Assembly (NCBI GenBank): GCA_902778995.1 | Contig: CACYZW010000041.1 | Location: forward strand, 1 to 37,559 | Reading direction: 5' to 3' | Length of the DNA stretch: 37,559 bases | Source of the DNA: an uncultured Eubacteriales bacterium | GTDB taxonomy: Bacteria; Bacillota; Clostridia; Christensenellales; Aristaeellaceae | Shown here: positions 1 to 37,559 of the stretch, piece by piece | Layout: each line of letters opens with the position of its first letter | How positions within the stretch are numbered: the first letter of the stretch is position 1 | Notes under the pieces: model-generated | Databases searched by the model: none | What the model was told of the DNA's origin: nothing | What the model saw: the letters and a program-made list of their open reading frames with translations, nothing else | Made by a program: the position numbers and the translations under genes

Positions 1-1083
1 GCCCCCTGCATCGTGTTTATCGACGAGGTGGACGCCATCGGCGGCAAGCGCGACGGGCGCATCGGCGGCAACGACGAGCGGGAGCAGACCCTGAACCAGT
101 TGCTGACAGAGATGGACGGCTTTGACGGCAGCAAGGGCGTGGTGATTCTTGCGGCGACAAACCGACCGGAGTCCCTCGACCCGGCGCTGCTGCGCCCGGG
201 CCGCTTCGACCGGCGCGTTCCGGTGGAGCTGCCCGACCTCCAGGGCCGCGAGGCGATACTGAAGGTTCACGCCAGGAAGGTGCAGACCCAGAGCAACATC
301 GACTACGGCGCGGTGGCCCGCGCCGCCGCCGGCGCTTCCGGGGCGGAGCTGGCGAATATCGTCAACGAGGCCGCGCTGCGGGCCGTGCGGGACGGGCGCA
401 AGCTGGTCACCCAGGCCGACATGGAGGAGAGCGTGGAGGTCATCATCGCGGGCTATCAGAAGAAAAACCGGGTGATGAGCGACAAGGAAAAGATGATCGT
501 GGCCTATCACGAGATCGGCCACGCGCTGGTGGCGGCCAGGCAGTCGGAATCCGCGCCGGTGCACAAGATCACCATCATCCCGCGCACCTCCGGCGCGCTG
601 GGCTATACCATGCAGGTGGACGAGAAGGAGCACTTCCTGCTGACCAAGGAGGAATTGGAAAACAAAATAGCCACCTTCACCGGCGGACGCGCCGCCGAGG
701 CGCTGATCTTCAACCAGATCACCACCGGCGCGGCCAACGACATCGAGCAGGCCACCCGGCTGGCCCGGGCGATGATCACCCGCTACGGCATGTCCAGCGA
801 ATTCGGCATGGTGGCCATGGAACAACTGACCAACCAATATCTGGGCGGCGATACCACCCTGGCCTGTGCCGCCGAGACGGCCAACCGCATCGACGAGGTG
901 GTGCGCAACCTGATCGCCGCGCAGTACGACAAGGCCTATAGGATTCTGCAGGAAAACATCCGGCAGCTTCACGCCCTGGCAAAGCATCTGTACGAAAACG
1001 AAACCATCACCGGCGAGGAGTTCATGGATATACTGCATAAGAACACGCCGCAGATCGCTGCCGCGACGGGAAACAGGGAATAA
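1..1083 (+). CDS. ftsH: ATP-dependent zinc metalloprotease FtsH, C-terminal part (5' end outside window)
   Basis: FtsH is a membrane-anchored AAA+ protease that unfolds and degrades membrane and regulatory proteins. The frame is open from base 1, so the N-terminal membrane segments and the Walker A motif lie upstream of the window. Visible in order are the Walker B motif ([12 protein letters not shown], from base 10), the second region of homology with arginine fingers ([11 protein letters not shown], about 190-222), the AAA lid, the zinc-protease motif HEIGH at 508-522, and the downstream [13 protein letters not shown] segment, whose Asp is the third zinc ligand in this family. HEIGH has Ile where most FtsH proteins have Ala (HEAGH); both zinc His and the catalytic Glu are kept. 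The C-terminus is short, with no long tail. The stop is TAA at 1081-1083, followed at once by family A repeats. Identity is very secure. Confidence 0.97.
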
Positions 1084-1102
1084 AAGCAATAGCGATAAGC
1101 CG

Positions 1103-1153
1103 GGAAACACCGCACAATGCCCATGGCGCAGGATTCGATGATGCGGTGTTTCC
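1103..1153 (+). repeat. Short family A derivative: two element ends with almost no interior
   Basis: The left end GGAAACACCGCA (1103-1114) and right end TGCGGTGTTTCC (1142-1153) are perfect inverted repeats. They bracket only 27 bases, which keep the first bases of the family A interior (CAATG, then CATGGCGCA) and the last (GATTCGATGA). This looks like an internally deleted A element. It abuts the full copy starting at 1158. Confidence 0.75.
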
Positions 1154-1157
1154 CTTG

Positions 1158-1299
1158 GGAAACACCGCACAATGCTCATGGCGCATTAACGGCTGAATTT
1201 CAGCCGCCTGCTTTCTGCTGATTTCTTGACTTGCCGCCAGCAAGCCTTCGAAATCTAAATTCATCTCGTTACTGCACGACTCGATTATACGGTGTTTCC
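1158..1299 (+). repeat. Family A MITE-like element, full copy, with CTTG target duplication
   Basis: This 142-bp element is bounded by GGAAACACCGCA (1158-1169) and TACGGTGTTTCC (1288-1299), and CTTG flanks it on both sides (1154-1157 and 1300-1303). The interior contains ACGGCTGAATTTCAGCCG, a hairpin, and is nearly the same as the copy at 35058-35193. No open reading frame could encode a transposase, so it would be non-autonomous. It fills the ftsH-nagA gap. Confidence 0.85.
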
Positions 1300-1300
1300 C

Positions 1301-1329
1301 TTGGCTTTTTCACGGCTGTGTGGTATTAT
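1301..1329 (+). promoter_or_regulatory. Likely sigma-A promoter of nagA at the edge of a repeat element
   Basis: TTGGCT (1301-1306), a 17-bp spacer and TATTAT (1324-1329) form a fair sigma-A promoter. The -35 box overlaps the right CTTG duplication of the family A element. The predicted start leaves a leader of about 12-15 nt before the nagA ATG. Confidence 0.5.
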
Positions 1330-1347
1330 GTCTGCGGGGGTGAAAGC

Positions 1348-2490
1348 ATGAAATACATCGTCAACGGCACGGTGTTCATGCCCGATGGAGAGATTCGGGG
1401 AAGGGCATTGGCCTTTGAGAACGGGACAATAAAGGGCCTTGTGAGCGATGCGCCCGAAGGCGCGGAAATCATCGACGCGGCGGGCGGCATCGTGTCGCCG
1501 GGTCTGATCGACGTGCACATCCACGGCTTCATGGGCTGGGACGCCTCCAACGGGCGGCTCGGCGAGCTGCGCGAAATGTCCCGCCAGATGGTCAGGTGGG
1601 GGACGACCGCGTGGCTTCCCACGACGATGACGCTGGAATGGCCGACGCTGGAGCGCTGCTTTTCCGCCGTCCGCGAAGCCATGGCAGACAGCCTTGAACC
1701 CGGGTGGCGCGGCGCCCAGGTGATGGGCTGCCACGCCGAGGGGCCGTTCATAAGCGCCAGGAAAAGGGGGGCGCAAAACGGCGATTGCATCCAGAAGCCC
1801 GATGTCCAAAAGCTCCTGCTCTGGACGGACGTGGTCAGGCTGATGACCGTCGCGCCGGAGGCGGAGGGGGCGCTAGCCTTCATCCGCGCCGCCACGGCGA
1901 TGGGCGTCGCCGTCTCCATGGGCCACACCGACGCCACTGCGGCGCAGGCGCAGGCGGGCATCGAGGCGGGCGTCAGCCATGCCACCCACACCTTCAACGC
2001 CATGGCGCCGCTGAACCACCGGGAGCCGGGGGCGGTGGGTGCGGCGCTGTGCGACGACCGCGTTTATTGCGAGCTGATTGCCGATACCTTCCACGTCGCG
2101 CCCCTGCTGTTCGGGCTGATGGCCCGGCAAAAGCGCGCGCGCCTCGTGCTGATTACCGATTCGATCCAGGTGGCGCACCTGCCGGACGGCCCCCACGACC
2201 AGTCTGGGCAGACGGTGATCGTGGACGGGATCCGCTGTCACTTTCCTGACGGCACCATCGCCGGGAGCAGCCTGACCATGGATCAGGCCGTGCGCAATTT
2301 CAGGGCGCACACGGATATTCCGCTGTATGAGACAGTCAACATGGCCTCGCTTTACCCGGCGCGATCTGTGGGTATCGACGACGCAAAGGGTTCGCTGGAG
2401 CCGGGCAAGGACGCGGATATCGTGATCGCGGATCGGGATTTCAATGTGAAGGCCACTTTTATACGGGGTGAAATGGCGTTTCGGGCATGA
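1348..2490 (+). CDS. nagA: N-acetylglucosamine-6-phosphate deacetylase
   Basis: The product (380 aa) would convert GlcNAc-6-P to GlcN-6-P and acetate in the cytoplasm, feeding amino-sugar catabolism and cell-wall recycling. It has the amidohydrolase-fold signatures of the family in order: DVHIHGFMGWD (first metal site), GCHAEGPFIS (the HxEGPF metal motif), GHTDA, THTFNAM, the catalytic Asp in LITDS, and GTIAGSSLTMDQAV near the C-terminus. Length is normal for NagA. I chose ATG 1348 because GGGGGTG lies just upstream and the MKYIVNGTVF start fits the family; the frame is open further upstream but runs into the repeat. No nagB or PTS gene is adjacent, so this is a stand-alone copy. A family C structured repeat follows and probably ends the transcript. 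Confidence 0.95.
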   Translation: MKYIVNGTVFMPDGEIRGRALAFENGTIKGLVSDAPEGAEIIDAAGGIVSPGLIDVHIHGFMGWDASNGRLGELREMSRQMVRWGTTAWLPTTMTLEWPTLERCFSAVREAMADSLEPGWRGAQVMGCHAEGPFISARKRGAQNGDCIQKPDVQKLLLWTDVVRLMTVAPEAEGALAFIRAATAMGVAVSMGHTDATAAQAQAGIEAGVSHATHTFNAMAPLNHREPGAVGAALCDDRVYCELIADTFHVAPLLFGLMARQKRARLVLITDSIQVAHLPDGPHDQSGQTVIVDGIRCHFPDGTIAGSSLTMDQAVRNFRAHTDIPLYETVNMASLYPARSVGIDDAKGSLEPGKDADIVIADRDFNVKATFIRGEMAFRA

Positions 2491-2496
2491 CAAAAG

Positions 2497-2671
2497 GGGG
2501 CGGCCAAGCCGTCCCCCAGACCGCAGACAAAGCCTGCAATCGCAGAAAACCCTTCCGATGAAATTACATCAGAGGGGTTTTCTGCTTGCCGTGTTGCCGG
2601 GACAGGCAAAATGCGGTCGCTTACGATATGATACAGGGGACGGCTTGCGCAGCATCGCGTAAGCCGTCCCC
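2497..2671 (+). repeat. Family C structured repeat, copy 1 (hairpin-rich, between convergent genes)
   Basis: Three hairpins follow one another: a GC-rich stem at about 2497-2515 (GGGGGCGGC/GCCGTCCCC), a central stem with arms GCAGAAAACCC and GGGGTTTTCTGC, and a long terminal stem starting GGGGACGGCTTGCGC and closing GCGTAAGCCGTCCCC. The middle part, from CAGACAAAGCC to GCGGTCGCTTACG, matches a second copy at 6614-6806. It sits between the convergent nagA and malic-enzyme genes and probably works as a bidirectional transcript end. Confidence 0.75.
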
Positions 2672-2684
2672 TGCGTCGCATCGA

Positions 2685-3860
2685 CTATATTCTCGCCACG
2701 CCGCTGTCCCTGGCCGCCTGGGCGACGGCCTTCGCCACGGCGTCCCTGACCCGCGGGTCGAAGGGCGCGGGAATGATGTAATCCTCGCTCAGCTCGTCAT
2801 CCGAAATCAGCCCCGCCAGCGCGTAGGCGGCGGCGATCTTCATCGCCTCGTTGATGTCCCGTGCGCGCACGTCAAAGGCGCCGCGGAACACGCCGGGGAA
2901 GGCCAGCACATTGTTGATCTGGTTCGGAAAATCGCTGCGGCCGGTGGAGATCACCCGCGCGCCGCCGACCCTTGCCTCGTCGGGGAAGATCTCCGGCGTG
3001 GGGTTGGCACAGGCGAATATGATGGCATCGCGGTTCATGGTGCGCACCATGTCGGCGGTCACGGTGCCCGGGGCGGATACGCCGATAAACACATCCGCGC
3101 CCACCAGCATGTCGGCCAGGCTTCCGGCCCGCCGGTCCCGGTTGGTCAGCTTCGCCATCTCTTCCTTGGCGGCGTTCATGTGGTCCGGCCTGCCCTCGTA
3201 GATGGCCCCGGATCGGTCGCACATGACGATATCCCTGACGCCGTAGGAGAGCAGCAGCTTCGCAATCGCCGTCGCCGCCGCGCCCGCGCCGCTTGTGACC
3301 ACGCGAATCCCATCCCTGTGCTTGCCCACCAGCTTCAGCGCGTTGATGAGGCCGGCAAGGGTGATGATGGCCGTGCCGTGCTGGTCGTCGTGGAAGATGG
3401 GAATGTCGCACTTTTCCTTCAGCTTGCGCTCGATTTCAAAGCACCGGGGGGCCGAGATGTCCTCCAGGTTCACCCCGCCGAAGCTGCCGGAGAGCAGATA
3501 GACGGTGTTGACGATTTCGTCCACATCCTTGGATTTGATGCACAGCGGGAACGCGTCCACGCCGCCGAAGGCCTTGAAGAGCACGCACTTGCCCTCCATC
3601 ACGGGCATGCCGGCCTCCGGGCCGATGTCGCCCAGGCCCAATACGGCAGTGCCGTCGGTCACCACGGCGCACATGTTCCACCTGCGGGTCAGCGTGTAGC
3701 TCTTTTCAACGTCCTTTTGAATCTCCAGGCAGGGCTGGGCCACGCCGGGGGTGTATGCCAGTGAGAGGTCGTCCTTGTTATTGACAGGCGGTACGGCGAC
3801 CACTTCGATCTTGCCCCGCCATTGTTCGTGCAGCCTGAGGGATTCCTCCGCGTAATTCAT
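2685..3860 (-). CDS. Malic enzyme (malate dehydrogenase, oxaloacetate-decarboxylating), short bacterial type
   Basis: The product (391 aa) would decarboxylate malate to pyruvate with reduction of NAD or NADP. The N-terminal malic domain has the family signature [12 protein letters not shown] and the active-site stretch [16 protein letters not shown]. The [10 protein letters not shown] metal-binding region follows, then a Rossmann domain with [15 protein letters not shown]. Length is that of the small Firmicute enzymes; no C-terminal phosphotransacetylase domain is present. ATG 3860 was chosen because AAAGG lies 6 nt upstream and the protein starts [14 protein letters not shown] as is usual; the longer frame upstream would cross the promoter. 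Cofactor preference cannot be told from sequence alone. It is transcribed divergently from tmcAL. Confidence 0.94.
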
Positions 3861-3912
3861 GTGCCTTTCATCCTTCCGATGCGCAGTATGGGCGGCGAAA
3901 CACCGCAATGAC

Positions 3913-3941
3913 AGTATACCCCGGAATGCCTGCAGCGTCAA
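3913..3941 (-). promoter_or_regulatory. Sigma-A promoter of the malic enzyme gene
   Basis: On the minus strand TTGACG (3936-3941) is followed after 17 bp by TATACT (3913-3918). The leader between promoter and gene contains a lone family A end-like sequence, GAAACACCGCA, at about 3897-3907. Confidence 0.7.
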
Positions 3942-3966
3942 TTTAATTTATGATTGCATTGAACGC

Positions 3967-3995
3967 TTGCGAAGCGGAGCGCAATGTGCGATAAT
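3967..3995 (+). promoter_or_regulatory. Candidate promoter of tmcAL
   Basis: TTGCGA (3967-3972), 17 bp, then GATAAT (3990-3995), ahead of the tmcAL start at 4030. It lies back to back with the malic-enzyme promoter. The -35 match is weak. Confidence 0.45.
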
Positions 3996-4029
3996 AAACA
4001 GGCAAACAAACGACGGGAGAGCGCTGTAT

Positions 4030-5193
4030 ATGAGGATCGCGGGCATCATTGCGGAATACAATCCGTTTCACAACGGCCACGCCTGGCACATCGCCCGGAC
4101 GCGGGAAGCCGGATGCGACCGGGTGGTGGTATGCATGGGCGGCCACTTCACCCAGCGGGGCGAGGCGGCGATGCTCTCCAAATGGGATCGCGCGCGCATG
4201 GCGCTGGCCTGCGGCGCGGACGCGGTGTTTGAGCTGCCCGCGCTGTTTGCCGTGCGCACGGCCGACGCCTTTGCCCGGGGCGGCGTGGAAATATTGGACG
4301 GCCTGGGCGCGGACGCGCTTGCCTTCGGCAGCGAGATTGCCGATATGGCGACGCTCAGGGCGCTTGCAGCGCTGCGGGAGCATGAGCCCGAAAGCGTTTC
4401 CGCAGCCGTTTCAGAAGGGCTCGATGCGGGCATGTCCCACGCCCGGGCGTGGGGCGAAGCGGCAGCCAGCTACCTCGGGCTGGCCGTGGAGGCGCTGAAC
4501 CGTCCCAACGCGCTGCTGGCGGCGGAGTATCTGCGGGCGCTGGACGGGTGTCATTCCCGCATGACGCCGCTGGCGATCCCCCGTCGGGGCGATTACCACG
4601 ACGACACCCCGGGCGCGTTTGCCTCGGCGACGGCCATACGCGTCGCCTTTGCCAGAGGTGAAACGGCACTGGCCCTGCAGGGCATTCCGGAGGCCGCGCG
4701 GCCCTGGGCCAGCCCGGACGCGCTTCACCCGATGGACGATATGCTGCTGTACAGGCTGAGACAGATGACGCCCGGAGAAATGGCGGCGCTCCCGGATATG
4801 GGCGAAGGGCTGGAAAACCGGCTGTACCGCCTGTGCCGCGCGGCGTCAGGCCGGGAGGCGCTGCTGGACGGGCTGAAATGCAAGCGGTATACCCGGGCGC
4901 GGCTGAGCCGCATGCTGACCTACGCGCTGCTCGGCCTCGACGGGGACGCGCTCAAGGCTGTGCAACGGCCAGCCTATGCCCGCCTCGTCGGTATACGCCG
5001 GGGCGCGGAGCCGTTGCTCCGGGAATTGAAGGCACGGGCGACGTTGCCCATCGTCTCGGGCGGCGGTGCGCTGCGGGGCGATGCCTGCTTTGAATGGGAA
5101 TGTCGCGCCACGGACGTCTGGTCCCTGCTGCACGACGACCCGCGACTGCGCGCCGCGGGCCGGGAGTATACGGAGAAGTTCGTGGTGGTGTGA
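4030..5193 (+). CDS. tmcAL: tRNA(Met) cytidine acetate ligase (TmcAL/YlbM family)
   Basis: TmcAL activates acetate with ATP and attaches it to the wobble cytidine of elongator tRNA-Met (ac4C34). The product (387 aa) begins MRIAGIIAEYNPFHNGH, the family's nucleotidyltransferase motif with HNGH as the nucleotide-binding HxGH signature. MGGHFTQRGEAAMLSKWDR follows, then FGSEIAD and RPNALLAAEYL, all in the usual order. ATG 4030 is the family start and has GGGAG upstream; the longer open frame is not needed. The gene converges on tlyA with a gap of only 5 bp and no visible terminator, so the 3' ends of the transcripts probably overlap. The product is a cytoplasmic enzyme of normal length. Confidence 0.94.
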   Translation: MRIAGIIAEYNPFHNGHAWHIARTREAGCDRVVVCMGGHFTQRGEAAMLSKWDRARMALACGADAVFELPALFAVRTADAFARGGVEILDGLGADALAFGSEIADMATLRALAALREHEPESVSAAVSEGLDAGMSHARAWGEAAASYLGLAVEALNRPNALLAAEYLRALDGCHSRMTPLAIPRRGDYHDDTPGAFASATAIRVAFARGETALALQGIPEAARPWASPDALHPMDDMLLYRLRQMTPGEMAALPDMGEGLENRLYRLCRAASGREALLDGLKCKRYTRARLSRMLTYALLGLDGDALKAVQRPAYARLVGIRRGAEPLLRELKARATLPIVSGGGALRGDACFEWECRATDVWSLLHDDPRLRAAGREYTEKFVVV

Positions 5194-5198
5194 TCGGC

Positions 5199-5977
5199 CT
5201 ACAGCCTTGCGCTGTGCGCTCTGCGAACCACATCCGCGATAATCGCGTCGTCCACCGGGCGCTCACAGCGTATCTCGGGCAGAATATCGGCCAAAAACTC
5301 CAGATTGCCGTCGCCGCCGGCGATGGGCGAAAAGTCCAGCCCCGTGACGCGCCATCCCAGGGACGGCATGAAATCGACGATCTCCCGCAACACCTGGCGG
5401 TGGGTCTCGGCCTTTGACACGATGCCACGCCTGCCGATGCGCTGGCGCCCGGCCTCGAACTGCGGCTTGACGAGGCTGACGACCCGCCCCCCGGCGCCCA
5501 GCAGTTCAAACAGCGCGGGCAGGATCAGCCGGATGGAGATGAAGGACACGTCCATCACGGCCAGCGCCGGCAATTCCGGAAACATGGAGCGCGTCAGCCC
5601 ACGGGCGTTGACGCGCTCCATGCCCGTCACGCGGGGATCGCTGCGCAGGGATTCGTGCAGCTGGCCGACGCCCACGTCCACGGCGTATACATGGCGCGCG
5701 CCGCCGCGCAGCAGCACGTCGGTAAAGCCGCCGGTGGACGCGCCCACGTCCAGGCATACCAGGCCGTTCACATCCACATCAAAGACCTGCAGCGCCTTCT
5801 CCAGCTGCCGATGACCGCGAGCACGTCCGATTCGGCAACTTTGCGGGCCGGCTTGTCGATGGGCGCGCCGTTCAGGGTGGCCAAACCCTTGCCGATCAGC
5901 GCCTGCGCCCGCGCCCGGCTGGGAACGAGCCCCCGCGCCACAAGCGCGGCGTCCGCGCGCATGGTTTCATTTCCCAT
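5199..5977 (-). pseudogene. tlyA: rRNA 2'-O-methyltransferase TlyA, broken by a small internal deletion with frameshift
   Basis: Intact TlyA proteins join an N-terminal S4 RNA-binding domain to a FtsJ-like methyltransferase and 2'-O-methylate 16S and 23S rRNA. Here the S4 part (MRADAALVARGLVPSRARAQ) is in one frame and ends soon after AESDVLAVIG. The methyltransferase part (LEKALQVFDVDVNG, then CLDVGASTGGFTDVLLRGGA) is in another frame. The junction is near 5806-5812. The linker motif of the family (YVSRGGLK, just before LEKAL) is missing, so roughly 30-40 bp appear deleted, out of frame. Downstream motifs are well kept (MDVSFIS, LVKPQFEAG), which argues for a recent event or an assembly error. 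ATG 5977 has GGAGG 11 nt upstream; ATG 5995 or 5962 are alternatives. Confidence 0.88.
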
Positions 5978-6039
5978 GACAGCTTCATCCTCCATATGCG
6001 CTTAATCTTGGCAATTTATGCCGATTGCCGCAAATGAAA

Positions 6040-6068
6040 TTGACAAAATTATGCGTGATATATAAAAT
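6040..6068 (+). promoter_or_regulatory. Promoter of the CAP-domain protein gene
   Basis: TTGACA (6040-6045) with TAAAAT (6063-6068) at 17 bp, or TATAAA (6061-6066) at 15 bp. The region is markedly AT-rich compared with its surroundings, and the leader ends in an AGGAGAGAAGG ribosome binding site. Confidence 0.65.
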
Positions 6069-6115
6069 AATATTGAAATATATTTCAAATCCATTGCAGA
6101 AGGAGAGAAGGAACC

Positions 6116-6595
6116 ATGCGGAAAACGATGCAGTCCCTTGCGCTTGCGCTCTGTCTGTTGCTGTTCGGACAGATGACGGCTTTGGCGCTGGTACAGTCCG
6201 GACTGTCCGCACAAAGCGGGAGTGCGACGGTCGTCTACAGGGCGTCGCTGGCCGACGAGGTCGTCCGCCAGGTCAACGACGAACGGACAAGGAGGGGCCT
6301 CGGGTCGCTCGGGGTAAGCGCCGAGTTGAACCGCGCGGCGCGGGTGCGCGCGATGGAGATTACGCGCAAATTCAGCCACACCCGTCCCGACGGCAGCGCC
6401 TGGCGCACGGTCAGCAGCGCCGCCTACGGCGAAAACATCGCCGTGGGCCAGCGCACGGCGGACAAGGTGATGGCGGCCTGGTTGACCTCCAGCGGACACA
6501 GGGCCAACATACTGCGCGCCAGCTACGGCAGCATCGGCGTGTGCGCCGTGGTGTCCGGAGGCGTTACCTACTGGGTTCAGCTGTTCGGAAAGTGA
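6116..6595 (+). CDS. Secreted CAP (SCP/PR-1-like) domain protein
   Basis: The product (159 aa) begins with a Sec signal peptide (basic MRK, hydrophobic LALALCLLLFGQMTALA), so it should be exported. Residues about 45-157 form one CAP domain: VNDERTRRGLGSL, the cavity His in FSHTRPDG, the Glu in YGENIAVG, and WLTSSGHRANILRASYGSIGV with the second His, closing with YWVQLFGK. These conserved His and Glu residues line the CAP cavity in known members. Bacterial CAP proteins are small extracellular proteins of mostly unknown activity; some YkwD-type members relate to sporulation or the cell wall. No extra SH3 or cell-wall-binding domain is present. A strong ribosome binding site precedes ATG 6116. 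The gene appears monocistronic and is followed by a family C repeat and a terminator. Confidence 0.88.
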   Translation: MRKTMQSLALALCLLLFGQMTALALVQSGLSAQSGSATVVYRASLADEVVRQVNDERTRRGLGSLGVSAELNRAARVRAMEITRKFSHTRPDGSAWRTVSSAAYGENIAVGQRTADKVMAAWLTSSGHRANILRASYGSIGVCAVVSGGVTYWVQLFGK

Positions 6596-6613
6596 ACGGA
6601 GGATTCATCCCAA

Positions 6614-6806
6614 GGGCGGCGGGGCCGCCCTCTGACCGCTGACAAAGCCCGCAAACGCAGAAAACTCTTCCGACAAATTAAAACCGGAAGCGTTTTCTGC
6701 TTGCTGTGTTGCCGGGATATGCAAAACGCGGTCACTTACGGCTTGGTAAGCTCCCTTTTTTGCATATCCCGGCGCTGTCAACATCCTGAGGGCGGCTGGG
6801 CCGCCC
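6614..6806 (+). repeat. Family C structured repeat, copy 2
   Basis: This repeat starts and ends with the same GGGCGGC/GCCGCCC hairpin (6614-6630 and 6790-6806). In between are a central stem (arms GCAGAAAACTCTTCCG and CGGAAGCGTTTTCTGC, 15 of 16 pairs) and a long-range stem GCCGGGATATGCAAAA paired with TTTTTTGCATATCCCGGC. The central part is homologous to 2520-2620, and several differences between the copies fall on both sides of the stem so that pairing is kept. Confidence 0.75.
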
Positions 6807-6813
6807 TTTTTTT
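6790..6813 (+). terminator. Rho-independent terminator downstream of the CAP gene
   Basis: Stem GGGCGGC/GCCGCCC (6790-6796 and 6800-6806) with loop TGG is followed by seven T (6807-6813). It reads on the plus strand and sits 3 bp from the stop of the convergent MATE gene. Confidence 0.85.
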
Positions 6814-6815
6814 GC

Positions 6816-8225
6816 TCATCCGACGATGTTGTTCATCCAGACGCCCTTGCGCAGCAGTGAGTAGCCGAAGGCACACTTGACGAAGTCGGCCAGCTGTACC
6901 AGCAGATAGATGGTCACCACCGGCAGACTGGTCAGGTGCACCAGGCACCAGGCGACGGGCACGCCGATCAGCCAGGTGTAGCCGCTGTCGAACATGAAGG
7001 TCAGCACCGTCTTCCCGCCGGAGCGCAGTATGAAATAGGCGCTGTTGCAGAAGGAGATCAACGGCAGGCACAGGGCGTAGATCCTCAAAAACTGGGTCGC
7101 CAGACGGCGCACGGCGTCGGAGGTCTGATATACCCTGGGAATCAGCGGCGCGACGACCAGCATCACCAGCAGCGTTCCGACGCTGATGAACAGCGAGAAT
7201 GCGATCAGCTTCCAGGCCTGGCGCTTCGCGCCGGCCATGTCGTTCGCCCCCAGGGACTGGCCGACGATGATGGCGGTGGCGCTGCCCATGGACAGTATCG
7301 ACACGGCGAACAGGTTGGAGACGGTGCTGGAGATGTTCAGCGCGGCTACCACGTCCAGCCCCCGAATGGAATAGCACTGCACCAGCATGGTCATGCCCAG
7401 GGACCACAGGCTTTCGTTGAGGAGCAGGGGCATGCCCTTGACCGTGATGACCTTCGCCAGACTGAGGGGCACCTTGGGGCTTGCGTATATGCCCTTGGCG
7501 AAGCGGTACCTGTCCGTGTTCGCGTGGGTGCCGGACACGACGATGATCATCTCCACAAACCGGGAGATCACCGTTGCGATGGCCGCGCCCCGGACGCCCA
7601 GCCTCGGAAGGCCAAGATGGCCGAAGATCAGCAGATAGTTGAAGGCCAGGTTCACGAACACCGCGATGATGCCCGCGACCATGGGCAGCTTCGTCTCGCC
7701 CCCTTCCCGAAGGGTGCTGGCGTAGACCTGGGTCAGCGCGAAGGGGGGCATGGTCCACAGCATCACGTGCAGGTAATCCATGCCGTGGCTCAGCGTGACG
7801 GCGACGCGCCCGGCGTCGGCCTCGTCGTGCAGGAAGCGGGTGATGAGGAATTTGCCGCTCGTCAGAAATACCGTCGCGGCGACGGCGATCAGCGCCATGC
7901 ACAGGTACAGCTTGTAGCGAAAGCAGCAGCGCACGCCCTCCTGGTTGTTCGCCCCGTAAAACTGCGCGGAAAAGATGCCCGCGCCGGATATGCCGCCGAA
8001 CACGCAAAGGGTGAATACGAACATCAGCTGGTTGACGATGGATACGCCGGACATCTGCTCCGTGCCCACCTGGCCCACCATGATGTTGTCCAGCAGATTG
8101 ACGAAGTTGGTGATGGCGTTCTGAATGACGATGGGCACCAGTATGGAAAGCACCATCACATAGAACGCGCGATTGCCAATCAGCGTATTCCTCAGGGAAC
8201 GAGGGTTCCTCAGATCAGGTCGCAT
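6816..8225 (-). CDS. MATE family multidrug/cation antiporter
   Basis: The product (469 aa) is a polytopic membrane protein of about 12 helices, organised as two related halves as in MATE exporters of the NorM/DinF type. These expel drugs or metabolites using a Na+ or H+ gradient. Recognisable features are VPIVIQNAITNFVNLLDNIMVG near the first helix, GAGIFSAQFYGANN at the end of helix 2, and the matching second-half stretch GSATAIIVGQSLGAND. ATG 8225 is preceded by AAGGAG at 8 nt; the frame is open slightly further upstream but lacks a ribosome binding site. The substrate cannot be inferred. It has its own promoter at 8255-8283 and is divergent from the large surface-protein gene. Confidence 0.92.
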   Translation of the reverse strand: MRPDLRNPRSLRNTLIGNRAFYVMVLSILVPIVIQNAITNFVNLLDNIMVGQVGTEQMSGVSIVNQLMFVFTLCVFGGISGAGIFSAQFYGANNQEGVRCCFRYKLYLCMALIAVAATVFLTSGKFLITRFLHDEADAGRVAVTLSHGMDYLHVMLWTMPPFALTQVYASTLREGGETKLPMVAGIIAVFVNLAFNYLLIFGHLGLPRLGVRGAAIATVISRFVEMIIVVSGTHANTDRYRFAKGIYASPKVPLSLAKVITVKGMPLLLNESLWSLGMTMLVQCYSIRGLDVVAALNISSTVSNLFAVSILSMGSATAIIVGQSLGANDMAGAKRQAWKLIAFSLFISVGTLLVMLVVAPLIPRVYQTSDAVRRLATQFLRIYALCLPLISFCNSAYFILRSGGKTVLTFMFDSGYTWLIGVPVAWCLVHLTSLPVVTIYLLVQLADFVKCAFGYSLLRKGVWMNNIVG

Positions 8226-8254
8226 GGAAATGCTCCTTGCTTGGTATTGCTGAT

Positions 8255-8283
8255 ATATTATCACAGAAGACGGATGCGTTCAA
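8255..8283 (-). promoter_or_regulatory. Promoter of the MATE exporter gene
   Basis: On the minus strand TTGAAC (8278-8283), 17 bp, then TAATAT (8255-8260), about 30 bp before the start codon. Confidence 0.55.
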
Positions 8284-8475
8284 CGACTGAAATGATAATT
8301 ATGGGCAATTCATCGGCGCACCGGATACAGCTCAGGGTACTCGTTTTCAATCGGGGGCGGCTGTGTGTACGCCGACCCCGCATACATAAGCGCGTCGATA
8401 TCATCTTCCGGACATTTTCCGTTTTGAAGCAGATTTTTCGTCATAATCCGAGCAAATGTAATACATACTTTTTTA

Positions 8476-8489
8476 GTTTGTCAACAAAC
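8476..8489. promoter_or_regulatory. Palindrome upstream of the surface-protein gene
   Basis: GTTTGT-CA-ACAAAC is a perfect dyad 62 bp before the 8552 start, in an AT-rich tract that probably carries the promoter (candidate -10 TATAAA at 8506-8511, no clear -35). It could be an operator. I see nothing else in the 326-bp gap 8226-8551 apart from the MATE promoter. Confidence 0.3.
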
Positions 8490-8551
8490 CGAATTAATAA
8501 AATGATATAAATAAGGTACATTGGTTTTGGTTGTGAAAGGGTGCGTGTTGC

Positions 8552-11500
8552 ATGAAGAAGTTTCTGTCAGCATTCCTGCTGCTGGCGCTGTTTTTGCAGG
8601 CGGCGCCCTTCTATGCCCTGGCTGAAGTCGGGAAAATACTCGGCTCGGACGCGCTGGCCCAGGCCTACGCGCTGACCGGCTTCTCGAAGGGCGACGGCGT
8701 CTATCACAACGGCATGAAGCCCAACGACTCCTGGAGCGCCATAGAGCTGGCCGACTGGCTGGACGAGGTTCGGCGCCTGGACCTTGACAACGTTACGGAC
8801 ATCCTCGCCCGGGTGTCCAACACGCTGGTGGAGCTGGAAAAGACCGATCCCGAAAAATACGCCCGCATGCGGCGCAGCGACGTGCAGGGCCATGGCGTCA
8901 TCGACCGGCTTCGCGGGATAACCCTTCAGGCAGAGGCGCTGCGCGAGGAATTGACCTACCAGCAGGAACGCCTGCGCCAGGACGCTGGCGTCATCGCCGA
9001 GCTGAGCAGCCGCATCGAGGAAGAGCGCGACGAGCTGTTTGATTCCACGCTGGTGCGCCTGTCCGCCAAGGTCGAAGAAGCCGTCGTGGACCTGAAGGCC
9101 GCCCGCAAGGAGATTGTCGCCAATGCCCCCGACTGGGAAGCACAGATCGACGAATGGAACGATCTTCTTTCCAAGGTTCGCGGCGCGGGCGGCGATAGCT
9201 CCGACGCGGATGACTATGTAAACAGCTGGCTGGGAGAGCTGTTCGTCGGAAGAGGAGACATGGAAACCAACTCCGCCCCGGTGAGCATGGTCAATGCCAA
9301 CGGCACCCGCCTGTCCCGGCTGTCGGCGATGGCGGGCGCTTCTGCAAACGACAACCCGGAGGCAACCGTCACCGTGATGTCGGAAAACCAGATTGCCGTT
9401 TGCCTGTTCGACAGCGTGAGCGGCAAACCCGTGGAGGGTGTCAAGGTTTCGGCCTGCGACCTGCAGGGCGATTCCCAGCTGCGCTACGAAGAAACCGACA
9501 AGAACGGCATCGCCCTGATCGAAAGCAGCGCTTTCAAGGCGGACAGCCACAATAATCTGAGCGTGCGGCTGAAGGTGGATGCCGAGGAGTTGGGGTTCCG
9601 CAGCTTCGAGATCGGCGCGCTGAACCTCAAACGGGGTCAGTCGTGGAAGGCTTATCTGGTTCCGCTGGACGACAAGCCCTACCTTTATTCCGCCAGCTTC
9701 AACGGCCACGACATACTGTACCAGGACTGGCAGATGATCTTTTCTCCGCTGAACGATATGACGTTTGAAATCGTGGCCAAGACCCGCATGCCCGGCGGCG
9801 GCGATACGCCCGAGCTGGACATGTATTACCACGACGCCGACGAATACGTCGAAAGGGATTACGATTTGGATCCGGGGACGGAGCAGGAACAGATGATGGA
9901 ATGGGTCACCCTCACCCAGATGAAGGCTCCCTCTCCCACGCGCAAGGGCAACACCTTCACCTGGAAGGGCAAGTGGAAGCGGCGCATACTGCCCCGTGCC
10001 CGCGACGGCATGGTGCCCTCCTTCCGCTTCCAGGGCGTGGAGAAATCCCTCAACCTGTCCCGGCTGATCTCCGTGCGCGCGGTGGTGGACAAGCCCCTTT
10101 CCGAGGGCACCACCGCATTTAAAAAAATCCTGGAGAAGGGTGCGGGCCTGAACTTCACAATTCCCGGGCTGGACCTCAAGGTGGAGCTCAACGTGCCCTT
10201 CAAGCAGTACCTTCCCAAGGTCAACATCAACCCCGACGGCTTTGTCACTGTCGCCTGGGGCAGCGCCATCATGGAGGACACCACCAAGGACTTCGCGGGC
10301 AACTGGAAGAGCAGGGACTTCAAGGACATGAAGGAGGCGGAGGAGCTTTTCCAGGCGGAGAGCTGGTACGCCAACGCAAAGTCCAAGATGGCCGTCGCCT
10401 ATGACTACTACAAGCGCAAGGGCTGGAAGTTCATCGGCTCCACCAAGCTGGATGTGGGCATGTTCGTGGTGGGCAGCGGACGCTGGAACGTGGACAATTC
10501 CGACCTGAAGAACGTGGAAAAGGACATCAACCTGCGCCTGGGCGTGGGCGTCACCGTCAGCTATACCATCAGCCTGACCTGGAGCATCCCCGTGCTGTGC
10601 GTTCCGGTCTATATCTCCGTGGATATCGGGCTTTCCGTGGGCATGTCCCTGGGCCTGGAGCTGCGGTTCCTGTACAACAATGGCCAGCTGCAAAACTGGC
10701 GCTTAACTCCCCTGAAGGACATCACCATCAGCTTTGACTTCACCTTCGCCATCACGGCGGGCGTGGGCATCAAGGGCGTGGCCTCCTTCTGGGCCAAGGG
10801 CACTGCCTTGCTGAACATGTTGCTGCTGATCGTCGTCAATGGCAACGATTCTGTTCCGCCCACCGTCACCTACGACATCGGCGTGGACGTGGGCGTCGAG
10901 CTGCTCTTCGCCAAGGCATACAAGCGGGTGTGGACCTTTGACAAGGGCCAGCTCTATCCGCCGCTGAAAAACGGTGGCGACCTGCTGAAAAATTACATGG
11001 CCAAAAACGACGTCGAGGAGGCCGTTCTCGCGTCCCAGGTGCCCGACAGCTACCCCCAGCTGGTTCCCGAGGCGAAGAAGCTGCTGTCCACCAACCGCAA
11101 GGCCCGCAACGGCATCCGTGTGGTCCAGCTGAACGGCCATGTCTATGTGTTCTACCTGCAGCAGGTGCAGGGTGGCAGCGGCGAGGCCGGCCTATGGCGC
11201 GTGGGCTGGATGGACCAGAACACCGGCGCAAGCGGCAGCCTCAACGACGAGATGAAAACGCTGGTCGAGCAATCGGAATACGGCCAGTCCGCCAGATACT
11301 CGCTGGACCGCTCCGACTTCGATTTCGACGTGTACGCCGCCGACGGCTATGTCTTCGTGGTGGGCGTCTGCGCCAAAAAGTTCGATGAAAACGGCCTGCC
11401 CGTGCCCAATTTCACCCGGGAGGGCGACGATGAAAACATCATGGCCTACGCCATGGTGCTGAAGCAGAAGGGCGACGGCAGGCTCAGCAGCATGTTCGAG

Positions 11501-14029
11501 CCCACCACCGGCAACCGTCGCGCGCTGCGGTACGCCTTTATGTGCGAGGCGCCGCTGGCGAATAACGGCCAGTACGACACCCTCTGCGCCCCGACGATCA
11601 CCCGGGCAAGCGTGACCTGGCTGGGCAATGCCAAATCGGGCAACGTGCGCGCCGTCAGCGTGTTCGGCGGCTTCGGGCGCGTCGCCTATCCCCAAAAGCA
11701 GGGCGACGAGACGGTCGCCGTCCCCTCTCCCGGCGGCACGTCCTTCAGCTTCAACGGCAGGGCCTTCCGCTTCTACAACGACCGCTACGTGGCCGAGCCC
11801 ATGGGCAGCAACTATGACCGCGTGGACTATGTGCCCGCCCTGCGGCCCACGCTGCTCACCAGCCGTTACCAGGAGGAATCCGGCGAAAACGTCAGCGCCA
11901 GCTGGATTGCCCTGAGCGCTCCGAAGAACAACGGCGACGGCGAGCGGGCCATCGAGATGTTCGACTTCGACATGAACGACCGGGGCGATGGGGAAAACAA
12001 AGTCAGGCCCATGCCGCTGGTGCTGGAGAAGGGCGACATCCGCCATATCGAGGTGCTGAACCTGCCCTCGGACAGCGTCGCCAGCAACTACTACCGGCGC
12101 GTGTTCTACACCCGCCGGGAGGTCAAGAACGATACCAGCCAGTATCGGTTGTCGGGCATGTATATCGAACCGGTGGAGAGCGACCATTACGACGCTGCCT
12201 CCAAGCAGCTGCACTATCCGGTGACGAAATACGACTACGACATCACGCTGCCCACCGAGCACTTCTACCTGACCCAGGTGGGCGACGTCACCTGCCTGTA
12301 CTGGTTGTCCACCGCCTCCAAGAAAAAGGACAGCGACCCGGACCTGTGGCGCGTCAACACCGTAACCTACGATCCGGTCAACAACGTGATGAGCGACCCG
12401 TCGGTGTTCGCGGAATTCACGCTGCCCAGGGGCGAGGAGAAGCTGTCGCCCCAGGCTGTCACGCTGACCACCCTCGGCTCCGGCTATATCACACTGGCCG
12501 GCAAGCCCGATGAAAAGGACCCCCGGCCCTCCATCATCACCCTGTATTCATTCCCCATGAAATACAAGCCAGTGGTGACGCTGCAGAGCCTGACCGTCAA
12601 GGAGGGCACCGTGGTCAAGGGCGACTTCCTCGACGCCAACCTGTCGCTGATGAACGAGGGCAACATGGGTGCTTCCGCCTTTGACCTGGAGCTGTACACC
12701 CGTGAAGGCGGCAAGGACAACGTGGTGGAGACCCTGCACGTGGATTGCCTGAAGCCCGACAACAGTACGCTGACCCTGCAAAACGGCGACAGCAGCGTTA
12801 CGCTGCCCGCGAACCGGCGGGTCGCCTACCGCAGCGAGGATTACGACTACGCCGTGCGCAAGCACGATTGGGTGCTGAAGCAGGAAGCGGCGTCCTACGG
12901 GTTCAACGTGGGCAAGAAGGGCGGATACGGCCCGGCGGGCAGGAAAGACGTGCGGTCCACTGCCAACCACATCAAAACCAGCATGCTGATGCCGGGCGCG
13001 CTGGCGTCCTTCAACATCGCGCTGCGCATTCCCGAGGACTGGAAGGGCGCCAAGACCTTCTATGTGCGGCTCAAGCAGGTCAGCAGCGCCCGCAACTGGA
13101 TGGGCGCGATGGCCAACGCCGCGATGCGCGAGGCCGGCCTGGCCGCCAACGACATGGGCGAAGACGACGGCCAGGAGCTGGTCTGGAAGCTGGACGATTC
13201 CGGCGGACAGCTGGTGCTGGATCGCGGCGCTCTGCAGGCCAACGGCGTCGAGCTGTCGATGTACGACAACGACATCCCGGCGCAGACCGGACTGTCGCTG
13301 AATGCCGACGTCCACGACATCAGCATCACCCACCGCCTCTACAGCGGCTACGGCGACGAGGAGATGGTGGACATCGTGATCGACAACGCTTCCCATACCG
13401 ACGTCTCCTTCAGGCTGAGCTGCGCGGTCTACCTGGACGAAGGCGATCCCTACTATGTGAACCTGCCCTATGACGCCTCGAAGGTCTCCGCAGACAGGAC
13501 CCAAACCATCACCCTGCCGCTGGACGCGCTGGTTCCCAACCCCAAGAGCCATTCCCACGCCCGGGTGGCGATCTCGGCTGTGGGCCAGGAGGAGAACGTG
13601 CTGGTCAACAACGAGTTCACGATCTTCTTCGGCGACGGCGAGACCCTGCAGATCCTGGAGCAGCCCGCCGACGCAACCGTCCAGGAGGGCGAGGACGTGT
13701 CCTTCCATGTGAAGGTCACGGGCGGCACGAGCCCCTACACCTACCAGTGGCAGATTTGGGACGAAAAGCATCAAAAGTGGGTGGATCTGCCCGGCTACAC
13801 CCAGCCCACGCTCAGCCGTGAAGACGTCGAGAAAAAGTGGGACGGCGCCAGGTTCCGCTGCGTGATTACCGACGCCGATGGCATGAAGATCGTCACCCGG
13901 GAGGTGACCCTCACCGTGCGGGACAAGGTGCCCACCGGGGATGACAGCCACCTGACGCTGTGGCTGACCGTTGCGGCACTGGCGCTGGCGGCGATTTGGT
14001 GGATTCAGCGCAGGAAAAAGGCTCTGTAG
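8552..14029 (+). CDS. Very large secreted, C-terminally anchored surface protein (1825 aa), function unknown
   Basis: I do not recognise the whole protein. It begins with a Sec signal peptide (MKKFLSAFLLLALFLQAAP, cut near YALA). Residues about 119-190 are a charged coiled coil. About 279-335 look like a carboxypeptidase-regulatory or Cna-B-like beta sandwich (DSVSGKPVEGVKV). About 655-765 hold two long glycine-rich, hydrophobic beta-type stretches. About 1338-1395 and 1583-1690 resemble CARDB-like beta domains, and about 1693-1790 form an Ig-like domain (QPADATVQEGEDVSF, YQWQIWD). The C-terminus is PTGDDS, a hydrophobic helix, then QRRKKAL. That has the layout of a sortase sorting signal, but LPxTG is not intact (VPTGD). 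It may simply be a membrane anchor. A moderate ribosome binding site (GAAAGGG) precedes ATG 8552. Adhesion or cell-surface structure is a guess. Confidence 0.85.
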   Translation: MKKFLSAFLLLALFLQAAPFYALAEVGKILGSDALAQAYALTGFSKGDGVYHNGMKPNDSWSAIELADWLDEVRRLDLDNVTDILARVSNTLVELEKTDPEKYARMRRSDVQGHGVIDRLRGITLQAEALREELTYQQERLRQDAGVIAELSSRIEEERDELFDSTLVRLSAKVEEAVVDLKAARKEIVANAPDWEAQIDEWNDLLSKVRGAGGDSSDADDYVNSWLGELFVGRGDMETNSAPVSMVNANGTRLSRLSAMAGASANDNPEATVTVMSENQIAVCLFDSVSGKPVEGVKVSACDLQGDSQLRYEETDKNGIALIESSAFKADSHNNLSVRLKVDAEELGFRSFEIGALNLKRGQSWKAYLVPLDDKPYLYSASFNGHDILYQDWQMIFSPLNDMTFEIVAKTRMPGGGDTPELDMYYHDADEYVERDYDLDPGTEQEQMMEWVTLTQMKAPSPTRKGNTFTWKGKWKRRILPRARDGMVPSFRFQGVEKSLNLSRLISVRAVVDKPLSEGTTAFKKILEKGAGLNFTIPGLDLKVELNVPFKQYLPKVNINPDGFVTVAWGSAIMEDTTKDFAGNWKSRDFKDMKEAEELFQAESWYANAKSKMAVAYDYYKRKGWKFIGSTKLDVGMFVVGSGRWNVDNSDLKNVEKDINLRLGVGVTVSYTISLTWSIPVLCVPVYISVDIGLSVGMSLGLELRFLYNNGQLQNWRLTPLKDITISFDFTFAITAGVGIKGVASFWAKGTALLNMLLLIVVNGNDSVPPTVTYDIGVDVGVELLFAKAYKRVWTFDKGQLYPPLKNGGDLLKNYMAKNDVEEAVLASQVPDSYPQLVPEAKKLLSTNRKARNGIRVVQLNGHVYVFYLQQVQGGSGEAGLWRVGWMDQNTGASGSLNDEMKTLVEQSEYGQSARYSLDRSDFDFDVYAADGYVFVVGVCAKKFDENGLPVPNFTREGDDENIMAYAMVLKQKGDGRLSSMFEPTTGNRRALRYAFMCEAPLANNGQYDTLCAPTITRASVTWLGNAKSGNVRAVSVFGGFGRVAYPQKQGDETVAVPSPGGTSFSFNGRAFRFYNDRYVAEPMGSNYDRVDYVPALRPTLLTSRYQEESGENVSASWIALSAPKNNGDGERAIEMFDFDMNDRGDGENKVRPMPLVLEKGDIRHIEVLNLPSDSVASNYYRRVFYTRREVKNDTSQYRLSGMYIEPVESDHYDAASKQLHYPVTKYDYDITLPTEHFYLTQVGDVTCLYWLSTASKKKDSDPDLWRVNTVTYDPVNNVMSDPSVFAEFTLPRGEEKLSPQAVTLTTLGSGYITLAGKPDEKDPRPSIITLYSFPMKYKPVVTLQSLTVKEGTVVKGDFLDANLSLMNEGNMGASAFDLELYTREGGKDNVVETLHVDCLKPDNSTLTLQNGDSSVTLPANRRVAYRSEDYDYAVRKHDWVLKQEAASYGFNVGKKGGYGPAGRKDVRSTANHIKTSMLMPGALASFNIALRIPEDWKGAKTFYVRLKQVSSARNWMGAMANAAMREAGLAANDMGEDDGQELVWKLDDSGGQLVLDRGALQANGVELSMYDNDIPAQTGLSLNADVHDISITHRLYSGYGDEEMVDIVIDNASHTDVSFRLSCAVYLDEGDPYYVNLPYDASKVSADRTQTITLPLDALVPNPKSHSHARVAISAVGQEENVLVNNEFTIFFGDGETLQILEQPADATVQEGEDVSFHVKVTGGTSPYTYQWQIWDEKHQKWVDLPGYTQPTLSREDVEKKWDGARFRCVITDADGMKIVTREVTLTVRDKVPTGDDSHLTLWLTVAALALAAIWWIQRRKKAL

Positions 14030-14098
14030 TTGCCCGGTGAGAAAGCGCCGGACGGCGAGCGGGACGCGCTGTATGGATGACGAGGAGGAAAGAGGTCG

Positions 14099-14134
14099 TC
14101 TTCTGCCAGGGCAGCTGCGAGCCCTGGCAGAAGA
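14099..14134. terminator. Strong hairpin after the surface-protein gene
   Basis: A perfect 14-bp stem (TCTTCTGCCAGGGC at 14099-14112 with its complement at 14121-14134) has an 8-nt loop. No T-tract follows, so it may be a 3' end or processing hairpin rather than a standard terminator. A possible 25-codon frame (ATG 14074) runs through it, but nothing supports translation. Confidence 0.5.
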
Positions 14135-14150
14135 TAGAAACACACTCTAA
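14135..14150 (-). repeat. Solo end of a family B element
   Basis: TAGAAACACACTCTAA is identical to the right end of the family B element at 25209-25333 and directly abuts the hairpin. No matching left end was found nearby, so it is a remnant. Confidence 0.5.
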
Positions 14151-14242
14151 ACACCGTGGCGAACATATCTCTATAGTTGCGCCTCATATACGCATTGCCC
14201 CGATGATGATTGCGCTCATTGGCACTGTCCTCATGCCATGGA

Positions 14243-14367
14243 TTAGTTCCATATAACTACTATATAAGCTCATACCCACTCTGCTTTTGTAAATGTGAAA
14301 TTCATGGGAACCCATTGACATTTCGATGCGGTTAGTGTAATATAACTATGAATTAGTTATAACTAAT
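14243..14367 (+). promoter_or_regulatory. Regulated promoter of the DUF3793 gene with repeated dyad sites
   Basis: A -35 TTGACA at 14315-14320 with TAATAT at 14338-14343 (17 bp) forms a promoter. Two 17-bp sites of the form TTAGTnnnATATAACTA lie at 14243-14259 and 14332-14348, the second covering the -10. A perfect 16-bp palindrome ATTAGTTATAACTAAT follows at 14352-14367, just past the start point. The shared TTAGT/AACTA half-sites suggest one repressor binding all three. The rest of 14030-14385 holds the hairpin and family B end, with no gene I can support. Confidence 0.6.
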
Positions 14368-14385
14368 CGTTTGGGGGGATGCCAC

Positions 14386-14940
14386 ATGCTGGATCGTGCC
14401 ATCATCGATCACGCCTCGCCCACGCTGGCGCGGCTGAAGCTGGGGAATCTGTTCAACCATACCATGGGCCAGGACTTCCCTGCGGAATTTGCCGCGCTGC
14501 GCAGGCAGCTTATGGGCAGGGGCGTGACGATGACAATCCTGAAGATCTCCCGGGGCAAGGCGCTGATCTACCTCTACCGGGCGGAGGAATTGAAGAGAAC
14601 GATTGAGGATGGGGGCGTGCGTCGCTTGCTTGAGACCTGCGGCTACCAGTCCTTCGATCTCAATGGCGCCCTGAACACATTGAAAACCCGCCTGAATGAC
14701 CTCGACGCCTTTCCCCATGAGATCGGCATTTTCCTGGGCTATCCGCTGGAGGACGTGCTGGGATTTATCGAAAACGGCGGCAGGAACTGCCTGACCTGCG
14801 GTTGCTGGAAGGTGTATTCCAACGAGTGTGAAGCGCACAAGGCATTTGAACGGTATAAAAAGTGCAAAGCAGTCTACCAGACTCTGTTTGCGTCGGGCTG
14901 CCCGCTGTCGAAGTTGACGGTGGCGGTTAAGCCGGCATAA
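14386..14940 (+). CDS. DUF3793 family protein
   Basis: The product (184 aa) matches the DUF3793 family of Clostridia: the early motif PTLARLKLGNLFN, the central KALIYLYR, FPHEIGIFLGYPLEDVLGFIENGG, then a Cys-containing segment (CLTCGCWKVYSN) and a basic C-terminal helix. The family's function is not established; from general knowledge its genes are often found beside flavodoxin or iron-transport genes, and a flavodoxin-like remnant follows here. The Cys residues could bind a metal or cluster, which is inference. ATG 14386 is chosen because a GGGGGG tract lies about 7 nt upstream; a TTG at 14371 would include that tract. Expression is probably tightly controlled by the dyads just upstream. The product is soluble, with no signal peptide. 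Confidence 0.85.
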   Translation: MLDRAIIDHASPTLARLKLGNLFNHTMGQDFPAEFAALRRQLMGRGVTMTILKISRGKALIYLYRAEELKRTIEDGGVRRLLETCGYQSFDLNGALNTLKTRLNDLDAFPHEIGIFLGYPLEDVLGFIENGGRNCLTCGCWKVYSNECEAHKAFERYKKCKAVYQTLFASGCPLSKLTVAVKPA

Positions 14941-14942
14941 GG

Positions 14943-15050
14943 GAAGCGGACGCAGCGAATAACGGCGTGACCCTGGCCTGTCAGAGCGTGATCTGCAATG
15001 AAGCGCCCGACGACGAAGCCAACGCGGCGCTGGGGAAGGCCGTCGGCTGA
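14943..15050 (+). pseudogene. Possible flavodoxin C-terminal remnant
   Basis: A short open stretch right after the DUF3793 stop reads EADAANNGVTLACQSVICNE, then APDDEANAALGKAVG and a TGA. This resembles the last strand and helix of flavodoxins, and flavodoxin genes are common neighbours of DUF3793. No start codon, ribosome binding site or FMN-binding loop is present, so only the tail would be left. The match is by eye over 35 residues and could be chance. Confidence 0.4.
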
Positions 15051-15077
15051 CGGCTATTGTGAAAAGGAGGTTTTACC

Positions 15078-16748
15078 ATGAAGCAACTGACTTGTATGAT
15101 GCTGGTACTGGTGATGATGATGGGTGCGATGGCGCTGGCCGAAGGCGACGCGCCCATTGAGATCGCCAGCGCGGAAGCGCTGGCCGCAATCTGCGAAAAC
15201 CTATCCGGCAACTATGTGCTGACCGCCGACATCGACCTCGGCGGGGCGGAATGGACGCCCATCGGCGCCTACGCACCCTCCGGCGAGAGCGCGGAGGAGC
15301 AGGAGATCCCCGCTGCCGAAACCGCCTTTACCGGCAGCTTCGACGGCCAGGGCCACACCATCTCCAACCTGGTCATCAACCAGCCCGAGGGCTGGGCGCA
15401 GGGCCTGTTCGGCTGCATCGCCAATGTGAGGGTGGGCAACTTCACCCTGGAGAATGCCACCGTGGACGCACAGATGATGAGCGCTGACGTGGTGGGCTAC
15501 GCCTACTGCTCCACCGTGAGCCATGTGACGCTGGTGAACGGCAAGGTGACCGCCCATGCCGGTGAAATGTCGTCGGAAGGCATGTACGGCGGCATCGTCG
15601 GCGCGGGCATGGGTTCGATGATCGAGAACTGCACTGCCAAGGCGGATATCACGCTGCCCGCTGGCACCGCCAACGCGGGCATCGTGGGCGGCGGCCTGGA
15701 GATGACTAGCGTCGTGGGATGCACTGCCACCGGCACCGTCACGGCGGGCAACGACTGCTACGGCCTGGGCGGCGTGTCCGGCTGCGGCTTCGCGGCGGAG
15801 CAGTTCGCCGACTGCATCGCGGAGAACGTGACCATCACTGCGGGCGACAACTGCTTCTGGATCGGCGGCATCACCGGCTATGCCGGCGGCTATCCGGATG
15901 CGCAGTACGGCATGCCCGTGACCGTGTTCAAGCATTGCGCTGCCCGCAAAGTGAGCATGACGACCGGCGAGAATGCGGACGGCGTCGGCGATATTGTTGG
16001 CGCGGGCTTCTTCAACAAGGACGTCGCCGCCGCAAACGGCGCGCCCTTTGACCAGCCGACCCAATATGAACTGGTGGATTGTGTGACGGACAGCGATGGT
16101 GCTGAAGCTGACGACACTGCCGCCGCCATGCAGCTGCTGGAGGACGTGAAGGGCACCTATGTGGCGCTGTTCCCGGTGATCACCGCGCCGGAGTACGACC
16201 AGATCTGGCTCGATCCCTGCGTCGAGGCTGTCGGCGAGGAAGCCGCGCCAGAGGTTGCGGAGGCGCTCAAGGCCGCATGCAACGGCACGATCTACGGCCA
16301 GGAGGCCATCGACGCCTTCGGCGACGGCTCGAACGGCGCCCAGTTTGACTGCCTGTTTATCAATGGCGTTGACCGGATCACCTTCGACGGCACGGCCATC
16401 AGCGGCACGTTCGAGGGCAAAGAGGTGTTCAGACATGAATATACCTACGCCGGTCCGATGTCGCTTAATGGCATGATGGACGGCTACCTCTACGAGACCG
16501 CCGACGCGGACGCGGGCGAATTCCGGTATTTCTACATGATGCCCGACACCCCCGCGACTACCTGGCACCTGGAGTTCCGTTACGGCAGTGACGTGGACGC
16601 GCTTAAGCAGTACAACGAGGGCCCCTACGCCTACTGGCTGGCGGCGGGCTTCCCTGTAGACGCGGACGAGAAAATGATTCACGATGTCATCACGCTGTTC
16701 TGCGAGGAGAACCTGGCGGAGATGGCCGGGGAACGGTCTGCCGCCTGA
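15078..16748 (+). CDS. Secreted GLUG-repeat protein with C-terminal ZinT/YodA-like domain
   Basis: The product (556 aa) has a Sec signal (MKQLTCMMLVLVMMMGAMALA). Residues about 28-330 follow the beta-helix or GLUG pattern seen in bacterial surface proteins: NYVLTADIDLGG, WTPIGA, FTGSFDGQGHTISNLVI, then repeating units rich in IGGI/GVSG and paired Cys. Residues about 345-550 resemble ZinT/YodA, the periplasmic zinc/cadmium-binding lipocalin-like family: a helical start, then GVDRITFDGTAISGTFEGKE, YAGPMS, and the closing WHLEFRYGSD, like HFHIYWG in ZinT. The HxH of ZinT is HxE here, and I see no counterpart of its upstream His, so metal binding may be altered. A strong ribosome binding site (AAGGAGG) precedes ATG 15078. 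A role in metal capture is inferred from the domain and neighbours. Confidence 0.75.
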   Translation: MKQLTCMMLVLVMMMGAMALAEGDAPIEIASAEALAAICENLSGNYVLTADIDLGGAEWTPIGAYAPSGESAEEQEIPAAETAFTGSFDGQGHTISNLVINQPEGWAQGLFGCIANVRVGNFTLENATVDAQMMSADVVGYAYCSTVSHVTLVNGKVTAHAGEMSSEGMYGGIVGAGMGSMIENCTAKADITLPAGTANAGIVGGGLEMTSVVGCTATGTVTAGNDCYGLGGVSGCGFAAEQFADCIAENVTITAGDNCFWIGGITGYAGGYPDAQYGMPVTVFKHCAARKVSMTTGENADGVGDIVGAGFFNKDVAAANGAPFDQPTQYELVDCVTDSDGAEADDTAAAMQLLEDVKGTYVALFPVITAPEYDQIWLDPCVEAVGEEAAPEVAEALKAACNGTIYGQEAIDAFGDGSNGAQFDCLFINGVDRITFDGTAISGTFEGKEVFRHEYTYAGPMSLNGMMDGYLYETADADAGEFRYFYMMPDTPATTWHLEFRYGSDVDALKQYNEGPYAYWLAAGFPVDADEKMIHDVITLFCEENLAEMAGERSAA

Positions 16749-16837
16749 TGAAGCCAAACCAACGAACGGCGGGTACTGTGAGTGAAGGTCGTCAGAGAGG
16801 CTGAGCGTGCCTGCGGCCGCTGTGTTACAGCCTGGGG

Positions 16838-16971
16838 TGTGTTTCCAAATCGGCATCCCACGTTGTGGGTACACCATAAGTATTTATTCTGCCGACCATT
16901 ACTGCAAATCTGCAGTTTGCAATCGACCAAAATTCACCCCGTTCTGCACGACTCGGTTATGCGGTATTTCC
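16838..16971 (+). repeat. Truncated family A element containing a family B-like segment
   Basis: The right end TGCGGTATTTCC (16960-16971) and about 50 bp of family A interior (CTGCACGACTCGGTTA) are present, preceded by GTGTGTTTCC and a segment (ATCGGCATCCC, GTTGTGGGTACACCATAA) shared with 27965-28085. The left A end is missing. TTAA follows the right end, as in the 35-kb copy. Within the 532-bp gap 16749-17280 I see only this repeat, the ATPase tail, a hairpin and a promoter. Confidence 0.65.
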
Positions 16972-16985
16972 TTAAGCCCCCCTGC

Positions 16986-17102
16986 CTGATCCTCGGCGCT
17001 TTGGGCAAAGCGAACATGTGGATGGCCATCATCGCTGATGTGGGCGTGATGATCCCTGCTGTAATCAACGCCATCCGCTGTCTGTTTGTCAAGAACCTGC
17101 AG
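16986..17102 (+). pseudogene. C-terminal fragment of a P1B-type heavy-metal ATPase (ZntA/CadA-like)
   Basis: The stretch LILGALGKANMWMAIIADVG, followed by VMIPAVINAIRCLFVKNL, matches the last two membrane helices of Zn/Cd/Pb-exporting P1B ATPases. Their C-termini carry the same NMWxAIxADVGVxxxAVxNAxR pattern; the Asp there is part of the metal site in ZntA. All upstream domains are missing. The homology starts 14 bp after the family A right end, so the truncation looks linked to that repeat. There is no start codon or ribosome binding site; it is a remnant. Confidence 0.8.
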
Positions 17103-17112
17103 CATAGCCATC

Positions 17113-17157
17113 AAGGCCCACGCATGAATGCGGTTACTGCATGCATGCGTGGGTCTT
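17113..17157 (+). terminator. Hairpin after the metal-ATPase remnant
   Basis: The arms AAGGCCCACGCATG and CATGCGTGGGTCTT pair with one mismatch around a 17-nt loop. There is only a weak T-rich tail. It probably served as terminator of the lost ATPase gene, and now insulates the sugar operon promoter downstream. Confidence 0.55.
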
Positions 17158-17177
17158 GAAATCCTGTCAATCGTTCG

Positions 17178-17206
17178 TTGACAATCCACCGTGAATGCGG
17201 TATCAT
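17178..17206 (+). promoter_or_regulatory. Sigma-A promoter of the sugar-enzyme operon
   Basis: TTGACA (17178-17183), 17 bp, then TATCAT (17201-17206): one mismatch to consensus. The leader of about 65 nt ends in AAGGAGG before ATG 17281. Confidence 0.8.
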
Positions 17207-17280
17207 GGTTGCGGGATATTCATGCGCGAAAACAGCGCGTCCGGCACAGGGCGCGCGGCAATATATAAGGAGGCATAACC

Positions 17281-17952
17281 ATGAAGAGGTCGGAAATCAA
17301 CGCGGCGATTCGCTGGGCCAAGGCGCTGCTGGCGAAGCATCACATCTCGCTGCCCGTGTATTCCAACTGGTCGCCGGAGGAGTGGAAGGCGCATGCAGGC
17401 GAGACGGAGGTCATCCGGAAGCTGATGCTGGGCTGGGACATCACCGACTTTGGCTGCGGCGACTTCGATACCATCGGCACGGTGCTGTACACGGTGCGCA
17501 ACGGCAGCGCCGCCGATTCGGACGCGGGCGTGCCCTACTGTGAAAAATACCTGCTTCTCAGGGACGGCCAGCGGCTGCCGGAGCACTATCACGTCAACAA
17601 GACCGAGGACATCATCAACCGCGCGGGCGGGACGCTGCAGGTGTTCCTGTGGAACGCGGATCCGGCGACGGGCAAGCAGCTGGAAACCGACGTGGTGGTG
17701 TACCAGGACGGCATCCGGCATGTCTACAAGGCCGGCGAGGAGATTTTGGTCGCGCCCGGCAACAGCATCTCGCTGACGCCCTATCTGGCGCACATCTTCG
17801 GGCCGAAGCCCGGCACCGGCGACCTGGTCTGCGGCGAGGTTTCCAAGGTCAACGACGACCTGACGGACAATTACTGGCTGGAAAAGACCGCGCGCTTCCC
17901 CACCATCGAGGAAGACGAGCCGGCCATCCACCCGATGTGCAACGAATATTGA
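17281..17952 (+). CDS. D-lyxose/D-mannose-type ketol-isomerase (cupin)
   Basis: The product (223 aa) has the length and motifs of D-lyxose isomerases, cupin-fold metalloenzymes that interconvert D-lyxose and D-xylulose, and in many members D-mannose and D-fructose. The metal ligands are visible: H102 and H104 in LPEHYHVNK, E109 in KTEDI, and H171 in PYLAHIFG. GDFDTIGTVLYTVRNG and CEKYLLLRDGQ before them, and GDLVCGEVSKVNDD after, follow the family. AAGGAGG lies 8 nt before ATG 17281. It is the first gene of an operon with a ROK-SIS fusion, a HAD fusion and a PfkB kinase, so its natural substrate may be a larger aldose with the same C2-C4 configuration, such as D-glycero-D-manno-heptose; that is inference. 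Confidence 0.88.
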   Translation: MKRSEINAAIRWAKALLAKHHISLPVYSNWSPEEWKAHAGETEVIRKLMLGWDITDFGCGDFDTIGTVLYTVRNGSAADSDAGVPYCEKYLLLRDGQRLPEHYHVNKTEDIINRAGGTLQVFLWNADPATGKQLETDVVVYQDGIRHVYKAGEEILVAPGNSISLTPYLAHIFGPKPGTGDLVCGEVSKVNDDLTDNYWLEKTARFPTIEEDEPAIHPMCNEY

Positions 17953-17957
17953 GCGTT

Positions 17958-18006
17958 TGTCCGATTCGCGGATTGGCTTTGCCCTATCGCGAATCGGACA
18001 TATTTT
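17958..18006 (+). promoter_or_regulatory. Intercistronic hairpin between the isomerase and ROK-SIS genes
   Basis: A perfect 13-bp stem, TGTCCGATTCGCG (17958-17970) with CGCGAATCGGACA (17988-18000), has a 17-nt loop and is followed by TATTTT. It could be a partial terminator or an mRNA-stabilising or processing hairpin that makes isomerase and kinase levels differ. Confidence 0.55.
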
Positions 18007-18027
18007 GCGTTTGCGGAGGTTTTCTTG

Positions 18028-19671
18028 ATGAAGGACAGATGGATCGGACTGGACATCGGCGGAACCAAGTGCGCCGTGCTGCTGGCAGAGGTGGATCGCG
18101 GCATTCAGGTGCTGGATCGGCTGCGCCTTGAAACCCAGACGGAGAAGGGCTTCCAATCGGCCTGGGAGCGCATCTGCGGGGGCATCGACGCGATGCTGGC
18201 GCGTTCGGGAGAAAACCCCGTGCGCGGCATCGGAATCAGCTGCGGCGGGCCGCTGGATTCCCGCCGGGGCGTCATACTGAATCCCCCGAACCTGCCGGGC
18301 TGGGAGAACGTGCCCATCGTGGATCTGCTGCGGGAACGCTTCGGCCTGCCTGCCTTTTTGCAAAACGACGCCAACGCCTGCGCGCTGGTGGAGTGGCGCA
18401 TGGGCGCGGGCCGGGGCGCGCGGGACATGGTGTTTTTGACGATGGGCACAGGCATGGGCGCGGGCATCATCGCAAACGGCGCGCTGGTGTGCGGGGCGAA
18501 CGACATGGCCGGCGAGGCGGGGCATCTGCGCCTCGCGGCGGAAGGGCCTGTGGGCTATGGCAAGGCCGGCTCCTTCGAGGGCTTTGCCAGCGGCGGCGGC
18601 ATGGATCGCCAGGCCCGGGCCTTTACCCGGGCGCGCGTGGCGGCGGGCGACCCGCCCGCCTGGATTCGGGAGGGCATCGCCCCGGAGGACGTGGACACGG
18701 CGCTGATCGCGCGCTATGCCCGCCGGGGAGACGCCGATGCCCTTTTGCTGATGGAAAGCGCCGGGGAACGGCTGGGGGAGGGCGTCGCGCTGATCGCGGA
18801 CATGCTGAACCCCGAGCGCGTGGTGATCGGCAGCGTGTTCGCCCGGTGCGAGGATCTGCTGCGCGCGCCTATGGAGCGGGCGCTGGCCCGCGAGGCGCTT
18901 CCCCCTGTCCTGGCGGGGCTGCAGGTGCTTCCGGCACAGACCGGGGAACGGCTGGGAGATTACGCCGCCGTCATGGTGGCGCTGGAGGCGCTGGGCATCG
19001 ACCCCATGGCCGGGGGCGAGGCGGCAAACCCGCGGGTGCTGGCCCACTATGCGCGCCTGTTGGAGCGCTATCCCGCGCTGGAGCGCTGTCGGGAGGCGAT
19101 CATGGAGGCCTTCGAATTGCTGCTGGACTGCTACCGCAGGGGCGGTAAGCTGATGGCCGTGGGCAACGGCGGCAGCTGTGCTGACTGCGAGCACATCGTC
19201 GGCGAGCTGATGAAGGGCTTCCTCCTCAAGCGCCCGTTGGACGGGGCAAAGCAGGCGGCGCTGCGGGAAGCCATAGACGGCCTGTTGCCCGGCGCGTCCC
19301 GGAAACTGCAACAGGGACTTCCGGCCATCGCCCTCACCGGCCACACGGCGCTTTCCACGGCGGCGCAGAACGACCTGGATCCCCTGCTGGGCCCCGCGCA
19401 GCAGGTGGTGGCGCTGGGGCGTCCCGGCGACGTGGTTCTGGGCATCAGCACCAGCGGCAACGCGAAAAACGTGGCGCTGGCGGTGCAGACGGCGAAGGCG
19501 CTGGGCATGCGTACGCTGGGGCTGACCGGCGGCGACGGGGGACGGCTGGCGAAGCTTTGCGATTGCGCCGTCGTCGTGCCGGCGTCCGGCTCCGCCGACG
19601 TGCAGGAGCTGCACCTACCCGTCTATCACGCGCTCTGCGCGATGATCGAGGCGGCATTCTTTGACGAATAA
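18028..19671 (+). CDS. Fusion: ROK sugar kinase + GmhA-like SIS phosphosugar isomerase
   Basis: Two enzymes form one chain of 547 aa. Residues 1 to about 310 are a ROK kinase: phosphate loop DIGGTKC, GISCGGPLDS, the catalytic region FLQNDANACALVEW, TMGTGMGAGI, and GEAGHLRL with the conserved His. The Cys-rich zinc motif of many ROK kinases is absent (GYGKAGSFEGF instead). Residues about 335-547 are a SIS domain of the phosphoheptose-isomerase type: VGNGGSCADCEHIVGELMKG with the catalytic-type E393, ISTSGNAKNV, LTGGDGGRLA, and QELHLPVYH with H529 matching the GmhA active-site His. An insert of about 45 residues after MKGFLLKRPL exceeds E. coli GmhA. The start ATG 18028 has GGAGG at 8 nt; the TTG before it is less likely. 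A fused kinase and isomerase suggests consecutive steps on one sugar. Confidence 0.88.
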   Translation: MKDRWIGLDIGGTKCAVLLAEVDRGIQVLDRLRLETQTEKGFQSAWERICGGIDAMLARSGENPVRGIGISCGGPLDSRRGVILNPPNLPGWENVPIVDLLRERFGLPAFLQNDANACALVEWRMGAGRGARDMVFLTMGTGMGAGIIANGALVCGANDMAGEAGHLRLAAEGPVGYGKAGSFEGFASGGGMDRQARAFTRARVAAGDPPAWIREGIAPEDVDTALIARYARRGDADALLLMESAGERLGEGVALIADMLNPERVVIGSVFARCEDLLRAPMERALAREALPPVLAGLQVLPAQTGERLGDYAAVMVALEALGIDPMAGGEAANPRVLAHYARLLERYPALERCREAIMEAFELLLDCYRRGGKLMAVGNGGSCADCEHIVGELMKGFLLKRPLDGAKQAALREAIDGLLPGASRKLQQGLPAIALTGHTALSTAAQNDLDPLLGPAQQVVALGRPGDVVLGISTSGNAKNVALAVQTAKALGMRTLGLTGGDGGRLAKLCDCAVVVPASGSADVQELHLPVYHALCAMIEAAFFDE

Positions 19672-19701
19672 AAGCGAAAAAAGGCCTGAAAGGGTGATAG
19701 C

Positions 19702-21489
19702 ATGCTGGAGTATGTCGCAGTGCCCGACCGCGCGCCCGGTCCCGTGCGGGCGGTGGTGTTTGACTTTGACGGCACGATTTCCACGCTGCGCTGCGGCTGG
19801 GAGCAGACGATGAAGCCGCTGATGCTGGAGATGATTTCCGGCGGCGAGGCCTGGGACGCGGCGCTGGAGGCGGAGGTGGACGCCTACATCGACGAATCCA
19901 CCGGCATACAGACGATCTACCAGATGCAGTGGCTGGCGGAGCGGGTCCACTTGGGCGGCGCGAACCCGAACCTGTCCGACGACCCCTGGTGGTACAAGGC
20001 GGAATACAACCGCCGCCTGATGCAGACGGTTCGGCGGCGCATGGAGGCCGTTCGCGCGCGGCCGGAGCTGCGCGGGCGCTATCTGATGGCGGGCAGCGAG
20101 GCCTTTTTGAAGGCGCTGAGGCAGAGGGGCGTGCGGCTGTACGCCGCCAGCGGTACCGACCATTGCGACGTGCTGAACGAGATGGAGGCGCTGGGCGTGC
20201 GCGACCTGTTCGACGGGGTGGCGGGCGCACCGGAGCAAAGGGCGGACTGCTCGAAGGAGAAGGTGATCTCCGGGCTCATGGCCCGGGAGGGCCTTTCCGG
20301 GCGCGAGGTGTGCGTCATCGGCGACGGCAAGGTGGAGATAAGCCTGGGCCGGAAGGCGGGCATGCGCACCGTCGGCCTGGCCAGCGACGAGGTCGCCCTG
20401 CGGGGCGTCAACCGGGCGAAGCGGGCGCGGCTGATGGCGGCGGGCGCAGATGTGATCGCCGGGGATTTTACGGATCAGGAGGCGCTGCTGGCCTTCCTCG
20501 GACTGTCGGAATCGGGGGAGAACCCGCCGCGCCGCCGTCTGCAGCTGCCCTTTGACGGCGTCACCACCCATACCGCCCGAAACCGGCGCAACCTCGTGCG
20601 CATCGAAACGCTGGCCGTTCCGGGCCAGACCCCGGCGGAGCGCTGGGACGCCGAGGGCTTCGACACCTTTGTCGATCGGGTGCGCAAGGCCCGGGCGGAG
20701 GGTCGCCAGCTGATCTTCTCCATGGGCGCGCATGTGATCAAGTGCGGCCTGTCGCGCTATCTGATCGAGCTGATGAAGCGGGGCTACATCACCCATCTGG
20801 CCGGGAACGGCGCGTGCAGCATCCACGATTTCGAGCTGGCCTGCCTGGGCGGCACCAGTGAACACGTGCCCACCGCCATCGAGGACGGCTCCTTCGGCAT
20901 GTGGGAGGAGACCGGCGGCTGGATGAACGAGGCCATCCGTCAGGGCGCGGCCGAGGGGCTGGGGTACGGCGAGAGCCTGGGGCTGTACGTCGACCGGCAT
21001 CCCGAGCGCTTTCCTCACCGTGAGGATTGCGTGCTGTGGAACGCCTGGCGGCTGGACATTCCCGCCACCTATCACATCGCCCTGGGTACGGACATCATTC
21101 ACCAGCACCCGAGCTGCGATTTCCAGGCCATCGGCCGGGCCAGCGGCGTGGATTTTCACAGGATGTGCTGGTCGGTGGCCCATCTGGACAGGGGCGTGTA
21201 CATGAACTTCGGCTCCGGCGTCATCGGCCCGGAGGTGTTTCTGAAGGCGCTGTCCATCGCGCGAAACCTGGGCTATCCCACCTTCGACATCACCACGGCG
21301 AATTTCGATCTGATCGACCTGGGGGACTATCGCCGGGATCTGGGCTACGCCGACCCCCAATACTACTATCGCCCGCGAAAGAACATCGTCAACCGCCCGG
21401 TTTCCCGGGGCGGCATGGGCTGGCACTTCTGCGGCGATCACGCCCGGACGATTCCGGAGCTTTACCGAAGGCTGACAGGAGGCGAGTGA
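19702..21489 (+). CDS. Fusion: HAD phosphatase + deoxyhypusine-synthase-like domain
   Basis: The chain is 595 aa. Residues about 15-265 are a HAD hydrolase: DFDGT with nucleophile D21 and D23, SGTD as motif II, a Lys in SKEKV, and VIGDGKVE as motif IV, with a helical cap between. Residues about 275-595 contain a Rossmann-like fold resembling bacterial deoxyhypusine-synthase-like proteins: FSMGAHVIKCGLSRYLIELM, HLAGNGACSIHDFELA, TSEHVPTAIEDG, then ALGTDIIHQHP and NFGSGVIGPEVFLKAL. I cannot assign a reaction to this second half; NAD binding is likely from the fold. The start ATG 19702 has AAAGGG at 7 nt, and the gene lies 30 bp after the ROK-SIS gene. In the operon the HAD half could act as a heptose-bisphosphate or sugar-phosphate phosphatase. 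Confidence 0.8.
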   Translation: MLEYVAVPDRAPGPVRAVVFDFDGTISTLRCGWEQTMKPLMLEMISGGEAWDAALEAEVDAYIDESTGIQTIYQMQWLAERVHLGGANPNLSDDPWWYKAEYNRRLMQTVRRRMEAVRARPELRGRYLMAGSEAFLKALRQRGVRLYAASGTDHCDVLNEMEALGVRDLFDGVAGAPEQRADCSKEKVISGLMAREGLSGREVCVIGDGKVEISLGRKAGMRTVGLASDEVALRGVNRAKRARLMAAGADVIAGDFTDQEALLAFLGLSESGENPPRRRLQLPFDGVTTHTARNRRNLVRIETLAVPGQTPAERWDAEGFDTFVDRVRKARAEGRQLIFSMGAHVIKCGLSRYLIELMKRGYITHLAGNGACSIHDFELACLGGTSEHVPTAIEDGSFGMWEETGGWMNEAIRQGAAEGLGYGESLGLYVDRHPERFPHREDCVLWNAWRLDIPATYHIALGTDIIHQHPSCDFQAIGRASGVDFHRMCWSVAHLDRGVYMNFGSGVIGPEVFLKALSIARNLGYPTFDITTANFDLIDLGDYRRDLGYADPQYYYRPRKNIVNRPVSRGGMGWHFCGDHARTIPELYRRLTGGE

Positions 21490-21490
21490 C

Positions 21491-22486
21491 ATGACCCGAG
21501 GAGAGCTGGAATCGCTGCTCGGGCGCATGGACGGCGCCCGGGTCGCGCTGATCGGCGATATTTGCCTGGACATGTACTGGCGAGCGGACATGCGGCTCAG
21601 CGAGCTGTCCAGGGAGACGCCCCACCACCCGCTGCCCGTGGTGGAGGAGCGGATATCCCCGGGCGGCGCGGGCAACGTGGCCTGCAATCTGGCGGCGCTG
21701 GAGCCGGGGGCGCTGAAGCTGTTGGGCGCGGCGGGCACGGACTGGCGGGGTGATCTGCTGCTGGACGCGCTGGGAGCGCGGGACGTGGATACCGCGCTGG
21801 TGATGCGGGACGACGCCGTGTGCACGAATACCTATATCAAGCCGCTGCGCGCGGGCATTTCCGACGTGGTGTACGAGGATCCGCGCATCGACTTTGAGAA
21901 TCGCGCGCCCATACCGGCAAGGCTGGAGTCCACACTGTTGGAGGCCTTGGACGGGGTTGCCGGACAGATCGACGTGCTGCTGGTCAGCGACCAGATGGCC
22001 TATGGCTGCGTGACCGAAAAGGTGCGCGAACGGGTACAGGCGTTGGGCGCGGCGGGCATGACCGTGGTCGTGGACAGCCGGAGCCGCATCGGGGCCTATC
22101 AGGGCGTCGTCGTCAAGCCCAACGAGGTGGAAGCGGCCCGGGCCTACGGCGGCGAGGCGTCTGATTTCGAGGGCCTGGCCCGGGCAGCGTCCCGGCGCAC
22201 CGGCAGGCCCGCAATCGTCACCGCGGGGGCGCTGGGCTGTTATGTTGCCGAAGAAGGGCGCGTCCGGCATATGCCCGGCGTACCGGTTCCGCCGCCCGTG
22301 GACACCGTCGGGGCGGGGGACACGTTCCTGGCGGCGCTTGGCTGCGCGCTGGCTGCGGGCGCGTCCCTGGCGACGGCGGCGCAGGTCGCGAACCTGGCCG
22401 CTTCGGTCACCGTTCGCAAGCTGGGAACCACTGGAACCGCCTCGCGGGCGGAGCTGATGGCGGCGTTCGACCGCCTGGAAAGTTAA
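21491..22486 (+). CDS. PfkB-family sugar kinase, HldE N-domain (heptose-7-phosphate kinase) type
   Basis: The product (331 aa) is a PfkB/ribokinase-fold kinase closest in layout to the kinase half of HldE/RfaE: VALIGDICLDMYWRADM, RETPHHPLPVV with the PGGAGNVACNLAAL substrate loop, NTYIKPLRAG, KPNEVEA, and the anion-hole motif VGAGDTF with catalytic D277. HldE phosphorylates D-glycero-D-manno-heptose 7-phosphate at C1. There is no nucleotidyltransferase half, so a nucleotide-activated product would need another enzyme. AGGAGG lies 8 nt upstream, and one base separates the previous stop from this ATG, so translation is probably coupled. It closes the enzyme operon; the importer genes start 125 bp later from a separate promoter. 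Confidence 0.85.
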   Translation: MTRGELESLLGRMDGARVALIGDICLDMYWRADMRLSELSRETPHHPLPVVEERISPGGAGNVACNLAALEPGALKLLGAAGTDWRGDLLLDALGARDVDTALVMRDDAVCTNTYIKPLRAGISDVVYEDPRIDFENRAPIPARLESTLLEALDGVAGQIDVLLVSDQMAYGCVTEKVRERVQALGAAGMTVVVDSRSRIGAYQGVVVKPNEVEAARAYGGEASDFEGLARAASRRTGRPAIVTAGALGCYVAEEGRVRHMPGVPVPPPVDTVGAGDTFLAALGCALAAGASLATAAQVANLAASVTVRKLGTTGTASRAELMAAFDRLES

Positions 22487-22504
22487 AGAAAAATGGAATT
22501 TGTG

Positions 22505-22533
22505 TTGACATTTGTGACAAAACGGCATATAAT
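22505..22533 (+). promoter_or_regulatory. Consensus sigma-A promoter of the sugar ABC importer operon
   Basis: TTGACA (22505-22510), 17 bp, TATAAT (22528-22533): both boxes perfect. It starts a leader of about 70 nt before the ATPase gene, so the importer can be expressed independently of the enzymes. No operator dyad was evident. Confidence 0.88.
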
Positions 22534-22611
22534 TAACAGGGTTGACGCATTGAAAAACGCGGTTTGCGGCAACAGGGGCGGAAGTTCCGGCGAAAGGAAT
22601 GATGGAAGCAG

Positions 22612-24144
22612 ATGGAGCAATACAAGGGTCAGACCATCGTAGAGCTGGAGCATATCAACAAGAGCTTCCCGGGCGTCAAGGCGCTGGACGACGTGCATTT
22701 CCACCTGAGATCGGGCGAGGTCATGGCGCTGCTGGGGGAGAACGGCGCGGGCAAATCCACGCTGATGAAGGTGCTCTCCGGCGTATATCAGAAGGATTCG
22801 GGCACGATCCGGATATTCGGCGAAACCGTTGAAAATATGAACCCCAAGCGGGCGCAGGAGATGGGCGTGGCCATCATCCACCAGGAGCTGAACATGTGCC
22901 AGCACCTGACCGTGGCCGAGAACATGTTCCTGGGCCGCGAGAAGAAAAAGGGCCTGGTGCTTTCCCAGCGCGAGATGAACGTGGAGGCCGGAAAGATACT
23001 GAAATCCCTGGCCATCGACCTGGATCCCACCACCATGGTGGGCAGCCTGAAGGTGTCGATGCAGCAGATGGTTGAAATCGCCAAAGCGCTGTCCACGAAC
23101 GCCCGGATTCTGATCATGGACGAGCCCACGTCGGCCCTGACGGAGAAGGAAATCGAGGAAATGTTCCGCATCATTCGCCAGCTTCGGGACGAGGGCAAGG
23201 GCATCGTGTACATCAGCCATCGGCTCGAGGAGCTGCAGCACATCGTGGATCGCGTGACCATCATGCGCGACGGCAGATACATCACCGAGGGCAATTTCGC
23301 GGACATGGACATGTCCACCATCATCGCCAACATGGTGGGCCGCGAGATCAAGGAGAAATTCCCCCGGGTGCACTGCGAAAAGGGCAAGAAGATATTCGAG
23401 GTGAAGCACCTGAACGCGGGCCGCATGGTGCGGGACGTGTCGTTCTCTTCGTATGAGGGCGAGATTTTGGGCTTCGCGGGCCTGATGGGCGCGGGCCGCA
23501 CCGAGACCACCCGGGCCATATTCGGCGTGGACCCAAAGGAGTCGGGCCAATTCTTCCTGGACGGGAAGGAGATCAAGATCAACAAGCCGATGGACGCCAT
23601 TCGCCAGGGCGTGGTGCTTGCCCCGGAGGACCGCAAGCGCGACGGCCTGTGCACCAAGCTGTCCATACGCTCCAACATAGAGCTGCCCAATCTGGACATC
23701 AGCTCCAACAGGGTGGGCGTTGTGAACCGCCGAAAGGTCACGCAGATGGTGGCTAAGGCGAAGGAGAACTTCTCCATCAAGATGCCCAACGACGAGGTGG
23801 ACGCCGGAAGCCTGTCCGGCGGCAACCAGCAGAAACTGGTGGTGGGCAAGTGGCTGGCCCGGGACAGCCGGGTGGTGATATTCGACGAGCCCACCCGTGG
23901 CATCGACGTGGCGGCGAAGGTGGAAATCTACAACCTGATGAACCAGCTGAAGCAGCAGGGCATTTCGGTCATATTCGTGTCGTCGGAGATGCCCGAGGTG
24001 CTGGGTATCGCGGATCACATCATCGTGATGTGCGACGGGCGTATCACCGGCGAGCTGGACATCGGCGAGGCCACTCAGGAAAAGATACTGGAGCTGGCCA
24101 CGCGGTTTGAAAACAAAATCGCCACAGGCGCGGCGGGCGCGTAG
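22612..24144 (+). CDS. Sugar ABC importer ATP-binding protein (RbsA/MglA type)
   Basis: The product (510 aa) carries two ABC domains in tandem, as in ribose and galactose importers. Domain 1 has Walker A GENGAGKST, a degenerate signature (LKVSMQQMVEIAKAL) and Walker B ILIMDEPTSALTEKE. Domain 2 has the typically degenerate Walker A (GLMGAGRTE), signature LSGGNQQKLVVGKWL, and Walker B VVIFDEPTRGIDVAAK. It would sit on the cytoplasmic face and power uptake through the permease downstream. ATG 22612 is preceded by AAAGG at about 14 nt and GGAAG at 3 nt, so the ribosome binding site is unusual, but the family start fits. Substrate specificity lies in the binding protein; the enzyme operon upstream suggests a sugar related to lyxose or a heptose. 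Confidence 0.93.
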   Translation: MEQYKGQTIVELEHINKSFPGVKALDDVHFHLRSGEVMALLGENGAGKSTLMKVLSGVYQKDSGTIRIFGETVENMNPKRAQEMGVAIIHQELNMCQHLTVAENMFLGREKKKGLVLSQREMNVEAGKILKSLAIDLDPTTMVGSLKVSMQQMVEIAKALSTNARILIMDEPTSALTEKEIEEMFRIIRQLRDEGKGIVYISHRLEELQHIVDRVTIMRDGRYITEGNFADMDMSTIIANMVGREIKEKFPRVHCEKGKKIFEVKHLNAGRMVRDVSFSSYEGEILGFAGLMGAGRTETTRAIFGVDPKESGQFFLDGKEIKINKPMDAIRQGVVLAPEDRKRDGLCTKLSIRSNIELPNLDISSNRVGVVNRRKVTQMVAKAKENFSIKMPNDEVDAGSLSGGNQQKLVVGKWLARDSRVVIFDEPTRGIDVAAKVEIYNLMNQLKQQGISVIFVSSEMPEVLGIADHIIVMCDGRITGELDIGEATQEKILELATRFENKIATGAAGA

Positions 24145-24165
24145 TCGAAAGGAGAGGTACATTCC

Positions 24166-25179
24166 ATGGAAGAAAAGAAACAGAACCCCATCAAGAAATT
24201 CCTTTCCGCCCGGGGCGTCGGCCAGGTGGTGACGGTGCTGATCGGCCTGGTGATACTGTGCGCGGTGTTCAATGTCATCAATCCGAACTTCCTGCGCCAG
24301 CGCAACGTGGCGAACCTGCTGCGCCAGATCGCGCCGTGGATCATCATCGGCATCGGCCAGGGCTATGTGCTGATCACCGCCAACATCGACCTTTCCATCG
24401 GTTCGGTGGTGGGCATGAGCTGCATGATCATCGCAACCCTGATTTGCAACGGCGCGCATCCCGTGCCGGCGGTACTGGTGGCGCTTGTGGCGAGCCTGGC
24501 GACGGGCGCGGTCAACGGCACGCTGGTGGCGAACTTCAAGCTGCCGCCCTTCGTGGCGACCCTGGGCACCCAGACCATCTGCCGCGGCGTGGCCCAGCTG
24601 GTGAACAATAACATGAACACCGACGGCATCACCGGCGCAAAGTTCGGCGCGGCGGCCAAGGCCATGACGAACTTCTTCTATTACAACAAGACGCTGGGGA
24701 TTTTCAATACGTTCTGGATCGCGCTGGTGCTGTGGGCCATATTCAACTTCGTATTGGCCTATACCCGCACCGGTCGCCACCTCTACGCGGTCGGCTCGAA
24801 CACCGAGGCGGCCAAGCTTTCGGGTGTGAACGTGTCGCTGACGATATTGAAGGCTTACATGGTGTCTTCGTTCTGCGCGTTTGTGCTGGGCCTGGTCGTC
24901 TGCGCGCAGACCGGCACCGGCACCACCAACGCGGGCATGTCCTACGAAACCTACGCGGTAGCGGCCAGCGTCATCGGCGGCATCTCCACCATGGGCGGCA
25001 CGGGCATCCTCTCGGGCGTGCTGGTGGGCGCCAGCGTCTGGGCGGTCATGGACAACGGCCTGCAAATGATCGGCACCCAGGTGGGCCTTAAAAATGTGGT
25101 CGTGGGCCTGATCGTCATCGGCTGCGTGCTGCTGGACGTCGTCCGCCGCACGGGCCGGTTGGGCAAGAGGAAGTCGTAA
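24166..25179 (+). CDS. Sugar ABC importer permease (RbsC/MglC type)
   Basis: The product (337 aa) is a polytopic membrane protein of the BPD_transp_2 family, the homodimeric channel of ribose-type importers. Characteristic are NLLRQIAPWIIIGIGQGYVLITANIDLSIGS near the first helices, ATLGTQTICRG, YTRTGRHLYAVGSNTEAAKLSGV (coupling loop), and GGISTMGGTGILSGVLVG near the end. The start ATG 24166 follows AAAGGAGAGG, and it lies 21 bp after the ATPase gene. Its stop codon TAA is part of the TAAA target duplication of a family A element, which inserted exactly at the gene end without changing the protein. The binding-protein gene comes after that element. Confidence 0.93.
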   Translation: MEEKKQNPIKKFLSARGVGQVVTVLIGLVILCAVFNVINPNFLRQRNVANLLRQIAPWIIIGIGQGYVLITANIDLSIGSVVGMSCMIIATLICNGAHPVPAVLVALVASLATGAVNGTLVANFKLPPFVATLGTQTICRGVAQLVNNNMNTDGITGAKFGAAAKAMTNFFYYNKTLGIFNTFWIALVLWAIFNFVLAYTRTGRHLYAVGSNTEAAKLSGVNVSLTILKAYMVSSFCAFVLGLVVCAQTGTGTTNAGMSYETYAVAASVIGGISTMGGTGILSGVLVGASVWAVMDNGLQMIGTQVGLKNVVVGLIVIGCVLLDVVRRTGRLGKRKS

Positions 25180-25180
25180 A

Positions 25181-25448
25181 GGAAATACCGCACTATTGAC
25201 GGCTGAATTTAGAGTGTGTTTCTAAATGGAAGGAGATGCAGTTTCGAGTGGATTTGACTGCATTTCAAGGCGCTTTTTCGCAGCTTTAGTGGACCCTAAG
25301 GCAAGAATCAGGCATTTTAGAAACACACTCTAAGCCGCCTGCTTCCTGCTGATTACTTGACTTGCCGCCAGCAAGCCTGCGAAATTTGCAGTTTGCAATC
25401 GACTGAAATTCATCTCGCTACTGCACGACTCGATTATGCGGTATTTCC
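25181..25448 (+). repeat. Family A element with a family B element inside, TAAA target duplication
   Basis: The ends GGAAATACCGCA (25181-25192) and TGCGGTATTTCC (25437-25448) are perfect inverted repeats flanked by TAAA (25177-25180 and 25449-25452). Removing the inner family B segment leaves about 142 bp, the size of a plain A element. It lies inside the importer operon, between permease and binding protein. Confidence 0.88.
25209..25333 (+). repeat. Family B MITE-like element (nested)
   Basis: This 125-bp segment has perfect 18-bp inverted ends, TTAGAGTGTGTTTCTAAA (25209-25226) and its complement (25316-25333). It interrupts the family A hairpin GGCTGAATTTCAGCC after GGCTGAAT. No clear target duplication is seen. 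It has no coding potential. Confidence 0.85.
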
Positions 25449-25466
25449 TAAACAGATATTGCGGAA

Positions 25467-25488
25467 TTAAAACGCCACGGCGTTTTAA
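25467..25488 (+). promoter_or_regulatory. mRNA hairpin just before the sugar-binding-protein gene
   Basis: TTAAAACGC and GCGTTTTAA form a perfect 9-bp stem closed by CACG. It ends 8 bp before the AAGGAGG ribosome binding site of the 25512 gene. It may shield a processed 5' end and raise the level of the binding protein over the permease. Apart from repeats, the 332-bp gap 25180-25511 holds nothing else. Confidence 0.5.
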
Positions 25489-25511
25489 GAAATAAAAAGG
25501 AGGAACAGACA

Positions 25512-26453
25512 ATGAAGAAACTGTTCGCACTGGCTCTGGTTCTGGTGTTGGCTCTGGGCTGCACCGCTGCTCTGGCTGAGCAGTACACCATCTACCTGGT
25601 GACCATGGACCTGGAGGACATGCACTGGGTGTCCGTCAACGAAGGCGCCGAGGCGGCCATCGCCGAGGCCAAGGAAGCTGGCGTCGATGTCCGCTACGTC
25701 TGGGTCGGCCCCACCGTCGGCAAGAACGACGCCGCGCAGATCGAGTGCATCAACAACGCCTATGCTGACAATGCCAACGTCATCCTGCTGGCCTCCAACG
25801 GCCCGGAGACCGAGGTCGAGACCATCGAGCGCTATGACGCTGACGGCGTGAAGTTCGTCTATGTCGACTCCCCCGCCAACAGCGACGTGGCCCTGTGCAC
25901 CCTGGCCACCGACAACACCGAAGCGGGCCGCATGGCCGGCCGCACGCTGCTGGAGGCCCTGGAGGCCGCCGGTATCACCGAAGGCAAGATCGGCATTGTG
26001 AACATCAATACCTCCACCGTGTCCACCCAGTATCGCGAGAACGGCTTCCGCGAGGTCTTCGATGGCAAGGGCTACGAGATCCTCGAGACCCAGTACGGCG
26101 AGGGCGACGCGGCCAAGTCCCAGGAGATCGCGCAGAACTTCATCACTGAAGGCGTCGTGGGCCTGTTCGGCTGCAACGAGGGCGCAACCGTGGGCGTTGG
26201 CAATGCCATCGCCGCCGAGGGCGAGACCAGCATCCTGGGCGTGGGCTTCGATAAGTCCGACGCCATCCTGAACCTGGTCGTGGACGGCAAGCTGATCGCT
26301 ACCACCGCTCAGAACCCCTACAACATGGGCTATGAGGGCGTCAAGGTTGCCATCGAGTACCTGACCAACGGCACCACCGAGTTTGAGGACGTTGACACCG
26401 GCGTTACCATGCTGACCGCCGACGTCATCAAGGAACAGGGCATGCTGAAGTAA
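25512..26453 (+). CDS. Sugar ABC importer substrate-binding protein (periplasmic-binding type 1 fold)
   Basis: The product (313 aa) starts with a signal sequence (MKKLFALALVLVLALGCTAALA). The Cys is preceded by ALG, a poor lipobox, so cleavage after AALA and release, or lipid anchoring, are both possible. The mature part is a ribose/galactose-type binding protein: YLVTMDLEDMHWVSVNEGAE, NNAYADNANVILLASNGPE, DNTEAGRMAGRTLLEAL, GLFGCNEGATVGVGNAI, and the closing TAQNPYNMGYEGVKVAIEYL. The Trp in MHWVSV and the Asp in FDKSDA occupy typical ligand-contact positions. Its codons (CTG, GCC, GGC, ATC) are strongly biased, as in highly expressed genes. The ribosome binding site AAGGAGG is strong. Being last after a hairpin and repeat fits separate, higher expression. 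A strong terminator follows. Confidence 0.93.
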   Translation: MKKLFALALVLVLALGCTAALAEQYTIYLVTMDLEDMHWVSVNEGAEAAIAEAKEAGVDVRYVWVGPTVGKNDAAQIECINNAYADNANVILLASNGPETEVETIERYDADGVKFVYVDSPANSDVALCTLATDNTEAGRMAGRTLLEALEAAGITEGKIGIVNINTSTVSTQYRENGFREVFDGKGYEILETQYGEGDAAKSQEIAQNFITEGVVGLFGCNEGATVGVGNAIAAEGETSILGVGFDKSDAILNLVVDGKLIATTAQNPYNMGYEGVKVAIEYLTNGTTEFEDVDTGVTMLTADVIKEQGMLK

Positions 26454-26469
26454 TCAGTCTTTTCCCGGC

Positions 26470-26498
26470 GCGGCTCGCCTTCGGGCGAGCCGCTTTTT
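26470..26498 (+). terminator. Rho-independent terminator of the importer operon
   Basis: A 10-bp GC stem (GCGGCTCGCC at 26470-26479 with GGCGAGCCGC at 26484-26493) is closed by a TTCG tetraloop and followed by TTTTT. It is a textbook terminator. Confidence 0.95.
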
Positions 26499-26509
26499 AG
26501 ATACCCACT

Positions 26510-26746
26510 CCAGTATAATACGCTTCTCAAATAAAAATACAAAATCTGTGGGCGTCTTTTTCGGACAGCAGTCGCGGCGCTGCCGGCGGCCCGCTTGCGC
26601 GGACGCCGGTGCAAAACCTGCCTTTGCGTCACTACGGTCAGCGATGCGCTGCATCGCCTCCCTTCGTTCCGAGCCGCCAGAACGAAAAACCCATCCCATA
26701 TCTTGTTCCGTTTTTTATTTGAGAATAGTATTACAATACAGTCTGG
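26510..26746. repeat. Family D MITE-like element with AT-rich inverted ends
   Basis: The left end (26510-26537, containing AATACGCTTCTCAAATAAAAA) and the right end (26711-26746, complement containing AATACTATTCTCAAATAAAAA) match at 19 of 21 core bases. The outermost bases on both sides are CCAG. The interior of about 170 bp is GC-rich and non-coding by eye. It lies between the importer terminator and a minus-strand gene. Confidence 0.65.
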
Positions 26747-26750
26747 CACT

Positions 26751-27005
26751 TCATCGTTGGAATATCCTTTTCACAGAATCACCAATTCCTTGTAAGAATG
26801 GGATCGCCTTTTCATGGAAGAACGGAATCACCTTATCCCTGAAAAACTCAACCACGCCATTCTCCCGGAGAAATTCTTGTGCATCCTGGATCATCCGTTC
26901 ATAATCTCCGTGGTATTGCATGGCTTTGGCGCCTACCCACGCGATGAAGAGAAGGAAGAAAGTCCCCAGGAACAGATGGACTACTGATCGGCGGAAGTCT
27001 TTCAT
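26751..27005 (-). CDS. Small membrane-anchored protein of unknown function (84 aa)
   Basis: I do not recognise this gene. The product has an N-terminal hydrophobic helix (VVHLFLGTFFLLFIAWVG) after a basic start MKDFRRS. A soluble, amphipathic tail follows with a loose repeat (FFRDKVIPFFHEKAIPFL). This points to a single-pass membrane protein with its tail outside or inside. Upstream of ATG 27005 is AAAGAGAGA, a weak ribosome binding site. It lies 90 bp after the amidotransferase-like gene on the same strand and may be cotranscribed with it. Its stop lies next to the family D right end. Codon use is more AT-rich than its neighbours, as for transferred DNA. It may be a chance frame. Confidence 0.5.
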   Translation of the reverse strand: MKDFRRSVVHLFLGTFFLLFIAWVGAKAMQYHGDYERMIQDAQEFLRENGVVEFFRDKVIPFFHEKAIPFLQGIGDSVKRIFQR

Positions 27006-27095
27006 ATTGTCTCTCTTTCTTACATCGTTACTTGCCAGGTCTATTTGAACAAATTATCTCCATTGTCAGTCCCCTTGGGAGAGCCTGTGAAAGGC

Positions 27096-27842
27096 TTATC
27101 GTTTCGCCGTTAAATAATCCGCGATGCCCTTCCACAGTGGAACGTAGCCTTCCCAATTGACGAACTCCGGCGGTCCCCAGTGTGGGGCACAATCCGACAT
27201 AAAGGCACATGAGCGGCCTTTTCCAAATTCACCGAAGGCCAGGAAGGGATCGCCTTCGATGGTCATCACAATGTCCATCCCCGCGATCGGCAAAGTACGA
27301 TTATAGCCAAGGAAGAAGGGCCAATCCCCTGGCACTCCTTTTAATGCAGGATGATCATGCAGTACGACCGGCGTAACACCCTCGGGATGCTCCATCAGGT
27401 CGTCATAATCCAGGCACCTCACCGGGAGTACGTCCTGCACCGCCGTTCGACCGTACTTGGCTTTTGCGTCCACACCGGAGAATACCATATAACCTCCAAC
27501 CATCATGAATGCGCCGCCGCCGCGTACATAGTCCCGAATCGTCTGGCAACGGTTGGGCTTTCGCTGGCTGCGGTTAAAAGTGTCGGGGTGGAGCAGTAGT
27601 GTATTGGAGCCGATATCCGACAGGATTACAAGGTCGTATTGATTCATTTCATCAACGGTGAACGGGAATTCAGTTATTGCCCGGTGATTTGGAAGATAAG
27701 TGACGTTGTAGCCAGATCCGTTCAACGCATCAATCAGTGTTTGCGCGCCTTCTTCGTAGACAGAGGTATAAAAGGGGTCAAAACCTTTCACATGTGTCGT
27801 GTAGCTGGTCCAGCTCTCGCCTGCAAGCAATACCTGTTTCAT
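27096..27842 (-). CDS. ThuA-like / glutamine-amidotransferase-fold protein
   Basis: The product (248 aa) belongs to the large class I amidotransferase-like family that includes ThuA and COG5426 proteins: MKQVLLAGESWTSYTTHVKGFD, EGAQTLIDALNGSGY, YDLVILSDIGSNTLLLHP, IRDYVRGGGAFMMVGGYMVFSG, VVLHDHPALKGVP, then GRSCAFMSDCAPHWGPPEFVNW. In this family the gas-vesicle or sugar-oxidoreductase links are context-based and not proven, so I assign no reaction. The usual nucleophile Cys is not obvious after GG(G)AF. The start ATG 27842 is strongly supported by AGGAGG at 9 nt; the longer open frame upstream is unrelated and carries a SEC-C remnant. The gene is probably cytoplasmic and cotranscribed with the small membrane protein downstream. 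Confidence 0.82.
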   Translation of the reverse strand: MKQVLLAGESWTSYTTHVKGFDPFYTSVYEEGAQTLIDALNGSGYNVTYLPNHRAITEFPFTVDEMNQYDLVILSDIGSNTLLLHPDTFNRSQRKPNRCQTIRDYVRGGGAFMMVGGYMVFSGVDAKAKYGRTAVQDVLPVRCLDYDDLMEHPEGVTPVVLHDHPALKGVPGDWPFFLGYNRTLPIAGMDIVMTIEGDPFLAFGEFGKGRSCAFMSDCAPHWGPPEFVNWEGYVPLWKGIADYLTAKR

Positions 27843-27857
27843 GGCCTGTTTCCTCCT

Positions 27858-27902
27858 ATAGAACTTCTTGTATTTTTTTCCAAACCCCCACGGGCATGGG
27901 TC
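27858..27902 (-). pseudogene. Decayed SEC-C zinc-binding tail
   Basis: The in-frame stretch DPCPWGFGKKYKKFY resembles the SEC-C motif (DPCPCGSGKKYKKCC), the zinc-binding tail of SecA and many small proteins. Three of the Cys positions are changed (W, F, Y). Its spacing and lysines are kept, so it looks like the end of a lost gene just before the amidotransferase-like gene. Confidence 0.5.
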
Positions 27903-27964
27903 GTCAGGGCTGACTATATCGTCCTTCACCATCGTTGCGCCGTCCCGTTTTTCTTTGCCTGGTT

Positions 27965-28085
27965 TTAGAGTGTGTTTCTGAATCGGCATCCCAACGTTGT
28001 GGGTACACCATGAATAATAGTCGGTGCGAACCTGCAAATCACGTACACCATAAGCATTTATTTTACTGACTATTACAGTAAACTT
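27965..28085 (+). repeat. Family B variant repeat
   Basis: It starts TTAGAGTGTGTTTCTGAAT and continues with a segment (CGGCATCCCAACGTTGTGG, GTACACCATGA) also present at 16838-16900. GTACACCAT occurs twice within the element. The rest of the 725-bp gap 27843-28567 holds the SEC-C remnant, the reverse family A copy and the tetR promoter; 28086-28218 shows nothing I can name. Confidence 0.55.
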
Positions 28086-28218
28086 CCACCTTCTATTTTA
28101 CCATAGATTTACCGGAGGGGCAACGGGAAATTTGCTGTGTTTTTCGGTTGCGATGAACAACGCAATTTGTTGTCTGGGATTGTGACAGAATAGAAGTCGT
28201 ATGCGCCGCTTGCCATAA

Positions 28219-28494
28219 GAAAACGCCGCACAATCGAGGCGTGCAGTAACGGGATGAATTTTAGAGTGTGTTTCTAAAATGCCTGAAGTGCATTTGGCTG
28301 GAAACTCCGTTGCAGATACGGCGCCAACGGTGCCGCGCCTCAAATCTACGATTTGAGCCACAGACTCTAGGGTTACTATAGTCAGATGCGAACTGCAAAA
28401 CCGCAGGTTACCTGGATTGGCAATCGAGGTTTTGCAGGCAGCAGATGGCTGAAATTCAGCCGTCAATGCGCCATGAGCATTGTGCGGTGTTTTT
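28219..28494 (-). repeat. Family A element, reverse orientation, containing a family B element
   Basis: The ends are GAAAACGCCGCA (28219-28230) and TGCGGTGTTTTT (28483-28494), more diverged than other copies. The inner family B segment starts TTAGAGTGTGTTTCTAAA at 28261, just after GATGAATT, and seems to end with a decayed CACAGACTCTAG (28359-28370). A perfect small hairpin, CTCAAATC-TAC-GATTTGAG, lies at 28339-28357. No target duplication remains visible. Confidence 0.72.
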
Positions 28495-28498
28495 TAAC

Positions 28499-28527
28499 TT
28501 GACAACGGGCGGGAAATGGATTATAGT
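28499..28527 (+). promoter_or_regulatory. Promoter of the TetR-ABC locus
   Basis: TTGACA (28499-28504), 17 bp, TATAGT (28522-28527). The -35 starts 4 bp beyond the family A element. Just downstream, CTAACGATGTATT (28540-28552) nearly repeats a sequence in the dyad at 29244-29271, so the regulator probably binds here too. Confidence 0.72.
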
Positions 28528-28567
28528 TTACGTCGTAAGCTAACGATGTATTCTATGGAGATCATTT

Positions 28568-29176
28568 ATGCCCAGGGATAAAACCGCCAGTCACGTCAGG
28601 GTCATGGCCTCGGCCAGGGAGGAATTTCTGGAGTACGGCTTTGAAAAAGCCTCCATGCGCCGCGTCGGCGATCGTTGCGGTTTTACGGCGGCGGGGCTCT
28701 ACAGGCATTGCCGAGACAAGGCGGATCTGTTTGACCAGCTGGTCTCGCCCGCGGTCGAACGGATTCACGCCTGGATGGATACGCATTTGTCCAGATACCT
28801 GACCGCAGTGCGGGAGGAAGGCAATCTCCAGTGGCGGGATTCATGGGTCGACATGATGCGCGAGGTCGTCTATCCCCACATGGACGAATATTACCTGCTG
28901 CTAACCTGCGCCTCGGGCACGAAATATGAAAGCTTTCTGCACGACCTGACGCAGACTGCCCAGGAACAGACGCTCCAGTACCTTCCGGTCCTGCGGGAAA
29001 AGGGGCTGGCCGTCCGTGCGATCAGTCCATTGGAGCTGCACCTGCTGTACAGCGCCTATGTGACAGCGCTGTTTGAGCCTGTGATCCATTGCTATACTTT
29101 CGATGAATCGATGCGATGCCTGGAGACGGTCGAAGCCTTTTTCCTGCCCGGGTGGAAGGCGCTGTTCGGCTTTTAA
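28568..29176 (+). CDS. TetR family transcriptional regulator
   Basis: The product (202 aa) has a typical TetR N-terminus: MASAREEFLEYGFEKASMRR, then VGDRCGFTAAGLYRHCRDK as the helix-turn-helix, KADLFDQLV, and a helical ligand-binding C-terminal half. TetR proteins usually repress an adjacent exporter operon and release DNA on binding a ligand. ATG 28568 has GGAG at 7 nt. It is followed on the same strand by two ABC exporter genes, with a dyad between them, so local repression of the exporter and of itself is the simplest model. The ligand cannot be deduced. Confidence 0.92.
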   Translation: MPRDKTASHVRVMASAREEFLEYGFEKASMRRVGDRCGFTAAGLYRHCRDKADLFDQLVSPAVERIHAWMDTHLSRYLTAVREEGNLQWRDSWVDMMREVVYPHMDEYYLLLTCASGTKYESFLHDLTQTAQEQTLQYLPVLREKGLAVRAISPLELHLLYSAYVTALFEPVIHCYTFDESMRCLETVEAFFLPGWKALFGF

Positions 29177-29198
29177 GATTGACATGACAGGGTGATAC

Positions 29199-29224
29199 CG
29201 CCTGTTCCCGTTGCGGAACAGGCG
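29199..29224 (+). terminator. Hairpin between tetR and the ABC exporter genes
   Basis: A perfect 10-bp stem, CGCCTGTTCC (29199-29208) with GGAACAGGCG (29215-29224), has loop CGTTGC. No T-tract follows. It could reduce readthrough from tetR or protect mRNA ends. Confidence 0.5.
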
Positions 29225-29243
29225 ATATGTACAAATGGAGGTT

Positions 29244-29271
29244 AGCTAACACTAACGTTGTATTGTTAGCT
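29244..29271. promoter_or_regulatory. Candidate TetR operator ahead of the ABC exporter genes
   Basis: AGCTAACA (29244-29251) and TGTTAGCT (29264-29271) are perfect inverted arms around 12 bp that include CTAACGTTGTATT-like sequence. A near-identical 13-mer (CTAACGATGTATT) is in the tetR leader at 28540. The size and position fit a TetR-type operator. Confidence 0.6.
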
Positions 29272-29294
29272 GAAGGAAGGGGGAGGGATATGGA

Positions 29295-31088
29295 TTGAAA
29301 GAGAAGAAAAGAGGCAAGTCGCCGACCGCTTTCGGGCGGTTGATGGCATACGCGGGCCGCTACAAGACGCTGACCTGCCTGTCATTGGCGCTGTCCGCGC
29401 TGTCAAGCGTGCTCGCGCTGGTTCCCTTCGTGTGCATCTGGCGCATCATTCGGGAGGTGTTGGAGGTACAGCCGGACTTCTCGAAGGCGACCGGGATCGT
29501 GCGCAACGGCTGGATGGTGGTGCTGTTCGCGGTGCTGGCCTGGCTGGTCTATGTCAGCGCGCTGGTCTGCTCCCACGGCAGCGCGTTCCGCACGGCCGCC
29601 AACATGAAAAAGGCGCTGATGCGCCACATCGCCCGCCTGCCCATCGGCTTCGCGGATGAGATGGGCTCCGGCAAGGTGCGCCGGACCGTGACGGAGGTGA
29701 CCGGTTCCACAGAGACGTTGCTGGCGCACAACCTGCCGGATATGGCAGGCGCGATCGCCATGCCGGTCTGCATGGTGGTCATGCTGTTTGTTTACGACTG
29801 GCGCTACGGCGTCGCTTGCCTGATCCCGATCGCGCTGAGCTTTGCGGTCATGATGCGCATGGCGGGCCCGGCCATGCAGGAGGACATGCGGCAGTACCAG
29901 AACGCGCTGGAGCGCATGAGCAACGAGGCCGTGGAGTATGTGCGGGGCGTGCCGGAGGTCAAGACGTTCGGGCAGACCGTGTTCTCCTTCCACCGCTTCA
30001 AGGCGTCCATCGACGATTACTGTGATTTCTGCATGCACTACACCCGGATGATGCGTCCGTCCATGGTGGGCTACACCGTGCTGATCAACAGCGCCTTCGT
30101 TTTTATTCTCGGCCTGACGTTGTTCCTGATTCGCGAAGAGAATTATCAGATGGATATCCTGCTGAACTTCCTGTTCTTCGTCATCTTTACCCCGGCCATC
30201 GCCACGACCATGACCAAAGTGATGTTCATGGGCGAGAACGACATGAAGGTCAGGGACGCGGTGGCCCGGATGGACGCGATCCTCGACATCCAGCCATTGC
30301 CGGAGCCGAAACGCGGCCGGGAACCGCGCGGCGCGTCAGTGGAATTGAAGGACGTGACCTATCGCTACGCGCCCGATGCCCCGGCGGCGGTTTCCCATCT
30401 GTCCCTGACGGCGGAGCGGAATGCAATCACGGCCATCGTCGGCCCGTCCGGCAGCGGGAAGACCACCGTTGCCGGCCTGATCTCCAGGTTCTTCGACCCG
30501 CAGGAGGGCCGGGTGCTCATCGGCGGCGCGGACGCGCGTGAGATTCCCAAGGAAGCGCTGATGCGGCATGTGGCTTATGTCTTTCAGGACAGCCGCCTGC
30601 TCAAGCGCTCCATCGCGGATAACCTGCGCATTGCCAAACCCGACGCCACAGAGGGCGAAATGCTGGAAGCCCTCCAAAAAGCCCAGTGCACGGACATCAT
30701 TGAACGCCTGCCGGAGGGCATCAACACGGTGCTTGGCAGCCGGGGAACCTATCTCTCGGGCGGCGAGCAGCAGCGCATCGCCATCGCCCGCGCCATGCTG
30801 AAGGACGCCGATATCGTGATCCTCGACGAGGCCAGCGCCTTTGCCGACCCGGAATGCGAGGCGCAGGTGCAGCTGGCATTTCAGGCAATGGCCAGGGGGC
30901 GGACGGTCATCATGATCGCGCATCGCCTTTCCACCATCCGCAACGCCGACCGCATCTATGTGCTGAAGGACGGTCATGTGGAGGAACAGGGAAAGCACGA
31001 CGCGTTGCTTACAAGGAACGGGCTCTACGCGGCCATGTGGGCGGAGTACCAGAAGGCCGCTCAATGGAAGGTGGGTGAAACGGCATGA
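29295..31088 (+). CDS. ABC exporter, fused membrane and ATPase domains (first subunit)
   Basis: The product (597 aa) has six membrane helices in residues about 20-320, then an ATPase domain: Walker A GPSGSGKTT, the Q-loop region YVFQDSRLL, signature LSGGEQQRIAIARAM, Walker B DIVILDEASAFADPE, and the switch His in IAHRLS. The DEASAFADPE form, instead of DEATSALD, is typical of a subgroup that includes siderophore-type YbtP/YbtQ and IrtA/IrtB transporters and many Firmicute TetR-linked pairs. The substrate is not known. The start is TTG 29295, with GGGAGGG about 8 nt upstream; an ATG at 29290 is out of frame and stops after two codons. Its stop overlaps the next start by 4 bp (ATGA), so the two subunits probably form a heterodimer made in equal amounts. 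Confidence 0.9.
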   Translation: MKEKKRGKSPTAFGRLMAYAGRYKTLTCLSLALSALSSVLALVPFVCIWRIIREVLEVQPDFSKATGIVRNGWMVVLFAVLAWLVYVSALVCSHGSAFRTAANMKKALMRHIARLPIGFADEMGSGKVRRTVTEVTGSTETLLAHNLPDMAGAIAMPVCMVVMLFVYDWRYGVACLIPIALSFAVMMRMAGPAMQEDMRQYQNALERMSNEAVEYVRGVPEVKTFGQTVFSFHRFKASIDDYCDFCMHYTRMMRPSMVGYTVLINSAFVFILGLTLFLIREENYQMDILLNFLFFVIFTPAIATTMTKVMFMGENDMKVRDAVARMDAILDIQPLPEPKRGREPRGASVELKDVTYRYAPDAPAAVSHLSLTAERNAITAIVGPSGSGKTTVAGLISRFFDPQEGRVLIGGADAREIPKEALMRHVAYVFQDSRLLKRSIADNLRIAKPDATEGEMLEALQKAQCTDIIERLPEGINTVLGSRGTYLSGGEQQRIAIARAMLKDADIVILDEASAFADPECEAQVQLAFQAMARGRTVIMIAHRLSTIRNADRIYVLKDGHVEEQGKHDALLTRNGLYAAMWAEYQKAAQWKVGETA

Positions 31089-32815
31089 AGCAATACATGA
31101 TGAAACGGTTTGCCCTGACGGAAAAGGGCGCGGCGGATATGCTCAAGGCGATCCTGGCGACGACGCTCTCGAACATTGCCCTGATGACGCCGATCTGGCT
31201 GCTGTTTGCGTTTACCGGGGATTATCTGGCAGGTACAGCCGCCGGAAGATGGGCGTACTACCTGCTCTTCGCGGCGGCCTGCCTGATCCTGATCTTCATT
31301 CCAAACTACTGGCAGTACAACGCCACCTTCTTCGCCACCTACGTCGAATCCGGCAAGCGCCGCGTATCGCTGGCGGAGAAGCTGCGGAAGCTGCCCCTGT
31401 CCTTTTTCGGGAAGAAGGATCTGGCGGACCTGACCAACACCATCATGGCGGACGCGGAAACGCTGGAGCACGCCTCGTCCCACCAGATCCCGCAGTTCTA
31501 CGGGAGCCTGATCTCCACGGTGCTGATCTGCGTCGGGCTGTTCTTCTACAAGTGGGAGATGGCACTGGCGGCGGTATGGCCGATCCCCGTCGCCATATTC
31601 ATCGTGGCGGCGTCAAAGAAGGTGCAGGCGCATTTCATCCGCAGGCAATCTGAATCCAAGGTGCGGCTGAACGACGCGGTGCAGGAGTTCATCGAGACCT
31701 CCCGCGATCTGAAGAGCTGCAACGCGGAGGACGCCTATCTGACGGAACTGGACGGCAGGATCGACGACGTGGAGAAGAAGGCCATCGGCGCGGAGCTGGG
31801 TCAGGCGGCCTTCATCGTCTCGGCGCAGCTGATCCTGAAAATCGGCATCGGCACGGTGGCCGTCGTCGGCAGCGCGATGCTCCTGCGGGGCCGGCTGAAC
31901 GTGATGGAATTCTTTTCCTTCCTGCTGGTGGCCTCCCGCCTGTACGAGCCCATGAGCGGCAACCTCATCAACCTGGGCATGCTGAACCTGCTGACCGTTC
32001 CCGTGGAGCGCATGAACGAGATCGCGAATCATCCGGCGCAGACGGGAACGACGGACTTCCATCCGGCGGGATACGATATCCGCTTTGAAAACGTCGGCTT
32101 CTCCTATGAAGAGGGAAAGACCGTTCTGAGGGATGTGAGCTTTACCGCGAAGCAGGGCCAGGTCACGGCGCTCGTCGGCCCGTCCGGCGGGGGAAAGACC
32201 ACCGTCTCGCGCCTCGCCGCGCGGTTCTGGGATGTCAGCAAAGGCCGGATCAGGGTGGGCGGACAGGACATTTCCCGCATCGACCCGGAAACGCTGCTGG
32301 GCGTTTATTCCATCGTATTTCAGGATGTGACGCTGTTCAACGACACTATCCTTGAAAACATCCGCGTCGGCAAAAAGGACGCCACGGACGAGGAAGTGCT
32401 GGCGGCGGCACGGCTGGCCAACTGCGACGAATTCGCGCTGAAGCTGCCGCAGGGATACGCGACCATCATCGGCGAAAACGGCAGCGAGCTGTCCGGTGGC
32501 GAGCGCCAACGCATCTCCATCGCCCGGGCACTGCTCAAGGACGCGCCCATCGTGCTGCTGGACGAGGCCACCGCCTCCCTTGATGTGGAAAACGAGACGA
32601 AGGTACAGGGCGCTCTGTCGCGGCTGCTTCAAAACAAGACGGTGCTGGTCATCGCCCATCGGATGCGCACCGTGGAAGCGGCGGATCAGATCGTGGTGCT
32701 GGTCGACGGGAGGGTCGCGGAGGCCGGCAGCCCTGCTGAACTGCTGGAGAATAAAGATGGCATGTTCCGCCGGATGACGCGGCTGCAAACGGCCAGCACT
32801 CAGTGGAGCATTTGA
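31085..32815 (+). CDS. ABC exporter, fused membrane and ATPase domains (second subunit)
   Basis: The product (576 aa) has the same layout as its partner: membrane domain in residues about 20-315, then Walker A GPSGGGKTT, SIVFQDVTLFNDTILENIRVG, signature LSGGERQRISIARAL, Walker B VLLDEATASLDVENE and the switch His in VIAHRM. Both subunits keep the catalytic Glu and His, so both ATP sites could work, unlike many asymmetric heterodimers. Start ATG 31085 lies inside the end of the first gene (ATGA overlap), preceded by AAGGTGGG. Substrate unknown; the TetR control suggests an inducible exporter for a toxic compound, but the subgroup also includes importers of metal-siderophore complexes. The operon seems to end here, in front of several gene fragments. 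Confidence 0.9.
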   Translation: MKQYMMKRFALTEKGAADMLKAILATTLSNIALMTPIWLLFAFTGDYLAGTAAGRWAYYLLFAAACLILIFIPNYWQYNATFFATYVESGKRRVSLAEKLRKLPLSFFGKKDLADLTNTIMADAETLEHASSHQIPQFYGSLISTVLICVGLFFYKWEMALAAVWPIPVAIFIVAASKKVQAHFIRRQSESKVRLNDAVQEFIETSRDLKSCNAEDAYLTELDGRIDDVEKKAIGAELGQAAFIVSAQLILKIGIGTVAVVGSAMLLRGRLNVMEFFSFLLVASRLYEPMSGNLINLGMLNLLTVPVERMNEIANHPAQTGTTDFHPAGYDIRFENVGFSYEEGKTVLRDVSFTAKQGQVTALVGPSGGGKTTVSRLAARFWDVSKGRIRVGGQDISRIDPETLLGVYSIVFQDVTLFNDTILENIRVGKKDATDEEVLAAARLANCDEFALKLPQGYATIIGENGSELSGGERQRISIARALLKDAPIVLLDEATASLDVENETKVQGALSRLLQNKTVLVIAHRMRTVEAADQIVVLVDGRVAEAGSPAELLENKDGMFRRMTRLQTASTQWSI

Positions 32816-32835
32816 TTGCGGAAAGGAGACATTCG

Positions 32836-33108
32836 ATGATGAAATTGGTATTGATTCGCCACAGCGAAGAGGCCGCAAAGGGGATGAATGTGACAGGCGC
32901 GACTCATGTCGACGGCCTGGCGGGCACAGGCCTGCAATACTACGGCGAACCGCGTTTCTGTGAAACCCATGTATTACGAATGACAACAGGTTTGCCTGGC
33001 AGTCAGAACAGCGACCAGTGGGTCCAATGCAATAGCTTTATTCGCTTGCTGTTAGCTGTTTTTAACAATTCCCCCCTTTTCAGAAGCCGATTTTGGAATA
33101 TAATATAA
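32836..33108 (+). pseudogene. N-terminal fragment of a histidine-phosphatase (phosphoglycerate-mutase-like) gene
   Basis: GAAAGGAG and ATG 32836 lead into MMKLVLIRHSEEAAKG, the start of the histidine-phosphatase superfamily with its RHG-type motif (RHS here). After about 35 residues the similarity stops and the frame goes on in unrelated sequence to a TAA. The second active-site Arg and His are absent, so the fragment cannot be an active enzyme. It is preceded at 21 bp by the ABC exporter stop, so it may once have been the third gene of that operon. Confidence 0.55.
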
Positions 33109-33217
33109 GTGTTTGAGATAACTAACCATTTGGGCATCTACCTTGGTTTTCGGCCGGTTTCAGGATAACGAAACGGGCACGCCAGATGCGGATGCTATAG
33201 CCCAAGCGCGGTACGCA

Positions 33218-33367
33218 ATGAGAGGTTACTTGTCTGTTCAGTAAACGGCTGAAAAATGGGGCGTGTGCGTCCATTGGGTGAATCAGTATATTCTGAACGG
33301 CCTGATTTCTGGCGTCCGGAAAGCCATCAAACGAGGACCCAGAGGCAGCTTTCTTTTTTACACATAG
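33218..33367 (+). pseudogene. Decayed excisionase/MerR-like helix-turn-helix gene
   Basis: The frame reads MRGYLSVQ, a TAA, then TAEKWGVCVHWVNQYILNG and LISGVRKAIKRG. This follows small HTH_17/excisionase-type proteins that have the pattern YLSVxxxAEKWGVSxRxVxxYxxxGxIxG. The stop falls at what is normally a Lys or Glu codon. Such genes are often parts of mobile elements. Nothing here suggests it is translated. Confidence 0.6.
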
Positions 33368-33385
33368 GTTAGCAAAGACTAATAG

Positions 33386-33601
33386 ATGGAAGGCGGCAAA
33401 TTGTTCATCCATGAATACGGCAACAGGAATGATGAGCTGGCCAAAGCACTCGGAAGCAAGAGCGCCGTGCTCTGTATCTGCCACATGGACAAGGCCTACA
33501 TGAAGGACTTCCATCATATCCGATACGAACGGACGACGGCAGACTCGTAGGGTGCGGAACGCTGCGACTGCCGCCTGCGGTTCGATCGGACCAAGAAATG
33601 A
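33386..33601 (+). pseudogene. C-terminal remnant of a second ATC-hydrolase-family gene, with internal TAG
   Basis: The frame from ATG 33386 reads MEGGKLFIHEYGN, then SAVLCICHMDKAYMKDFHHI and RTTADS, a TAG at 33548-33550, then in the same frame GAERCDCRLRFDR and a TGA. The pattern of Cys-x-x-Asp followed by a Thr-containing strand and CDCR-type ending matches the C-terminus of the L-2-amino-thiazoline-4-carboxylate hydrolase family. The intact relative directly downstream ends in the comparable ASGGPYCDCGYKK. The N-terminal two thirds are missing. Confidence 0.55.
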
Positions 33602-33626
33602 GAATACGAAAGGGCGGTGCTTCGGC

Positions 33627-34259
33627 ATGAAGACCATCGGGATGCCCGCGGGTATGTGGCTGCTGTTCGCCGGTTCCTTCAGAAAACAGCTTACTGAAAC
33701 ACTGGGCTACGATGTCGTCCGCGCAAGGGAGATTGCCTCGAAGGCGAAGCGCGAATACAAGCGGATCATCCGCGCGCTGCCGGTGTTTGAGAGGGGCGAC
33801 CGCTTCAAGATGAACATCGTCAGCTGCGCGATGCTGGGCGCATTCCTGCTGGAAATGCCGGTGAAGCCGACAGTCGGCCAGGCAACGGACTACTACCGCG
33901 AGGCCATGACGACGGTTGCGATGAAGGCTTTCTGCCGCATGGGCGGGAAACGCAAGTTCACGCGGAAGGACATAGATGGGATGAAGAAGACTGCGACGTT
34001 GAATGCGGCGGATCGCAACCCATACTCCTGGAACATGACCTTTCATCCCTATCCAGACGGCAGCGGCTATGAGGCGCGGTTCACGAAGTGCGGCATCTGC
34101 GCGTTAATGAAGGAACTGGGATTGTTCGAATACGTCCCCGCCATGTGTCGCCTGGATTACACCATGAGCGCGCTGGGCGGCGCGAGCGATTTCGTGCGGG
34201 AATACACGCTGGCCTCCGGCGGGCCGTACTGCGACTGCGGCTACAAGAAAAAGGCATGA
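33627..34259 (+). CDS. L-2-amino-thiazoline-4-carboxylic acid hydrolase family protein
   Basis: The product (210 aa) matches the ATC-hydrolase family, named after a Pseudomonas enzyme that opens the ATC ring on the way to L-cysteine. In Firmicutes the family is large and usually uncharacterised, so the reaction should not be taken as proven. Visible features are an N-terminal helix (MWLLFAGSFRKQLTETLGYD), SWNMTFHPYPDGSGYEARF, then the Cys-rich end KCGICALMKELGLFEYVPAM, CRLDYTMSALGG and GGPYCDCGYKK. The conserved Cys and Asp are probably catalytic or metal-binding. ATG 33627 has AAAGGGCGG about 11 nt upstream and fits the family; the frame is open 75 nt further. It follows a decayed copy of the same family, so this was a tandem pair. 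The next gene encodes a membrane protein. Confidence 0.8.
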   Translation: MKTIGMPAGMWLLFAGSFRKQLTETLGYDVVRAREIASKAKREYKRIIRALPVFERGDRFKMNIVSCAMLGAFLLEMPVKPTVGQATDYYREAMTTVAMKAFCRMGGKRKFTRKDIDGMKKTATLNAADRNPYSWNMTFHPYPDGSGYEARFTKCGICALMKELGLFEYVPAMCRLDYTMSALGGASDFVREYTLASGGPYCDCGYKKKA

Positions 34260-34281
34260 ATTGCAAAAGGAGATGATCCCT

Positions 34282-34785
34282 GTGCTGCTCACATTCCTGC
34301 TGTCTGCCATGATGATGGCCGGCCTCTTCCTGATGCTGCTCGGCGGCGTCGGATTCATCCAGGACAGGCGATTCTTTTCCTCGGCGCCGAGGGCGGTCAT
34401 TGATGTTGTGCCGGCGTTGAAGCAAGAACGCTTCCCCGGCCAGCGCGCCGTGGGATGGGGGATGATCGCCCTGTCGCTTGCGCTCATGGGCGGCGCGTTG
34501 GTGATCGGCGCGTGGGACGGCATCAGAGGCGGCTTCGGCTTCCGTCAGTTCTTCCTGAGGTTCGCCGTCATGCTTCTGGGGCTCAAGGCATTCGATATCG
34601 GGTTCTTCGACGGGTTCCTGCTGTGCAACGCAGGGCTTAACTTCTTTCCCCACTTCTATCCCGAGACAAGGGCGGTGCTCGGGCGTCACCTGTTCGGATA
34701 CAACTGGAGGACGCATCTTGTACATATCATCGCGGCGTTCCCGGTCTCCGCGCTGCTGGCGTGGATATGCACTCGATTACAGTAA
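34282..34785 (+). CDS. Small polytopic membrane protein, unknown function
   Basis: I do not recognise this family. The product (167 aa from the chosen start) has about four membrane helices: LLTFLLSAMMMAGLFLMLLG, a segment around GWGMIALSLALMGGALVIGA, FFLRFAVMLLGLKAFDIGFF, and VHIIAAFPVSALLAWIC, with a short loop NFFPHFYPETRAVLGRHLF before the last. GTG 34282 is chosen because AAAAGGAG ends 9 nt upstream; ATG 34273 touches that site with no spacing and TTG 34261 precedes it. The gene is 22 bp after the ATC-hydrolase-family gene and probably cotranscribed. A role with its neighbours cannot be stated. Confidence 0.7.
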   Translation: MLLTFLLSAMMMAGLFLMLLGGVGFIQDRRFFSSAPRAVIDVVPALKQERFPGQRAVGWGMIALSLALMGGALVIGAWDGIRGGFGFRQFFLRFAVMLLGLKAFDIGFFDGFLLCNAGLNFFPHFYPETRAVLGRHLFGYNWRTHLVHIIAAFPVSALLAWICTRLQ

Positions 34786-34805
34786 CAGCCGGGCGACGCG
34801 ATCGT

Positions 34806-34868
34806 ATGACGCTCAAATATGAAATCCAAAAGACGATTCAGCGGATGAAGGAGAATAGCTATGACTGA
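34806..34868 (+). CDS. Possible 20-residue ORF overlapping the methyltransferase start
   Basis: A short frame from ATG 34806 (MTLKYEIQ, then IQRMKENSYD) ends in a TGA at 34866-34868 that overlaps the ATG 34861 of the methyltransferase. It contains that gene's ribosome binding site (AAGGAG). It has no clear ribosome binding site of its own. It may be a coupling leader, the tail of a lost gene, or chance. Confidence 0.25.
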   Translation: MTLKYEIQKTIQRMKENSYD

Positions 34869-35651
34869 TACGCAATACAAGGCGCTCTCGATCAGGGAGT
34901 TTTCAAAGGCTGCCAGGGTCTATGAGACGGACGAGGCCGGGGTATACCGGATGTGCAGGAAGGATTATCCGGATGTCCTTTCGGAACTGGAAAAGGAGGA
35001 TTTCACGGACCTGCTGGACTGCGGGTGCGGCACCGCGCCGATGCTATCCCTGCTTAAGGAAATACCGCACAATGCTCATGGCGCATTAACGGCTGAATTT
35101 CAGCCGCCTGCTGCCTGCTGATTTCTTGACTTGCCGCCAGCAAGCCTGCGAAATTCATCTCGTTACTGCACGACTCGATTATGCGGTATTTCCTTAAGAA
35201 GAAATACCCGGAAAAGCATTACACCGGCATCGACCTGACGCCGGAAATGATCGAGGTGGCAAAAGCCAAGAATATGCCGGGCGTGGAACTCGTTGTCGGC
35301 GACTGTGAGAAGCTGCCATTTCCTGACAACTCCTTCGACGTCGTCACCTGCTGCCAGAGCTTTCACCACTATCCGAATGTCCAGGATTTCTTCGACAGCG
35401 TGTATCGGGTGCTGCGGCCGGGCGGTCGGCTGATCCTTCGGGACATGACGGCGAAGACGGCGCCGGTGCGATGGTTTTTCAACCATATCGAAATGCCGCT
35501 GATCAATCTTGCAGGGCACGGCGACGTTCACGTATACGGTACAGAGGAAGTGCGCGAGCTGTGCAGAAGGGCCGGGCTGGTGCTGGAATCCGGCGAGAAG
35601 CGCGGTTTCTTCCGCCTGCATTGCGTGGCGAGGAAGCCGCCTGAGAGGTGA
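34861..35651 (+). pseudogene. Class I SAM-dependent methyltransferase interrupted by a family A element
   Basis: The gene is in two parts. The first (34861-35053) encodes MTDTQYKALSIREFSKAA up to the SAM-binding motif LLDCGCGTAPMLSLL. The second (from 35194) resumes with KKKYPEKHYTGIDLTPEMIE, then the acidic-loop and motif-II regions (VVGDCEKLPFPDNSFDVVTC), FHHYPNVQDFFDSVYRVLRP and GGRLILRDM. A 136-bp family A element with duplicated TTAA separates them. Deleting 140 bp rejoins the parts in frame with no missing residue, giving 216 aa, a usual size for UbiE/COQ5-like methyltransferases. As it stands, translation runs into the element and stops at 35121. AAGGAG precedes ATG 34861. Both halves are otherwise undamaged, so the insertion seems recent. 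Confidence 0.93.
35058..35193 (+). repeat. Family A element inside a methyltransferase gene, TTAA target duplication
   Basis: The ends GGAAATACCGCA (35058-35069) and TGCGGTATTTCC (35182-35193) are perfect inverted repeats, flanked by TTAA at 35054-35057 and 35194-35197. The interior is nearly identical to the copy at 1158-1299, including the hairpin ACGGCTGAATTTCAGCCG. It is 136 bp long with no coding capacity. Confidence 0.95.
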
Positions 35652-35654
35652 TCA

Positions 35655-36388
35655 CATAAAGTATAGGTGTATGGCGCAGGGGTGATCGGCGGGCAGTTTG
35701 CGCACGCGCTGATGGCCTGCTGCAACGACGCGACGGTGATCGCCCGGGGCACGCGGGCGGAGACGCTTCGCGCGGACGGGCTGCGGATCCACCATTCCAT
35801 CCAGCGGAAGGATACCACGGATTATCCCCCGCGTGCTGGAAGCTCCGGACGAAGATCGGTATGACATAGTGTTCGCGGTCATGCAGTACCGGATGATGGA
35901 GAAGATACTGCCGGAGCTTGCGCGGGTCAACAGCCCGATCGTCGTGCTGGCCGGCGACAACCCGTCCGCCTCGGAGATGGAGGCCCGGATCCTTGAAGAC
36001 ACCCCAAAGCCGAAGAGGGGCTCTTCGGGTTTGGCTCGACGGCCGGAACGTGGAAAAACGGCAGGCTCACGACCGTCCACACGGGCGACGGGCGGCTGAT
36101 CCTCGGAAAGGGGCACGGGGAAATACCGGAAGAGGCGAAGACAACCCTGCTTCATACCTTCCCCGGCAGCAGGCTCTGCGTGGTCTACTGCGACAGCATG
36201 GCCGCGTGGCTCAAATACCACGCGGCGTTTATCCTGCCGGTCGTCTGCCTCTGCTACAAAACGGGCTGTGATCTGAGAAGGTCCACCCGGGCGGAGCGAA
36301 AGTGATGCTCGATGCGGTCGGGGACGCCTGTCGCCCGTTGATGGCGCTGGGATATCCCGTTCGCCCGGTGGACAACAACGCCCGATAG
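35655..36388 (+). pseudogene. Ketopantoate-reductase-family (ApbA/PanE-like) pseudogene
   Basis: Pieces of one protein lie in successive frames. The start region reads HKV, TAG, then VYGAGVIGGQFAHALM, where family members have MKVLVYGAGVIG, so the start codon and a Leu codon are lost. After IHHSIQRKDTT the frame shifts near 35810-35822 to IIPRVLEAPDEDRYDIVFAV and ILPELARVNSPIVVLAGDN. It shifts again near 36005-36020 to GLFGFGSTAGTWKNGRL, then AAWLKYHAAFILPV, and a third time near 36295 to VMLDAVGDACRPLMALGYPV and a TAG. Intact relatives reduce keto acids with NADPH. The many lesions make function unlikely. It lies just after the broken methyltransferase, and its tail contains the promoter of the flavoprotein gene. 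Confidence 0.88.
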
Positions 36389-36397
36389 TGTTATAAT
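36369..36397 (+). promoter_or_regulatory. Promoter of the secreted flavoprotein gene
   Basis: TGGACA (36369-36374), 17 bp, TATAAT (36392-36397). The -35 lies within the last codons of the reductase pseudogene. The leader ends in AGGAAAGGGGAG before ATG 36451. Confidence 0.75.
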
Positions 36398-36450
36398 AAT
36401 ATTGAGATGGCGAAAAACCATACTCAAATCAGGAAAGGGGAGAACGATCA

Positions 36451-37559
36451 ATGGTTAAGAGGGTACTGAGCTGTATGCTTGCGCTTTGCATGCTGGCGAC
36501 ATGTGCTGTTGCGGAAGCGATTTACCAGCCGGGGACGTATGAAGCGACAGAGGCCGGCTTTGGCGGAGACGTCACCGTAACAATCACGTTCGATGACAGC
36601 AGGATCACCGATGTGAAGATTGCCGGGGACGCGGAGACGGACGGCGTGGGAAGCAAGGCTGTCGAAGCGCTGCCCGCAGCCATCCTGGAGGCCCAGTGCG
36701 CGGATGTGGACGGCGTTTCCGGCGCTTCCTTTACCAGCAAGGCGATCCTTCTTGCGGCGCAGGATTGCATCGACCAGGCGAAGGGCGTCAGCGAGGCAGT
36801 CGCGATTCGCATGAAGCCCGGCGAATACGTCGGCCAGGGCATCGGCTTTCGCATCAGCGAGCCTGTGACGGTCACCGTGACGGTCAGCGAGGACAAAATA
36901 GAGAATATCGTTGTCGATCAGGAGAACATCTCCGATACCAAGGCGATGGTGCAGACGGTGGTAGATACCCTCGTGCCCCGCATGCTGGAATACCAGTCCG
37001 TGTCCGTGGACGCGGTCTGCGGCGCGACGGCCACCAGCAACGGCGTCAAGCAGGCGGCAGAAGCGGCGCTGGTGGAAGCGATCACCGCAGCCGGCGGAGA
37101 CGCGAAGGACGTGAAAGCCTTCTATCACAGCATTCCCCAGGTGAACAAGGCCGAGGAGCTGTCCACGGACGTGCTGGTAATTGGCCTTGGCGGTTCCGGC
37201 ATGGCTGCCGCGCTGAGTTCGGCGGAGCAGGGCCTGAATGTTCTTGCCATCGACAAGGCGGCCAAGTTCGGCGGCAACGCCGTGCTGACCAGCGGCCCGA
37301 TGGCCATCAACGTGCCCAGCCAGGTGGCGGCGGAGATTCCGGAATGGACAGATCCAACCACGAAGGAAGTCATCACCAAAAAGGCGGGCGACGACCTGAT
37401 TGATAAGGAGGCTTTATATCAGGCATGGCTGGAGTATACCACCAACGACGCGGGTGAGCAGCAGGCGAAGCCTGAGATGGTGCGCCTGTTCCTGGACGAG
37501 AGCGGCTATACCGACGACTGGCTGACCCAGTACGGCTTCCAGTTCGACCCGGCCAGCGG
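36451..37559 (+). CDS. Secreted FMN-binding/FAD-dependent reductase (fumarate/urocanate reductase-like), 3' end outside window
   Basis: The visible 369 residues start with a Sec signal (MVKRVLSCMLALCMLATCAVA). Two FMN-binding domains follow (about 25-110 and 122-205), each ending in a motif of the type flavinylated by ApbE: DGVSGASFT (87-95) and DAVCGATAT (187-195). From about 225 a FAD_binding_2 Rossmann fold begins: STDVLVIGLGGSGMAAALSS, then the Glu/Asp-type strand LAIDKAAKFGGNAVLTSG. The substrate-binding and catalytic residues lie beyond the window. Known relatives are extracellular reductases that use fumarate, urocanate or related enoates as electron acceptors, fed by flavin-based extracellular electron transfer. 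Having two FMN domains rather than one is notable. A strong ribosome binding site precedes ATG 36451, and the gene has its own promoter. Confidence 0.92.
   Translation, partial: MVKRVLSCMLALCMLATCAVAEAIYQPGTYEATEAGFGGDVTVTITFDDSRITDVKIAGDAETDGVGSKAVEALPAAILEAQCADVDGVSGASFTSKAILLAAQDCIDQAKGVSEAVAIRMKPGEYVGQGIGFRISEPVTVTVTVSEDKIENIVVDQENISDTKAMVQTVVDTLVPRMLEYQSVSVDAVCGATATSNGVKQAAEAALVEAITAAGGDAKDVKAFYHSIPQVNKAEELSTDVLVIGLGGSGMAAALSSAEQGLNVLAIDKAAKFGGNAVLTSGPMAINVPSQVAAEIPEWTDPTTKEVITKKAGDDLIDKEALYQAWLEYTTNDAGEQQAKPEMVRLFLDESGYTDDWLTQYGFQFDPAS

Follow-up and report, generated by a model that had tools for sequence, protein, structure and literature searches.

A sugar-utilisation locus built around a GSU2086-family enzyme, with an RbsABC-type importer, in an uncultured Eubacteriales bacterium

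Genes and signals of the locus

The window, that is the whole stretch of DNA analysed here, comprises 37,559 nucleotides of an uncultured Eubacteriales bacterium (contig CACYZW010000041.1, assembly GCA_902778995.1). ORF, Pfam and NCBIfam scans revealed seven consecutive ORFs between positions 17281 and 26453, all on the + strand, in the order lyxose-isomerase type, ROK-SIS, HAD-GSU2086, PfkB, RbsA, RbsC and RbsB. These are the seven genes and the two fusions that a first-pass annotation had described, at the same positions, and the end points it had chosen (17178-26498) coincide with a promoter-like site and a terminator-like hairpin. The features are as follows.

17178..17206, + strand: promoter-like TTGACA-17-TATCAT ahead of the enzyme genes, agreeing with the consensus at 11 of 12 positions
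17281..17952, + strand: D-lyxose/D-mannose isomerase-type cupin, LYX (PF07385)
18028..19671, + strand: ROK sugar kinase (about residues 1-325) fused to a GmhA-type SIS isomerase domain (about 326-547) (PF00480, PF13580)
19702..21489, + strand: HAD phosphatase (about residues 1-270) fused to a GSU2086-family domain of predicted DHS/AgrE fold (about 271-595) (PF00702, NF052581)
21491..22486, + strand: HldE-type PfkB kinase, without nucleotidyltransferase domain (rfaE_dom_I)
22505..22533, + strand: perfect consensus promoter TTGACA-17-TATAAT, before rbsA
22612..24144, + strand: RbsA-type ABC transporter ATPase (Pfam/NCBIfam scans)
24166..25179, + strand: RbsC-type permease (PF02653)
25210..25333, no strand assigned: MITE-like repeat bounded by terminal inverted repeats, an insertion between rbsC and rbsB that does not count as a functional part
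25512..26453, + strand: RbsB-type periplasmic binding protein (PF13407)
26470..26493, + strand: intrinsic terminator-like 10-bp hairpin, then TTTTT, after rbsB

The scan for signals returned 6 promoter-like sites versus 2.9 (sd 1.8) in shuffles, and the motif TTGACA N15-19 TATAAT occurs 96 times genome-wide versus 0 for the reversed control. Terminator-like sites numbered 9 versus 8.2 (sd 2.2) in shuffles, a total that chance alone would give; the hairpin at 26470-26493 has the longest stem among the nine. The two promoters, compared by eye, showed no clear shared operator, no Rfam family matched in 14000-29000, and the MITE-like repeat has 77 matching pieces in its own genome.

LYX matches its family over the full length (PF07385, 277.5 bits, cut-off 20.8), as it does the solved D-lyxose isomerase 3kmh (E 2e-52), and scores 219 bits against the D-lyxose/D-mannose isomerase equivalog NF051472, under the cut-off of 350. 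The best match of the ROK part is the ROK glucokinase subfamily, also under its cut-off (166 versus 260 bits). The zinc/catalytic residues of GmhA, given in a passage of PMC5387315 as H61, E65, Q175 and H183 in gonococcal numbering, are retained in the SIS domain as H389, E393, Q526 and H534 of the fusion, in an alignment made partly against an approximate E. coli GmhA fragment, relative to which the domain carries an insertion. Its score against the GmhA equivalog TIGR00441 is 125 bits, below the cut-off of 209. Sixteen module SIS sequences, a subset of the 30 SIS-bearing loci, were aligned, and 14 of them keep all four residues; in the SIS domains of L002 and L004, D and E occupy two of the four positions. 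Since the window's domain retains the four residues, a heptose phosphate is plausible as the substrate class of the locus. Consistent with this, the PfkB kinase has rfaE_dom_I (TIGR02198) as its best curated match, at 159 bits, under the equivalog cut-off of 345, and a D-beta-D-heptose 7-phosphate kinase, 4e84, as its closest solved relative (E 4e-22).

In the HAD part a DFDGT motif begins at residue 21; no GmhB model is among the nine NCBIfam matches listed for the HAD-GSU2086 fusion, and the PDB relatives of the HAD gave no substrate hint. The domain fused to it, which had been called deoxyhypusine-synthase-like, is by its sequence match a member of the NCBIfam GSU2086 family (NF052581, 384 bits, cut-off 250, positions 2-300 of 301), and K560 of the fusion corresponds to a lysine invariant across the family. 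Foldseek of its AlphaFold model (pLDDT 91.8) returned AgrE, ArgZ, LOR/SDH and deoxyhypusine synthase (DHS) as top PDB matches, with E from 4e-8 for AgrE/ArgZ and from 1e-7 for DHS, at a TM of about 0.5-0.57, an rmsd of mostly 5-10 A and 10-16% identity; a weak sequence match to ArgZ/AgrE covers one short conserved stretch. The domain is therefore predicted, from the model, to share the fold of DHS and AgrE/ArgZ, which are NAD enzymes, and it may bind NAD and use it as a recycled cofactor. The earlier label holds for the fold and fails for membership of the DHS family: the window protein has no PF01916 (DS family) match at E 0.001, while a Chloroflexota member of the GSU2086 family reached E 1.4e-4 and 17.9 bits, below the cut-off of 27. 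Deoxyhypusine synthase proper was rejected, as PF01916 is absent from the window protein and from 60 class genomes, its own included. Unlike DHS and AgrE/ArgZ, the window domain is partnered by sugar enzymes.

Recurrence of the module around GSU2086-family genes

The GSU2086 domain, to which no role had been assigned in the first-pass annotation, is the part that connects the locus with related ones. The locus exemplifies a module that recurs, with a HAD phosphatase, a GSU2086-family protein and a PfkB kinase of HldE type as its core; in some cases a GmhA-type SIS domain accompanies the core, and less often ROK. Within 8 kb of the GSU2086 gene, PfkB was found in 56 and HAD in 51 of 74 distinct loci (those flanked by 4 kb or more on either side, the window being one of them); both are present in 47 of the 74, and 34 have HAD and PfkB with SIS and ROK below the thresholds used. 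Partners were called by blastp against the sequences of the window, L002 and L004 (PfkB 150, HAD 100, SIS 100 and ROK 200 bits), among neighbour ORFs selected by length, for which wrong frames are possible. The recurrence of this gene set near GSU2086-family genes indicates co-occurrence above chance. As the loci were chosen by similarity (the 80 named ones are the best 80 of 524 by similarity to the window's GSU2086 domain) and collected around GSU2086 genes, the counts do not come from random sampling and give no measure of how often the partners occur elsewhere; in addition, MAG contigs frequently end close to the locus.

Among the 122 loci, a further 9 have HAD and GSU2086 fused, eight of them in the order found here and L044 in the opposite one, and ROK adjoins SIS, unfused, in L052, L103, L104 and L112. 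Both fusions singled out earlier as unusual are present, and they are variant forms within a module that mostly has these parts on individual genes. Fusions differ across related loci (ROK-SIS, SIS-HAD, and HAD-GSU2086 in either order), which gives strong hints that the module enzymes work in one pathway. A LYX gene lies beside the module in only 2 of the 122 loci, the window and L091. Elsewhere the GSU2086 gene adjoins an AXE1 esterase and a GH42M-type protein. In 27 sampled same-genus genomes, some of them incomplete, no GSU2086-family member was found, and the best match to the window PfkB was 58 bits versus 710 for itself; the module looks horizontally acquired.

The same families are also found in other settings. 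According to a passage of PMC5585712, the Geobacter GSU2086 member sits between hldE and gmhA by locus number, and mutants of the hldE/GSU2086/gmhA cluster have similar fitness values (-3.1, -3.2 and -3.7); the Geobacter hldE differs from the window's kinase in being annotated with an adenylyltransferase, and importer, ROK and LYX go unmentioned in that passage. On a Solidesulfovibrio plasmid, SIS, GSU2086 and NT-PfkB lie in a polysaccharide-type cluster, beside acylneuraminate/pseudaminate genes, with no importer among the 22 features listed in a gene table that is possibly incomplete. An occurrence of the same enzymes with heptosyl- or nucleotidyltransferases and without an importer, which had been named beforehand as speaking against a sugar-uptake reading, is in part what these two cases present.

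The importer and the ADP-heptose genes

With ATPase, permease, binding protein and a full-length D-lyxose isomerase relative, the locus resembles RbsABC/AlsABC-type importers that go with D-lyxose isomerase; it differs from them in that the matches listed are all under the ribose, allose and xylose equivalog cut-offs. Ribose import was rejected, RbsB reaching 80 bits against its equivalog cut-off of 337 and RbsA 583 against 745. The PDB relatives of the binding protein gave no substrate hint. Near relatives of the RbsABC genes adjoin the module in L091, L110 (RbsB only, at a contig end) and L179, with 69-77% identity for RbsA and 57-65% for RbsB; L091 has the importer together with the full enzyme set including LYX, and more distant importers are found at the module loci L158, L170, L175 and L068. 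In a rapid FastTree phylogeny of the GSU2086 family, whose branches are long, the 8 importer rows fall into more than one group and require 6 changes, at least 5 of them forced, as counted against the 24 SIS-labelled rows only, with 88 unlabelled rows left out. The association of RbsABC-type importers with the module recurs, in several lineages.

The locus shares with the ADP-heptose pathway (GmhA, HldE, GmhB, HldD) a GmhA-type SIS domain with conserved residues, an HldE-type PfkB and a HAD phosphatase, the last without a GmhB match, and adds to these the importer, ROK, the lyxose-type isomerase and the GSU2086 domain. None of 26 sampled module genomes has an above-cut-off match to the HldE nucleotidyltransferase (TIGR02199); weaker matches, below cut-off, occur in 9 of the 26, the nearest in G413 (177 versus 181.5 bits), and the window's own genome, 83% complete, has one of 69 bits. 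HldD was above cut-off in 0 of 35 module genomes, all of which have weaker epimerase-type matches, and a heptosyltransferase (PF01075) was detected in 1 of the 35, the window's own genome not being the one. This near-absence argues against ADP-heptose synthesis, which was marked down, and for import and conversion, in agreement with the earlier remark that the missing nucleotidyltransferase speaks against a complete ADP-heptose route.

A passage of PMC5507952 proposes a mannoheptulose pathway for Rhodobacteriaceae bin08 which, like the locus, combines an ABC importer and a ROK kinase and concerns a seven-carbon sugar. Its proposed enzymes are a kinase of COG0529 and an aldolase of COG3684; as Pfam and NCBIfam gave no aldolase or adenylylsulfate-kinase domain in ten window proteins, among them the products of the seven locus genes, this pathway was rejected for the locus. 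Search listings of open PMC papers contained no description of the locus, of the recurring module, of the enzyme family or of heptose catabolism of this kind, the mannoheptulose proposal being the one hit of one such search, and the GSU2086 family came up in a single paper; this is in line with the first impression that the locus looks undescribed.

Proposed function and alternatives

The locus is a sugar-utilisation locus, of a variant built around the GSU2086 enzyme family. Our best explanation, held tentatively and at a little short of an even chance, is that it imports an unusual aldose or ketose through the RbsABC-type transporter and feeds it into central metabolism by means of a heptose-phosphate-type, seemingly horizontally acquired module, and that it does not serve ADP-heptose (LPS) synthesis. 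The sugar taken up and converted would be an unusual one, perhaps of seven carbons. The LYX-type isomerase would interconvert the aldose and ketose forms of the free sugar, the ROK kinase would place a phosphate onto the terminal hydroxyl, and the fused GmhA-type SIS domain would interconvert aldose-phosphate and ketose-phosphate; if the sugar is D-glycero-D-manno-heptose, this step would yield sedoheptulose 7-phosphate. The core trio of PfkB, GSU2086 and HAD would act on the same phosphate pool, PfkB adding a phosphate at C1, the GSU2086 domain carrying out an NAD-recycling rearrangement, e.g., an epimerisation, and HAD removing one phosphate. It weighs against this explanation that PfkB, SIS, LYX and RbsB are all under their equivalog cut-offs, that the HAD fusion has no GmhB match and that LYX accompanies the module so rarely; the 34 loci with HAD and PfkB but SIS and ROK below threshold, the GSU2086 genes beside an AXE1 esterase and a GH42M-type protein or in a polysaccharide-type cluster, the alpha-mannosidase genes near some loci and the sub-cut-off nucleotidyltransferase matches count against it as well. 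Of the earlier interpretation, import plus sugar-phosphate conversion by GmhA- and HldE-type enzymes is supported, and a heptose or heptulose is a candidate for the sugar.

The presence of alpha-mannosidase genes (GH38/GH125) near 11 of the 122 loci, among them L072 with two GH38 and one GH125 nearby, and of loci without SIS makes a manno-configured hexose possible as well. The locus might then salvage mannose, lyxose or a manno-configured sugar released by alpha-mannosidases, with LYX making the ketose, ROK its 6-phosphate and the core trio acting on a mannose derivative. The D-lyxose/D-mannose isomerase family of LYX and the glucokinase-type best match of ROK, below cut-off as it is, are consistent with such a salvage; it leaves no role for an HldE-type PfkB or for a GmhA-type SIS with four metal ligands, LYX plus ROK alone would suffice for it, and no mannosidase is among the ten window proteins scanned with Pfam. 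We consider it rather unlikely.

A biosynthetic role, in which SIS, PfkB and HAD would turn sedoheptulose 7-phosphate into heptose 1-phosphate destined for a glycoconjugate or signal and the importer would be an unrelated neighbour, is improbable. The Geobacter gene order, in the passage cited above, and the Solidesulfovibrio cluster point that way; the counts for nucleotidyltransferase, HldD and heptosyltransferase argue against it, as do the importer, ROK and LYX, which are co-directional and whose relatives are together again in L091. We give the same low credence to amino-sugar chemistry, in which the GSU2086 domain would oxidise or transfer the amine of an imported amino sugar, a reading that arises because DHS and AgrE/ArgZ, the characterised relatives of the fold, work on amines. 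DHS has a catalytic lysine and oxidises spermidine in an NAD-dependent manner (a passage of PMC7226451), and the GSU2086 family has its invariant lysine; against this, the partners are GmhA/HldE-type and the Pfam results for the seven genes include no deaminase, deacetylase or aminotransferase domain. Least probable of all is a chance adjacency of an enzyme operon and an rbsACB operon for different sugars, to which the separate perfect promoter before rbsA and the repeat inserted between rbsC and rbsB would be suited, and against which stand the near RbsABC relatives adjoining the module in L091, L110 and L179.

Returning to import and conversion of a heptose-type sugar, we put forward as a doubtful extension that GSU2086 enzymes form a class of their own, so far undescribed, which has the DHS fold and acts on sugar phosphates while recycling NAD, e.g., as a heptose-phosphate 6-epimerase or a cyclase, serving surface-glycan synthesis in Geobacter and Solidesulfovibrio and, here, the import and degradation of a heptose, for instance the LPS inner-core sugar. 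Heptoses are common in Gram-negative LPS. If this were true, the locus would be a first catabolic route dedicated to heptose. Should the reading hold, it would provide a testable function for the GSU2086 enzyme family, sugar phosphates would be added to what this fold acts on, its characterised members considered here (DHS, AgrE/ArgZ) using amines, and it would hint at a way in which Clostridia of the gut and rumen might make use of heptoses.

Organization of the sugar locus

The seven genes at 17281-26453, all on the + strand, form an ABC-fed sugar locus built around an uncharacterized enzyme family, GSU2086. They lie on contig 41 of a draft genome of 3.9 Mb that is 83% complete. Genes and flanking signals are as follows:

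17178-17206: promoter-like site
+ strand: D-lyxose/mannose isomerase-type cupin (Pfam, NCBIfam)
+ strand: ROK kinase and GmhA-like SIS domain in one fusion protein (Pfam, NCBIfam)
+ strand: HAD phosphatase and GSU2086-family domain in one fusion protein, 384 bits against a cut-off of 250 (NCBIfam)
+ strand: PfkB kinase, top curated match the HldE kinase domain (NCBIfam)
22505-22533: perfect consensus promoter, 5' of rbsA
+ strand: RbsA, RbsC and RbsB importer genes (Pfam, NCBIfam)
26470-26493: terminator-like hairpin, 3' of rbsB

Judged from the promoter-like sites and the hairpin, these sequence signals suggest two transcription units. Since such signals stand at the edges of the locus, with a promoter-like site at 17178 and a hairpin reaching 26493, the end points drawn in the first-pass annotation are apt. 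Promoter-like sites numbered 6 in the region against 2.9 in shuffles, and the consensus occurred 96 times genome-wide (reversed control, 0); terminator-like sites were not enriched (9 versus 8.2). By eye, a perfect 12-bp inverted repeat with a 17-nt loop (17959-17999) separates the lyxose isomerase and ROK-SIS genes and is possibly an intercistronic hairpin or operator. A MITE-like repeat with terminal inverted repeats (25210-25333; 77 matching pieces genome-wide) lies between rbsC and rbsB.

Outside the locus, a PF07090 GATase1_like gene follows directly downstream on the opposite strand (27096-28037, -), with no link to the module seen. At 28568-32815, a TetR-type regulator precedes two long ORFs, exporter-like, with ABC ATPase similarity to RbsA, and an 1825-aa ORF at 8552-14029 has, by eye, a signal-like start and a membrane-anchor-like C-terminal end.

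Recurrence of the module and its importer

GSU2086-family proteins above the cut-off were found in 3/60 relatives (0 of the 27 from the same genus), 12/396 genomes of the order and 24/391 of the class, own genome included each time. In these 27 family-free genomes, no PfkB scored above 58 bits against the window PfkB (self, 710). In the family tree, Verrucomicrobia/Kiritimatiellae-titled rows are interspersed with Bacillota rows, and this mixed placement, together with the absence of the family from the genus, suggests horizontal movement.

We collected 122 distinct loci, window included (130 rows minus 8 repeats; the named-genome scan took the best 80 of 524 relatives). Within 8 kb of the GSU2086 gene, PfkB was present in 87, HAD in 78, SIS in 30 and HAD with PfkB in 72; for the 74 loci whose flanks both reach 4 kb or more, the counts were 56, 51, 20 and 47. 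Of these 74, 34 carry HAD and PfkB with SIS and ROK kinase not above threshold, and 8 have none of the four. HAD-GSU2086 fusions occur in 10/122 loci, window included (order reversed in L044), SIS is fused to HAD in L008, L067 and L068, and ROK adjoins SIS as a separate gene in L052, L103, L104 and L112. The varied orders and fusions support one pathway common to the module enzymes. Ten loci have a YhhN-family gene (assigned by Pfam on L102 only, 9157-9906) close to GSU2086, at most 52 bases away in nine of them.

L091 (Ca. Pullichristensenella), which also has a lyxose isomerase at 68%, ROK and SIS, and L179 (family of the window's genome) pair the module with close RbsABC relatives; L110 does so with a close RbsB relative at a contig end. 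An above-threshold RbsA-type gene lies within 8 kb in 8/122 loci, so that most sampled loci are without such an importer nearby. More distant RbsABC-type importers were found near the module in L170, L068 and a Chloroflexota plasmid (L158: binding protein, ATPase, two permeases, oxidoreductase, then HAD, GSU2086, PfkB, SIS). L175 has a divergent, below-threshold one with its ATPase in two pieces, and in L082 and L084 the RbsA-like gene lies on the opposite strand. In the family tree, the importer rows (n = 8) imply 6 changes, of which at least 5 are forced (counting against 24 SIS-labelled rows only), and their clustering did not exceed that of shuffled labels (mean 7.3; 81/500 shuffles as low).

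Fold and conserved residues

The GSU2086 domain was modelled from a 47-sequence alignment (mean pLDDT 91.8). Its top PDB matches were AgrE/ArgZ (from E 4e-8), deoxyhypusine synthases (from E 1e-7) and a LOR/SDH protein of archaeal origin; TM scores were about 0.5-0.57, identities 10-16% and rmsd values mostly 5-10 A. The predicted structure thus places the domain in the AgrE/ArgZ/deoxyhypusine synthase fold, as a distant relation. At sequence level, one short stretch matched ArgZ/AgrE; the Pfam scan gave no match of the window protein to the deoxyhypusine synthase family, and a Chloroflexota relative matched it weakly, below cut-off. One lysine is invariant across the aligned GSU2086 sequences (K284 in the domain, K560 in the fusion). 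In deoxyhypusine synthase, spermidine is oxidized by NAD and a lysine bears the product (accessible part of PMC7226451).

The zinc-binding residues of gonococcal GmhA (H61, E65, Q175, H183; accessible part of PMC5387315) are all kept in the window SIS domain as H389, E393, Q526 and H534, and in 14/16 aligned module SIS sequences, a subset of the 30 loci with SIS; in L002 and L004, D and E replace E65 and Q.

Candidate substrates and reactions

ADP-heptose for LPS is an unlikely product of the locus, as the first-pass annotation suspected: the HldE nucleotidyltransferase was above cut-off in 0/26 module genomes (weaker matches in 9, one genome, G413, just below) and HldD in 0/35 (weaker epimerase-type matches in all 35), and a heptosyltransferase was found in 1/35, namely G413.

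Other contexts speak against too simple an interpretation. In the literature searched, a single paper names GSU2086. In Geobacter, hldE, GSU2086 and gmhA are grouped and show similar fitness losses (PMC5585712, one table passage). On a Solidesulfovibrio plasmid (L157, 10405-13483), a nucleotidyltransferase-PfkB protein, its domain order reversed relative to HldE, precedes GSU2086 and SIS genes, and the set adjoins sialic/pseudaminic-type genes. The GSU2086 gene adjoins an AXE1 esterase in seven loci and a GH42M-type protein in nine (5 and 7 without duplicates, which are two contig pairs). Alpha-mannosidase genes lie near 11/122 loci, with GH38 or GH125 confirmed by Pfam in 7/11 (L044, L072, L081, L112, L113, L117, L138) and the remaining four on a BLAST basis. 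Together with the loci that have HAD and PfkB but no above-threshold SIS or ROK kinase, these contexts are compatible with both substrate classes, so that the core substrate may be either a heptose or a manno-configured hexose derivative. GH38 stands beside the module in the last six of the Pfam-confirmed loci, L072 also having GH125; in L053, L066 and L148 (L053 and L148 being one contig), AXE1 and GH42M-type genes flank the GSU2086 gene, with an FAD oxidoreductase nearby.

For heptose/heptulose use, the open literature searched yielded one proposal, on mannoheptulose and with different enzymes (accessible part of PMC5507952). In the most likely scheme, a sugar would be taken up and phosphorylated terminally by the ROK kinase; the lyxose isomerase would interconvert aldose and ketose of the free sugar and the SIS domain those of the sugar phosphate, which PfkB, the GSU2086 domain and HAD would remodel. 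D,D-manno-heptose could reach sedoheptulose 7-phosphate by the GmhA reaction, stated in its forward direction in the abstract of PMC11056994, run in a reverse sense that we infer. The GSU2086 domain itself may perform a hypothetical NAD-recycling epimerization. Because LPS commonly contains the 6-epimer of the heptose, such a step would tie together the settings of synthesis and of uptake in which the family occurs.
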